This document shows positions 1 through 64,000 of a stretch of DNA of 64,000 bases, one piece after another (positions within the stretch are counted from its first letter, which is position 1; each line of letters starts with the position of its first letter). The translations under genes and the position numbers were made by a program. The notes beneath the pieces are model-generated. The model saw nothing but the letters and a program-made list of their open reading frames with translations. It did no database searches and had not been told where the DNA came from. The DNA is from Macrocystis pyrifera (Eukaryota > Sar > Phaeophyceae > Laminariales > Laminariaceae), in contig JASSKH010000010.1 in the NCBI GenBank assembly GCA_031763025.1, positions 15,090,085 through 15,154,084 on the forward strand, written 5' to 3'.

Positions 1-183
1 AAACATCATTACGCGATCCGAAATCGCGAAAAGTGTTTCTATTAACAACCGATTTTCGTTTCCACGCTTGCATGCTTCCAAATTCAGCATGTCCTCGACG
101 TAGATCTCAGCGTAAAACTCCGCTTCTGAGTTTCCCTGTAATTCAGGCACGACCACAACTCTATGAATAGCAGGAGCATACAT
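1..183 (-). CDS. Possible 5' coding exon of unknown gene, cut by window edge
   Basis: An ATG at 183-181 on the minus strand opens a frame of 61 codons that runs off position 1 without a stop. The peptide begins MYAPAIHRVVVVPELQGN and continues with an acidic stretch (EAEFYAEIYVEDMLNLEA). An in-frame stop lies just upstream (192-190), so this could be a first exon or a short open frame by chance. I do not recognise the protein. A second, weaker acidic peptide on the same strand near 700-652 (MEMFIEEDYAEVEFAY, then a stop) sits in the neighbouring degenerate repeat. Whether this is a real gene depends on sequence left of the window. Confidence 0.22.
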   Translation of the reverse strand, partial: MYAPAIHRVVVVPELQGNSEAEFYAEIYVEDMLNLEACKRGNENRLLIETLFAISDRVMMF

Positions 184-194
184 TCGCACTCAAA

Positions 195-720
195 TTTCCT
201 GTTTCTCTCGGTACCATCTCATCATAGTAGTCAGTAATTTTTTATACCGTGGTCCAATTTTAGCCCACGCTCATAACATTCGGTAAAAATATAAATCCGA
301 CCCCCTGCTATGGTCCTCCTTCGTACTAAAATTACATGTACATATAAATATTCTGTACCATCTCTACATAACGGCCATCTCTACATAACGACCAGTACAC
401 CTAGTTCCTACAGTAGTTCACTTTGTATCGTGGTCCGTCCTTGGGTCGCCCTTCATAACATTTGGTAAAACATAGATTCATCTATGACCCTCCTTGGCAA
501 TAAAAAGCAACGACAAAATGTACATTTTGGTTATTTATTTTTACGTACATCCTTCTCTTTCATAAAAATTCCATCAATATATATCATGCACCTGATAAAG
601 CCAACTTTTTTATCATGGCCCGTCCGTTTATATTTCTTCATAACGCTTCAGTAAGCGAATTCCACCTCAGCATAATCCTCTTCGATAAACATTTCCATGA
701 TTAAAATAATATTAATTTGT
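195..720. repeat. Degenerate tandem repeat, period about 185 bp
   Basis: A block with a GTGGTCC-type word followed by TTCATAAC and GGTAAA recurs near 240, 427 and 612, a spacing of about 185 bases. The copies are heavily diverged. The region is AT-rich and I see no convincing gene in it. From 720 to 1275 I see no supported feature beyond low-complexity C- and A-rich patches. Confidence 0.35.
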
Positions 721-1275
721 TGTTTTTGCTCATCTGTCCTCCCAAGCCTCGTGGTATTCTCAGAAACATACTTACTATTCTTAGTATGCGCCATCCACCT
801 CAAGAAGGAAAAACATAAACTAAACCCCATAAAACCTAACCCCCCCAACAAAACTAGAAAAAAAGGAAAAAATAACGTACATAATATCAAACAGAAGAAT
901 GAACCACGACCCCAATCCATTTTTCTTCCGAATCAGCGTTCACGTTTCCAGGACTTTATAATATATCTAGTATATCGTAAGAAACGTACTGGTAATATTC
1001 ATGCCGCCCTATTCTTTCCACTCACCCATCACATTCTTCAACGAAACCGACTTTGGGAGAGGCGTGTCCTGGTGTTCTAACAACCTAGACGACACCTCCA
1101 AGTTAGTAGGCCACGACGCTGGTCCCCATCTCCCCCCCTGCTGCAGTGGTACATCCCCTGCTAGTCGTCTCGTTGTTGGCGCCGTAGAAGAACGGAGCCC
1201 GTGTCTTCGTCCTCAGCATCCTCGAATACCACCACCCCGTCCACGGCCACCAAAACCACCTCCACCCCCGGACAT

Positions 1276-1915
1276 TCTTGACAGGAACTCTGCATTGGGC
1301 GTGTGGTGCGCGGCTCCTGAGTTACGTCCGGCAGCCCGCGGTGGAGGAAAGCACTATCAGCTGAGCTTTGCCAGCTGGTTGCTGCGTGCAATACTCCCAT
1401 CAAGCTCATAAGAGCATATTACAAAAGTGTAATACTCCCATCAAGCTCTTAAGAGCATATTACAAAAGAAAGGCTATCAGGCCTGTTGTATCATTATCGG
1501 TCTTGCCCAACAGGACAAGATGGAAGAAGAGAAAGGGAGAGAAGTAGAGTGAGACAGTGCGCGGTGCAGTCTCGCTTGTCTCAGCTCAACCAAAACAAAA
1601 ACGAAACACGAGTACCCTACATCAACCTGTAGACATATAGCAAACCCGAGGACCCCGGGGACCCTTGAACATCAGTTTGATCATCTGGGGTTCTCCCGAG
1701 TTTTTTGTGTTCTGAATCTACCAAAACGACATTTGATCATGCCGCATATCTGCTCAATCGGCATGTAACACACCGCTCTGCTGTACTGCCATAGCACGCC
1801 GTTGTGCTGCTGTGGTCTACTTGCTACAGACGGCTTATGTTACCGATCAGCGACTCAATATAGGCTACTGGCTACTGCTGGGTAGCATGGTAGCTATCCT
1901 TAATACGACCCCTCG
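1276..1915 (-). repeat. Intact LTR copy of the Copia-like fossil
   Basis: This copy has the 4477-4619 sequence and the 5798-6245 sequence joined without interruption. It also carries a local ~41-bp tandem duplication around 1390-1469 (TACTCCCATCAAGCTC followed by TTACAAAAG, twice) that the other copy does not show. It serves as the empty-site reference for the Helitron-like insertion in the other LTR. Confidence 0.6.
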
Positions 1916-2839
1916 ATGGAGGTGACATAGCCAAACTTGCTACATTCAGCTATCTATTTGGATTACCCAACCACTAGGTTCTAGTGTACTCTTTCGTGAT
2001 ACTTATTGAAAGTGTCATAACTTACTCAGTCATATCTGCTCGAAAGTTTTTAACTCTCGTTACTTGGTCAGTGTACTTGTCTGTACTACTCGTCTGCTTA
2101 TTTTACGCGTGCATCCGTTGCTATGTCGCAACAAAGTTTCATTACTCCTTTGCGGCGTCGCAACAACATCAACCGTTCCTGCTTCGCTTATGATGGGTGA
2201 CCAACCCTTGTATAGCTAATGCAACAACACGCATAACCTGGCAATATATAAGGCATACTACTGCTGTGACCGGTTTGAAGCATGGACGAGCATGTAAACC
2301 GAAAATATTCACACACAGGCCATAGAACCCGCGCGGGGTGTCACTATACATATACCAGACGGACATACTCGGCACGATACTACTCCGTACGCTACACACT
2401 ACGACGCCGTTGCTGGCCGTAGGTTTTTACTTCTGAATGGATACCAGTCGAACAGCAGTGTTAACCGTCGTACTTTGCTTCTGAAACACATTCCACACTG
2501 CCATGGTATTGTACCGCCCAAAGGGTGAATGAACAGTTGAAGGCAGGTTTGTGTTGGAGAAAGACAAGACGTATTACTGCAAAAAACTCACAACTGCATC
2601 TCAAGAATGAACCATATTCCAATGATCAGTTTGTTGACCAAGAAATAGAAATAACTACTTACTGTAGCGGCCGACCACGTTTCTGCCCGCCCCCCCGTAC
2701 AAAGAAGACGTGTGTGGTGCTACTACAAAACAAAAACCTTGCACAAATAGTCTAGCAGCATAACCACGTTTGTTTCTGACCGCCCTCCCAAACAAAGAAG
2801 ACGTGTGGTGCTACGTACTACGAAGCAAATAAATCTTGC

Positions 2840-3235
2840 CGTGCGACCCCAGGTGACGCGGATGTCCTCCTGGTGATCCAGATGATGATGGCGTTCAGCG
2901 ACTCCAGAAGTGATCTTCCGGCGCAGTCCTAAACACGATGAAGATGTCCCGTGACCCCAGAAGCGTTGTCCCAGCAGCCCAAAACGATCGATGATGATGT
3001 GGCGATTCCAGAAGACAATCTTCCCCGGCAATCCCAATAGATTAATATACTGTGGTCCGATCCCGAAAAGACACTTCGGCGACCCCACGTTGCTGTTGTT
3101 AGTGTGGCGGCTCCGGAAGCTCCGGCAGCCCCATCGAACAGTGCTGTAGCGATTCCAAAAGTTGTCTTTTTCGGCAATCCCAAGCGCTTTTTGCAGCGAT
3201 CACGTGAAATGTCTTTCCGGCGATCCTACGTTGAT
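2840..3235. repeat. Degenerate short tandem repeats inside the LTR fossil
   Basis: Phrases such as GCGATTCCAGAAG followed by TCTTCCCCGGCAATCCC recur with substitutions at intervals of roughly 50-60 bases (for example near 3001, 3060 and 3140). Copies are too diverged to give a firm unit. Open frames across them are by-products of the repeat. Confidence 0.35.
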
Positions 3236-3690
3236 AGGATGAACCCCTAATTGGTGGTCCCCGTTGATAAGGCGACCCCTAGCTGGCGGCCCCTGTTGAT
3301 AAGGCGACCCCTGCCTGGTGGTCCCTGTTGATGAGGCGACCCCTGCCTGGTGGCCCCTGTTGATAAGGCGACCCCTAGCTGGCGGTCCCTGTTGATAAGG
3401 CGACCCCTAGCTAGCGGTCTCTGTTGATAAGGCGACCCCTAATTGGTGGTCCCTGTTGATGAGGCGACCCCTGCCTGGTGGCCCCTGTTGATAAGGCGAC
3501 CCCTAGCTGGCGGTCCCTGTTGATGAGGCGACCCCTGCCTGGTGGCCCCTGTTGATAAGGCGACCCCTGGCTTGCGGTCCCTGTTGATAAGGTGAGGCGA
3601 CCCCTGCCTGGTGGCCCCTGTTGATAAGGCGACCCCTGGCTTGCGGTCCCTGTTGATAAGGCGACCCCTAGCTGGTGGTCCCTATACTCC
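3236..3690. repeat. 32-bp minisatellite next to gag
   Basis: About 14 copies of a 32-bp unit typified by GGCGACCCCTAGCTGGCGG followed by TCCCTGTTGATAA. Variants alternate AGCTGGCGG, GCCTGGTGG and GGCTTGCGG. Because 32 is not a multiple of three, a frame on the minus strand rotates through three readings (INRDRQLGVA, LSTGTASQGS, PYQQGPPGRGR). It still meets no stop, so the array is open in all three frames on that strand. Confidence 0.8.
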
Positions 3691-3980
3691 TCCGTCAGAC
3701 CTTGGAGAACGATGCCCTTGAAGTGCCTGCCCATGATAGGTTCCTCCATCTCGGTCAGCAGGTTACGTAGTCGCGTGAGCCCGTTGTTGTAGTTGTCGGG
3801 GTCCTGTCCCGACGTCATGCTCGTGGTCGCGAGCGCCTCCTGTGTGGCGCGTATGGTCTCGTTTGTGATCCTCAGGTACTTCGACTCCAGCTCCTTCACC
3901 GCCTTCTGTTCGTTTCCACGCGTTCTACGTTTTCCTTCTGCGTGCTCGACTCTAGGGACCCTCGCGATTTTTGTTAACAC
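3411..3980 (-). mobile_element. Copia-like gag remnant (fossil) running into the minisatellite
   Basis: The N-terminal half of this minus-strand frame has the look of Copia-type Gag (UBN2-like): a helical stretch NETIRATQEALATT, then DPDNYNNGLTRLRNLL, then GRHFKGIVLQGLTEEYRDH. That order is typical of the region just before the zinc knuckle in Copia Gag. It then passes directly into the 32-bp minisatellite. I see no zinc knuckle, protease, integrase or RT. It is the only coding trace of the LTR fossil around it. Confidence 0.55.
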
Positions 3981-4619
3981 GCAGTGTTCTTTACTCTACC
4001 AGCAGCAGCAATGCAGCAGCAATGATAGCAGTCTTGAACCAGCCCGTCGCGCACACGCGAGAGCGGACCCCGTATTTCCGACGATCGTAGTCGAAAATAA
4101 TAGTCCCGCCGCTACGTACTCGAAACGTAACTAAATGTACTCGTAAAAAGTAGTTGCTCCGCTTGTGCCGTGGTTTACAGCAGTGCGTACTCACTTTGCC
4201 GGGGTTGAAGTCCCCACCCTGCAGCAGTACTCGTAGTTTCCAGCAATAGCTCCCAGATGTAGATGATCGTGGCAGCAGTCCCTCCCAGCAGCAGCTCCCG
4301 ATGTAGATCGTGGTAGTTCTCCCTGAGATCGTTGTTCTTGTACAGCATTTCCAGCTCTGTGGCAACTCTGTGTACAGCGTGTGCAGCAGCTCGCGCCTCA
4401 GTCGTTGTCGTGCCTCGATGATGCTGATGGCTCGCAGCTCTGTAGTGCTTAGTAGGTAAATCGAAGACTCATAACCTCTTGACAGGAACTCTGCATTGGG
4501 CGTGTGGTGCGCGGCTCCTGAGTTACGTCAGGCAGCCCTTGGTGGAGGAAAGCACTATCAGCTGAGCTTTGCCAGCTGGTTGCTGCGTGTATTACTCCCA
4601 TCAAGCTCATAAGAGCATA

Positions 4620-5797
4620 CAAGGCGCTTCGCTCCGCGGGCGGCCTACGCCGCCCGCGACGCTCGCTCAGGAAGGAAACATCAAATTATATGCGAAGCGG
4701 ACAGAGGTCCATGATTGAAATGAATATTGTTTTTTTATGGCCCCTGTAGTTAGCTGCAAACTGGCAACTTGATAATGCCAAGAGTCCCGCCGCCATGCTT
4801 TAGGAGAAAACAGCTCGGACGCCACATATGCTTCGCGTCGTGGGCGGTTTTCCGCTACGCTCGCTCACACGTCGTACATACGTACATACCCCAGGCAGGG
4901 TACTTATTTCTTCTTTCGATATGCTCTGTGTCTATGTACTCGTCGTATGTACGAAAGATAAAGCACAGAACGGCACAGCAACACAGCAAAAACAATGAAA
5001 ATGAAACCGAAAAAATTCTAAAAGAAACAAAATCCCCGTCCCCTTTCGTGTAATAATTTACTACTTGAGTGGAACACCTTACACCAGTCAAAAAAAGAAA
5101 AACATGAAAAAAAGAAAAAATCTTACAGCAGAGCTTCTCTCTCAGCCTCGTACGCCGCCCGCCCCTCTCGCGACCATGCCGCCACCGATTCAGTCCGGGT
5201 AAAGCTTCCCTCCCTCTCTTCCACAGTGAGCCCTGTCGCCCGCCTCGAGTGAAGCCCGGTGCTCACCGTGGACCTCGACTCAAGCTCGACAATGTTGGTG
5301 CTCATTCGGGGTACCTCCCTCTTGTGACTCTCAGCCCGGTCGCAAAAATAAGCACCGCTTGGATATTATCTTACAATCCCGAACGAACCTTAAATACTCG
5401 TACGTACTCTATCCAAAATCACAAATGGAGGCCAGACAGAGCCTATTGATGCGTCGCTCGTGTCTCGAGGCACACGCGACGCCTAGGCACGAAAGCGGCG
5501 ACCGCGCTCCTTGCAACTCCCCCTCTACGCGCCTCTACGCGCCAGCATCCGCTGACACCCGCGACGATGCCGGGTTCGCCCGCGCAACCGTGCTCGGAGT
5601 ACACGCACGCACACGAAACGAAAGAAGAAAAAAGGAAAGAAGGACTGAAAGTACGACGAAATTTAATGGAGAAAACAAAGACTCGCTGGAACGGTCCGGC
5701 AAGTAATAAACGGAGGCGATTCCCAAGTGGGAGCTCTGAGAGGCCAGGGATGTACCAACCGAGCACGCTCAGAGGTTGAGATATCTATAAGTAGTTC
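4620..5797 (+). mobile_element. Helitron-like non-autonomous element, copy A (full length)
   Basis: Full-length member of a family seen about ten times here. It starts CAAGGCGCTTCGC, followed by a GC-rich perfect hairpin (stem GCGGGCGGC / GCCGCCCGC, loop CTAC), and ends at GTAGTTC. Read on the minus strand it runs from TAGAACTACTT to GCGCCTTG with the hairpin about 16 nt from the 3' end, and it has no terminal inverted repeats. Comparison with the uninterrupted LTR at 1276-1915 shows insertion in the sequence GTAATATGC. This fits either insertion between A and T with no duplication (Helitron habit) or a 2-bp TA duplication. No transposase is encoded. Confidence 0.65.
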
Positions 5798-6245
5798 TAT
5801 TACAAAAGAAAGGCTATCAGGCCTGTTGTATCTTTATCGGTCTTGCCCAACAGGACAAGATGGAAGAAGAGAAAGGGAGAGAAGTAGAGTGAGACAGTGC
5901 GCGGTGCAGTCTCGCTTGTCTCAGCTCAACCAAAACAAAAACGAAACACGAGTACCCTACATCAACCTGTAGACATATAGCAAACCCGAGGACCCCGGGG
6001 ACCCTTGAACATCAGTGTGATCATCTGGGGTTCTCCCGAGTTTTTTGTGTTCTGAATCTACCAAAACGACATTTGATCATGCCGCATATCTGCTCAATCG
6101 GCATGTAACACACCGCTCTGCTGTACTGCCATAGCACGCCGTTGTGCTGCTGTGGTCTACTTGCTACAGACGGCTTATGTTACCGATCAGCGACTCAATA
6201 TAGGCTACTGGCTACTGCTGGGTAGCATGGTAGCTATCCTTAATA

Positions 6246-6838
6246 GATATTGGAGGCGAACCGAAAACAACCAACTGCTTCCGTCGTCAACTCTATGACC
6301 CTCTTACCAATCCCCTCTTTTCAAACATGCCAGTGATTTAATACCTCTCCACAAACCCCAGATTTCCTCTGTTCAATCTTCCACATTCTTTTTGTCATGA
6401 TTCACGACAAAAAATCACGATCTGTGACAAACTTCACGAATCGTGTTTTTTTCGTTACATTGTAACAGAAGGAACGGCCCGCACTAGTACTATGGGGGTG
6501 AACGGGGAACGTGTCAATAGCGGCGACATGTGTCATGAATACTGGTGTGTTGTCGCTACTATTCGTGAGCTATAGGTCGGTGTGGCGCACTCCAAGTCCT
6601 CTTGCGTCGACTATGATCAAGGAGGGGTCACGGTCATAATGTCAGCGAGAAGAAAGAAATACCAGGTATGGTAAATCGCTCGGTGAAGCGCCACGGGCAT
6701 GTTTCCGTGTACAACGAGGTTCTAACATTAACATACAAACGAGATTGTTCCATGCAACCATGACCACTGACGTGAGCTATTAATAGCAGTCAGCGCTAAC
6801 TGCTAGCTCGTGGTTGCAACGTATTTCAAACATAAACA
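6246..6838. other. No supported gene
   Basis: I see no coding or RNA feature. A short imperfect palindromic patch lies near 6395-6440 (ATTCACGACAAAAAATCACG and CACGAATCGTG words). Confidence 0.4.
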
Positions 6839-6839
6839 T

Positions 6840-7465
6840 ATATAGTCAGGGGTACTGCCGAAATCAACCGGCGCGTGCTGCTGGCCGACCTACGTTTCAG
6901 ACGGTATAGTTTGCCACTGTACGAGCAGCTCACCGCACCGCTCCGACTCAAAGTACGGATGTTCAAAGCCGGGGTAATGGAGACCATGCTAAACGGGTGT
7001 GTCACGTGGATCCCCACCGTGGCCCATCTCGCCATGCTTCGGACTGCTCACCACCGATTCCTCTTCCGCTGCATCATATGGCATAGAAAACCACGCGACG
7101 GTTACCCATATGATTTTGTACGCAGACGCACTGGCCAAGGCTGGCTGTGAGAACGTCGAGACGGCGGTGCGAAAGCGGGGTATATTTTTCGGGGGGGTTG
7201 TACCTCGTATGGATAAGGAGAGACTACCCAAACGAGTAATGTTTGGGGAACTGGAAGGGAAGAGGGGTTACTTGGGAGGGAAACAACAGGACTGGAGACT
7301 GGAGGAGTTGTCTCCAACGCGACCTATCGTTTTTTAACTTGCTGGCCGAAGAGAACCAATGGACGCTGGGAGCCAAGAAATCGGACAAGTGGTTCAAACG
7401 TGTTGAGGAAGCGGCAGAGCAGTACATGCACCGTTGGTTCGTTAAAGAGAAGGAAAATGTTTCAA
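6840..7465 (+). pseudogene. 5'-truncated LINE, C-terminal end of reverse transcriptase ORF
   Basis: Peptides from two plus-strand frames match the post-RT part of a widespread LINE family: LRLKVRMFKAGVMETMLNGC and WIPTVAHLAMLRTAHH. These are followed by AGCENVETAVRKRGIFFGG, RLPKRVMFGELEG, then WTLGAKKSDKWFKRVEEAA and MHRWFVKEKE. The family pattern (LRLK..M..A.V...LLYGC.TW, R.RR..F.G, LP.RVMFG) is clear. The change of frame and internal stops show that this is a dead fragment. The RT core and the 5' portion are missing, as expected for a 5'-truncated LINE. The polypyrimidine tract just downstream may include its 3' tail region. Confidence 0.7.
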
Positions 7466-7514
7466 AACGACAAGTGCTTGACGTACAAAATGTGCAGTGC
7501 CCCTTGAGCGCATG

Positions 7515-7635
7515 TTTGCTTCGTTTTTCTTTTCTTTTTTCTTTTCTTTTCTTTTCTTTCCTTCTTTCTTTCTATTTTGTTCTTTCGACCCTCTTCGTGT
7601 TTTTTTTTTCTTTTTCCTTCTCTTTTTTTTCCGGG
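7515..7635. repeat. Polypyrimidine (CTTTT/CTTT) tract
   Basis: About 120 bases of almost pure T and C, built from TTTCTTTTC and CTTCTTTCTTTC words, directly follow the LINE fragment. From 7640 to 8035 I see no supported feature. Confidence 0.8.
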
Positions 7636-8039
7636 GTGTACGTAGAATACCATGGATATGTTCTGGGTGTCATTTGGCTGCGAGTGATACGGGATGGTAT
7701 ACCACAGCTCGTTAGTACCGTTTCCCTTACGGACTGGTACGATACTGCCTTGCGCACTGTTTCGTAGTTTTTGTTTTCTTCCATCGAGATTCATTTTGTT
7801 TATAGCCTGTTTTGTGACCGCAAGCAGGATTTCAGGGAAGTGAGCTAACGTGCGAACATTATCATGGTATACCTATGCAAATAGGACAGCATCCCATAGT
7901 CGTATTTTCCCCGTTTTTAGTATCGATTTTGCTTTCCAGCTCAAACCGTGGGAGGTTGTACCCTCAACGGCCTCTGGACATACACACGTGGATGGGCGGT
8001 TGAAATCGTGCTGTTGAAACATAAAGGGTAATGCTATTC

Positions 8040-9620
8040 ACGACAGCGGTGTCGTAACTGAGCTCTTATTTACGACACTTCTCCACGTTTGCGGCACACG
8101 CTCCGGATTGGCCAGGCGCTGCCATGGCAGTGCTGATATGGTGCAGGGCTATCATGGAAGCTACCACGTACCCAAAACAGTCCAGTACTCGACGAGATAC
8201 ATTGTTTCCGCGAGCACCCGCACAATAATCAGATCGGTCACGTAAATAAGCCTCATTACGACACCGATGTCGCAACTGCGTTATTGACGACACCGCGGCA
8301 CGTCCGCGGCACACACCATGGATCGGCCAGACGCTGCCACAGCTGTGTTGGCATGGTGTAGAACTGCCATTGACGCTATCGTGTACTCAAAACGGTGGAA
8401 GACTCAGCGAGACAGGTGGTAGCTGCGTGCACCCGTAGAATATTCAGACCGATGTCGTAAGTACGCTATCTTTACGACACCTTTCCACTTTCGCGGCGCA
8501 TTTCCCGGATCGGCCAGACTCTACCACGTCTGGGTTTGGTAGAGTGTAGGGCTACCATTGAAGCTATATCGTCTAGCCGAAGCGGTCAAGTTCTCAAGGA
8601 GATACCTGGTGTCCGTGTGCACCTGCATAGTATTCAAGCTAAATCAGTAGCTCTTGTACCGTACGGGTGCAAAATAAAATCACCACTACAGAAGGGTCAG
8701 CACTACCGTAGGATCCCACACAGGAAAGAAGGCACACTATAAGGCAGTAAAGGGGTGGGTGGGGGAGCGACGACGTAAGAACGTCTTTTCGCAAACTCAT
8801 CAGCGCTCAGATAGTTGAACTGGACATAGTAAGTGGTAAGATGGGCACAGCATGATCCCCGTCATAGAAAAAAACACTACCTTGAAGCTAGCCCCCTCAT
8901 ACCACTGCCTCAAGGCATGTCCGTCCGTGTTTATGTTTTCAATACCACGGGCATCGCACACGGCACCGCATACACCCGGAAGGTGCTGACCCCCATAAAA
9001 AAGCAACCTTGCTCTCGTCGATTGTATTCAGATTTGACCAAGTCTCAGCAATCTGTGCGATGTGCTAAAACTAGCTTGAATATTCTGCGGATGCACGCGG
9101 CTACCATATATCTCCTCCAGTACTGGACCGTTTTCTGCTAGACAATAGCTCCAATGATAGATAGCCCTACACAGTGCCAACACAGTCATGGTAGCATCTG
9201 GCCGATCCGGAGGATGCACCGCGAACGCGGAGCGGTGTCGCAAATAAGGCTTATTTATGACATCGGTCTGATTATTCTGCGGGTGCACGCGGATACGACG
9301 TATCTCGTCGAGTACTGGACCGTTTCGGGCATATGATATATTAGCTTCCATGATAGCCCTACACGATGCCAACACAGCCATTACCGATCCGTAGCGTGTA
9401 CCGCAAACGTTGAGCGGTGTCGTAAACAACGAATTTGCGACACCGGTCTGAATAGTCTGCGGGTGCACGCAGTCACCACCTATTTCGTCGCGTACTGGAC
9501 CGTTTCGGGGGCATATTAGCTTCAATGGTAGCCCTATGCGATGACAAGACAACCGTGGCAATCCAGAGTCGATCCGGGGCGTGTGCCGCAAAAAAGGCGC
9601 GGGTGTTATAAGGCTGACAA
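8040..9620. mobile_element. Foldback-type element: inverted arms each of three ~200-bp tandem units
   Basis: The left arm (about 8040-8645) has three direct units starting near 8070, 8284 and 8470. Each runs ACGACAC, then CGGCACAC, GGATCGGCCAGAC, a GTAGGGCTACCATTGAAGCT-type phrase, and GTGCACCCG with ATATTCAGA. The right arm (about 9035-9620) carries three units of the same sequence in inverse orientation. The loop (8646-9034) is unrelated. Long inverted arms made of internal tandem repeats are the hallmark of Foldback/Galileo-type DNA elements. No transposase is visible. Terminal words resembling GTGTCGTAACTAAGAGCTC also occur at 10440-10545, so the element or a relative may extend further right. 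Confidence 0.65.
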
Positions 9621-9639
9621 TCGGTAGGCAGTTGGTTGA

Positions 9640-9745
9640 CATTTAACCAGAACGAGTTCAACCGACTAAGACCTTGAAAAATTGTGTTGTCGGTAGGACA
9701 TGGGTCGAGCGTGAGTTCGAATATCATGTTCACCATAAAAAAGCG
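9640..9745 (+). repeat. SINE-like relic with tRNA T-arm-like box
   Basis: The phrase CATGGGTCGAGCGTGAGTTC and the following GAATATCATGTTCACCAT match, with changes, a second block at about 10170-10225 (GCATGCGTTCGAATC, then TAACGTCCACCATG). TTCGAAT resembles a tRNA T-loop/B box. Both are followed by an AAAGCGCTTTA/ACGCTTTATAAAG patch. Confidence 0.35.
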
Positions 9746-10084
9746 CTTTAAAAAGAAACATTAGACGCTGAGTACGATCACATCGTCGAGGTAGGCCGCC
9801 ACCTGTTCCGAGCCCTTAATAATCTCGTTGATCACCTTGACGAACCAGCCGAGCGAAGCACTGCTGCTGCCCTGGGGCATGACGAGCCACTTATTTGTGG
9901 CAGAACGTGTTTCGTGAGTTTTGGGGTCGAGTGTATTAATACCGGTGTGTGGTTAATGTCGTATTCCGTGTTATGTCTTCTTTATCGTGCCGATCGCCCC
10001 AGGCTCGGGAAACGGGGGCGATCTGAGAATAAGACAGACTGACTACTCGTATTCATACTGGCGGGTATGAGTGGGGCACAGGAC

Positions 10085-10430
10085 TGCATAACGTTTGATT
10101 AATATTTTACCAGTAGCCCAACGGACTATTGCAAGACCTTAACCAATGGCATCAGCAACACCACTTACATGGGTCATTGGGCATGCGTTCGAATCTAACG
10201 TCCACCATGAAATACGCTTTATAAAGAAAAGCGAAATTCCTCAAGTCAAGAATCTGAAAAATGCTAAAATATTTCTGGATCCCCAGAAATTGGAACCGCG
10301 TGTTGGTGACACGCGCACACGTCGACCCGTATATATCGATATGTTCCAGGGGGGGGGAGTGCTACAAGACTTAGTTTGCGTAGGCGATCGACTAACCTTA
10401 TACCAGTAGCCCGACGGGCTAAGACCTTAA
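10085..10430 (-). repeat. SINE tail relics shared with the 43.1-kb SINE
   Basis: On the minus strand, 10430-10355 reads GTTAAGGTCTTAGCCCGTCG followed by GGCTACTGGTA and GATCGCCTACGC. This is the tail of the tRNA-Ser SINE at 43057-43217 (GTTAAGGTCTTAGTCCGTTG, then ATCGCCTACCCAG). A second, shorter tail occurs at 10145-10085. No tRNA head is seen next to either, so these are truncated relics. Confidence 0.45.
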
Positions 10431-10548
10431 CAAAAGTACCAAAACACCGTGTCGTAACTAAGAGCTCTTTCGCGGCACCGGTGTCATAAATAAGGAGTTA
10501 CGACACCAGTGCCGTAAAACGATACCAGTGCCGTAAACACCCACGTGT

Positions 10549-11687
10549 CAACCACGCCCTGAGACAGCATCATCAGAAGAGAAACCCAGAGACGCCAAAC
10601 TCCCTCCTGAGGGCCATTAAATAGTGTTATATCCTGCCGGCTCTGCTACACCCTCATGACGAATGAGTGAAGCGGCGTGAGAGATTGCGTCTGTTGAACG
10701 CAGTGATATCGCCCTTTTGCTCCTGTGGCTGATGAGACTTGGACACACCCGTCGGGCATCGGCAAGGCGTATTAACCCAGAGCACGAAGCGACCGACGAA
10801 TCGAAGTTCAAGAGGGGATCGTCGGCATGCCGCCACCCGGGGGGGGGTGTGACTGTGGCAGCACGCAACCTTCTCGGGGAACTGCGAGCGCCCGGCAGCG
10901 AGGCAACCTGGGAGCAGGTGAAGGCTAAAATCGCCGACGAAGATCCAACCTCTGTCTCCGAGGCAGCGACGGCAGCGGGAGCAGTAAGTACTTTCAGTAT
11001 ATGGAGGAGGCGAGCGGCCCAAACTTGCGCCTTAGGTCGCCCTCGATGTGGACGTTGGAGAACCTGCTTGATCTCCCGGGGACAGCAGAAGAATCTTTGT
11101 TCTTCGAGAACGGGTGCTCGACGAGTCAATTGACATAGCTGCCCCACCAACGCTCGCAGGCGAGCCTGTCCACAGAGGCTGGTGGGCTTGGGCTGTCATC
11201 TTCTGACGCACAGAGGGTGTCAGCATCCGTCGGGAGCATGGTAGCCACCGTACCGGAGGTTCATGTTGATCTCTCGGGCGCTGTAGGGAAGAAATTCCGG
11301 AGGGAGCTCCCTGACTCGGACTTCGTCCGCCACAGTTCGGGGAGCATCAAGGATCTCCGCGACGTGCACGGGGTACCGGAGGAGGCCATTTGGCGAACAT
11401 CGTGACGGGAAGCTGGAGGGACAGAGTCTTCCGAGCATGGGAGCAAGGTACCTCAGGGCAGTCGATTCTGGAAGTCCTACCAGCACACGACGCCGAAACG
11501 ACAAGCTCCAGCAAATCCCAGTACAGATTAAGAAACTGGTGAAACGGGTACCTTATGAAATGTACGTCGCTTCCTTGGAACAAGTTCCCGAGGGACGACA
11601 TCCCCGCGGGGAACGGGACACCTACACGGAGAGAAGAAGATGAAAGCTTTCGCCAAGGTCCGGAAAAGAAGCCAATTGGGACCAGGT
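10549..11687 (+). pseudogene. RLE-type LINE copy 4, internally deleted (RT missing)
   Basis: The start aligns with the LINE copy at 12.1-16.6 kb from its position ~13284 (AACCACGCCCTG word). It keeps the pre-RT segment (KRGSSACRHPGGGVTVAARN, then ATWEQVKAKIADEDP). It then jumps near 11000-11045 to the post-RT segment (WTLENLLDLPGTAEE in another frame, RMSASVGSMVATVPE-like, MYVASLEQVPEG). About 1.2 kb that would encode the RT fingers and palm is missing and replaced by about 40 unrelated bases. It ends at GGGACCAGG, where the GGGTC-rich hAT element begins. It cannot encode a polymerase; deletion after insertion is the simplest reading. Confidence 0.75.
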
Positions 11688-12710
11688 GTCGGGTCAGGAA
11701 GTGTTCAGAGTCCCACGGGTCGGGTTGGGTCGGGTCAAGAAGTTTTCAAATCTAACGGGTCGGGCAAGGACGGGTCAACAGCTGATGAAAACCTCGCGGC
11801 TCGGGTCAGGTCCTGACCCGCGAGAAACGGGTCACTTGCGGGTCGAGCCAGCATGACCCGCGAGTTCAATTGTATTCTGCTGACCCGCGGGTCGGACCCG
11901 CGCACCCGGCTCACGGATCCAACACTTGAAACTATTCCGACTCTCCTACCTAAAAGGCTTCTCTCGTACCAATACTCAATAATACTCATTTGGTATCATA
12001 TTAAAACATCAACATACCGCCTAATGCTTATATATGCATGCCCGCGTCCATCCATACCCAACCACATATTTATCGCTGCCGGGCGCACTAAAATGAATAT
12101 AGCAGCGGGGGTGACGCTGTCAGTAGGAGAGGCTTCGGTGTATGATGGCGACCCGCGAGTGAGGTGGCAGGCAGAGCCAGGAGATGCTGGTTATGTTGCC
12201 GCGGAAAACTTTCACACTGCCGGAGATGGAGATACCGCGGCATCGGGACACTTGTCCCCCCCTCCCAAGACAGCCCAATGCCACTCCAACGACGGCGGGA
12301 GCCACAACGGAAGGGACGGAACCGGCGCGGGAGAGCAACCCTTTAGCAGCGGAAGTGACACCACCGGGAGGTGAAGCCCCATCGCCAGAAGGGGAACCGG
12401 GGGTAAGAGGACAGGCGGAGCCAGGACATGCTGCTTCCGTAGCCCCGGAGAACCCCCACACCGCAAGGGACAGGGAGGCCACGGCGCCGGGACGCTCGCC
12501 CCCCCCCTCTGACACAACCCAATATCACCCCGGCAACAACTGGAGCAACTGCGTCCACGTCCACCGACGCAGTAGAGGGGGGGGGGGAGCGCAAGAGGCA
12601 GGCGAGGTCGACCGCGCGGATCTGGAAGGGGATCACGAGCGGCGATAAGTGGAAGCGGGGTCGCCACGAGCCGGGGGAGAATCTCTCGACCCGGGAGCGG
12701 CGAGCCGCCC

Positions 12711-13706
12711 ATGGCCCTTGGCGAGGAAGGGGGTGGCGAAGGAGTCAGTGAATTTCGCAGGGAAGGAGGGGACGGAGAAGGAGGAGGTCTAGCACCAGGG
12801 AGCGTATCGCAACTTCACGCTTTCATCGCAGGCGACCAAAGCGGTACGACCTGCGGGGGTTGTAGGGCAACGATTGCTCGGGGACACCGAGTGGTGGGGT
12901 CACCTTGTGGACGTCAACATGCAATGCATGCGAGGTGCGTGGTGAATGCAGTCAAGCGAGGCGGGGCGCAGGTGCCGCTGCTCTGCGGCGTTAGGGGATG
13001 CACAGCTCGTCATGGAAGACGGGAAGCACTAGAAGCGGCAGTTCAGTTAGACCCCGGACTGAGCGTTACGGCAGCGGGACTCGGAGAGAGACCTGACGAC
13101 CGCAAGGATGGGCGCTGGGATGGGCTCCTCTATCCCTGGGACCAAAATACGTTTGGGATCGCAGGACCACTCGACGGTGTTCCCCTTGAGGACTTCCAAC
13201 AACGCTTCGTCACTGTTATTAAAGTGCAATCAAGATTGGCTACTGCTCACGCCAAGCTTATCACCCACGTGCTTGGCCTCCTCAACCACGCCCTGGGAGA
13301 GCATCGCCCACACAGACAGTTGGAGACGCCGACCTCACTCTTGAGGTCAATCAAGCTTTGGTACATCCTCCCGGCTCTACTGCACTCGCAGGATGGCCGA
13401 GTGAAGCGGCGCGAGAGGTTCGCGTCTGTCGAACGCGGTGATCTCACCCTTCTACTCCCGTGCTTAATGGAGTATACCCGTCGAACATCGACAAGACAGA
13501 GGGGTCAACCTCGCGAAGTGACGGACGCTGATCTGTTCAAGAGGGCGTCTTCACCATGCCGCCATCCAGGGGGGGTGACTGTCGCAGCACGCAGCCTCCT
13601 CGCGGAACTACGCGCGCCGAGGAACGAGGAAACGTGGGAGCGAGTGAAAGCAAACTTCCCGAGGAGGATCAGAATGCCGTCTCCAAAGCAGCAGCGGCAG
13701 CGGTGA
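12711..13706 (+). pseudogene. RLE LINE 1: RING-like zinc module and pre-RT spacer
   Basis: A 331-residue frame. Residues about 45-95 hold the zinc module: CGGCRATIARGHRV, then CGRQHAMHARCVV, then CGVRGCTARHG. The spacing is CX2C ... HX2C ... CX4C. The rest (VTVAARSLLAELRAPRNEE, then ETWERVKANF) is shared with LINE copies 2 and 4 and leads into the RT in an overlapping frame. RING-like modules may bind nucleic acid or act as ubiquitin ligases; neither can be told here. The frame change into the RT at about 13680 shows decay of this copy. Confidence 0.6.
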
Positions 13707-13729
13707 CTGCAAGTTCCTCCGACCCGGAG

Positions 13730-14650
13730 GAAGGGAGTGAGCCCAAGTGGCGCCCGGAGGAAGAATTCGACCCACAGGTGGCCCTCGCGGTCATCAACTC
13801 TCGCAACGCGCTATCAGGCGCGGGAAGCGATGGCTTGCGCTTTTCGCACCTGCAGTCAATTATCAGGACTGGCATTGGGCGCGAAAACTTCGCGGCTGGC
13901 ATTGAAGCTTTCTGGAGAAGAATTATCGACGATCCAAACGCCTTTCCACCGGAATTCTGGCAGCTTTTCCTGCAATCCAACCTCACTGCCTTGGGTGAAA
14001 AATGCCGCCCCGTCTGCGTAGGGATGACATGGAGACGCCTTCTCACAGCCGGGACCATGCGGCAGTGGCGACCACGACTGGAGGAGACCAATCGCGAGGC
14101 GAGACAGTACCGTGAGTCGAGACAGTGCGGAGTCGGAGTATGAGGGGTGGTGGAGCAGGTAGCGCTACGCGCCCGGGTACACCACGAGGCAAAAGACTGG
14201 CTGATTCTCACAGACTGCTCCAACGCCTTCAACACCGTGTAACGGACGGCTGTGCAGGCAGAGGTAGCCACCTGCGCGCCTGCGCTTACACCGTTCGTGA
14301 CAAAGTGTTACGGGGAAAGAACTGCTCCCGTGTTCTTCCAGGTGGAATCGGGAGAAAGGCGCAAGATCGAATGCTCCAGTGGGGTACAGCAAGGGGATGC
14401 CATGGGGCCGGCGTTGTTCTGCATGCCTCTCTTACCGGTGCTGAAGCGGACCCGAGCGGAGTTAGAGCCAAAAGGAGTGGAGGCATTCGCCTACTTAGAC
14501 GACATCAGCATCGGAATGACGGAAATCACACCCGATACTGTGGAAGTTGTGCCTTTCCTACAGCGTGAGCTGTCCAACATTGGCATTGCAATCAATCCGA
14601 GCAAAACGGTTGCCTTGCCCCCGAAGGAGCACGTACCTACGCCGGAATAA
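13730..14650 (+). pseudogene. RLE LINE 1: reverse transcriptase domain, disrupted
   Basis: RT landmarks are clear across two frames: PPEFWQLFLQSNLTALGEKC with RPVCVGMTWRRL (fingers), LTDCSNAFNTV (motif A, catalytic Asp), ECSSGVQQGDAMGPALF (motif B), FAYLDDISIGM (motif C, YLDD), and GIAINPSKTVALP (motif D). A TAA interrupts just after motif A (about 14240), and a frame change lies near 14140. The first frame ends with PTPE followed by TAA at about 14648. The sequence then continues in frame as thumb-like helices. Confidence 0.75.
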
Positions 14651-15424
14651 ATCGCCCTTCTTGAAGGTATTGGCGTCCGCATCGCGGAACAGGATGGAGT
14701 AAAGGTGGTTGGGGTTCCCGTCGGCACCGACGAATACGCGATGGAGAGCGCAATGGAGATAGTCCACAACGGGGAGCGGAACAACTCGCGCGGATGCTAC
14801 CACGTATGCCAGACAAGCAAGCAGCCAACCTGATTGCCACCGGCTCTATAGTGCAACGGACCGCCTATATAGAAAGAGTGATGGACCCGGAAATGCCCCT
14901 GCCCGCATGCTTAAAAGAAGACGGCAACGCGATGTGGATGCTGGAGAAATTGCTTGATCTCCCGGGGACAGCAAAAGAAACGTCGTTCTTCGAGAATGGG
15001 TGCCCAACAAATCAGTTGGTCTTGCAGCCCTACCAACAGGCGCAGGCAAGACTGACCACGGGGGCCGGAGGGTTTGGACTGGCGTCAGCTGAAGCCCGGA
15101 GGAAGTCAGCGTCCGTCGGAAGCTTGGTAATGACGGTGACGGAGGGTGCTTGCTGACCTGTTCGGCACTATCGGGGACAAAGTCCGGAGGGAGCTCCCCG
15201 ATTCAGACCTGGTCCGGCGCATTTGGAACAGCATCAGGGACCTCCGCGATGTGCTTGGGGTTTCAGAAGAAGCCGTGGCGAACATCGTGCCGGAAAGCTG
15301 GCGGGATAGAGCATTTCGAGGAGGAGAAGAAGAGGCCTCGGGGTTGTCGGTTGCGGAAGTGTTGCCGGCACACGATGCCGAATCTATCAGCTCCAGCTAA
15401 GCGCAGCATAGACTGGGGAAGCTG

Positions 15425-16387
15425 GTGAATCGAGTCCGTTGTGAGAGATACGTTGCTTCACTGGACCAGCTCCCCGTTGAGACGACGACCCAGCGAGGCA
15501 CGGGTAACCCACAAGAAGAGAAAGAGTCGAGGGGTCTGGCCAAGGCCTGGCAACGGAGCCAATCGGGACCAGGGGCTACTGCATTCCTAAGGGCGAGACC
15601 TGTCGACTCGGCCAGAGTCATCCCACCGTCAGAGTTTGTGGCTGCGGGAAGGCGGTTTCTGGGGATTGAGGAGTTCCTGGCAGCAAGGTGCCCCTGCTGC
15701 GGTGCAACGGAGGCTAATACGCGACATGCACGATTATGTCATCGATCGGGCGCGCAAGTAAACCACCACCAGCCTCTGGTGCACGCGCTCTCCCGCACCT
15801 TCAAGAGGATGTCCATCCGCCACTAAATGGAAAGCGGAGCCCCTTTCCACGCAAACAGGGATCTCCGCATGGACATCATCATCGAGGCAGGAGGACTCCG
15901 AGATGCTACGGCATCAGAGTATCGCGATAAAGCGATACTCCTAGGCGTCACGTATGCGGATCCACAAGCGGGGGTCCACATGCGGGCAGGCAGCGCTGAC
16001 CGAGACGGATCAGCTGCTTCCACTTCTGAGGCGTGCAAGCGCAGTCACTACGCTCGTCCGGGACAGGTGTCCTTCGACGAGCGCAGCTACAAACTCGCCA
16101 CCCTCGCGGTGGAAAGCTTTGGGCGCCTCGGAAAGGAAAGCAGCGATCTAATTGATCAGTTGGCGACAAGCATAGTTGGAGGGACGAACAGATCGTCCCT
16201 GGCGCGGAAGGGCGTCTGCAAAAAACGCCTTTTCCAGATCATCTCCGTGACCACAAAGGTCGCGATTTCACGTAGAGTACATAGATATAAACTTGCCCTG
16301 AGGGACCGCCAGGCCGCTAGGGGAAGGGAGGAAGAAGCCGGAGGAATGCGGCCAATGACATGGGGATGGAACGTCGATAAGGAATAG
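15425..16387 (+). pseudogene. RLE LINE 1: CCHC knuckle and restriction-like endonuclease
   Basis: After a helical linker comes CPCCGATEANTRHARLC (CX2C...H...C), then HHQPLVHALSRTFKRMSI, then RMDIIIEAGG ... KAILLGVTYADP. The last pair fits the D...(D/E)-X-K-like core of restriction-like endonucleases (RLE) in R2/CRE-group LINEs. In the sister copy the same place reads AILLDVTYADP, so the Asp of the second strand is Gly here and activity is doubtful. A TAA separates the knuckle from the endonuclease at about 15825. The tail GMRPMTWGW closes the protein before a TAG. Confidence 0.7.
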
Positions 16388-16946
16388 AATATACTATACT
16401 GGTAGCTAAAATGAAATGTTGTGGGGAATCGGAATTTGGAAACGACAGGCAGAAAAGTGCATGAGGGATACTACTGATTTACGGAAGTAAAATTGGTTTA
16501 TATAGGAACAGCATCTACGCTATTTTGTCAGAAGGCAAGCATAATAATAATATTAAATTGAACGGCATCTACGCTATTTTGTCAGAAGGCAAGCTTAATG
16601 ATAATAATAACATTATATTGATTTTTGAAGTGTCGACCCACGGGCCGGATCCGCGGATCGAACCCGCGGGTCAAGACAATAAATGCTCTCGTGGGTCAGA
16701 GTGACCCGACCCGCATGGAATCCGTGCCTCGCGGGCCAATCGCAAGGTGGCGGGTCGGGGTCAAAAAAATTTCGAATCTCACTGGTCGGGTCGGGTCGGG
16801 TCGGGCTAACAGGTTCTTAAATATCGCGGGTCGGGTCGGGTCGGGTCAAGAGGCTTTCAAAATCTCGCAGGGTCGGGTTGGATCAAGTGCACACACCTCA
16901 AAATTTTCGTGGGTCGGGTCGGGTCAGCTGACCCGCCCCGACCCGA

Positions 16947-18414
16947 TGTTATGATACTGCTTTGTGTGAGGTTCAAAGCCCGGTAACTACCTGGGTTCAG
17001 TCACTGGGAACGTATTTGTAGTACTTGGAAGGCGTATCTTAGATGAAAAACCAGGGGTTTTCCAGAGGCGCACGAGCTTGGTCTCAGTCTCCGCGTGCAC
17101 GAAAGGAATAAAACTGCTCTTCTTCTATAGCTAAGCAAACAACACATGTGAGTACAATGTTTATCGACTTAAAATGCAGACCTGTCCAGGGATACAAAGT
17201 GTCCCGCAAGTTTGATCTTAACAAGTGGCGTCGTCGGAGTAACGACGAGCGGTTTCTGGCACCCGGCTATGGTTGCGTATCGCACGCCGATTGGCTCCGC
17301 CGATACAGCAACACTGTACTTCCCAACGGGGCCCACTTTTGGTACAAGGGCGACGATGGTCTGTAGTGGCTCGGGAAAATCAGCGCAACTACAAGGACGG
17401 ATGGAGTATATTTGGTTCGATGTTTGGACGACCCGGGACCAATCAGGCTTCCTCTTTCTCCGGCGCGCTACACGACTTTGACGAGAGCTGTACGAGGTTC
17501 TTGGTGTCTGCAATTCACTTGGCTAGCGCGTTTACACGGGGGGTCCAGCGTAACGTAGATGAATCTCGAGGTGCCGCCGTGGATAGCTGATTTTCGCTTC
17601 TTGACTGCACTCGTTATTTAGTTATTTTTTGTCGTCTTCCTGGGTCTTGGGGGATGAATTTTTGTCTGCCCGATATGTTTCTGGTGTGTTTTCTTTTTTT
17701 TTTGACTGGGTTGGGCATGTGTTTTTGCGTATTCTGTCCTGCCTACCCCCCCCGCTCAGTGTTGGGACTGGTCTGGGCACTCGGCCGCTCAAGTGCGGCC
17801 CAGGACGCGCTTTCAGAGTCGTGGACTGGGTTTAGGTGGTTCTTGCCGTCTTCCGTGATATTTTTTCTTTTTCGTTCCCGTACTCACTTTTCTCTTTTCC
17901 GTGCATCTTCCTCGCCTCCCCCCCCGTGCGGGCGGCATGGCGATGGCTTTCATCGACGATTTCTTCCTGCCCCTTAAGGTTAGGTCTTCCCTTTATTTTT
18001 CCACGTACTTTGCCAGCTTCGTTGCCTCGCCGTTCAAAGGTGTGGGACATCTTCGACTCATGCTCTAGTTCGTGGAATCGGGGTTTCCACGAATTTCCCA
18101 TAATTCTGCATATACGGCTCATCAGAGTGGGCTAGTGTTATGATACTGCCTTGTGTGAGGTTGAAAGCCCGGTAACTACCTGGGTTCAGTCACTGGGAAC
18201 GTATTTGTAGTACTTGGAAGGCGTATCTTAGATGGAAAACCAGGGGTGTTTTCCAGAGGCGCACGAGCTTGGTCTCAGTCTCCGCGTGCACGAAAGGAAT
18301 AAAACTGCTCTTCTTCTATAGCTAAGCAAACGACACATGCGAGTACAATGCTTACCGACTTAAAATGCAGACCTGTCTAGGGATACAAAGTGTCCCGCAA
18401 GTTTGATCTTAACA
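16947..18414 (+). mobile_element. Short non-autonomous LTR retroelement (fossil) with tRNA-Ser-type primer site
   Basis: Two direct repeats of about 278 bp (16947-17223 and 18136-18414) start TGTTATGATACTG and end CTTAACA, giving the TG...CA rule. CCGA flanks both sides, a probable target duplication hidden in the pentamer array. Two bases after the left LTR lies TGGCGTCGTCGG (17226-17237). This is the exact complement of the 3' end of the tRNA-Ser-like sequence at 43129-43140, including CCA, so it should be the primer binding site. The internal region is only 0.9 kb with no gag or pol, so it is a TRIM-like element. The LTRs differ at few positions, implying a fairly recent insertion. Confidence 0.75.
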
Positions 18415-18724
18415 CCGACCCGCGAGGTTTGACCTGACCCGCGAAAAGCCCTGATTTTTTCACCACAGTGTGGCTTTAGTTGCTAGGGCTCTGTCAGTCA
18501 CAGAATATCTGATATATATGCTATTCATCCAATCAGTTGACCACTCATGTCGTCGACGGCTGTCTTTAATTTGCTTTCCGTACGAGTATAACGAATTCTT
18601 GGTATGCGCATCAGGTATGTATGCACCAGGTATACAGCTAGCGTATGGCGTGGTACCGTATTTAGAGTTGCAACATACTCACAGCTATATTATAGCTGAC
18701 GTATAATAATTTCCTAGTTTTATT

Positions 18725-19150
18725 TTTTATAAATTTTGAAATACGTCAGCTGTGAGTTCGACTGATTAAATAGTTGATACTCAACTCTGCAAGCTGCGTA
18801 ATATACGCCTCGTATATATTCCATTTTTACCGAATTTTACATTTTATAAATTTTGAAATACGTCAGCTGTGAGTTCGACTGATTAAATAGTTCATACTCA
18901 ACTTTGCAAGCTGCGTAATACGTCTCGTCTGTATTATTCCATTTTCCCCGTTTTACAAGTATTGTGATATAAACCGAACGCGCGTATTCTATATGTAATT
19001 CCTTGTCAAAGATATAGGCCAGCGGCTCCCCTGGATGCTGCCCGGGTCAACAGGACAATTTTAAATAATCATTCTGCGCACTGATACTATATAATAACCC
19101 GAACAAGGGATAATGTGATGTTGCAACATGTTGCAACCTTTTATTAAAAC
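18725..19150. repeat. Dispersed repeat R1, uninterrupted copy with two ~118-bp tandem units
   Basis: Units starting near 18738 and 18856 share GAAATACGTCAGCTGTGAGT, TACTCAACT, GCAAGCTGCG and CTCGT words. They lead to CGAACGCGCGTATTCTATAT, GTAATTCCTTGTCAAAG and CCCCTGGATGCTGCCC. Another copy at 58530-58693 plus 61942-62110 is split by RLE LINE 3; a short piece lies at 62510-62600. An 18-bp palindrome, GTTGCAACATGTTGCAAC, lies near 19121. From 19150 to 19497 is presumed 5' flank of the GRK gene, without a recognisable promoter motif. Confidence 0.6.
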
Positions 19151-19497
19151 ATAGCTGGTACCTGGTACATATTTACGTGGCTTTTGTGGACTACTATCAG
19201 GTTGGTATGAAATTACTGCCAGAGTGTTGTTAGTTCTGTCACGATTGACAGTATTGCCGGGAATATGGTACGAAGTGTACAGCAGTGCAGAGTACATATC
19301 ATAGCAGCAGCAACAACGTTTCGCGTTTGGCGTTTTGGCCAGATTCTCGACTCTCGAATCTCAACGCGTACTCGGTATCGGTTACAAAATTCAAAATTCG
19401 AACCGGAATAAAACATGACAAAGAACGCTCACGAATATCTCCATAACTCTTGAAGTCGGGAGGGGGTTCGCGTGATGGTGCTCAATGGCGAACCAGC

Positions 19498-22400
19498 ATG
19501 GAAGAGTTGCAGGATGCCATCGAAGACGTGCAATACCTGCAAGCGGTAAACTCGAAGGACAGTGGCCCCAGCCCGACGGAGCCATGGCCATTCCCCAGCG
19601 AGAAGGCGCTGGAAGAATTCAACACCGAGAGCCTTCAGGGAGACGAGCAGTGTTACTCGCTGGAAAGGATTTGTGCCGGAATCCTTGGGCTATACCTGGT
19701 ACGAGCGGTAGCATCGCTTGCAGCAATCGGTTTCGCCTTCAATCACATTCGCAATCGAGTGCTCACTGCCACGTTGACTTTTCTTTCGTTGCTTCACGAT
19801 GCACAGTTCGGCACGTTTTGCTCCGAGATGAGGGAGCTCAGCAAGTTCGAGTTCATCCTGGACGTCATCCGATATCGGGTGAGGAATTATGAACCCTCCG
19901 TGGAACTACAGCAGTACTGTAAACTTGCGGCGTTCTGTCTTACACTACTACTGTAATGCTACAGATATACCTGGTACCTGGTATCGTACCTTACACTTCT
20001 GTATTTGTAGGTATGATATGTCCAGTTCTTATGGGGTCTCCCACAATCAGCACTGATGCCAAATGGTTATTTCCGAAAGACGTTACACGCAGTTGAGCCT
20101 TGAGCAGCTTCAAAGTTGGCTTCCCGCGTCTTCGTTTTTCGCGACCGCCTGTATCGGGACAGCCGAGACAGTGTGGGGGTGGGGAGAAGAGAGTGCCCAA
20201 TCTGAGCGCAGACTTGGGCTTGTTGAACAGCGGTAACTTGTTACTGGTACGAATGATACCATTAGTACTAATGCAATGGTATCGGTACGGTGGCCTTCCT
20301 TGAAAGCGTGGCTTATTTCGCCGTTAGCCGTGGCTGGTATCAGAAGGGTTCCAAAGCCAAAAGGGAGAAGCAACAAGTTCATTATTTGGCTCTGTCGCGT
20401 GTACGGTAGGCACCTCATTCCTCCAACACAAACACGACGCTCAGGTCGATTATCACTACTGAAATACTCTTATGTGAGCAGAAAGCATTAAGCGATACAT
20501 ACCGATACCAGGTATGTACGAGCATCAGGGTTTGTTGTTATGAAATATATCATACCAATCAGTGTAGACTCGTAAAGTCAGTTAAAAAGTTGAGTTTCTT
20601 CGTGAAATGTCAAGCCCCACCGTCGCTGTGATCCGCTGCCATGTGCTCCCGTCTGCAGCGATTGAGAACCCCAAATCTCCGGCTAAGGTTTGCCCAGGGG
20701 ATAATCCACAAATTCCTGGACGATGCCAATTCCACCCAAGAGGAGGTAAGAGCGTTTTCGGGACGTGCTGTACATAATGCTGTATTGACGGGGGGAGAAA
20801 CGTGGTAACATCGCATTTTTTCCGCCTTGAACTCGACAACAGTAGGTAATCGAACTCCACGGCGGGTGTAGAACGTCGAACAAAATATGTTATGCCGTGT
20901 TGATTACTGTATTTTCCTCATAGTGCGGTACTTTTTAATTTTCAATGGTGAGGGTTACGTATTATCTGAGGCTCTTGAACAAGCAGACGGGAGTATAATA
21001 TGATAGGCTCCTATCATATACTGGTTGGTACCAGGTACCTGCTGTAGGATGAGCAACATGTACGGGTTAATACCAGTTTCTACCCTTACATAAATTGCAG
21101 TCATATACCTGACAGTACCAGATATCAGCCACCCAGTCGTCGTGCGTGCGCTCTGCGTTGCATCGTTTTACGACAGGCGGACGTGCTTGTCGACAAGGCA
21201 CCATTACGGCGAGGAAGCTCGACACCGGCTTGCCTGATGGAGCTCGCGCGAGTGCGCTCCGACACTCGAACGGATGGCGGCGCTGGGGTCTGTCGACTGG
21301 GTGTTATTGGGCCAGCGGTGGACCGACTGGTGAACTTGCTTCTGGTGAGCTACGAGCATGTCGTATGTCTCGCAAGCATGTCAGGCCTGAGGCGTCTCAT
21401 TTTTTGTACTTCGTATATAGGTCCCTTCAAGTGCTACAAACTCCAGAGCACTTCAGAAAAATACCTAGAGTTATGGATCACTCTCTTGCTCCCGCTGTGA
21501 AAACAAGTTTTTTTAATCTAATTGTGTCTCAAGTTTCTAGGCGCGCGGTCGTGCCTGCCTGCCCTCGCTGTGCGTATATTTTTGAAACGGGGCGCTACCG
21601 TCGAGCACCATGCCCACACTATACAGTATATACCTGGTGTACCGCAAACCTCCTTGGTAAGTTTGGGTGTAGTTGTACTTTACTCGAGCAGTGTAAAAGC
21701 GTGCCCGGGCAAGAATATTGATGCTGCTGTGCAGGGAAACACGACTGGAATCCAGTTTTAGGCTTTCCTCCCTGGTAAATGAGCTATTTGGTGATCCCCT
21801 GCCTTCTTGCTACAGAGGAATTCCGCTGCATACAGCAGTACAATGCTGTCCGCCCAACCTCTGCACTCTGTTCTCCGCCTTCGTTCCCAGCGATGGACAT
21901 GAAGCCTAAGGTTTTTTTTTTGTATGTCGTCACAATGTTGGTCAACATCAGAGTTAGTATACGTAGGGGTACGGAGTATTGTTCGGAGACGCCGTCACAA
22001 ATCATTCCCCACAAGCAAGTAAATCACACTCATATTTATTTCGCTAGCCCATTGTATTTAGTGGTAGTGTCACAAAAAAACGATAAGGTCGTGTGAATAA
22101 AAAGCAATCGTCTCTCCAGTGTGACTTGCCATGAGGACCAAAGAAAACAATACTGCCGGTGTATAACAGTTCTCTTTTCTCCTTGTTGTACTCTCGGAAT
22201 GCCTTCCAACACCGCCGTGCATGAATTGCTCAATTGTTCTTTGCCGCAGCCAACGGCGCGCGCAAGTTGCGGCGGCGATAGCAGTGGAGCAATACCAGGC
22301 ACGTCGTGTAGAAACGGCAACGACGACAAGAGCGGCGGGTGTTCGCAGGTTGACACCGCGGACATCAGCGACGCAGACAACGACGACCAGCCGGAGACAG

Positions 22401-25400
22401 CCGATGTTGCTGCAGAGCGACGAAATATGGTGGGAGACGCGCTTGAACCTGCCGAAGCGAACGAGCCGGTAGAAGGGAACGGTCGGAATCATGCTCCAGC
22501 TAAAGCAGAAATGCTGCCCGGGGCGAACGGTGCGCATTTTGGTCTACCACATGATGTCGGAACAGCGAACGGGGCGCAGGAGGGTGGCCGGTATCAAGCC
22601 GCGACTGTCAGGGTGACCCTCCCGCAGGGCGCAGGACCGGAGGAATACCAAACCGATCTGTTCGACGTTTTGGAAGCTTGGGTCTTCGAGCACCTTCGAG
22701 AAAAGCTGCATGCCGGGTTTCTTCTTTCCAGTCACTTCCAAGAGTACACTCGATTCCTTAACGTCCAGCACAGGCCTGTCACGGAGAACGACTTCATCCT
22801 CTTCCGCATCTTGGGGCGAGGGGGTTTTGGTGCTGTAAACGGTGCGCAATGCTTGCCTCGCCTTTCCTGTTTTTTTTAATTATCGAGTTTGATGAGACTG
22901 CATTTGCTTACCATCGACTGCCAAGTATGACGTGGCATGTCCCGTTAATAGTCTCCCGCGATGATCTTGTTTGCAGGGTGTAAGCGCGGCGCGTCTGGGA
23001 AGCTGTTTGCGATGAAGGTGATGAACAAGCGACGAATTAAGATTCGGCAGTCGGAGGACTTGTGCTGGAACGAACGCCGCATTTTAGAGGCCCTGGGTAG
23101 CCCTTTCGTGGTGAGTTGTAATATAATGCCTGTGAGCTTTCGTGAGGCGCGCCTTAATCACGGAGGTCACGTATACTGCATCATATATATGACGTTGGCA
23201 ACGTTGGCTGCGCGACGGTTGACCGGTGGTGTGCGTTGGCGATGCGGTAGTCAAGTAGGATTCCGGAATCTTGTGTGCCAAAAACAACGAAAAACAAAAC
23301 AAAATAAAGCTCCGGAACTAAGTTGAACGTACAGTGAATTAAAAAGGGGTTTTTGCTCCATCTAGATAGCCAAGCTTACTTTTCGCGAGCAAGGTGTGCT
23401 CTCAATGAACAAGCGAAACGATAACCCTCCACGTGTGACATAAAGTAGTTGACTCTTTTCGGGGTGCGAGTTCGGGAGACGATGATGTAATAGCGTTACG
23501 AGCATTCCCTCTATATGCAGGTGTCGCTGAAGTACGCATTCGAGTCCAAGAACGACCTGTTTCTCATCTTGGATTTGATGACTGGAGGTGAGCGTACCGA
23601 GCATGTCGCCTAGGAGATAAATTATCGACACGATTGCGTTGCTCAGACGAATATATTATCCTCGCGACGAGCTTGACCAAAACTGGACAACCGAAGGTAC
23701 ACGACTATTCCCCAGGAAGGTGGGATGGCTGCCTTTCAGATATAACTCGTTTTTGAGCGCAAAACCCCCACGTGGGGGCCTTCACGCGCTGAAATATTTT
23801 GCGCACCTACGAACGTAGATAATATCTGAATATGCGATACATCAGTGCGAACGAACAAGAACGACCACCGTGCGCGCTGCATTCCCTCAGCGCATCCCAA
23901 CGAAGGACCTGCAGGATGAGTAATCTTGCTCAAGTTGGAACACCATGTATTTCCTGCTTGAAAAAAGCATGGAAAGAGGCCTGGTGCTCCACTCACGTTA
24001 AACGCTCGTATTATGTTGACGTCCTTCAAGTCGTAATCGCGAGCGTGCGTGGCGCAGCCACCATTGGAAGCTGTAAAGTTGTTTCATAGCAAAGCATAGT
24101 GACTACTCTTGGGCGGAACATTTATTTAACCGTACGCATAATACCAACCCGACTGTGCTCTGATTAATAGGTGATTTAGGATTTCATCTTCAGCAGCTTG
24201 GTATTTTTACACCGACGATGGCGCAGTACTATACAGCGCGAACGGTGTTGGGCATCCGGCATCTCCACCAGAAGGGCATCGTCTACCGAGATCTCAAGCC
24301 AGAGAATGTTATGCTAGACGAGTATGGGAGATCAAGGATTTCGGACATGGGGTTGGCCTGCAAAGTCACCCCTCACCTCACGGGCGCGTGTGGCACCAGA
24401 GGATGTGAGCGTTTCACACGGTGCCCCTTGGTCTAGCCACAAGTGTCACTTTCGTTCGCAAAGTGAAGCCACACGTACCATCATCGTTCGCAATAAAATA
24501 TATGATTTTCTGGCAGCAGTGCGTCCTTTAGTCTGGGTGTCGATATGTTTACACCAGCTGTGCATCTGACTCAAACGTCCTTGTCTTGACGTGCACACTG
24601 CAGATTGGGCGCCAGAAATGCGTCTCCGAAACGCAGCTGGGAAGCGCGTCCCGTACAACGAGTGCGTGGATTGGTTCAGCCTTGGCTGTATTCTGTATGA
24701 GTTCTTGCGTGGCATGAGCCCGTTCAGGACTGAGAGGGCCATCGAGTGGTGTGCAGACACAATCCAAGACAAGGTACATGCGAATTTTATCAAAGTATGG
24801 CAATTCTTCATAGCAATGATAATCGCCTTATAGCCAGTACACTTACTGCCAGTGATTTCTGGGATTCGATTCATTCGACATCGAAATCGCCAAACGGGCG
24901 CAATTGTTTTGCGATTTAGTAATAACATCTTATACCAGCTAGATCGGGCCCCTCACCTGCCGCGAGGGAGAGGGGGGAACTTCTCTCGTTGAATTTGACT
25001 CGAAATTCAACCGAGCCGATCTATTTAATATATGTTGCATTCGATTATTTGGGTTGGGCGAAACTGATTTTCGTTCAGTCGAACTTTCTCCGATTCACAG
25101 CTCTACTTATTTTCTTCTGTGATGACGGTCCTCAGGAGAAACGCGTGGACAAGGCTACGTTGGAGATGGAGCCGGAATACCCTCCAAAATACTTCGATAA
25201 CTTGGCTGCCGATCTCTGCTCACGTGAGTGAAGAAGTTAGATCGCACTACCGTTTTTGTCCTCGCACTACCGTGCAGCTTTTCGTCCTTCATCATGGCAT
25301 CGATGGGTGCTGTGAGAAAAAATCGAACGTGGCCTTGAAGTTATAAACGTAACGTACGCGCTCCCGTTTGAAATTCTACTTGCATCCAGAGCTGATGGTA

Positions 25401-27157
25401 AAAGACCCAGCAAAGCGCCTCGGGTACATGGGGGCAGACGACATCTTGAGACATCAATGGTTCGGGCACTTGGACCTCGACGCATTAGCCATGGACCAAG
25501 TGGAGAGTCCCTACATCCCAACCAAGGACATCAATGCGGCACCTCAGCGAGCGATTGGCAGCTTTGCGGACGCCGGTTCGAAGGTGATGACCGAATACAT
25601 GGCCGAATACTGTATATAGACAATTCTGGATCGAAATGTATCTGCGGTGTGTCGCATCCTTCCTGCTGTAACATTTTGTCCAAGCTTAACTCGTACCAGA
25701 TACATAGTTTGGGATCAATGAGGCCTCTCTTGCGATCAGCCGAGACTCACGCAGGGCTACTAACCCTCAACGCGGCATCTCGTCGCAGAGAGTAGTCACT
25801 CCGGTAACATTTCGTCGACGATTTGGCTTGCATATAGTTTGGGATCAATTAGGCCTCTGTGCTGTGCTACGGCATGAGAGCACACCTATACTTGTTGCCA
25901 CTTTCCCCGTCTCTCGATGCCGTAGTTTACGTGTGTCTTTGTCCTTGCCTCGCGTTTTTTATTGTCCTTCCGATACCCAAACTTTACAGTACCTTGACCT
26001 CTATTAATAGTAGGTGCGGCTTCGATTGTTCGGTGGAAACGCTGTGTACGGACGTGCAAACTGCTCGGACAGCAGAAGAACGTCCGCCTCTATCAATGCC
26101 GTTTCGCGAGAACGTTTCACCCCCGCCACGGCCGCAGACGCTGTTGCGCCTATGTATCTGCGCACGGCGGTCGCAGACTTTCACCCCACGTGGTCCATAA
26201 GAACGACCATGACCGTACTGTTCATGTTATGGCTCGCGGCCTCTCCCACCCGGAAGGAGCGCATCGTGTACCGCTGTAGTATCCTCCATGTCCGCCGCCC
26301 GCAAATGGGTCTGGAGATTGGTGGTCATCACAGGTGGCCAACGCCAGTTCCCTTTTATTCCCATATTTTCGAAACACCCGGGAACAGGAAACCTAACCCT
26401 TCTGCAGGTGACCATTGCATGGGCTCCGCCGCCTGTCAGCATTTTACCACGGCTGCGACCGCGCAAACTTCGCTATTTTCGTCCTTACCACGACCGCTTG
26501 GGAGGAAATTCGCAACGTCTTCCCGAACAGGAAATTGTAAACGAAAACCCTCGCCTCCCGTCATCTGCAACCTTGTGAAGCAACCGCACTGGATGACGCA
26601 GCCAGACTACCGCCAACAGGGGTGTCTGCTTCCCCCCCACTCCGACTTGCCACTATTCCCCCTCAACAAACGATAGGTGACCCCGTACTATGGGATTCGC
26701 TATCGGGTCTCCGTTCTCAACCCCGGGGGCGGTCTTCTACCGTCGCCGGGTTGACTCCCAGATCCGTCTTTCGAAACGCCGCATCAGAGCTTCTCGCACT
26801 TGGCTGCAGCCAATCAGGCGTATAGCAAGTTGCGAAAACTTCAAATAGGGTCAGCTTGGTAAACCCCCATCATTCCGCGTATACTTCGTTTATCCCCTTT
26901 TCCGTCTTTTAGCTCCTGACCTCAATCTCAACCGCTTGTATACATTAATTAGCCTCATTATTTTTGCGCCCCGTGACCGTCATCTATCATCGGATGCGCA
27001 GGTGTCTCTTTCAAGGGAGGATCAGGCAATCTACGAGGGGTGGGAGTACACTTGCGTCGACGACTTCCAACAGGAAGTTGTAGATTTCCTCACGTATCGC
27101 GACAGTCACAGCGTCGGGTTTGACACGCATGGCGGCGGGTGCTGCAATGTATCTTGA
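19498..27157 (+). CDS. GRK: G-protein-coupled receptor kinase (GRK)-like protein, ten exons
   Basis: Serine/threonine kinase of the AGC group that should phosphorylate activated receptors at membranes. Predicted exons: 19498-19698, 19807-19878, 22250-22841, 22977-23110, 23521-23587, 24171-24404, 24604-24773, 25136-25223, 25390-25583, 27002-27157. All introns are GT-AG, phases agree, and the total is 1908 nt (635 aa). The start MEELQDAIEDVQYL matches the GRK N-terminal helix, so I prefer it to upstream codons. An RGS-homology half follows (LGLYL/FGTFCSEMRELSKF), then a ~110-residue acidic low-complexity insert, then the RGS end (FLLSSHFQEYTRFLNVQ). Kinase motifs: GRGGFG (280-285), Lys302 in FAMK, YRDLKPEN (394-401), DMG (414-416), YWAPE. 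The C-tail IGSFADAGSK/VSLSREDQAIYEGWEY is typical of GRKs, and the protein ends CCNVS. A small RGS exon between 19.88 and 22.25 kb may be missing from my model. Confidence 0.85.
19879..22249 (+). other. GRK intron 2 (2.4 kb)
   Basis: No coding exon recognised. The flanking exons are both phase 0, so they can join directly, but about 20-30 residues of the RGS helices seen in animal GRKs have no counterpart. A small exon could hide here. The intron is rich in TACCAGGTA/TACCTGGTA words (for example near 19973, 20506 and 21028). Confidence 0.45.
25584..27001 (+). other. GRK intron 9 (1.4 kb)
   Basis: Separates the kinase C-lobe exon from the 52-codon terminal exon. A short direct repeat, ATAGTTTGGGATCAAT followed by AGGCCTCT, occurs near 25704 and 25835. 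If the donor at 25584 is not used, the frame reads on to a stop at 25617-25619 and would give a short C-terminus (VMTEYMAEYCI), so alternative termination is possible. Confidence 0.5.
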
Positions 27158-27196
27158 GACAAACAATATTTTGTAAAAGTTCTACAAATAATTATT
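27158..27196. other. 39-bp convergent interval between GRK and TERC stop codons
   Basis: The GRK TGA ends at 27157 and the TERC stop (TAG on the minus strand) is at 27199-27197. The interval is AT-rich (AATATTTTGTAAAAG). The 3' UTRs of the two genes must therefore overlap the opposing coding sequence or be extremely short. Confidence 0.7.
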
Positions 27197-30100
27197 CTAC
27201 GCCGACTTCTCTTGGCGCTCGAGCAAGCTGAAGCCTACCCCGGCTCCTAGCAAGCCCGTAATTACACCCAAAGACGCCCCAATCGACACATCATACCCGA
27301 AAAACTCGCCCCCGAGTTTCGCGCCCACAAAGGCCAACACAACAGCCACCGTTGGTCGTAGGTAGACCAGGTCTTCGACAGCACTCGAAAGTATCGTGAA
27401 CAAGCTCCTCAGGTTGAGGATGGCCCATATGTTGGACGTGTAGACTATAAAAGGGTCCTGACGGTAACACGTTATGCAAACACCAATATTGGACGCCAAT
27501 CTTGAGGATTTGCAAGTGAATTTGCAACGCGGGCAAGCGGTCGAAGTACCGAGGAGAGAAACATCAACATGCTGCGGCAAACCCTTCGCCTATGTCATCA
27601 TGAAGTCCGAAACTCGAATACTGTGTAAGCCTTGACCGCGATGGGGCTTGAGCAACCGTGCGCTGGCTGCCAAACGTGATTGTCATCCCAACACTCAACA
27701 CGAGTACCGGGTACGTATATAGGGATATTTACATCAAAAATCGATTCCTATCGAGGGCGTAAAACTGCGCGCGGCCGAACTACATGACTGTGTGCGGTCA
27801 ACTGTGATGAACCGTGAAATCCGTGCGTAAGTTACATACATGCAAAAGCAGGAAAAGGGGGGTCGATGAGGATTACAAATCGCGCACAAGAGCATGTACC
27901 ATTGGTAGACAAGAAAACATCGTGGTTACTCGGGGGGGTGGTGGTGGGAATGCCACCATTACCTTGGTGACGGCAAACACTGCAGGAATCGAATCGACAG
28001 CGAAGATGACGTCGCTCAGTTCGATGCAAACCAGAACAAGTAGAAGGGGGGGTAGCACGGCGGACACCATCAGCCTGTTCCAGACAATGGGAGACCATTG
28101 GGAGACATGTTTAGCAGGGAGGGTTACGGGGTTGCCCGCGCACGAAGCGCCGACTACAGAACAACAGTAGTCTTGTCAACACGCTACAGCGAGTACATAT
28201 GTATGAACGACCGATGCAACACGTCGGTCCTTGTCTATCGTTGGCGTCAAGTACCAGTGTCGGAGTTTGAAAAACGCGGAAGAAACTATAATCACCTACA
28301 AAAAGCAGGTAAGGTCACGAAGGAACCCTCAGGTATCTATTGTCGAGTAGGCGCGCGCCGGAGTTTCGGCATCATATACAAAACACTTGGAAATAGAGTA
28401 AGGCATTTGCGAACAAGATCCGTATTGCGAAGTTTCAGAAAAAGCGATGCAAATAAAAGAGTCCAGAGTTTGTTGACTTTTTTCTGAGCCCAATGACTTT
28501 ACTACCTCTCACGGGAACGTACTTTCCCTGTCCGCACTTTTTTCGGTTGCGTCAGTTCAAAATGTCCGCCTGGAGACCAGCAAGCTCTTGGTGAAAACCG
28601 TTTCTTTATCGGCGATGTACGTAGCCATAGTACTAACGCTCCCGCGCGTGAAACAAAAAAAAATGAGCGATATTGCGAGTTTTTTGTTCTGCTGCCTCGC
28701 AACTTGGAGTTGACGAAAACACCCCGTGAGTCGTTTCTGGCAAGCTACGACTACTGTCTGGCACACCCGACACCCTTGCACCCCTCATCAGGAGCGTGCC
28801 TAAATTTTCGCGGCCTGTGGTTGCTAGTGAGGAGCTGTAGCTGTCCGTACGCGAAGTGCAAACGTTCGGTTCGTGGTTGGTTTTGTCTCATTTTGTATAT
28901 ATCCCAAATATCGACCAACTTCGACCACTGCAGCACCTCAAAATCAAAAGCGTAGGTCTATGTTGAGAAGAGCGGACGGCCAATCGAAAGAGAACCACAA
29001 GCTGCTGCGGACCAAACACTAAGCTGATGCACCCGCCCTCTGCTAAGGCACGGGCCAGTCGAAGTTCCAAACGCAGTGTGTTAAAAATAACGACTGAATG
29101 TTCTACTCCGATACATCTAGATATTAGAGTCACCCGGAAACCCGGGGATGGGGAGTGGAAACGATCCCCGTGGCCGTAAGGGTTCGGGTGCGATTATTAA
29201 CACTGCCACGTAGCTGAAAATAGTACATGCAACGGAAGGACGATACGCTTCAGATACTCCTGTATCAAACTAGTAATATATCGCGTAAAGACCGACACCA
29301 CCACTATTCCCGTAGCCCCTAAGCCCAAGTCAACAAGCGGTAAAGGACGTACCACCGTGAAGAATTTGTTTCCATCATAGTAGTCTGTAGCATCCAGGAT
29401 GTTAGAGGCGAACGCGACGACTTTGTTGTCGGTAAGGTCTTCATCGCCGTCTTCGTCACCTTCGGCCAAAAGTGTGTATGCCGAAAACAACAGAACCCCC
29501 GCAAACCCCAGCAGGACTGGGTGGAACACGTCCATAGCAACCTCGCCAAGACCAATGAAAATCGCCCGCATTACGACCGCTCCAAAGATGCCCCAAGTAA
29601 GAACCCGGTTTTGGTTGGCCAGCGGAACCTGTGAGTGAGGCAGGGGAAAAAACAAGGAAAAACGAAAAAACGGGCGGGCAGGCAGTCTTTCTGTTTATTA
29701 CGAGCGAATGCGAATTTCTAGCTTTGACGGCGCCGAAAAAAATAGGGGCCCCTTTCGAGTTGCTCGAGATGTCCGCCGTCTCGTTGGCCAATACATATAG
29801 TGAGGCGTTTCCCAGACAACAAACGGGGATGGATTTTTTATGGCGGATTTTTTTAGGCGCCGCCGCCTCCACGACCACCGCTATTGCCGCCGCCGCTGCT
29901 GCCGCTGCTGCTGCTGCTGCCATTCTTTGTGTATTCCTTGTTCCACTCAACTACTACTGTGCACCATCCACCCACGAACTCAAGTTGACGACAGTTACAA
30001 GCGTCCTGATGCGCGAGTTCCTATAATAGCGACAGCTAATGTAGAACTACTTACAGATATATCACTCTCTGAGCGTGCTGGGTTGGTACATCCCTGGTCT

Positions 30101-33100
30101 CTCAGAGCTCCCACTGGGGAACCGCCTCCTGTTATTACTTGCCGGACCTTTCCAGCGGTTCTGTGTTTTCTCCATTTCTCTTGGCACTTTCAGTTCATTC
30201 TCTTTTTTTCTTCTTTCGCTTCGTGTGCGTGCGTGTACTCGGAGCACGGCACTTCGGGCGAGCCCTGCGCCGTCGCGGGTGTCAGCGGGTGCTGGCGGGT
30301 GCAGAGGGGGTTGAAAGGAGCGCGGTCGCCGTTTTCGTGGCTAGGCGTTGCGTCTGCCTCGAGACACGAGGGAAGCATGAACGGGCTCTGTCTGGCCTCC
30401 ATTTGTGATTTTCGATAAAGTATGTACGAGTTTATAAGGGTCGTTCGGGATTGCAAGATAATATTCAAGCATTACTTATTTTTGCGACCGGGCTGAAGCT
30501 CAAAAAGAGAGCTATGCAGTCTGAGCACCACCACTGTCGAGCTGGCGAACGACGGCCACAGTGAGCACCGGGCTTCACGCGAGGCGGGCGACCGGGCTCA
30601 CTGTAGCAGAGAGTGAGGAAAGCTTTACCCGGACCGAATCGGTGGCGCGGTGGTCTCGAGAGGGGCGGGCGGCGTGTACGGGGCTGAGAGAGAAGCTCTG
30701 CTGTTTGATTTTTTTTTGTTGACCGGTGCAAGGTATTCCAATCAGGCAGAAAAATATTACATGAGGGGACGGGGATTTTTTTTTCTTTCCAAAATTTTCG
30801 GTTTAATTTTCATTGTTTTTGCGGTGCTGCTGTGCCGTGCTGTGCTTTCTCTTTCGTACATAGAGCAAGCATATCAAAAGTAAGAAGAGGATTACCCTAT
30901 CTGGAGATTGTATGTACGTACAGCATGCGAGCTAGCGTAGCGGGCGGAACCGCCCGCGACGCGAAGCGTATGTGGCGTCCGAGCTGTTTTTTCCTGAAGC
31001 ATGTCGGCGGGACTCTTGGCATTATCAAGTCGCCAGCTTGCAATTACAATCCAATCATGGACCTCTGTCCGCTTCGCATACTCGTAACTTGATGAACTTT
31101 TCCTTCATTAGCGAAGCGCCTTCTACGTACGCATTTATCAGGGCTTTTCGCGGGTCAGGTCAAACCTCACGAGTCGGGCCGGGTCGGGTTGGGTCAGCTG
31201 ACCCGACCCGACCCGACCCGACCCGCGATATTTAGAAAGTTGTTGACGCGACCAGTGAGATTTGATAATCTCCTGACCCGACCCGACCCGACCCGCGAGA
31301 TTTCAAAACCTCCTGACCCGACCCGACCCAACCCGCCACTTTCGGATTGACCCATGAGACACGGGTTTCATGCGGGTTGGGCCGCCTTGACCCGCGAGAA
31401 CATTTTTCTTGACCTGCAGGTTCGACCTGCGGATCCGGCCCGTGGGTCGACACTTCAAAAATTATATTAAATATTAATTTTTGTGCCCAGCAGCGATATA
31501 TGACCTGGCTGTACGTAGTCGGTATGGATGGATGCGGGCATGCGTATATAGATTTGGCGGTGTTTAATGTTTGAATATGATACTAAAGGAGTAGTATTGA
31601 GTATTTGGACGAGAGAAGCCTTTGGGTTAGAGAGCGGGAAGTGTGTCAAGTGTCGGATCCGCCGGCCGGATGCGCGGGTCCGACCCGCGGGTCAGCAGAA
31701 AACAACTCGCGGGTCACGCTGGCCCGACCCGCGAGTGACACGTTTCTCTCATGACCTGACTCGACCCGTGAGTTTTTCATGACCTCTTGACCCGACCCGA
31801 CTCGACCCGTGAGATTTGAAAAGTCCTTGACCCGACCCGACCCGACCCGACCCGTGAGATTTGAAAAGCTCTTGACCCGACCTGACCCGACTCGCGAGAT
31901 TCGAGAACCTCTTGACCCGACCCGTGAGATTTTGAACACTTCCTGACCCGACCTGTCCTGACCCGTGACATTTTGAACACCCCGTGACCCGACCCGCGGG
32001 TCGGGTCATGACCCGCGAAAAGCCCTGGTATTTATATCTTGAAATAGAACTACTTACAGATATCTCGCTCTCTGAGCGTGCTTGGTTGGTACATCCCTGG
32101 CCTCTCAGAGCTCCTACTTGGGAATCGCCTCCTGTTATTACTTGCCGGACCTTTCCAGCGGTTCTTTGATTTCTCCATTTATCTTGGCACTTTCAGTGCC
32201 TTCTTCCTTTCTTCTTTCGTTTTGTGTGCGTGCGTGTACTCGGAGCACGGCACCGCGGGCAAGCGCGGCACCGTCGCGGGTGTCAGCGGATGGTGGCGGT
32301 TAGAGAGGGGGTTGCAAGGAGCGGGGTCGCCGTTTTCGTGGCTAGGCGTCGCGTGTGCCTCGAGACACGAGGGAAACATGAAAGGGCTCTGTCTGGCCTC
32401 CTGGTGTGGTTCCGGTTATACTATGTACGAGTATATAAGGGTCGTTTTGATATGCAAAATAAATTCAAGCCGTTCTGATTTTCGGGACGAAACTAAAAAT
32501 CTCAGAGAGAGCGAGGCAGTCTGAGCACCAACTTTGTCGAGATGGCGAGAACGAGGGCCACGGTGAGCACCGGGCTTCACGCGAGAGGCGGGCCACGGGG
32601 CTCACTGTGGCAGAGAGGGAGGAAAGCTTTACCCGGACCGAATCGGTTGCGAGATGGTCGCGAGAGGGGCGGGCGGCGTACGAAGCTATGCCGTTCGTTT
32701 TTTTTTTTTTTTTTTCTTTTTTTCTGTGACCGGTGTCAGGTGTTCCAATCAGGCAGGAAATTATTACACGAGAGGGGACGGGGTTTTTTATGGGCAAATG
32801 CTAAAATCAGGTATACCTGATATTTTTGGGCCAAAATCAGGTACATGCTAAAACCAAGTGAAAAAAACGCGCGCCACGAGCGGTGTTAAATGTCCATGAT
32901 AATTCCGTGAAACAAGAATGCGCCTAAAGTATTGAGCGTTTGCCACATGGCCTCCAAAATCTGTTTTTTTTGTTTTCTTTAGGGTGTAGGTACCACGGGC
33001 TCCACTTGGACCTGCTGAGAGTCATTATTAATATGCTGCGTTTGTTTCGCGACGGCGGGAGCGCAAGAGTATTATTCTGCCCCTCCCCCCCCCGCTGACA

Positions 33101-35414
33101 GCTTTAAAGCTTCTAGACCGTCCTCGCGGAACCGCCCGCTTGGCACGAAATTATTTTGCCGTACCAAACCTGAGACCACCTCGACGCGGGGTGCTGCAGA
33201 CGAAATGCCGTGACCATGGTGCTGAATAGACTGATGTGACCATAGAAAACAACAGAGTACACATCACAACAACTAACTGAAACACATCGCACACCCCAAA
33301 GAAGAAAAAGTGAAACCAGCGTACGCATGTATGCATGCATAAATACCTACTTTTACGTACAATGTACGAGTACAGAGTTTATACGTCAATACAGAAGAAT
33401 TTCAACCTAGGGAGGGCAGCCGCATACGGAGATAAAAAACAGTGTACCGTTACGTATGGCCTCTCTGATTGGTTCAAAGTTGGCCAAAATCAGTTGCAAG
33501 CTAGACAGTATTAAAAGTCAGGCATACCTTGGCCTTTTCGAGCCAAATCAGTTACGATGTCAGCCTGGCCAATCGCAAGGCTCCTGGGGTGTGTTCTGTA
33601 CTTGTTTTTAGCATGTAACTGATTTGGGCCGAAAAGTGACCAGATATATCTCATTTTGGCTAAAACCCATTTTTTTTTTCTTCCGGATTTTTTTTTGTTT
33701 CATTTTCATTGTTTTTGCGGTGCTGCTGCTGTGCCGTGCTGTGCTTTTTTTCGTACACACGAGTACACACACAGCATATCAAAAGAAGAAAATAAGTACC
33801 CCCACTGGGGTATTATGTACATACGTACGACATGTGAGCAAGCGCAGCGGGCGGAACCGCAGGCGACGCGAAGCGTATGTGGCGTCCGAATTGTTTTTTT
33901 CCTGGAGCATGGCGGGGGGACTCTTGGCATCATCAAGTCGCCCGTTTGCGACTACAATCATGAAAAACTATATTCAATCATGGACCTCTGCCCGCTTCGC
34001 ATAAGTTGACGTATTTTTCCTTCCTGGGCGAGCGTAGCGGGCGGCGTAGGCCATCCGCGGAGCGAAGCGCCTTGTAATACCTATATCTCCCACCCCAACA
34101 CTCGTGAGCGTTTGCCGTGTATCATCAACAGCACAAGGCGCTTCGCTCCGCGGGCGGCCTACGCCCGCTATGCTCGCTCAGGAAGGAAAAGTACATCAAA
34201 TTACGCGAAGCGGAGAGAAGATCGATGATTGAACATATATTTACATGATTGCTGTAGTTACAAACTGGCGTCTTGATAATGCCAAGAGTCACATGCCGTA
34301 CGTACGTACATACCCCAGGTAGGGTATTTATTTTCTTCTTTTGAAATGCTGCATGTACCTGGTATGTACGAAAGAGAAAGCACAGCACGGCACCGCAGCT
34401 GCACCGCAAAAACAATGAAAATGAACCGAAAAATTTGGAAACAACAAAAAATCCCCGTCCCTTCTCATGTAAGAATTTTCTGCCTGATTGGAACACCTTG
34501 CACCAGTCAAAAAAGAAAAAAAAAGTACAGCAGAGCTTCTCGCTCAGCCTCGTACGCCGGCCGCTCCTCTCGCGACCACCTCGCCACCGATTCGGTTTGG
34601 ATAAAGCTTTTCTCTCTCTGTCACAGTGAGCCCCGTCGCCCGCCCCGCGTGAAGCCCGGTGCTCACCGTGACCCTCGTTCGCCAGCTCGACAATGTCGGT
34701 GCTCAGACTACGTACGTCTCTCTGTATGGTTCAGCTTGGTTCGCAAAAATAAGCACCGCTTGAATGCTATCTTGCAATCCCGAACGATCCTTATGGACTT
34801 GTACGTACTCAGTGTAATTTTTCAGATGGAGGCCAGACAGAGCCCATTCATGCTTCCCTCGCGTGTCGAGGCACACACGACGCGTAACCACGAAAACGGC
34901 GACCGCGCTCCTTGCAACCTCCCCTCTACACGCCAGCATCCGCCGACATCCGCGACGGCGCCGGGCTCACCCGCGGTGCCGTGCTCGGAGTACACGCACG
35001 CACACGAAACGAAACAAGAAAAAAGGAAAAAAGAACTGAAACAAAAGAAATTTCAACGAGCCTGTGAAAAAAAGCGAAAGAAAGCCTGCCAAACCGCTTC
35101 GGCCGTTTCCTATGCGGTTCGATTTTTGAGCTTCAGATTTTGACCATTCCAGATATAACTTGGCAAATCGAAAGAGTCTTCCTATGCGGAAAAATCAGAT
35201 TTATTGTGCGTGTAGAGATTCGAGCAAACGCCGAGACCAACTGCTGTTTTTGTGATTTGGCGCCGCGAAGAGCCGCGCTGGGTGCGCTGCCCTGCGCGTA
35301 GGACCCAAGCGTCCGAGCCCACGCTGACTGCCTCTGGTCTGGCGGCGAAGAGACGTGGTGAGTGCGCTAGTCAACCTGTCTTGGTATTTTGTGTTTCATT
35401 TTTGTGACTGACTG

Positions 35415-35461
<47 letters not shown>

Positions 35462-36913
35462 ACAGCAGTGTAGTCTACGAGTACGTATCCACGGAGAGGC
35501 GCGTGCCGAGTGCGCTTCTCTTGGTCTCTAGGTCCGAGCCCGCGCCAGCCGACTCTAGTCTGGCCACGGAGGGACGCGCCGTCCGCGCGTCGGGCACGAA
35601 GCAACGTCGTTATACAACTATATCACCATCCAACTCATCGATCGTTCTGCTGCTGTTTGCTGTCGTGGATAACATCTTGAATTTAAAGAGCATGTCATTT
35701 TTCGATTTGAAAATCTGATGACCCAGATCGTCGGATTTTGGCCATCGGATTCTCAAATCGAAAAATTTCCAGTCGGATTTTGCATATTTGGACTGCATAA
35801 GCAGGGTCATTCATTTTTGAGATCGAAAATACAAATCTCAAGCACGAAATCGAACCGCATAGGAAACGGCCTTAAAAAAAACAAAATCGACTTTTTCTTT
35901 ATTCGAGTTTTTTCTTCTCTTTTTCCGGGAGAAAAAGTGTGGCACGAGAAGCAAGCACGCAAAGAAACCAGAGAACGCGAAGACAGCAAATAGCGTAGAA
36001 GCGACTAAAAATCGTGGTAGACTCGCTGAGCGCGAGGCAGGTCCTTATAATCCAGTCATGTTAAAAAAAGGAAAACGTAAGGTAATTTATGCAGAGGGCG
36101 CCCCAATTCGTCGTACGAAGTTGAGGCTCGTTTTCTCAATACAAACAGGAAAATTAGCCGAAGAAACTGTGCTCAGGGAAGGGTGCCATACTGCCTGTAA
36201 ATCCTACCACAGGTGCACATACGTACTGCTGTAGTACGAGTCCCGGTTTCTACTGCTGCGATACCTGTTCTCAGTGTTGCAACAAAATAAGAAATTGAAC
36301 CTCGACGTGGCCTCGACGCCAAATTGAGCAGGGCAGGGCGCCTTCTGTACCACTATTCGTATACCGATGATAACTGTACCGGCACTGTACACGCATGGGT
36401 TTTACGGTCATCGCCCGCACTGACTGTACACAAGTGGGTTTTGATGGCCATCGCTCTGGGTACTGGCTACTGGGTACGTGAGGCCTTACTGACGCATACC
36501 CTCACCTTGAAAAATCTAAACAGCAGCAAAAATACGAAGAGGTTGTCGACAGAAAGGCTCATCTCCACCACATACCCTGCAAAATATTGCAAGGCTTTGT
36601 CAGCCCCGAGGAACTGGTTTATGCCAGCACCAAATCCCGCTGCTCCAGTGACTGCCAAGGCTGTTGTTGTCAGAGCATCCCGGTAACGATCAGGATCCGG
36701 TGCGCTTTCGACTTTCATAGTGGAAGTAGTGGCACGCGTCCGTATAGACCTTTTTGAGTTCGCGGAGCGAACATGTGAACCCTGCTGAATGCTACATCGA
36801 GGCCACAGAGCGATATCTCCACAAGACGCACAACACACTCTCGCTGGCAGCCGAAATCCCGTGACTGCAAGGAAGTTGAGTGCCACGCATGGTAACAACC
36901 CCAGAACCCTCAT
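27197..36913 (-). CDS. TERC: TerC-family integral membrane protein, plastid-targeted, four exons
   Basis: Multi-pass membrane protein of the TerC/Alx group, linked in plants to thylakoid membrane biogenesis and in bacteria to metal (tellurite, manganese) handling. Predicted exons (minus): 36913-36506, 29628-29353, 28074-27963, 27457-27197; 351 aa if in frame. Residues 1-19 form a signal peptide ending AVTG, then FRLPARV, and a basic Ser/Arg-rich stretch follows: an ochrophyte bipartite plastid presequence. Family motifs: VEMSLSVDNLFVFLLLF (116-132), FFK/VPLANQNRVLTWGIFGA, DYYDGNKFFTV, VCIELSDVIFAVDSIPAVF, then VTK/DPFIVYTSNIWAILNLRS. Exon 3 is 112 nt, one base more than phase-0 neighbours allow. 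The extra base lies in a run of seven C, where six would give ATPLLLVLV; this is a sequencing slip or a real frameshift. The 6.9-kb first intron is packed with mobile elements. Confidence 0.85.
29858..29926. repeat. Imperfect GCC/GCT trinucleotide repeat
   Basis: A run built from GCCGCCGCC and GCTGCTGCTGCTGCTGCC in TERC intron 1; it gives alanine-rich open frames on the minus strand, which are artefacts of the repeat. Confidence 0.7.
30044..31123 (-). mobile_element. Helitron-like element, copy B (full length)
   Basis: Starts TA|GAACTACTTACAGATAT and ends GCGAAGCGCCTTC|TA, the reverse orientation of copy A. The terminal hairpin region is eroded (TCATTAGCGAAGCGCC) and lacks the full GCGGGCGGC stem. 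It keeps the internal landmarks: GAGCACGGCACTTCGGGCG, the TVAESEESFTRTESVARWSR-type coding-like stretch, and TACGTACAGCATGCGAGCTAG near the right end. Confidence 0.65.
31139..32027. mobile_element. hAT-type non-autonomous element with GGGTC/GACCC arrays, complete
   Basis: Perfect terminal inverted repeats of 19 bp: CAGGGCTTTTCGCGGGTCA at the left (31139-31157) and its complement at the right (32009-32027). Flanks are GCATTTAT (31131-31138) and GTATTTAT (32028-32035), an 8-bp target duplication with one change. CAGGG termini and an 8-bp duplication define the hAT superfamily. The interior is two blocks of (CGACC)n-type pentamers flanking about 220 bp of unique sequence. There is no transposase. 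It is the empty-site reference for the split copy at 11.7-18.45 kb. Confidence 0.8.
32047..34074 (-). mobile_element. Helitron-like element, copy C, interrupted by a TIR element
   Basis: Starts TA|GAACTACTTACAGATATC (32047) and ends GCGAAGCGCCTTG|TA (34074). Between 32791 and 33669 it is interrupted by an unrelated TIR element; without that it would be about 1.15 kb, the family length. The hairpin near 34040 is imperfect (GCGGGCGGCGTAGGCCATCC). Confidence 0.65.
32791..33669. mobile_element. 879-bp TIR element (MITE-like) nested in Helitron-like copy C
   Basis: Imperfect terminal inverted repeats extend over about 70 bp: TGGGCAAATGCTAAAATCAG ... GGGCCAAAATCAGGTACATG on the left. The complement of the right end reads TGGGTTTTAGCCAAAATGAG ... 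GGCCCAAATCAGTTACATGC. The CAGGTATACCTG palindrome sits in the left arm. Flanks are T-rich (TTTTTTA / TTTTTTT), so the target duplication is uncertain. No transposase; superfamily not assigned. Confidence 0.6.
34134..35042 (+). mobile_element. Helitron-like element, copy D, 3' part lost
   Basis: Begins CAAGGCGCTTCGCTCCGCGG with the hairpin region (GCGGGCGGCCTACGCCCGC, shortened) and follows copy A to AAAAGAACTGAAA, where unrelated sequence starts. About 200 bp of the family's GTAGTTC end are missing. It lies 60 bp from copy C, in the opposite orientation. Confidence 0.6.
35101..35871. mobile_element. 771-bp element with perfect 25-bp terminal inverted repeats
   Basis: The left end reads GGCCGTTTCCTATGCGGTTC plus GATTT; the right end (35847-35871) is its exact complement. 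Subterminal variants of CAAATCGAAA recur inside. The flanks (GCTTC left, TTAAA right) give no clear target duplication. It carries the (CTG)15 tract and no transposase. It lies within TERC intron 1. Confidence 0.65.
35416..35460. repeat. (CTG)15 microsatellite
   Basis: Fifteen uninterrupted CTG units. It is in TERC intron 1, which is read from the minus strand, so the pre-mRNA would carry (CAG)15. The polyglutamine frame seen on the minus strand is an artefact. Confidence 0.9.
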
Positions 36914-38025
36914 TTAGAGCGTGGTGTGAGTTGGATGGAAAGTTGTTGCGGAGGTACGTTGCAATTTTCAATGTCCTGGAAGGCTAAAATCGCAGGGGGG
37001 ACGTGGGTCATGAATGTGCCCCAGAGAGAACACTGGAGTGTTCAAGTTGTTGCCCACCAGCCACAAAATGAGTTTCTAGATAGGTGAAATAAAAAAACGC
37101 GAAAACGAGTGAAACCGGGGTTTAGCAGAGATCAGCCCCACAGAGGGCCTTTGAGGCACTCTTCACGGTCACCGCGCTGCCCACTGAAGCCCCCAAATGA
37201 CGCAGGACGCTCAGAGGAACTCAATCAAGTTACATGATAGAGCCTGTTCTGTGGCTGGTTGGCGCTTGCCCGTCCTAAGCTTGGATAGAGTCGGTTCATG
37301 ACAGCTTGAGCAGCTTCGGTCGAGGCAATTGCACCGCCCAATTAGGCCGACTCGAATACATTGACGAAATTGTCCAGATTTCCGTGTGTGGGCTCGCATA
37401 CAGCCAATCATGTCATTTCCGCCTTGCGAAATTAGGGATCGAACCTCCAGCTGCCACGGTCGACCTCAGAATGGTGCCTGATTAATCAGAGCCTGTCTGT
37501 GGCTGTGTAAAGATGTCGTATGAGACATAATTTTTAGCCCATGACGGAATTGATTTTATTAATTTTGAAAGATTTCTACTGCTGTAAAATGTTGCTGGTC
37601 TGGCCTGCTCTTCTTCTGTTTTTTGTTGTTGTAGATAAGACAGCAGCTTAGCAGCGGCAACAATGAAGCAGTGGTGCGATGTTCGCAGCAGCGGAGAGGC
37701 CAGCAGTCAGCAAGTATGTGCCTACGAGTACCTGTTGCTCGTTGCTGTTGTCATGTTGGCTGCTACGCACCATGCACACAGCTATTTGCTCGGCTTGCTG
37801 CAGTCTGCAGGCATTTTTTTAATTTTTTTTTTCTAGGCACCCAAGAAGAAGTGGAATCGATTCCTACCCCCAGTTTAAGCTCTCATACCACCAGGTATAA
37901 AACACTACTATTAATACTAGTAATTGGTGGTAATGAGGCGCGACCTCAGCAATACCTGCAGTAGTCATATCTGCGATGCATCATGCACAAAACATTTATT
38001 TGATTTGTGCTGAACCAACACGAAC
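36914..38025. other. TERC 5' flank; no other gene seen
   Basis: Contains the presumed promoter of TERC, without a recognisable TATA or initiator I would defend. A word GAGCCTGT(T)CTGTGGCTG recurs near 37242 and 37486. On the minus strand near 37430-37505 a GGAGGTTCGATCCC box resembles a tRNA B box, possibly a SINE remnant. Confidence 0.35.
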
Positions 38026-38029
38026 GAAC

Positions 38030-39120
38030 ATCTACTGCTGCTGCTGCTGTACCTTCTACCTATACGCCGTCGTTGGTGAATCTCATAACCGTAAATATTC
38101 TTGGCATCATATCCTGCTCTTGAAAAACACAGACAGCACAGCAGTACGGACACACCTGAAACAAATACCAGGTACTGGATTTTGTCGTGTGTATCCTGGT
38201 ATTTCCACCTCGAAATCCGGCATAGTAATTTGAAGACGAAAATATGTACTACTGCAGTAGCTGTGTGACCACGGAACTGGCTGTCGACGGGTGGAAAGAA
38301 CAAGACGACAAATAGACACACACCTGATTTTTTTCCGTTTTTCCAACAGCAAGTGTTTTCTGGTTGAAATTCGGCATAATTAATTTGAACACGAAAAATC
38401 TGCATCTGAAAATATTTGTCCACAGAAGACGCTTCTTTCTCGTAGCAGGTGCCACCACTACTTGCTTGTACTGATGTACGACATCTACATACAGCAGCTG
38501 TGTTTCTCCAGCAACAAAAACAGCAGCATCAGCAGTAGCAGTGGGACGCACGAGGCCAGGGTCAGCGTCGATGTACGCTCGGCGGCTCGGCTTGTCAATC
38601 TAACCCTTGAACCCTTTGTACACATCTACAGCAGCAGAAGTGTTTCTCCAGCAACAAAACAGCAGCAGCAGTAGCAGTAGGACACACGACGCCAGGGTCA
38701 GCGTCGCTGTACGCTCGGCGTGTCAATCTCACCCCTTGAACCCTTTGTACACGTACTCGATTTTGTCCTGTGTTGGTTTTGAACTCGAAATTCGGCATAA
38801 TAATTTCAAGACGAAAAATCTGCAGTGGACGTGCTCTGTCCAAGAGAGAACTTCTCGTAGCAGGTAGCAGGTGCCACCGCTACTACAGATGATGTACGAC
38901 ATCTACAGCAGAGCTTCTCCAGCAGCAAAACAGCAGCAGCAGCAGGACACACGAGGCCAGGTCAGCGTCGCTGTACGCTCGGATTGTGTGTGAACCCTTC
39001 GTACATGTGTTTCCTGGTCCCGAACTCATAATTTGTAAGACGAAAAATCTACAATCTGACGTGTGTCCAGCAGAGCTTCTTCTAGCAGTGCCACCACTAC
39101 TACTACTGCTGTACAACAAC
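38030..39120. repeat. Complex tandem repeat rich in CAG/CTG
   Basis: Phrases such as AAATTCGGCATAATAATTT with AAGACGAAAAATCTGCA, GTTTCTCCAGCAACAAAA, CAGCAGCAGCAG and GGCCAGGGTCAGCGTCG recur. Shorter units of about 130 bp lie at 38490-38740; longer ones of about 240-430 bp span 38165-39060. Open frames here are repeat artefacts. Confidence 0.6.
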
Positions 39121-39495
39121 TATTATACAGCAGATACTCTCCTGCTTCTCAGTCCCCTCATCAGCAGGAGGATGGGCCTGCAGCATGTCTCGGGGACATG
39201 ACCCGAACGCTCGTTGCTGTGGACAGACACAGTCTGCCTACCTACGAGTACTCGTAGAGCTAGCTGGGTTTCAAAATATAATGTGTTGTTGGTTCTGTGT
39301 TTTTTTTCAACATGGCCCAGCACCAACATGTGCCTACACACGTTGCCACACCTAACTCGAGCTGCTGTGAACGACTTACCACCGCACCAGCACCAGGAGG
39401 TCTGTTTTGTGTGTGCGCGTCCACAGAGCCCGCCGGGACTGGAATTGGTGCGGTGTGCGTCGAGGGCGGTGGTCAAACGTTGCCCAAAAAAATGT

Positions 39496-39545
39496 TGAAT
39501 CACACACACATACACGCTCACCACACACACACACACACACATACA
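39496..39545. repeat. (CA)n microsatellite
   Basis: Interrupted CA dinucleotide run ending in an uninterrupted stretch of about nine CA units. Confidence 0.85.
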
Positions 39546-39984
39546 GAGAAACTCAAAACAAGGCACCCCACGCTCGTATCCGAGCCGCTATGAAGAGGCT
39601 TTTTTTTTTCTTGGAAAATTCCAAGAAAAAAAAGGCTCGCCCGCTTTTAGCGCGCTTCGCGCGCCTCATTATTAATTGTTATTGCCCTCGACGAAATGCA
39701 GTCGAGCGCTGTTCTCAGTGTGCTTGTCTCTTTTTTGGTGAAGTCGCAGGTAGAGTTGTTGAGAGTGACGGGAGAGAGGCCAGTCGGGACCAGCACGGAC
39801 GGAACCCCAGAGTGCTGTGTTTGGCTCAGGCAGAGCATCTACTTGTTGACTAACGGTACCACTTGTTATAGTACTCGGGGGGGACATATATCCAGCAGCA
39901 GCACACGAAGACGGAACGAGCACCCGCACCAGTACCACAGCAATGGGATCGATATATTGAGGTGTAATTAATTGGGGTTGCAGG

Positions 39985-40560
39985 GATTTTATAAATTTTG
40001 AAATACGTCAGGGATTTACAAAATACAAGACTGTTGGCCAATGAAAAACGAAACCTGAACGCGGGGAGAGATCTCCAACAATCAGTCACAAAGCTGACGA
40101 CGCTTTTATTATTTTTGCGAGGACCGAAACATACGTACGATGAAGATCGCCAAATACATATAAAGGCGAAAAGTAAGAAGTAATCAATCAACTAACAACA
40201 AAAAGACCTACGATATAGTATGCAATTTTGAATCATTATTTTTGCGAGTACCGAAACATACGACGAGGATCGCAAAACACAAATAAATAAAGGCGAAAAG
40301 TAGAAAGTAATCAACTAACTGCTGTTGTTGCTGTTGTAAAAGACCGACGATAGTTCGTATGCAATTTTTTAGTAGTTTTCAGGCTCTACTGCTGCTGCTA
40401 TATATGCGAGTGACGACGCTTTGTTGGCCAATGAAAAACATGTTTTGGGTTGTTGCACGTTCGACAGATTGACATGCATTTTCAACTGACGGGTTATTCT
40501 TTGTATTATATGCGAGTACGGAAACATACGATGACGATCGCAAACAAATAAAGGCGAAAA
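39985..40560. repeat. Diverged tandem segments
   Basis: GGACCGAAACATACG(TACGATG)A with ATCGC and AAATAAAGGCGAAAAGT recurs near 40121, 40250 and 40515. GTTGGCCAATGAAAAAC occurs near 40033 and 40422. No gene recognised. Confidence 0.5.
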
Positions 40561-41445
40561 GTAGAGAATTTAATCTGCTGCCGGCGGCGTCCTACGGTAT
40601 CCCCCCAAACCTGAAGAAAAGCCCATTTTTTTTTGCCTTTCGCTGCTGTAAAAGACTTGCGATAGTATGCATTTTTTTTTGTCATTCGAGACACAGCAGT
40701 AGTACTCGTAGATAGTTTTGCTCTAGCACAAAAAGTAACCCACTCCTGTTGTACTCTAAAAAACCTGCTATTATAGTATGCGAATGGAAACGCGAAGTAC
40801 ACCAAAAAATAATTATTATTTCAGCTCGTGCCACGATACACGATAGACGCTCGATCTCGACAGAGACTCAGCCCACGGACAACCCGCCCAGTGGCGGGCA
40901 AGATCAACTAGTATAGATGACGGGCTCGAAGAAATGAGGTGGATGCATGCTCTAGGGGGCAAGAGCTTGCCGGCGGCGTCCAACGGTATCCTCCCAAAAC
41001 TGAAAAAAGCCCATTTTTTGCCATTCGAGACGTTTGTTGTACTGATGTACTGATAGACACAACGCATTTTTTTGCCATTCTGTTATGATACTGCTTGGAT
41101 ACAGCACTCTGCAGTACAACAATGTACTCGTCCATAAATTTGCTCTGACACAAAAAGTAACCCACTCCTGTTGTACTCTAAAAAACCTGCTGTAGTATGC
41201 GAATGGAAACAAACGCGGAGTTCACCAAAAAAGTATTATTTCAGCTGGTGCGACGATACACGATTGACGCTCGATCTCGACAGAGACTCAGCCCACGGGC
41301 AACCCGCGCGGTGGCGGGCAAGATCAACTAGTATAGATGACGAACTCGAAGAAATGAGGTGGATGCATGCTCTAGGGGGCAAGAGCTTGCCGGCGGCGTC
41401 CTACGGTATCTCCCAAACCTGAAAAAAAGCCCATTTTTTGCCATT
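40560..41445. repeat. Two-copy direct repeat, unit about 425 bp
   Basis: The block CTCCTGTTGTACTCTAAAAA ... GACGCTCGATCTCGACAGAG ... GGTGGATGCATGCTCTAGGG ... GGCGGCGTCC occurs near 40745-41020 and again near 41168-41405. A partial unit precedes at 40575-40640. The copies differ at scattered bases and short indels. Confidence 0.7.
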
Positions 41446-41639
41446 CGACACGGATGCAGCAGTAGTATTTCGGAGGACCATAGTAAATGGGATCAAATTT
41501 TGTTAGTAAAAATAGGGAAATATATGGGTTTTTGTGTGTACCGTAGGTCCTATTAACTATGTTCCTCCGTAATAGTACTCATAGCTACGTAATGTTTTTC
41601 ATCTATTTTGTGTACACCAGCGGCCAATACGCTGCACTG

Positions 41640-41880
41640 AGCGTGGGACCCAAGCGTCCGAGCCAACTCTTACTCTTGCATTCATCGCCACTCTTGCACA
41701 ACAAGACAGCACTACAACAGTAGCAGGCACCTGGTCTGGTGTATAGACGTCTCCCCAACTCGGTATGAGCGTCTGGGCCAACTCTTGTATTCATCCCCAC
41801 CCTTGCACAACAATACGGCACTACAGCAGTAGCAGGCACCTGGTCTGTGGTGTATAGCCGTCTCCCCAACTCGGTATGGG
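41640..41880. repeat. Two-copy tandem repeat, unit about 118 bp
   Basis: Two adjacent copies share AACTCTTG, ATTCATC, CTTGCACAACAA, AGTAGCAGGCACCTGGTCTG and CGTCTCCCCAACTCGGTATG. Confidence 0.75.
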
Positions 41881-42120
41881 ACATGGGATATGTTGGTATG
41901 GTATGTGGGAATATGGTATATGGGAATATGGGATATTGGTGGTATGGTATATGGGGATATATATGGGAAAACCACCGTATGTGGTATGGTATGTGTTGAC
42001 GGTATGGTACGGGAAAAACACAGTAAGTATATGGTATGGTACGTTTGTGGTATGGTACCATGGTACGATGTCGTGGATGTATTATATGGCTAAATTTGCC
42101 TTGTGGTATGGTATGTTTCA
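41880..42120. repeat. GGTATG-rich low-complexity tract
   Basis: Irregular repetition of GGTATG, GGGATAT and GGAATATGG words. Frames through it on either strand are rich in Trp/Tyr/Met or Pro/His/Tyr and are not genes. Confidence 0.75.
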
Positions 42121-42220
42121 GTATATAAGGTCCGTAAGGGTCGAAAACGTCGTACGAATATCAATTGTAACGAGCTTATATATCGGCCATTGGAAAGTGT
42201 TCGAAAATATAAGCCTTGCG

Positions 42221-42252
<32 letters not shown>
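42221..42252. repeat. (GACA)8 microsatellite
   Basis: Eight uninterrupted GACA units. From 42255 to 42780 I see nothing I can support. Confidence 0.9.
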
Positions 42253-42256
<4 letters not shown>

Positions 42257-42784
42257 TGCAATTACCGCAACTGAGACTCAGTTCTACAAACTGAGAATAA
42301 TACGTCGTTCGCACAAGTATCGTACGACGCACTGACTGATGTTTACCCTACCTTATTTGCTGCAGCTGTACACTGCCGGGCTTTTCCTACAGCGAACAGA
42401 GTAATAGTAGTAGTAGTCTAGCGGTGTGATTATTAATAGTACAGTCAACCGAATGGGTACAAAACAATAAATAGTAGTATGGGCAAAATCCTGAGATCCT
42501 TATTGGGGCGCCATCTTGAAACAAGCTTGTCACGAGCATACTAGTTGGCTACTCTACTACAGGATTTAGTGTAGAGTTCACTACTACTAAGCCGTTTTTC
42601 TTGACCCAATTTTCTTAGCGTTTTCCAAAAAGTGAGCATTATGTTCTTATTGGGCACTTTCTTTGTAGCGGGTCTATACTTACTGTAGTAGTAGTACCCG
42701 TCCTACCGGTACCCTCTTTTTATATTTACTACAAGTAATGATTGATGTAATGATCCAACACTTTTTCCACGAACAGCAGCAATG

Positions 42785-42808
42785 CAGCAGCAGCAGCAGC
42801 AGCAGCAG
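42785..42808. repeat. (CAG)8 microsatellite
   Basis: Eight uninterrupted CAG units. The adjacent 91-codon frame starting at 42782 has no recognisable protein features. Confidence 0.9.
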
Positions 42809-43056
42809 TTCTTCTGTCCTCAAAAACATGTGCGTGTGTTCTTCATCACATTAATAATGATGGGCGGGATGCAGTTAGTTTTAAACAGGTGTGCAGGGAA
42901 TACATCCGACCGAGTATTATTATTATTTTGTTTCGAAATTCGTTCTTGCACCACTCCCCTAGGCACTTCCCGGAGGGGAACCTCGTATAATATATGTACA
43001 AGGCGCTTCGCTCTGCGGGCGGCCTACGTGGCCCGCTACGCTCGCTCAGGAAGGTA

Positions 43057-43140
43057 GTCGACGTGCCCGAGTGGTTAAGGGAATGGATTGGAAACCCATT
43101 GTGATTTCACGCGCAGGTTCGTGTCCAGCCGACGACGCCA
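43057..43140 (+). tRNA. tRNA-Ser(GGA) pseudogene with CCA (SINE head)
   Basis: Cloverleaf: acceptor GTCGACG pairs with CGACGAC with one A-A mismatch. The D arm is GCCCGAGTGGTTAAGGGA. The anticodon loop TTGGAAA has anticodon GGA, with stem ATGGA/CCCAT carrying one mismatch. There is a short variable arm, and the T arm GCAGG-TTCGTGT-CCAGC has one mismatch and no A at position 58. Discriminator G is followed by CCA at 43138-43140. The mismatches indicate a pseudogene. An encoded CCA suggests derivation from a processed tRNA. Confidence 0.65.
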
Positions 43141-43217
43141 CTTGTTAAGGTCTTAGTCCGTTGGGCTAAAGGTAAAGGTTAACCAATCGCCTACCCAGTC
43201 TAAGCTTCATAACAAGG
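43057..43217 (+). repeat. tRNA-Ser-derived SINE
   Basis: The head is tRNA-Ser-like (see the tRNA entry) and is followed by a tail beginning ACTTGTTAAGGTCTTAGTCC and ending TCTAAGCTTCATAAC. The same tail occurs without the head near 10.1 and 10.4 kb. Clean insertion into Helitron-like copy E defines the ends. Confidence 0.6.
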
Positions 43218-44351
43218 AAAAAAGTATGCATGATCAAATTATGCGAAGCGGACAGAAGTACAGAGGTCCATGATTGAATATTGCTTTTTTCATGACTACT
43301 GCAGTTGCAAACTGGCGACTTTCGATAATAATGCCAAGAGTCCCACCGCCATGCTTCAAGAGAAAACAGCTCGGATGCCACATACATACGCTTCGCGTCG
43401 CGGGCGGTTTTCCGCTAAACGCTCGCTCACATGTCGTACGTACGTACACATACCCCAGGTAGGGTACTTATTTTCTTCTTTCGATATGCTCTGTGTCTGT
43501 ACTCGTATGTACGAAAGATAAAGCACACAGCACGGCACAGCAACACAGCAAAAACAATGAAAATGAAACCGAAAATTTCTGAAAGAAACAAAATCCCCGT
43601 CCCCTTTCGTGTAATAATGTTTATTTACTACCTGATTGGAACACCTTACACCGGTCAAGAAGAAAAAAAGAAAAAAAGAATAAATGAAACAGCAGAGCTT
43701 CTCTCTCAGCCTCTCGTACGCCGCTCGCCCCTCTCGCGACCATCTCACCACCGATTCGGTCTGGGTAAAGCTTTCCTCCCTCTCTTCCACAGTGAGCCCC
43801 GTCGCCCGCCTCGCGTGAAGCCCGGTGCTCACCGTGGACCTCGTTCGCCAGCTCGACAATGTTGGTACTCAGACTGGGTTTAATTTTCAGCCCGGTTTGC
43901 AAAAATAAGCACCGCTTGAATATTATCTTACAATCCCGAACGACCCTTAAATACTCGTACGTACTCTATCAAATATCACAAATGGAGGCCAGACAGAGCC
44001 TATTGATGCATCCCTCGTGTCTCGAGGCACACGCGACACCTAGGTACGAAAGCGGCGACCGCGTTCCTCGCAACTCCCCCTCTACCCGCCAGCACGCGCT
44101 GACACCCGCGACGGTGCCGGGTTCGCCCGCGGCGCCGTGCTCGGAGTGCACGCACGCACACGAAACGAAGGAAGAAAAAAGCAAAGAAGGACTGAAAGTA
44201 CGAAGAGAAATAAATAAATAGAGAAAACAAAGACCCGTTGGAAAAATCCGGCAGGAAATGAAAGGAGGCGATTTCCAAATGGGAGCTCTCTGAGAGGCCA
44301 GCGATGTACCAACCGAGCACGCTCAGAGCATCGAGATCTAAGTAAGGAGTT

Positions 44352-45518
44352 CAAGGCGCTTCGCTCCACGGGCGGCCTACGCCGCCCGCTATACGCTCGC
44401 TCAGGAAGGAAAAGTACATCAAATTATGCGAAGCGGACAGAGGTCCATGATTGAATATTATTTTTTTGTTTTTTTCATGACTGCTATGTAGTTGCAAATT
44501 GGCGACTTGAAATGCCAAGAGCCCCGCCGCCATGATTCAGGAGAAAACAGCTCGGACGCCACATACGCTTCGCGTCGCGGGCGGTTTTCCGCTGCGCTCG
44601 CTCACAATGTCATGTCGTACGTACGTACACATACCCCAGGTAGGGTACTTATTTTCTTCTTTCGATATGCTCTGTGTCTGTACTCGTATGTACGAAAGAT
44701 AAAGCACAGCACGTCACAGCAACACAGCAAAAACAATGAAAATGAAACCGAAAATTTCTGAAAGAAACAAAATCTCCGTCCCCTTTCGTGTAATAATGTT
44801 TACTACCTGATTGGAACACCTTACACCGGTCAAAAGAAAAAAAAAGAAAACAAGAATAAATGAAACAGCAGAGCTTCTCTCTCAGCCTCTCGTGCGCCAC
44901 CCGCCCCTCTCGCGACCATCTCGCCACCGATTCGGTCCGGGTAAAGCTTTCCTCCCTCTCTTCCACAGTGAGCCCCGTCGCCCGCCTCGCGTGAAGACAG
45001 GTGCTCACCGTGGACCTCGTTCGCTAGCTCGACAATGCTGGTGCTCAGACTGGGTTTAATTTTCAGCCCGGTCGCAAAAATAAGCACCGCTTGAATATTA
45101 TCTTACGATCCCGAACGACCCTTAAATACTCGTACGTACTCTATCAAATATCACTAATGGAGGCCAGACAGAGCCTATTGATGCATCTCTCGAGTCTCGA
45201 GGCACACGCGACGCCCAGGTACGAAAGCGGCGACCGCGTTCCTTGCAACTCGCCCTCTATACCCGCCAGCACGCGCTGACACCCGCGACGGTGCCGGGTT
45301 CGCCCGCGGCACCGTGCTCAGAGTACACGCACGCACACGAAACGAAGGAAGAAAAAAGCAACGAAGGACTGAAAGTACGAAGAGAAATGGAGAAAACAAA
45401 GACCCGTTCGAAAGGTCCGGCAAGTAATGAAAGGAGGCGATTCCTAAGTGAGAGCTCTGAGAGGCCAGCGATTTACCAACCGAGCACGCTCAGAGATCGA
45501 GATATCTATAAGTAGTTC
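44352..45518 (+). mobile_element. Helitron-like element, copy F (full length)
   Basis: Starts CAAGGCGCTTCGCTCCACGG and ends AAGTAGTTC|TA. It is head-to-tail with copy E with no spacer. Hairpin GGGCGGC/GCCGCCCGC is nearly intact. It keeps the coding-like internal stretch on the minus strand (TGLTVEEREESFTRTESVAR). Confidence 0.7.
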
Positions 45519-45711
45519 TATACTATTGTGCACTAACTTGACGTATTTTCAACAGCGGGGCTATTAGAAGAGTTAGTACAGCAGTATAATATATAGATAT
45601 ATACTCGTTCCTGCTCTGTCGCCCTGAAGGCATAAAATAATACCAGGTATGCTCTTCTTGTCCACTTGACGCTCGTAGCGTAGCAGGCGGCAGAGCTAAA
45701 CGCCTTATACA

Positions 45712-45933
45712 GCATATCAAAAGAAGAAAATAAGTGCCCTACCTGGGGTATGTACGTACGTACGGCACGTGACTCTTGGCATTATCAAGTCGCCAATTTG
45801 CAACTACAACAATAAATCATAAACAAAACAATCATCGACCTTCTGTCCGCTTCGCGTATTTTGATGTACTTTTTTCCTTCCTGAGCGAGCGTAGCGGGCG
45901 GCGTAGGCCGCCCGCGGAGCGAAGCGCCCTTTG
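45712..45933 (-). mobile_element. Helitron-like fragment, copy G (hairpin end)
   Basis: Carries the terminal ~220 bp, including the perfect hairpin GCGGGCGGCGTAGGCCGCCC plus GC, and ends GCGAAGCGCCCTTTG|TA. Its other end is truncated in sequence near 45710. Confidence 0.6.
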
Positions 45934-45935
45934 TA

Positions 45936-46732
45936 GAGAATTACTTTTATAGATATCTCGCTCTCTGAGCGTGCTCGGTTGGTGTATCCCTGGCCTCTCT
46001 CAGAACTCCCACTTGAAAATCGCCTCCTTTCATTACTTTTGCCGGACCTTTCCAGAGGGTCTTTGTTTTCTCCATTTCTCTTTGCACTTTCAGTTCTTCT
46101 TTCCTTTTTTCTTCTTTCGTTTCGTGTGTGTGCGTGCACTCCGAGCACGGTTCCGCTGGCGAGCGTGGCACCGTCGCGGGTACCAGCGGGTGCTGGCGGG
46201 TAGAGGGGGGGTTGCAAGGAGCGCGGTCGCCGTTTTCGTGGTTGGGCGTCGCGTGTGCCTCGAGACACGAGGGAAGCATAAAAGGGCTCTGTTCCGGGCT
46301 CCTGGTGTGGTTCCGGCTATACTGTGGACGATTATATAAGGGTCGTTTTGATATGCAAAATAAAATCAAATGGTGCTTATTTTTGTGACCAATCTGAAAT
46401 TCATCTAGAGAACCACGCAGTCTGAGCACTAACATTGTCGAGCTGGCGAACGAGGTCGACGGTGAGCACCGGGCTTCACGCGAGGCGGGCGATGGGGCTC
46501 ACTGTGGAAGAGAGGGAGGAAAGCTTTACCCGGACTGAATCGGTGGCGACATGATCGCGAAAGGGGCGGGCGGCGTACGAGGCTGAGAGAGAAGCTCTGC
46601 TGTTCGATTTTTTTTTCTTTTTTTCTTTGTGACCGGTGTAAGGTGTTCCAAGCGGGCAGAAAATCGTTACACGAGAGGGATGGGGATTTTTTTTTTTCCA
46701 AAAAATTCGGATTCATTTTCATTTTCATAATA
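45936..46732 (-). mobile_element. Helitron-like element, copy H, cut by RLE LINE 2
   Basis: Begins TA|GAGAATTACTTTTATAGATA immediately after copy G, in the same orientation. It follows the family to CGGATTCATTTTCATTTTCA, where the 3' tail of RLE LINE 2 starts. The remaining ~380 bp, including the hairpin, are not found on the far side of the LINE. Confidence 0.6.
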
Positions 46733-47187
46733 ATAACTAGTATTATGCTTGCCTTCCGACAATATATAGCGTAGATGCCGTTCCTATATAAACCGAATAT
46801 CCTTCCGTAATTAAGTAGTATCCCTCATACACTTCTCTGCCAGTCGTTTACCAATTTCCATTCCCGCCCACATCAACTCATTTTAGCTACCGGTATAGTA
46901 TATTAATACTACTATTATACTTGCCTTCCGACAACATAGCGTAGATGCCGTCCCTATTTAAATTAAATACCCTTCCGTAACTCAGTAGTATCTCTCATGC
47001 ACTTACTTCTCTGCCAGTCGTTTCCAAATTCCCATTCCCCACAACATTTCATTTTAGCTACCAGTATAATATATCCTATTCCTCATCAACGTTCCATCTC
47101 CATGTCATTGGCCGCGTTCCTCCGGCTTCTTCCTCCCTTCCCCTAGCGGCCTGGCGGTCCCTCAGGGCTAATTTATACATGTGTACT
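46733..47187 (-). repeat. RLE LINE 2 3' end with tandemly duplicated 3' UTR
   Basis: 47165-47100 matches the end of the endonuclease coding region of LINE 1 (CTAGCGGCCTGGCGGTCCC and CCATGTCATTGGCCGC in reverse). Below it the ~175-bp 3' UTR appears twice, each ending in GGAAGGCAAG followed by an AT-rich ATAATA tail. LINE 1 has one full unit plus a short partial copy of the terminal GGCATCTACGCTATTTTGTC segment. Confidence 0.75.
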
Positions 47188-47937
47188 TGTTGATTGATCC
47201 CTAAATGTATAGGCGCAGCTGGCACGGGAACGCGTGGCTGACTCCAGACATGACACGGAACTCCTCTTATATTACATCCTCGCTGTAGAGTTGACTCGCC
47301 TCACATGCAGTAGAGGGTTCCACCTGACGAGTGGCATTGGTGGGCACACATTACCCCGATATCCCAATACCCTACTGCCGGAATCCCTTTCCAGCTTGGA
47401 ACTCCCCAATCTACCATAGATCTTATATGTCGTGTATCTGAGAAAAATCAACATCCCCCCTACTCAATATACACGACCATACTCATATCCCCCCTGCTCC
47501 TGTGCATGAGCAATATTCCCCTCAGCTCTGTACATGAAAATGTACGACATCGCAGAGCTGATACATCTCAATAAAAATATCAAATCGAATCAAACTCAGA
47601 AAGTCAAAAATCCAATCTGTAACTCAAAAATCAAATTCTTGAATCACCACTCAAATCCTCAAATCAGTATTCAAATACTCAAATCCCCAGCCTCTCTGTT
47701 GCAAACAAATAAAACTCTCGAAATCCAATGCCAAGTAAAACGGCATTCATCTCGGATTCAGTCAGGTAAAACGGCATTTTCCGCGGAATTGGTCCAAAGA
47801 TATTTAGTGGAATCTCGTCAACTTCGTACAGTGATCTCCGGGGCCCTCCCCTCGCCAAACGCTACTGGTGTCTACGGGCACACTATCATAATCCTTCGTA
47901 TTGTCTCCAGCGCGCACGCTCGAAAAAAACAACTTAC

Positions 47938-48010
47938 GAATTCGGCGAGACTTCAACTCCCGACCCACCCTAGGGAATCATATAGCACTACCTGCTAGAC
48001 CACTCAGTCA
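47938..48010 (-). repeat. tRNA-like relic inside the LTR element
   Basis: The complement reads GACTGAGTGGTCTAGCAGGT, then AGTGCTATATGATTCCCTAG, and later CGGGAGTTGAAGTCTCGCC. The order resembles a D arm, anticodon arm and T arm of a tRNA or tRNA-derived SINE, but stems are poor. Confidence 0.3.
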
Positions 48011-49779
48011 GTACTGACTTTGAACAAAAGCACAAATTTTCAAGAACCAAAAAAAATCAAACTCTCAATTTCCGAAATACTACCCAAACCTTCCAAATCA
48101 GAAAACATTTCCTATGGACCGCACACGCCCCCAGGCGCTTCATAGTCTCTCTTCAACCTTATCAAAAAAATCTCCCTCTATTTCATGAGGAATTAATGCA
48201 AATCATATAAATATCACAGCGCAGTAGTCCTACTCATCAAAAATAAAAATTAAGCCAAGAAAATAAATGCCAGAGATCGCAAGGAACCCCGTTCCCCCGG
48301 ACAAGGGTCTCCCCTTGTCCCCTACTCCCGCCATAGATACACAGATCGCGACGGTAAAGCGAGATAGCATACATTCCTTCACTTGAATTTTATTTGATAT
48401 TGAAACTACTCGAAAACTCCAGTAACTCTCGCGGACTCCAAATCGACCAGAAAAACAATTCCAAAATACAAGCACTGAAAATATTCATCCAGATTCAAAG
48501 GCAACCACATTTCAGTAAGAATCACCCCGATGCCCCGAACACTACTGCTGTTGCCTTCGCCGCGGCTGCCTCTCCGTTCGGTCTCATGGCGTCACCGCAG
48601 CTCGGGTCATCCAGCTATTCCTCCTGGGTGAAATCAAACGTCGCCTCCGCAGCATTGACTCGGCATACAAAAGGGATGGGACGTGCATTCGAGCGATTAG
48701 GTCTGCATATGCACTGCTTGCAAACTCCTCTTTGGTATAGTTAAGTTCTCAAATGCTACTGCAAATAAACAGCTACCTGTAAACGAGAATATCTGGCCCC
48801 ACATCAAACCCATGTATTCCTCGACCACTATATATGCAGCAGTACATACTTGATGAACGTATACAGCAGTGCCAAGTTAACAATTTTCGTCTCAGCTCAC
48901 AGCAGTACCATACTACTTCTGCTGCTGCTGTACTCGTATAGTATATTACTCTGTCCGCAAATATCTTGCCTTTAGCACGTAACAAGTGGCGCGGGTCGTG
49001 CTACACACCAACCCAACAACTCAAAAACGAGATACCCGCATACAAAGATGTAAATATGTGAAATGCCGCAAACAGACGCGTTGCTGTAGTTGGGCACAAG
49101 GGTTCATCACATACACCTCTTCCTGCTGTACTCGTGTCGATGCTCAACCAGAGCCCTCGACCAGTCAACCATAAAACAGACAGACGTCATAGTCCTACAG
49201 CAGTGCGTCTACAGAAAAACCTCAGTGAGGGAAGCTATACGTATACGTATACGTCTGTTAATCTCATTTCATTTCATTTCCAGTATTCCCAAATAAATCT
49301 GAATTTCCAATTTTCGCAGATTCTCTCCTACTCTCAAATCGATACACAATCAATTTCAAAACAAAAATCACCACAGCAGTCAATCAACAAAGCCAAACGT
49401 GCCTGGTGCGGACGTAAGTCCTTGCCAGTGGCGCCTCGGTCCCTTCTCTTTCCGCCTCTCTCTTGGGGCACCGCATCCCTAACAGATGATGATGCAGACT
49501 CCTCCCCCTGCGCCCATCTTCACTCTCCCTCGACTCCTTCCTCGGGGGGGCAACGTCCCCCCCATCAACCACCTGCGGGCGTGGTGCTTCAGCGGTCCAG
49601 GCGGATTCTGCCAGAACGCTTTAAGCGTCGCTCCCGCGGTCTCCACCTTCCCTCCCGGCTCCTGCCGGCTAAACTCCCTCTTTCATATAATAATATACGT
49701 TCTACATTTATGTCGCCAGCGCGCAGCGAGCCCACAGGTTCAGGCAGATGCAGGGTTCTACACTATTTGACCTTGTCAT

Positions 49780-50180
49780 GGGCATGTCGTGGCATTGCCA
49801 TGGTACCGCCCATGGCATACCATGGCATCACCACGGCATCCCATGGTGTGGCATAAGATTCCATGGCACGCCGTGCGGTTGCCATGACATGCCATGGGTA
49901 GTACCATGGCAACCCCCGCGGCTACCGCCACGGCACTCCATGGCAATCCCACGGCATATCACGGCAACCCCCACGGCACCCCAATGTCCACGGCACCTAG
50001 GTTGGGGTTGGGGTTAGGGTTAGGGTTAGGGTTAGGGTTAGGGTCCCATGGTATGCCGTGGAGGTCCGTGGAAGGTTCCGCATGGTATGCCGTGGAGGTC
50101 CGTGGAAGGTTCCGTGGTATGCCGTGGAAGATGCCGTGGAAGGTTTTGCCGCAGGTGGTGCCACGGCATGCCCCGGCATG
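49780..50180. repeat. CCATGGCATGCC-rich array flanking a telomere-like run
   Basis: Left half (to 49996): many variants of CCATGGCATACCATGG and CACGGCA. Right half (from 50045): about four units of CCATGGTATGCCGTGGAGGT CCGTGGAAGGTTCCG type, of about 41 bp. The two halves are roughly inverted relative to each other around the telomere-like run. Confidence 0.7.
50000..50044 (+). repeat. Interstitial telomere-like repeat, GGTTGG then (GGTTAG)n
   Basis: Two GGTTGG units followed by about five GGTTAGG-phase TTAGGG units, ending GGGTCCCATGG. It is internal to the LTR element, not at a chromosome end as far as this window shows. Confidence 0.85.
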
Positions 50181-50587
50181 TTGCGAAAAATGTCAATAAT
50201 GTACATACCTCCTCACGAAGCACATCATCTAAAAAGAATAGACATGCTGGAAGCAGGTTCCCGCCTCTTTGGGCTGGCCTGGGCTACGCTTGCCAATAGA
50301 AGATCACCGGTCCCACTAGTGTGTTGATTGATCCCTAAATGTATAGGCGCAGCTGGCACGGGAACGCGTGGCTGACTCCAGACATGACACGGAACTCCTC
50401 TTATATTACATCCTCGCTGTAGAGTTGACTCGCCTCACATGCAGTAGAGGGTTCCACCTGACGAGTGGCATTGGTGGGCACACATTACCCCGATATCCCA
50501 ATACCCTACTGCCGGAATCCCTTTCCAGCTTGGAACTCCCCAATCTACCATAGATCTTATATGTCGTGTATCTGAGTACAATCAACA

Positions 50588-51446
50588 GTACTCTGCGCGA
50601 AATCGCGACCTGTGTGGTCACGGAGATGATCTGGAAGAGGCGTTCTTTGCAGACGCCCTTCCGCGCCAGGGACGATCCGTCCGTCCGTCCGACTATGCTT
50701 GCCGCCAACTGATCAATTAGATCGCTGCCTTCCTTTCCGAGGCGCCCAAAGCTTTCCACCGCGAGGGTGGCGAGTTTGTAGCTGCGCTCGTCGAAGGACA
50801 CCTGTCCCGGACGAGCGTAGCGACTGCGCTTGCGCGCCTCAGAAGTGGAAGCAGCTGATCCGTCTCGGTCACCGCTGCCTGCCCGCATGTGGACCCCCGC
50901 TTGTGGGTCCGCGTACGTGACGTCGAGAAGTATCGCTTTATCGCGATACTCTGATGCCGTAGCATCTCGAAGTCCTCCTGCCTCGATGATGATGTCCATG
51001 CGGAGATCCCTGTTTGCGTGGAAGGGGGCTCCGCTTTCCATCTGGTGGTGGATGGACATCCTCTTGAAGGTGCGGGAGAGCGCGTGCACCAGAGGCTGGT
51101 GGTGGTTTACTTGCGCGCCCGATCGATGGCATAATCGTGAATGTCGCGTATCAGCCTCCGTTGGACCGCAGCAGGGGCACCTTGCTGCCAGGAACTCCTC
51201 AATCCCCAGAAACCACCGTCCCGCAGCCACAAACTCTGACGGTGGGATGACTCTGGCCGAGTCGACAGGTCTCGCCCTTAGGAATGCAGTAGCCCCTGGT
51301 CCCGATTGGCTCCGTTGCCGGGCCTTGGCCAGACTCCTCGACTCTTTCTCTTCTTGTGGGTTACCCGTGCCTCGCTGGGTCGTCGTCTCGACGGGGAGCT
51401 GGTCCAGTGAAGCAACGAATATCTCACAACGGACTCGGTTCACCAG
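50588..51446 (-). pseudogene. RLE LINE 2: CCHC knuckle and restriction-like endonuclease
   Basis: One open frame from 51443: RYVASLDQLPVE-like linker, FLAARCPCCGPTEADTRH with SRLC (CCHC knuckle), HHQPLVHALSRTFKRM, then RMDIIIEAGGLRDA ... KAILLDVTYADP (PD-(D/E)XK-like core with both acidic positions kept), and SFDERSYKLATLAVESFGRL. The frame then runs into the inserted LTR element, which displaces its last ~35 residues (present in LINE 1 as RYKLALRDRQAARG through MTWGW). Confidence 0.75.
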
Positions 51447-51467
51447 CTTCCCCAGTCTATGCTGCGC

Positions 51468-52163
51468 TTAGCTGGAGCTGATAGATTCGGCATCGTGTGC
51501 CGGCAACACTTCCGCAACCGACAACCCTGAGGCCTCTTGTTCTCCTCCTCGAAATGCTCTATCCCGCCAGCTTTCCGGCACGATGTTCGCCATGGCTTCT
51601 TCTGAAACCCCATGCACATCGCGGAGGTCCCTGATGCTGTTCCAAATGCACCGGACGAGGTCTGAATCGGGGAGCTCCCTTCGGACTTTGTCCCCGATAG
51701 CGCCGAACAGGTCAGCAAGCACCTCCGGCACCGTCGCTGCCAAGCTTCCGACGGACTCGGACATCCTCCGAGCTTCAGCCGACGCCAGTCCAAACCCTCC
51801 GGCCCCCGTGGTCAGTCTTGCCTGCGCCTGTTGGTAGGGCTGCAAGACCAACTGATTTGTTGGGTACCCATTCTCGAAGAACGACGTTTCTTCTGCTGTC
51901 CCCGGGAGATCAAGCAATTTCTCCAGCATCCACATCGCGTTGCCGTCTTCTTTTAGGCATGCGGGCAGGGGCATTTCCGGGTCCATCACTCTTTCTATAT
52001 TAGCGGCCCGTTGCACTATAGAGCCGGTGGCGATTAGGTTAGCTGCTTGCTTGTCTGGCATGCGCGGTGGAATCCGCGCGAGTTGTTCCGCTCTCCCGTT
52101 GTAGACTATCTCCATTGCACTCTCCATCGCGTATTCGTCGGTGCCGACGGGAACCCCAACCAC
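51468..52163 (-). pseudogene. RLE LINE 2: post-RT helical linker
   Basis: 231 residues in the same frame as the RT, separated from it only by TAA after PTPE. Includes KQAANLIATGSIVQRAANIE, KLLDLPGTAEETSFFENGYP and LADLFGAIGDKVRRELPDSD. It ends ISSS followed by TAA, after which the reading continues in frame toward the knuckle (AQHRLGKLVNRVR). The same two TAA codons are present in LINE 1 and absent in LINE 3. Confidence 0.65.
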
Positions 52164-52217
52164 CTTTACTCCACCCCGTTCCGCGATGCGGACGCCAATA
52201 CCTTCAAGAAGGGAGAT

Positions 52218-53219
52218 TTATTCCGGCGTAGGTACGTGCCCCTTCGGGGGCAAGGCAACCGTTTTGCTCGGATTGATTGCAATGCCAATGTTGGACAGCT
52301 CACGCTGTAGGAAAGGCACAACTTCCACAGTATCGGGTGTGATTTCCATCATTCCGATGCTGATGTCGTCTAAGTAGGCGAATGCCTCCACTCCTTTTGG
52401 CTCGAACTCCGCTCGGGTCCGCTTGAGCACCGGTAAGAGAGGCATGCAGAACAACGCCGGCCCCATGGCATCCCCTTGCTGTACCCCACTGGAGCATTCG
52501 ATCTTGCGCCTTTCTCCCGATTCCACCTGGAAGAACACGGGAGCAGTTCTTTCCCCGTAACACTTTGTCACGAACGGTGTAAGCGCAGGCGCGCAGGTGG
52601 CTACCTCTGCATGCACAGCCGTCCGTTTCACGGTGTTGAAGGCGTTGGAGCAGTCTGTGAGAATCAGCCAGTCTTTTGCCTCGTGGTGTACCCGGGCGCG
52701 TAGCGCTACCTGCTCCACCCCCCCTCGTAGTCCGACTCCGCACTGTCTTGCCTCGCGGTTGTTCTCCTCCAGTCGTGGTCGCCACTGCCGCATGGTCCCG
52801 GCTGTGAGAAGGCGTCTCCATGTCATCCCTACGCAGACGGGGCGGCATTTTTCACCCAAGGCAGTAAGGTTGGATTGCAGGAAAAGCTGCCAGAATTCCG
52901 GTGGAAAGGCGTTTGGATCGTCGATAATTCTTCTCCAGAAGGCTTCAATGCCAGCCGCGAAGTTTTCGCGCCCAATGCCGGTCCTGATAATTGACTGCAG
53001 GTGCGAAAAGCGCAAGTCATCGCTTCCTGCGCCTGATAGCGCGTTGCGAGAGAGTTGATGACTTCGAGGGCCACCTATGGGTCGAATTCTTCCTCCGGGC
53101 GCCACTTGGGCCCACTCCCTTCCTCCGGGTCGGGAGAACTTGCAGCCACCGCTGCCGCTGCTGCTTCGGAGACGGCGGTCTGATCCTCCTCCGGGAAGTT
53201 TGCTTTCACTCGCTCCCAC
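52218..53219 (-). pseudogene. RLE LINE 2: reverse transcriptase domain, open through all core motifs
   Basis: 333 uninterrupted codons. ALSGAGSDDLRFSHLQSII opens the domain; FPPEFWQLFLQSNLTALGEK and RPVCVGMTWRRLL follow. Motif A is LTDCSNAFNTVKRTAV; motif B is ECSSGVQQGDAMGPALF; motif C is FAYLDDISIGM with both aspartates; motif D is GIAINPSKTVALPPKG. This is the best preserved polymerase in the window. The family resembles R2/CRE-group LINEs in having a C-terminal RLE rather than an N-terminal APE endonuclease. Confidence 0.8.
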
Positions 53220-53659
53220 GTTTCCTCGCTCCCCGGCGCGCGTGGTTCCGCGAGGAGGCTACGTGCTGCGACAGTCACCCCCCCTGGATGGCGGCATGGT
53301 GAAGACGCCCTCTTGAACAGATCAGCGTCCGTCACTTCGCGAGGTTGACCCCTCTGTCTTGTCGATGTTCGACGGGTATACTCTATTAACCACGGGAGTA
53401 GAAGGGTGAGATCACCGCGTTCGACAGACGAGAACCTCTCGCGCCGCTTCACTCGGCCATCCTGCGAGTGCAGTAGAGCTAGGAGGATCCAAAGCTTGAT
53501 TGACCTCAAGAGTGAGGTCGGCGTCTCCGACTGTCTGTGTGGGCGATGCTCTCCCAGGGCGTGGTTATGGAGGCCAAGTACGTGGGTGATAAGCTTGGCG
53601 TCAGCAGTAGCCAACCTGACGGCACTTTAATAACAGTGACGAAGCGTTGTTGGAGGTCC

Positions 53660-54142
53660 TCAAGGGGAACATCGTCGAGTGGTCCTGCGATTCCAAACGT
53701 ATTTTGGTCCCAGAGATAGATAGAGGAGAGCATCCCAGCGCCCATCCTCGCGGTCGTCAGGTCTCCCTCCGAGTCCCGCTGCCGTAACGCTCAGTCCGGG
53801 GTCTAACTGAACTGCCGCTTCTAGTGCTTCCCGTCTTCCATGACGAGCTGTGCATCCCCTAGCGCCGCAGAGCAGCGGCACCTGCGCCCCGCCTCGCCTG
53901 ACTGCATTCACCACGCACCTCGCATGCATTGCATGTTGACGTCCACAAGGTAACCCCACCACTCGGTATCCCCGAGCAATCGTTGCCCTACAACCCCCGC
54001 AGGTCGTACCGCTTTGGTCGCCTGCGACGAAAGCGCGAAGTTGCGATACGCTCCCTGGTGCTGGACCTCCTCCTTCTCCGTCCCTTCCTTCCCTGCGAAA
54101 TTCACTCTCTCCTTCGCCACCCCCTTCCTCGCCAGGGGCCAT
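53660..54142 (-). pseudogene. RLE LINE 2: RING-like zinc module before the RT
   Basis: CGGCRATIARGYRVVGLPCG, then RQHAMHARCVVNAVRRGG, then VPLLCGARGCTARHG: CX2C ... HX2C ... CX4C, as in LINE 1. This module is conserved between the two copies although the flanking linkers have diverged, so it was probably functional. Confidence 0.65.
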
Positions 54143-54689
54143 GGGCGGCTCACCGCTCCCGGGTCGAGAGATTCTCCCCCGGCTCGTGGCGACCCCGCTT
54201 CCACTTATCGCCGCTCGTGATCCCCTTCCAGATCCGCGCGGTCGACCTCGCCTGCCTCTTGCGCTCCCCTCACCCCCTACTGCGCCGGTGGGCGTGGAGA
54301 CAGTTGCTCTAGTTGTTGCCGGGGTGATACTGGGTTGTGTCAGAGGGTGGAGCGAGCGTCCCGGCGCCGTGGTCTCCCTGTCCCTTGCGGTGTGGGGGTT
54401 CTCCGGGGCTACGGAAGCAGCATGTCCTGGCTCCGCCTGTCCTGTTCGCCTTCTGGCGATGGGGCTTCACCTCCCGGTGGTGTCACTTCCGCTGGTAAAG
54501 GGTTGCTCTCCCGCGCCGGTTCCGTCCCTTCCGTTGTGGCTCCCGCCGTCGTTGGAGTGGCATTGGGCTGTCTTGGGAGGGGGGACAAGTGTCCCGATGC
54601 CGTGGTATCTCCATCTCCGGCAGTGCGAAAGTTCTCCGCGGCAACATAACCAGCATCTCCTGGCTCTGCCTGCCGCCTCACTCACGGGT

Positions 54690-55600
54690 CGCCTTCATAC
54701 ACCGAAGCCTCTCCTACTGACAGCGTCACCCTCGCTGCTAATGGACCGCTCTCCAGTGCCGGGTCCGTTCCTTCCGCTGTTGCCCCCGCCGCCGTCGGAG
54801 AAGGAGGCAGCGCGTTCCCTGGCTCAAACACGTTTGTGGACCCTAGGGTCCCCGCCTCCGTCGGAAAAGGAGGCAGCGCCTCCCCTGCTTCCAGCGCGTT
54901 TCGGACCCCTAGGGTCCACCTCGTCAACCGGTCTTCCCATGTGGAGTCGAGGCCCACCAGAAACTCTTGGACATGGGGTAGGATGTAGATCCTCCGATTC
55001 TGGAGCCGGAGCACGATGTCCTGCGGTCGGATACCATACGCGGCGAAAACCTCACGGTAGTGACCGGCTGCCGCTCGCCATCCCCTTGGTCGGGGGAAGT
55101 CGAGGTAGGCTCCCTGGGGCAGGCCGAGAGCATCGCTGAACAGGGTGCACAACAGGAACGAAGAGGTTGGACTTCCCCCATGGGTCCTCACCATCTCTTC
55201 CCAGGTATTGTGGGAACCAGTCGTGACGTAACTGGCCGGCTCCAGGCGGGGGCCGTCCTCCTCCAAGAGTTCTGCGAACTGCAAGGCTCCTGCTACCGCA
55301 GACCACCTTCCCCCTAACCGTGGCCTTGGAAGGTCCTCAGCCAGCTCCGCTGGATGGAGCGGCCGGTTTCTTGCCGGCCATTCAGAGCGACACGACACGC
55401 AGCGCATGGCTGTGGGTCTGCTTGCCCTCTCGTAGGGCATTCCGCACGATCCAGCATGCAGTGGGCATGCACTTGCTCTCCATTGGAGCGCGGAAAAGAT
55501 GCCCATAAAGAATCTACCGCCAAATCTCCAGTAGATTCCTCTAGAGCCCGCCCGCAGTACGTGCAGGGAGAGGCACCCCTGTTCCCCACATTCTGACGCC
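54690..55600 (-). pseudogene. RLE LINE 2: zinc module and domain X, repeat 2
   Basis: In one frame the zinc part reads CTYCGRALEESTG ... HAHCMLDRAECPTRG ... PQPCAACR; the following domain continues in the adjacent frame from about 55440. Domain X (about 200 residues) contains LEPASYVTTG, GGSPTSSFLLCTLFSDALGL, PQGAYLDFPRPRGW, FAAYGIRPQDIVLRLQNRRI, PHVQEFLVGLDS and RLTRWTLGVRNALEAG. I do not recognise the domain. It matches repeat 1 upstream at well over half of positions by eye. Confidence 0.6.
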
Positions 55601-55614
55601 TTTCTACTTCACTC

Positions 55615-56441
55615 CTAGTGTCTACCTCCCTGCCCACCCGGTCCCATCTGTAACTGGTCACTCTCCGGCACCCTGTCCGTTCTCTCCGACGTGGTTGCCA
55701 CCGCCGCCAAAAAGGGAGGAAGCGCGTCACCCGTCTCCAACGCGCGTTGAACCCCGAGGGTCCACCTCGCTAAGCGTTCTTCACATTCGGCGTCAAGGCC
55801 TACCAGACACTCTTGGACATGTGGTCCGATGTAAAGTCTTTGATTTGGAAGTCGGAGCAGGACGTCCTGCGGTTGAATGGCATATGCCGCGAACATAGTA
55901 CGGTAATGGCCGACCGCCACTTCCCATCCCCTCGGTCGGGGGAAATCGAGGTATGCACCTTGAGGCATGTCTAGCGCATCGCAAAACAGGGAGCACAGCA
56001 AGAACGAGGAGGTCGGGCTCGCACCATGGGCACGTAACATGAGCTCAAACATGCCGAAAGCGCCAGTTGTGACGTAGCTGGCTGGCTCCGGTTCGGGGTT
56101 GCCCCGCTGAACGCGGGCGGCGAACTGCAGGGCGCCCCTCACCGCCACCCACCTTCCACCGTGCTCATTCATGGGCAGCCCTCTGGCTAGCTCTGCCGGA
56201 TGGGGAGGTCGGCTTCCTCCCGGCCACGCCGAACGACACGTAACGCAGGGCTTAGGGTCTGTATGCCCTCTCGCGAGGTGTTCCGCGCGGTCCAGCATGC
56301 AGCGGGAGTGCACAAAGCCTCCGTGGGCGCACGGAACGGGTACGCGAACGCAGTTGTCTCTGACTCCCCAACAGAGCCATCGAAAGGCCAACCGCAATAA
56401 GTGCACCATAAATCGTCGGACTCCTCTAACCCCCCTTGCAC
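55615..56441 (-). pseudogene. RLE LINE 2: zinc module and domain X, repeat 1
   Basis: The zinc part is split over two frames: CTYCGWPFDGSVGES, then HSRCMLDRAEHLARGHTDP with KPCVTCRSAW. Domain X follows: EPASYVTTGAFGMFEL, GASPTSSFLLCSLFCDALDM, PQGAYLDFPRPRGWEV, MFAAYAIQPQDVLLRLPNQR, PHVQECLVGLDAE and RLARWTLGVQRALETG. The duplicate pair suggests an internal duplication of a 270-residue unit in the element's N-terminal protein. Confidence 0.6.
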
Positions 56442-56575
56442 GCCCTGATTCCCTTCAACCTGGCTCGCGGCCTCCTCGACACCGGATTCCAGTGATCTCT
56501 ACAGTGTTTCCAACTGTCTCTGTTGGTGCGCACCCTCTGCGGTAGTGCGGTCGTACCTCAAGTGAAGCCTGGGCA

Positions 56576-57445
56576 CTATTGCCGTGAGCCGGAACGTTCT
56601 ACGAAGTGGCACTCCTGTCCCTCCTGGGATAGCCACCCCAAACCGATCGCCTCCCCTACGGTCTGCCCTCTCCACGCTTTCTGTGGCACATCTCCTGTGA
56701 ACGAGCCAGCCACCAAAAGCAAACCGCTGGTCATCCTCCATGTGCCTGTTACAGGCCCCACACGGCGCTTGCGCCTGCGGCTGGGGGGTTGTGCCACGCC
56801 ATTCTCCTTGTATGTCCTCCTCGCCTCGCTCTGTGGCGCTCCTTGATAAATCCACCGTTTCTGGAGTAATTTGGACCCTTCTGATGAGGCGGAGCTCGGC
56901 AGCGGTGACCCTGTCTCTGTGGCGCTTTCTTCTGCCGTGTCCACCGATCTGCCGAGAGCTCGTATCTGTTGGAGGAGGAGGTGTAGATCCACCTCTGGAT
57001 GCTCCTCGTGCAGGGCTGGATTTGGGCACGTGACTTGGTGTACCCCATCGAAAGTCCTGGCTCGGGGAAATGCGTCTTTGCAGACTCCTAGAGCACAACG
57101 GCGGTGTACCCCGCACAAACAAGACACTTGTACGCAGGCCGTCGCCTCAACCAGACCGCGACAAATGCTGCATATCACTCGCCGCCTCCTCTCACCTCCT
57201 GTGGTCCCTGTTGGTGCTTCCGCTCCTCCGTTAGCCGGAATCTCTTGCTGTGCGATCGTTAGCGCCTCTACCATAACTTCATTGCTGTGTTGACGTAGCG
57301 CCATCCTGTCGGCCTCGTTGATCGTTACGGTCGCTCTGCACGCCAGGCACCTTAGGTTGGCCCCCGCCCTGACTCTGAGTGCGGCGTAGCATGGAAGATG
57401 CAGTCGATGGGGGCAGCTCCCTAAACATACAATCGGGGCGGCCAA
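56576..57445 (-). pseudogene. RLE LINE 2: RING finger pair in the N-terminal protein
   Basis: A 289-codon frame. First module, residues about 5-40: CLGSCPHRLHLPCYAALR ... LRCLACRA (C3H-type RING end). Second, residues about 85-150: VICSICRGLVEATACVQVSC, LCGVHRRCALGVCKDAF ... CPNPAL. About residues 225-250 and in the overlapping frame: CGACNRHMEDDQRFAFGG with HRRCATESVERADR, a third zinc module. RING-type fingers are common in ubiquitin ligases; here they may instead bind nucleic acid or host proteins. Confidence 0.6.
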
Positions 57446-57454
57446 GGTCTCGTA

Positions 57455-58226
57455 TCAGACACTACAGTCCTCCGTGACTTCCTCCCGGAGATGATCTTCT
57501 ACGGGCGACGGCGAAGGTGTCCGTAGCGGCGACGGGGGCGATTCGGATGTCGGCGCGAGTGCCAAACTACTTCCTTCCAGCATCCGTGTGGACGTCGGCC
57601 GTGACGGCCTTGGTAGCGCCGATTGTGTCGTCCTGACCGCTACCTGCGATGGTGCTTCGACCACAAGGACCATACCCGGTGTCAAAAGTGGTTCCGCTGT
57701 CGAAGGGAGGCCAGCTGTCGGTAGCACTGGTGACGATGGCTGCGACGGCGACGGTGACGGGCTTGGCGATGACGCTTGGGGTGGCCTGGTGGACGGAGAG
57801 GTATCTGGCGACGGTAGCAGTGCCGTCGAGGGGGTCGATACGGGCACCGATATGGTTGGAGGAGGCTGTATCGACGGTTGAGATTGCCCCCTTGATGGAG
57901 GATGTAGTGGGCGCGACACGAGCACCGTTGGTTGCGCTGTCGGCGGCGTAGTAGACCACGGTGATTGTTGCTGCTGCGGTGGCGGTAGCTGCGCAGGCCC
58001 TGGTGTCTGGGGTGGTACTTCTCCCGATACCGGTAAACCTTCTATGACGAGTATTCTTGACCCCCCAAGGGAAAGTGGGGTCGTCAGGGGTGGCCCCGAT
58101 TCCGTTGTCGGCAACTGTAATGAACCAGGCGTATCTAGGGATTCTTCCGGCAACGACGGAAGTACTGGCTGCAAAGACGTTGCCAACGGCGCCATCCGCG
58201 TCATTGTTGACTACTTGTACCAGCAT
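57455..58226 (-). pseudogene. RLE LINE 2: Pro/Ser/Thr-rich N-terminal segment
   Basis: Two overlapping minus-strand frames. The 249-codon one (58204-57455) is rich in Pro, Ser and Thr (for example PPTISVPVSTPSTALLPSPD) and contains no domain I know. It may be a disordered N-terminus or untranslated leader of the LINE. Upstream, 58227-58435 is GAGGTGAAGGTGCAA-rich simple sequence. Confidence 0.4.
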
Positions 58227-58435
58227 ACGATATCACATCAAGTACACTCAAGAAGAGCATACGTTGAAGGTGCAATGTGATGAGGTGGCAAGTGAGGTGA
58301 AGGTGCAAGGTGACGAGGTGATATAAGAGGAGGTGAAGGTGCAAAGAGAGAGCGATGGCACCAGGGAGCAGTAGCAGCCGCAACGGCAACAGCAGCTCCA
58401 GCAGACACGCAGGACCACAAGAAGAACATAATAAA

Positions 58436-58512
58436 CACAAGGCGCTTCGCTCAGGTAGGAAAGGTGCATCAAATTATGCGAAGCGGACAGAGGTCCATGA
58501 GTGAATAAAGTT
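58436..58512 (+). mobile_element. Helitron-like fragment, copy I
   Basis: CAAGGCGCTTCGCTCAGG (hairpin deleted), then AAATTATGCGAAGCGGACAG and AGGTCCATGAGTGAATA: the first ~75 bp of the family in plus orientation, then it stops. Confidence 0.6.
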
Positions 58513-58529
58513 TTTTGTCCTGACATTTG

Positions 58530-61500
58530 TAGTTTTTACAAAATTATGAAATACGTCAGCTGTGAGTTCTATCGATTAATAAGCAGTTGGTACTCAACTT
58601 TGCAAGCTGCGCAATAATAAGTCTCGTATATATCCAATTTTTACTGAATTGCACAAGTGTTATAATAAGGCGAACGCGCGTATTCTACATGTATATTTTA
58701 TTTTTATTTTTATTAGGCTTGCTATCCGACAATGTGCAGCATGAGCTTCACCGTTGATCAATCAAAACATCCCTGAAAGAAGCAATGCCCGGATACAAGG
58801 GAAACCTATGCACAAGGTCTATCTATCTGCTATGGCTACTTCCTTTATGCTTTATCTACGATACTCTATGTGTTGTCTTTACTCCTTCCTACATCTTACT
58901 ATGTGCTCGCTACTTTCTATTCGTAAATCCTAAGCCGCATCCAAGCTCTATCCCCACGCCATCGGTGTGGGTCTGTCATCTCCCCCCCCTCTGCCCCTTC
59001 TCGATTCCTGTCGACTCCTAAGCTGGAGTCTAAATCGCGATACCCTCTTCGAAATGGCAACCTGTGTAGTCACCGAGACGGTTTGGAGTAGGCGTTCCTT
59101 CACCAGTCCTTTCCTTCCCATCGACCCACCATCCCTCCCCCCCACGACACTAGCTGCCAGCTGGTCGATGAACTTACTGCCCTTTACCCCTAGACGCCCG
59201 AAGCTTTCCACTGCTAAAGTGGCAAGTTTGTGACTCCGTTCGTCAAAGGACACATGTCCCGGACGAGCGTAGTGTTGGCGCTTGCGCGCCTCGAAGGTAG
59301 AGGCAGCTGATCCACATCGTGATCGGCACTGCCTCATCGCAGGTGTATCTGCGCTTGGGGGTCAGCATGGGTGAGTGTCCAGCAGGATGGACTTCTCCTT
59401 GTACTCCCTACTAGGAGCATCCCGTAGATCTCCTCTCCTGACGACAATGTTCATCCGCAGGTTTCGGTCTGCAGTGAACGGTTCGCCGCTTTCCACTTAG
59501 TGTGGAATTCCCAGCCGTTTCAAAGTACGGGACATCGCGTGGACGAGCGGTTGGTGTTGGTTTTCTTGTGCCCCTGCTCTGGGACAGATGCGCGCGTGGC
59601 GAGTGTCCACGTCGACTGCATCGCAGCAGGGGCACCTCACTGCCACGTGTTCCTCTATCCAAATGAACCGCATTCCCATGCCCACAAACTCTTCTGCGGG
59701 TATGACCCGGAGTGAGTCCGTTGGTCTCGCCCGAAGGCATGCCGTGGCTCCTCCCCCCTGTAGGCTCCTATAGCGAGCCTTGGCGAGGGCTTTGGTTTCG
59801 GTTCCCCCCATTGGGTCGCTCGGTCCCGGGGGGCGTGCTGTCTCCGGGAGCTCCTCCAGCGAGGCAGCGTGGACTGCGTACCGACGTTGGTTTACCAGCT
59901 TGCCCAATTTCTGTTGGACTTTGCGTAAGTTCGTGGATATGGCGTCGTGTGCAGCCAGCATGTCGGCCTCTGGAGGTCTTGGGGCCAGGTCCCCCTCTGC
60001 GCCTAGACCCCATTCTAACCAAAATTCGGGGACGATGCCCGCCATCGCTTCCTGTGACACCCCCCATGTATCTCTAATCTCCCGCAGGCTGTCTCTCAGC
60101 TAAGCAATGATGCTCAATTCTGGGAGCCCCCTCTTCACCTTATCGCCTAACGGGCCTGTGAGGTCTGCTAGGACCTCCGGCAAGGTCCCCACCCTGCTTC
60201 CGATGGATGCCGACATTCTCCTTGCTTCTGTCAACGGCAGCCCCAACCCTCGCGCTCCTGTAGAAAGGCGTGCTGTGGCTTGCTGGTAAGGTTTGAGAGT
60301 CAGCCGACTATCTGGGCACCCCTCCTGGACAAACGGTTGTGCCTCCGCTGCTCCCGGTAGTTCGAAGATTTTCTCGCACGCCCACTGCGCTCCATTGTCT
60401 GCTCTTTTGCATGATTCGAGGGAAAACCCCGGGCCCAGAGCCCTTTCGAGGTAACTCGTCCGTTGCCCGAGAGATTCGACGGTGATGAGGGCCGCCGCTT
60501 GTTTGTCGGGCATGTTAGCGAGGCAGCGCGCAAGATGGTCCGCGCCCCCATCCCTCACTACCTCCATTGCTCGCCCCCGCACGTATTCTTCCATGCCGAT
60601 CGGGACACCCACCACATCACCCCTCCATCGTCTGCGATGCGGACCTCAACGTTTTCAAGGAGCGGAATCTCCTCCATCGTCGGGGCGTGCCCTTTTGGTG
60701 GTAGTGCCATTGTTTTGGCGGCGTTGACCACAATGCCGATGTCATCTAGCTGTCGTCGGAGGAAGGCGAATGCTCTAATCGTGTTGGCCGTGATCCCTGT
60801 AAGGCCGAGAGAGACATTGTCCATGTACGCGAAGGCTTCCACTCCTTCTCTCTCGAATTCCTGCCAGAATCGCTTCAGCCCCGGTCGCAACGCCATGCAG
60901 AACATTGCTGGTCCTATGGGGTCCCCTTGCTGGACACCGCTGGAGCAAGCGATCGTCCTGGTCTCTCCTGAGTCCGTCCGGAAAAAACACGTCTGCTGGT
61001 CTTGTGCCGCAACACTTGGCCACTAAAGGCGTGAGCGCTGGCACGCATTTTGCCACCTCTTCTAGCTCCGCCGTCCTTTTCACGGTGTTGAAGGTGTTGC
61101 AGCAGTCCGTGAGAACAAGCCAGTTGTCCGTCTCGTGTAGCATCCTAGCCCTCAATCCCACATGCTCCACTCCCTCGGGTACGGCGACCCCAGACTGCCT
61201 CACCTCTCGGTTACCTCCTCCAACCGCGGTCGCCACTGTCGCATAGCCCCTGCGGTGATGAGCCTCCTCCATGTCTTACCCACGCAAACCGGTCGGCACT
61301 TTTCCCCCAACGCAGTGAGGCTCGACTGCAGGAAGAAGAGCTGCCAGAACTCTGGCGGGAACGCGTCCGGCTCGTCAACGATTTTCCGCCAGAAGACTGT
61401 CATACCACTTCCGAACTCCTCTCTGCCGATATCGGTTTAAATGATGGATTGTAGATGAGCAAATCGTTGGTCGTCGTTTCCGGGGCCTGAGAGGGCGCTC

Positions 61501-62110
61501 CGGGGGTTGATGACGTCGAAGAGCACCTCGGAGGCGTACTCATCGTCAGGGTGCCACGGGGGGGCGCTTCCGTCTTCCACCTCGGTGGCGCTCGCCAGCA
61601 CTGCGGCCGCCGCCGCCGCGGACACGGCGGCGTGGTCTTCGAGAGGGAACTTGGCCACCAATGTATTCCACGTTTCCTCGTTCCCCGCTGATCGTGGTTC
61701 TGTCAGACGGGTGAAGGTTGCGTGCTGCCACTTTGACCCCTCCCGCGTGGCGACACGCCGACGACGCTCGTTCGAGTTTCGCCTCTTCTGAAGCTTCCTG
61801 GGCTGTATCTCGTTGTCTCAAGCCCTCTCTCCTGGTGTACGCTATCAGCCATGGGAGCAGGAGCACTATGTCCCCGCTCTCCACCAGCGCAAACCTCTGT
61901 CGCCTCTTTATCCGGCCGTCCGGTGAGTGGAGCAGGGCGGGCATGTAATTCCTTGTCAAGGATATAGGCCAGTGGCTCCCCTGGATGCTGCCCGGGTCAA
62001 CAGGACAATTAAAATAATCATTCTGCGCACTGATACCATATAACCCGAACAAGGGAGAATGATTTGACGTTGCAACATGTCGAAACCTTTTCATTTTACA
62101 AGTATTGATT
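58530..62110. repeat. Dispersed repeat R1, copy split by RLE LINE 3
   Basis: The left part, 58530-58693, has AAATACGTCAGCTGTGAGT ... GCGAACGCGCGTATTCTACA. The right part, 61942-62110, resumes with CATGTAATTCCTTGTCAAGG and CCCCTGGATGCTGCCC. The order matches the intact copy at 18.73-19.15 kb exactly. CATGTA is present at both junctions as the target duplication of the LINE. A further fragment lies at 62510-62600. Confidence 0.7.
58694..61941 (-). mobile_element. RLE-type LINE copy 3, diverged, 5'-truncated, with target duplication
   Basis: Insertion into repeat R1 is exact: CATGTA at 58688-58693 and 61942-61947. The 3' end is GATAGCAAGCC followed by a (TAAAAA)-type tail. It carries the pre-RT segment, RT pieces (PDAFPPEFWQLFFLQSSLTA, VCVGKTWRRLITAGAMRQW, LTDCCNTFNTVKR, FAYMDNVSLGLTG), post-RT linker (KQAAALITVESLGQR), knuckle (CPCCDAVDVDTRHARIC) and endonuclease tail (SFDERSHKLATLAVESFGRL). 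Motif C reads YMDN instead of YLDD. Frame changes and a TAA before the endonuclease show it is dead. It is a distinct subfamily from copies 1 and 2, judging by amino-acid divergence. Confidence 0.8.
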
Positions 62111-62709
62111 GAGTGTTGTTGAGTTTTGTATGGTATGGTTCTAAATGTGAGTAATTCTTTCGGGGATGAGCTGCTGCTATTTATTGCTGCTGCTTTGATG
62201 CCTAGCTTTTATTTGATATGGCTCGAGGTGGCACCTAATCAGGCATCGGTGTTCCCGAAACTATAGAGGATTTCCTATACTCTACAAGTTATGCGGATTG
62301 TGAAGGTAAGCATATTAAAAAAATTGTGTACATCATTACTTAGTTATTACTGGTATTAGGTCGTTTTATGTGTGACAGTGTGTGTTTTTCTAACCTGTTG
62401 ACGTTAGGTATAGTGTGATGGTATTACATACCAGTAAGGAGGGACGAAGGAACTGGCACAATTTATCGCATACCTCCAATCAATGTCTGTCAGGTTTCCT
62501 GTCCTGTCTATTTTTAAAAATTATGAAATACGTCAGCTGTGAGCTCGACTGATTATCAAGTAGTTGATACTCAACTTTGCAAGCTGCTTACCTATCTATA
62601 AAATAATCATTGATTTAGGTACGAGTTACTGAGATCTATGATTCGGTTTATATTTTAAACTTGCATTTAATATTGAATTTGTCTTACTGCAGTAGTGTAT
62701 ACATACCTT
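62111..62709. other. No gene seen; short R1 fragment at 62510-62600
   Basis: AT-rich sequence. The only recognisable item is GAAATACGTCAGCTGTGAG with GATTATCAAGTAGTTGATAC and CTTTGCAAGCTGC, one R1 unit. Confidence 0.45.
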
Positions 62710-62714
62710 TGTAT

Positions 62715-62962
62715 GTAGTTGCAAATTGGCGGATTGATAGTGCCAAGAGTCCCGCCGGCATGCTTGAGGAGAAAACAGCTCGGACGCCACATACGCTTCG
62801 CGTCGCGGGCGGTTTTCCGCTACGCTCGCTCACATGTCGTACGTACGTACATACCCCAGGTAGGGTGCTTATTTTCTTCTTTTGATATGCTCTATGTCTG
62901 TACTCTTATGTACGAAAGATAAGGCACAGCACGGCACAGCAGCACCGCCAAAACAAAGAAAA
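62715..62962 (+). mobile_element. Helitron-like internal fragment, copy J
   Basis: Matches copy A from GTTGCAAATTGGCGGATTGA through CATACGCTTCGCGTCGCGGG, CGTACGTACATACCCCAGGT and AAGATAAGGCACAGCACGGC. It lacks both termini and is cut at 62962 by a LINE fragment. Confidence 0.6.
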
Positions 62963-63035
62963 AAGAACGCCTGTTCCAGATCATCTCGGTGACCACCCCA
63001 GACACCGGTGGCGGTAGCTGCGCGCGCGGAGGATA
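62963..63035. repeat. Scrambled RLE LINE scraps
   Basis: 62966-62997 matches the endonuclease region (AACGCCTGTTCCAGATCATC, then TCGGTGACCAC). It is followed by CCACCCCAGACACC and GGTGGCGGTAGCTGCGC, which match two sides of about 57978-58015 of LINE 2 in opposite orientations. This looks like a chimeric repair or reverse-transcription junction. Confidence 0.4.
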
Positions 63036-63049
63036 GAAGGGTGAGCGGT

Positions 63050-63860
63050 GTACTCTCCCACCCCCCTCTGTTGACAAACGGGGCAGTTCCTGCACCTCAC
63101 AATGCTCGTCGTTCAGCCGAACGCTTCGCCCAGCCGGAGATTTTAAACGGGTTCACACCTGCGGGAACTCAGCAGGCTTACCGGGCTTTGTCCTCCAGCA
63201 ACAGTGCTTGTATTAGGGTAGGGTCTCCTTCCTAGATGACATCGGACACGGTACCGAGATTTGGCGACTCTAGTGTTGGCTCTCAGATGCCCGTCGCGGA
63301 GCGATTAGTTTCGACAGGAGGGGTCTTTTGAGGGCGGATGCGTCTGCGAGGAGCCAGCAGGGGTGCCGGGCGCCCCTCACCAGTAGTGGTGCTGGTAGAA
63401 GGGGAATACATTGTCCCCCCATACCAACGGGTGCAGTACCGGGCTCTCGGGACTCAAATCGTGGTTGTCAAAATGCTCAACGTGCAGTAAGCAGGGCCTT
63501 CCGGACGGGATGCTTGGGGGGGCCCACACCTACGGGGAGTCAACAGGGGTACCCGGCGCTTCTCACAGGCGGTTATGCTCAGAGTGAGGTAACGTTTCCT
63601 TGCCCTCTACCGCCAGGTGCAGCACTGACCTCCAGGCATTCGAGTGCAACGTCTCAAGATGCTCGTCGAGCAGTCGGGAGCCTCGTCCGAAGGGATCCCT
63701 TGGGGGGACCAACGTTTGCGAGTAGTCAGCGGCGGTGCCGGGCAGCGCCTGGCGGTGGCAGAGCTCATAGTGGAGTAGGGCCTGGACCTCCCCCCTCGCT
63801 GCCGTCGGGCGCGACAGCGGGTTCACGGGACTCAAGAACGCCCCCCCTAACCCTCCCCCA
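63050..63860 (+). repeat. Tandem repeat, unit about 185 bp, 4-5 copies
   Basis: Units share a GGTGCAGYACCGGGCTC-like phrase near 63081, 63431, 63617 and 63806, then GGGACTC or AATGCTCGTCG words, a GGCTTGGGGGGACC stretch and CAGCAGGGGTGCCGGGC. Spacing is about 175-190 bases. A 186-codon plus-strand frame (63328-63888) runs through three units (SQQGCRAPL, SQQGYPALL, SQRRCRAAP). It may be the array of a LINE 5' region or a satellite; the element continues off the right edge. Confidence 0.55.
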
Positions 63861-64000
63861 GAGAGAAACATGTGAGAGACGTCGTTAGGAAAGCAGCGAT
63901 CCCATGGAAGTTGACTCTATTCAGAGGAATATACCTCGAGAGGGTAATCCACCATGTAGGGACATAGCTAGCATGGGGACAAGAGGGGGTCACCGCCACC
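63861..64000. other. Right window edge, no feature identified
   Basis: Contains GAGAGAAACATGTGAGAGAC and GAATATACCTCGAGAGGG, with no recognisable domain. Confidence 0.3.

Follow-up and report, generated by a model that had tools for sequence, protein, structure and literature searches.

The 64-kb stretch of DNA analysed here (the window) carries a decayed LINE, copy B, in which six cross-brace-type zinc modules (M1 to M6) and a duplicated domain, X, lie ahead of the reverse transcriptase (RT), and the modules and X are part of the LINE itself, since two relatives, L001 and L002, encode the same layout without stops. The arrangement appears to be a variant LINE layout; a sequence-only reading of this DNA knew of no named family built in this way, and none was found in the open-access literature, a scope that excludes Repbase. 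We consider it about an even chance that such a LINE uses its module array and X to dock its ribonucleoprotein (RNP) on a host protein or chromatin, in place of the DNA readers of R2. The features are listed in Table 1.

Table 1. Features of the LINE copies in the window (positions are those of the window)
Feature	Position	Strand	Remarks
LINE copy B, decayed	58204-46738	(-)	six CxxC-type zinc modules ahead of reverse transcriptase
Copy B N-terminal Pro/Ser/Thr-rich region	57458-58204	(-)	from the frame's first ATG to the stop inside M1
M1, RING-H2/PHD-like cross-brace pattern	57466-57338	(-)	CSV*YETL..CPHRLHLPC..CLAC; TGA at second-ligand place
M2	57172-57008	(-)	C-x2-C-x13-C-x-C-x2-H-x2-C...C-x5-H; conserved in L001 and L002
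M3, half module C-x2-C-x17-H-x2-C	56762-56688	(-)	CGACNRHMEDDQ
M4, RING-H2-like	56405-56236	(-)	CTYCGWPFDGS; frame break in copy B; intact in L001 and L002
X1 with HPAEL lead-in	55711-56235	(-)	A2/A3 alignments; X1 core 56136-55711
M5, decayed copy of M4	55565-55390	(-)	CTYCGRALEES; ligands three and four absent here, present in L001
X2	54865-55389	(-)	X2 core 55290-54865
Low-complexity linker X2-M6	54066-54864	(-)	54404-54066 matches L001 2803-3141
M6, RING-H2-like, C-x4-C end	54001-53852	(-)	CGGCRATIARG; directly ahead of RT part
Reverse transcriptase	52221-53051	(-)	Pfam RVT_1 E 5.7e-15 on 52218-53258
Linker/thumb region	51471-52217	(-)	aligns to L002
CCHC-like knuckle and restriction-like-endonuclease (RLE)-like region	50589-51467	(-)	RLE by motif alone
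Copy B C-terminal end and 3' UTR	46738-47187	(-)	resumes past 3.4-kb insert
Copy A, 5'-truncated	12100-16620	(+)	M6 at 12852-13001, RT, endonuclease-like part; 95% identical to copy B
Copy C, diverged relative	58694-61942	(-)	65% DNA identity; 5'-truncated after M6; short duplication TACAT
Copy D, diverged pieces of another relative	10548-11686	(+)	

The zinc motifs quoted in the sequence-only reading were all recovered on the minus strand, and they amount to six modules, not about five. M1 of the window has the RING-H2 order save for its stop, an in-frame TGA (57457-57455), and M1 of L001 reads C-x-H..H-x2-C...CPACR; the second half ends in CPACR in L001, CLACR in the window and CPTCR in L002. 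M1 is complete in no copy: that of the window is interrupted by the stop at ligand 2, and those of L001 and L002 are cut by the contig edge. All eight ligands in C3H2C3 order, with H-x4-H, are complete in M4 of L001 and L002 and in M5 of L001, the ends of these two modules being C-V/L-x-C without the CPxCR mark, and M6 has the RING-H2 order with a wider last pair. For a chance test, three patterns that allow a stop at ligand 2 were written after the modules had been seen; the 64-kb window was scanned in six frames, and 200 dinucleotide shuffles of the region served as background. The full cross-brace pattern gave three window matches, each of them within a LINE copy (M1 and M6 of copy B, M6 of copy A), and none in the 200 shuffles. 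The half pattern matched nine times in the window (six modules and three places elsewhere), and its region count of five, against a shuffle mean of 0.27, was reached in 0/200 shuffles. The third pattern matched four times, twice outside the LINEs, with a region count of two that was reached in 1/200 shuffles. M4 was missed by all three patterns because of its frame break. When compared by hhalign, M6, M4 and M3 aligned mutually in register (E 0.0026, 0.026 and 0.028; probabilities 12%, 2% and 2%), and common descent of the three is weakly suggested.

As had been noticed earlier, two modules each precede the same domain (M4 then X1, M5 then X2 in copy B), although X measures about 150 residues and not the roughly 200 first proposed. 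X1 and X2 are 59% identical over alignment A1 plus tails and 67% over A2; across 142 codons their differences fall 31/27/61 by codon position, and dN/dS is 0.26 in frame versus 1.37 and 1.11 in shifted frames. X appears to have no accepted relative among the families searched: NCBIfam and PHROGs gave no match, and the best PDB sequence had E 0.017. TetR_C_18, found by Pfam in the X1 frame (E 0.04, 14.7 bits against a cut-off of 33.1), was rejected.

Of 23 pattern matches from a scan of genome contigs, two proved to be loci of this family, both in the bacterial MAG JALZUP (L001 and L002); in scans of viral contigs (IMG/VR) no relative was confirmed. L002 is one stop-free frame of 1927 aa comprising the end of M1, M2, M3, M4-X, M6, RT, the CCHC-like knuckle and an endonuclease-like end. 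L001 is a stop-free frame of 1110 aa with M1-M3, M4-X1, M5-X2 and part of the linker toward M6, collinear with window positions 57422-54852 at 73%; its last residues stray from the family order. There are, then, two layouts, one with a single module-X unit (L002) and one with two (L001 and the window copy). L001 and L002 share 257/561 residues overall (46%), and all 22 comparable putative ligands (M1 end, M2, M3, M4) are identical. Both frames bear out the suggestion that the LINE's own ORF encodes the modules and X upstream of the RT. It is extremely improbable that the LINE merely adjoins a host gene or a different mobile element to which the modules and X belong. Such a neighbour would fit copies A and C, which lack M1-X2 in the window, and the splitting of copy B into several frames, but L002 fuses modules and X to the RT, copies A and C are insertions with truncated 5' ends, and in L001 the same order recurs, together with some of the linker toward M6. 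No modules or X were seen as a separate gene or element in a search that did not extend to eukaryote genomes, and the near-complete family member found, L002, has the modules in its ORF.

We infer that the L001 and L002 contigs are eukaryotic contamination of the bacterial MAG, given that X occurred in 1/137 genomes of JALZUP's family (JALZUP itself), that the RT/RLE part occurred in 2/385 sampled from its class (JALZUP and G152, the latter a weak match with E 8e-4, 31% identity and three stops), and that other JALZUP contigs also match the window. Since the window's 1.1-kb dispersed repeat was not found in JALZUP, origin from the same species is not claimed. Summed from L001, L002 and the window N-terminus, the element would have one long ORF, of about 2,200 aa if it holds a single module-X unit and about 2,500 aa if it holds two. 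The L002 frame starts at the contig edge, which leaves room for a separate upstream ORF, and JALZUP searched with M1 yielded the two known contigs and one match at E 0.15, with no contig carrying sequence upstream of M1. That part, beyond the coverage of L001 and L002, is known from the window alone, where the open frame 58210-57458 (first ATG codon 58204) consists of 22% P, 17% S and 11% T.

The element is probably an RLE-type LINE of the R2-like group. Its RT has the QGD and YLDD motifs and a Pfam RVT_1 match (E 7.8e-16 in L002), and its nearest solved chains are, weakly, the R2 proteins 9nl3/9dou (E 0.0021; E 0.08 with profile A8). A knuckle CX2CX8HX3C is present in copies A, B and C and in L002, one residue shorter than the spacing CX2-3CX7-8HX4C given for RLE LINEs in the available text of PMC5678591. 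The C-terminus holds a candidate restriction-like endonuclease, recognized by motif: positions 51227-50600 are 75% identical to L002, and R-MD...LLLDVTY and ARKR are conserved between copy B and L002, with no match among PDB sequences. No APE endonuclease family was among the Pfam matches for P0001 and P0002 (E up to 10) or for window 58210-57458 (E up to 1). Copy A begins only past X2 and has M6 as its sole module, in agreement with the earlier observation that the last module is kept in another copy. The 3' motif TTGTCGGAAGGCAA is shared by copy B and L002 and is slightly changed in copies A and C. Copies A and C are 5'-truncated, and copy C has the target-site duplication TACAT, while that of copy A is not clear-cut; truncation, a short duplication and a shared 3' end are as expected of target-primed reverse transcription. 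Copies A and C were inserted into two different repeats with no common target, and Rfam, used with gathering scores, detected no rRNA or U2 snRNA gene in the window.

Judged from substitution ratios, the modules and X are under purifying selection (dN/dS 0.10-0.34; decayed M5 0.52). For the window against L001 and/or L002, dN/dS was 0.14 for M1 (L001, 35 codons), 0.13 for M2, 0.34 for both M3 and M4, 0.52 for M5, and 0.19 and 0.10 for X1 and X2 (L001); M6 (0.13, against L002) and RT (0.09) gave rough ratios, dS being near saturation. The linker/thumb region (L002 residues 1346-1690) gave 0.11 and the RLE part 0.16. The X2-M6 linker stood at 0.59 over 54404-54066 (against L001 2803-3141), and for the X1-M5 linker the in-frame value was 0.96 and that of one shifted frame 0.41; shifted-frame controls were mostly near or above 1. 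Copies A and B, about 5% apart and mostly decayed, gave 0.47-0.66 for the RT, the later frames and the frame immediately before the RT. Two frames ahead of the RT, 54466-53663 and 54681-54469, gave 1.47 and 1.51; these ratios speak against the reading favoured here, but the two frames are mostly low-complexity linker.

The name RING-like, applied to the modules in the sequence-only reading, is apt for the ligand pattern and was not upheld by profile scores, as no module passed any Pfam cut-off. The best score was that of M6 of L002 (zf-RING_2, 22.2 bits against a cut-off of 27.3, E 0.00017); M6 of copy B reached 17.8 bits with the same family, M1 of L001 matched zf-RING_4 below cut-off (E 0.0011), and M4 of L001 had no Pfam match whatever. 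M1 of the window was nearest a zinc ribbon (E 0.0046), slightly ahead of zf-RING_5 (E 0.0096), and M1 had the AIRE PHD finger (PHD1) as its best solved structure (E 0.037), with no Pfam PHD match. A weak resemblance of M3 to DUF2175 (E 0.013) was rejected. Both AlphaFold models were unusable (mean pLDDT about 42), and Foldseek with both found nothing at E 0.001 or below, its lists being set aside because of the poor models. The modules may be of RING, PHD or zinc-ribbon type, with more than one match type, all weak.

The CPxCR motif is a mark of active RING ligases. The array may be a ubiquitin ligase, with M1 (perhaps also M6 and M4) recruiting a host E2 and X binding the substrate, and the LINE would in this way mark its own RNP, or chromatin or defence proteins of the host; the M1 ends of L001 and L002, the RING-H2 order of window M1 and the weak RING matches of M1 of L001 and M6 of L002 favour this. 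We hold it unlikely, given the sub-cut-off scores, the lack of a match for M4 of L001, the AIRE PHD finger as nearest structure and CLACR end of M1, the M4 and M5 ends without the mark and the unusual C-x4-C end of M6. Quite unlikely is the fuller proposal of a LINE with its own multi-module ligase, whose RING-like modules would bring a host E2, whose X pair would select a substrate (histones, a silencing factor or its own RNP) and whose mark would aid site choice or opening, or escape from silencing. No earlier LINE-encoded ubiquitin ligase was found in the open-access literature, and should ligase activity be found, we would know of none before it.

Cross-brace modules as a class are mostly protein binders. 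On the docking proposal, an array of such modules with X would replace the C2H2/Myb DNA readers that R2 has, and through this N-terminus the element RNP would dock on proteins of the host, with chromatin the likeliest; insertion would then be dispersed and not sequence-specific, and the RT and nuclease would work as in R2. The layout suggests that the element contacts host proteins in a manner not described for its relatives. It is doubtful that the modules and X instead act as R2 and Utopia zinc fingers do and bind nucleic acid, be it target DNA or the RNA of the element itself: no C2H2 or Myb domain was among the Pfam matches for P0001 and P0002 (E up to 10, weak ones mostly filtered) or the window N-terminus, the module class speaks for proteins, and copies A and C lack a common target. 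To the eye, the linkers that precede M6 are rich in Arg and Gly, which would suit nucleic-acid binding, as would the zinc ribbon match of window M1. The available texts describe target DNA binding by the N-terminal zinc fingers of R2 (PMC10499050) and one to three N-terminal zinc fingers in Utopia (PMC4640811). For docking, chromatin would be the probable partner, given the module type, the scattered insertion sites of two copies and the precedent of PHD fingers in CR1/L2 LINEs, which in the available text of PMC4120745 are proposed, without functional study, to steer integration.

R2-like LINEs are under development as gene-insertion tools, and their N-terminus finds the target. If the docking proposal is true, target choice in an old LINE branch can move from DNA sequence to host protein, and the element would offer a naturally occurring RT-nuclease core that is targeted differently. 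Like the R2 group (R2Bm, R2Tg), the element has an RT nearest, weakly, to R2 chains, a long ORF with N-terminal zinc modules, and, behind a CCHC-like knuckle, a C-terminus that resembles a nuclease. Unlike R2 proper, defined by N-terminal C2H2/Myb and insertion in 28S rDNA, it has six cross-brace-type modules and X where C2H2/Myb was not found, a knuckle one residue short, and two mapped copies (A, C) outside 28S rDNA. With RING-H2 ubiquitin ligases it shares the ligand order of M1, M4 and M6, and M1 and M6 match zf-RING weakly, but its scores are sub-cut-off, with none for M4 of L001, and the modules sit within a retrotransposon protein. Utopia and NeSL are RLE LINEs, as the element probably is, and they too have zinc modules (zinc fingers) at the N-terminus; some lineages have gained domains upstream of the RT, namely RNase H in oomycete Utopia and a Ulp1-like protease in nematode elements, as far as the available text of PMC4640811 goes. 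Here neither domain had a Pfam match in P0001 or P0002, the Ulp1-like protease (in NeSL confined to nematode members) was also absent from the matches of the window N-terminus, and the U2 snRNA genes that define Utopia insertion had no match in the window. CR1/L2 LINEs with PHD resemble the element in carrying an N-terminal cross-brace module, at times in one ORF with the RT, and differ in having an APE endonuclease and one PHD domain per subgroup (available text of PMC4120745), whereas the present element has no APE match and combines a six-module array with a duplicated module-X unit.

The window holds four related LINE copies (see table), and only copy B, on the minus strand, reaches the N-terminal region in which the sequence-only reading had proposed a LINE with RING-like modules and a domain X; every motif which that reading quoted was present. 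The zinc-module search patterns were composed after the modules had been seen. Across all six frames of the 64 kb, the full cross-brace pattern had three occurrences, each within a LINE copy (M1 and M6 in copy B and M6 in copy A), and 200 dinucleotide shuffles of the region yielded none. Two looser patterns also matched in other parts of the window (3 of 9 and 2 of 4 matches), but the counts in the region were equalled in 0/200 and 1/200 shuffles, respectively. Copy B has a single in-frame stop, which lies in M1, besides several frame breaks, and the window alone therefore cannot tell whether the modules and the LINE form one protein. The 3' part of copy B is also interrupted by a 3.4-kb element (47188-50587), which looks like an LTR retroelement: its termini are direct repeats of 266 bp that differ by 2 mismatches and have TG...CA ends, and the 5-bp GTACT stands on either flank. 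Its longest stop-to-stop frame among those listed is 264 aa (49062-49856), and a run of TTAGGG units lies at 50000-50044. Elsewhere, a tandem array of a 32-bp unit (about 13.6 copies) occupies 3243-3683, and a dispersed repeat, with a length of about 1.2 kb at most, occurs in many, mostly 80-90% identical copies.

When genome contigs were scanned with A2, the alignment of X, two loci emerged, L001 and L002, both in MAG JALZUP, labelled Robiginitomaculum. The results showed that L002 encodes a single 1927-aa frame placing modules, X, RT and C-terminal part in one protein; the initial 34 bases of its contig recur immediately downstream, which marks an assembly edge, and the frame thus probably runs on beyond the 5' edge. 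L001 encodes a 1110-aa frame, open at both ends, with the order second half of M1, M2, M3, M4-X1, M5-X2 and a partial linker toward M6, collinear with window 57422-54852 (73% identity) and 54404-54066 (70%), and stops short of M6 and RT. Together, these frames define two layouts of the family, with one or two module-X units, and in both the modules lie inside the LINE ORF. At the contig edge (L001 ~3257-3331) the final frame residues break the expected order and resemble the earlier Arg/Gly-rich linker (window 54235-54173), possibly an assembly or duplication effect.

Features of the LINE family and a dispersed repeat of the window, with dN/dS of copy B against the reference named
Feature	Location	Strand	dN/dS (reference)	Remark
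LINE copy A	window 12100-16620	+		starts just downstream of X2
LINE copy B	window 58204-46738, interrupted	-		carries M1-M6 and X
LINE copy C	window 61942-58694	-		65% DNA identity to B; starts downstream of M6
LINE copy D	window, fragments in 10548-11686	+		
Dispersed repeat	window 4663-5800, 30042-31114, 32039-32789, 33672-35041, 43233-46723, 62710-62962	both		
M1	L002, at 5' edge		0.14 (L001)	only its end (CPTCR) in L002
M2	L002 residue 76		0.13 (L001)	
M3	L002 residue 210		0.34 (L001)	
M4	L002 residue 330		0.34 (L001)	
Single X	L002 ~425-560			
X1			0.19 (L001)	
M5			0.52 (L001)	
X2			0.10 (L001)	
Pre-M6 linker			0.59 (L001)	
Arg/Gly-rich linker	L002, between X and M6			
M6	L002 residue 751		0.13 (L002)	dS near saturation, value rough
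Residues 816-1060			0.25 (L002)	
RT	L002 ~1065-1345		0.09 (L002)	Pfam RVT_1 7.8e-16; dS near saturation, value rough
Thumb/linker			0.11 (L002)	dS near saturation, value rough
Knuckle	L002 residue 1696			
Endonuclease-like part	L002, reaching residue 1927			
Putative RLE part			0.16 (L002)	

Given that domain X was found in 1 of 137 genomes of the family to which the MAG is assigned, that one being JALZUP itself, and that other JALZUP contigs match further window stretches, one reading as gag-like, we infer that the L001 and L002 contigs are eukaryotic contamination of a bacterial MAG. One such stretch (window 3052-3986) includes the gag-like-looking frame, with 54% protein identity to its JALZUP contig over 106 residues, which supports a common eukaryotic origin of those contigs; the dispersed window repeat had no match in JALZUP. 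Robiginitomaculum is listed among macroalgal core bacteria in the part of PMC10233909 consulted, where the MAG naming does not match JALZUP; the listing is compatible with an algal source without showing one.

The two X copies of copy B behave as coding sequence, with a dN/dS of 0.26 in frame, compared with 1.37 and 1.11 when the frame is shifted, and codon-position differences of 31/27/61 in 142 codons, the third position differing about twice as often as the others. When copy B was compared with L001 for the N-terminal part and with L002 for the remainder, shifted-frame values were mostly about 1 or higher, and all modules except the decayed M5 were under selection. Two ligands of M5 are missing from the window copy but retained in L001, which fits the higher dN/dS of M5, and the X1-M5 linker showed no constraint (0.96 in frame, 0.86 and 0.41 shifted). 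L001 and L002 share identical residues at 257 of 561 aligned positions, and 18 of 24 cysteine columns are identical between them; their putative ligands, counted on the alignment over the end of M1, M2, M3 and M4, are identical in 22/22 cases; this identity is the strongest evidence for putative zinc binding by the modules.

M1 of the window gives a RING-H2 reading apart from the stop at ligand two, and matched in Pfam a zinc ribbon (E 0.0046), zf-RING_5 (0.0096) and two further families of RING-like type; in L001, the half of M1 that is present matched zf-RING_4 (0.0011), among others. M6 of L002 matched zf-RING_2 (0.00017) below cut-off (22.2 against 27.3 bits). From L001, M2 matched zf-RING_2 (E 1.9), M3 DUF2175 (0.013) and M5, weakly, zf-Vps39_C (3.4), and M4 had no Pfam match. 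Among solved structures, M1 was closest to two AIRE PHD entries (E 0.037 and 0.047), with RING-like NSMCE1 (E 1.1) further down; a viral E1 protein (E 0.78) was taken as chance. The ligands of M2 follow the order C4-H-C-C-H, M3 amounts to half a module, and M4 and M5 resemble RING-H2 but lack the CPxCR end. We name M1-M6 cross-brace-type zinc modules, a term that would cover RING and PHD alike. Domain X had no accepted relative in Pfam, NCBIfam, PHROGs or PDB sequences, TetR_C_18 (E 0.04) lying far under cut-off, and two AlphaFold models (mean pLDDT 42.0 and 42.6) were too poor for fold inference.

The closest solved structures to the RT were R2 proteins, weakly (E 0.0021 with L002; 0.08 with A8, the profile used in this comparison). 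Downstream of it lie a knuckle of the form CX2CX8HX3C and a region in which R-MD...LLLDVTY...ARKR is conserved, read by motif only as a putative RLE; Pfam gave no match to APE endonuclease, RNase H or Ulp1 protease. Copy C, whose 5' part is absent, is flanked on both sides by TACAT within a repeat that has an empty homologue at 18718-19142, a TPRT-like insertion. Copy A lies in a different repeat with an empty homologue at 31180-31881 and shows no clear target-site duplication; A and C have no common target. The copy A target comprises GACCC-rich repeats (11688-12100, 16621-16945, 31180-31996), in which 31180-31881 is uninterrupted. At their 3' ends, copies A, B and C as well as L002 carry a common motif close to TTGTCGGAAGGCAA, after which the sequence is A/T-rich. 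The evidence did not support placing the LINE in R2 proper, Utopia or NeSL, and the element is filed as a putative variant of the RLE LINE kind.

In the favoured reading, the N-terminal array may bind a host protein, most likely chromatin. Ubiquitin ligation and nucleic-acid binding by the array are two less probable rival readings. For a protein-binding array, we draw a precedent from CR1/L2 LINEs, whose PHD finger has a targeting role proposed for it, without functional study, in the part of PMC4120745 consulted. The open-access literature searched held no paper on a LINE whose protein carries RING-like modules. According to the part of PMC10499050 consulted, R2 carries DNA-reading C2H2/Myb modules, whereas here a cross-brace-type array would take their place.
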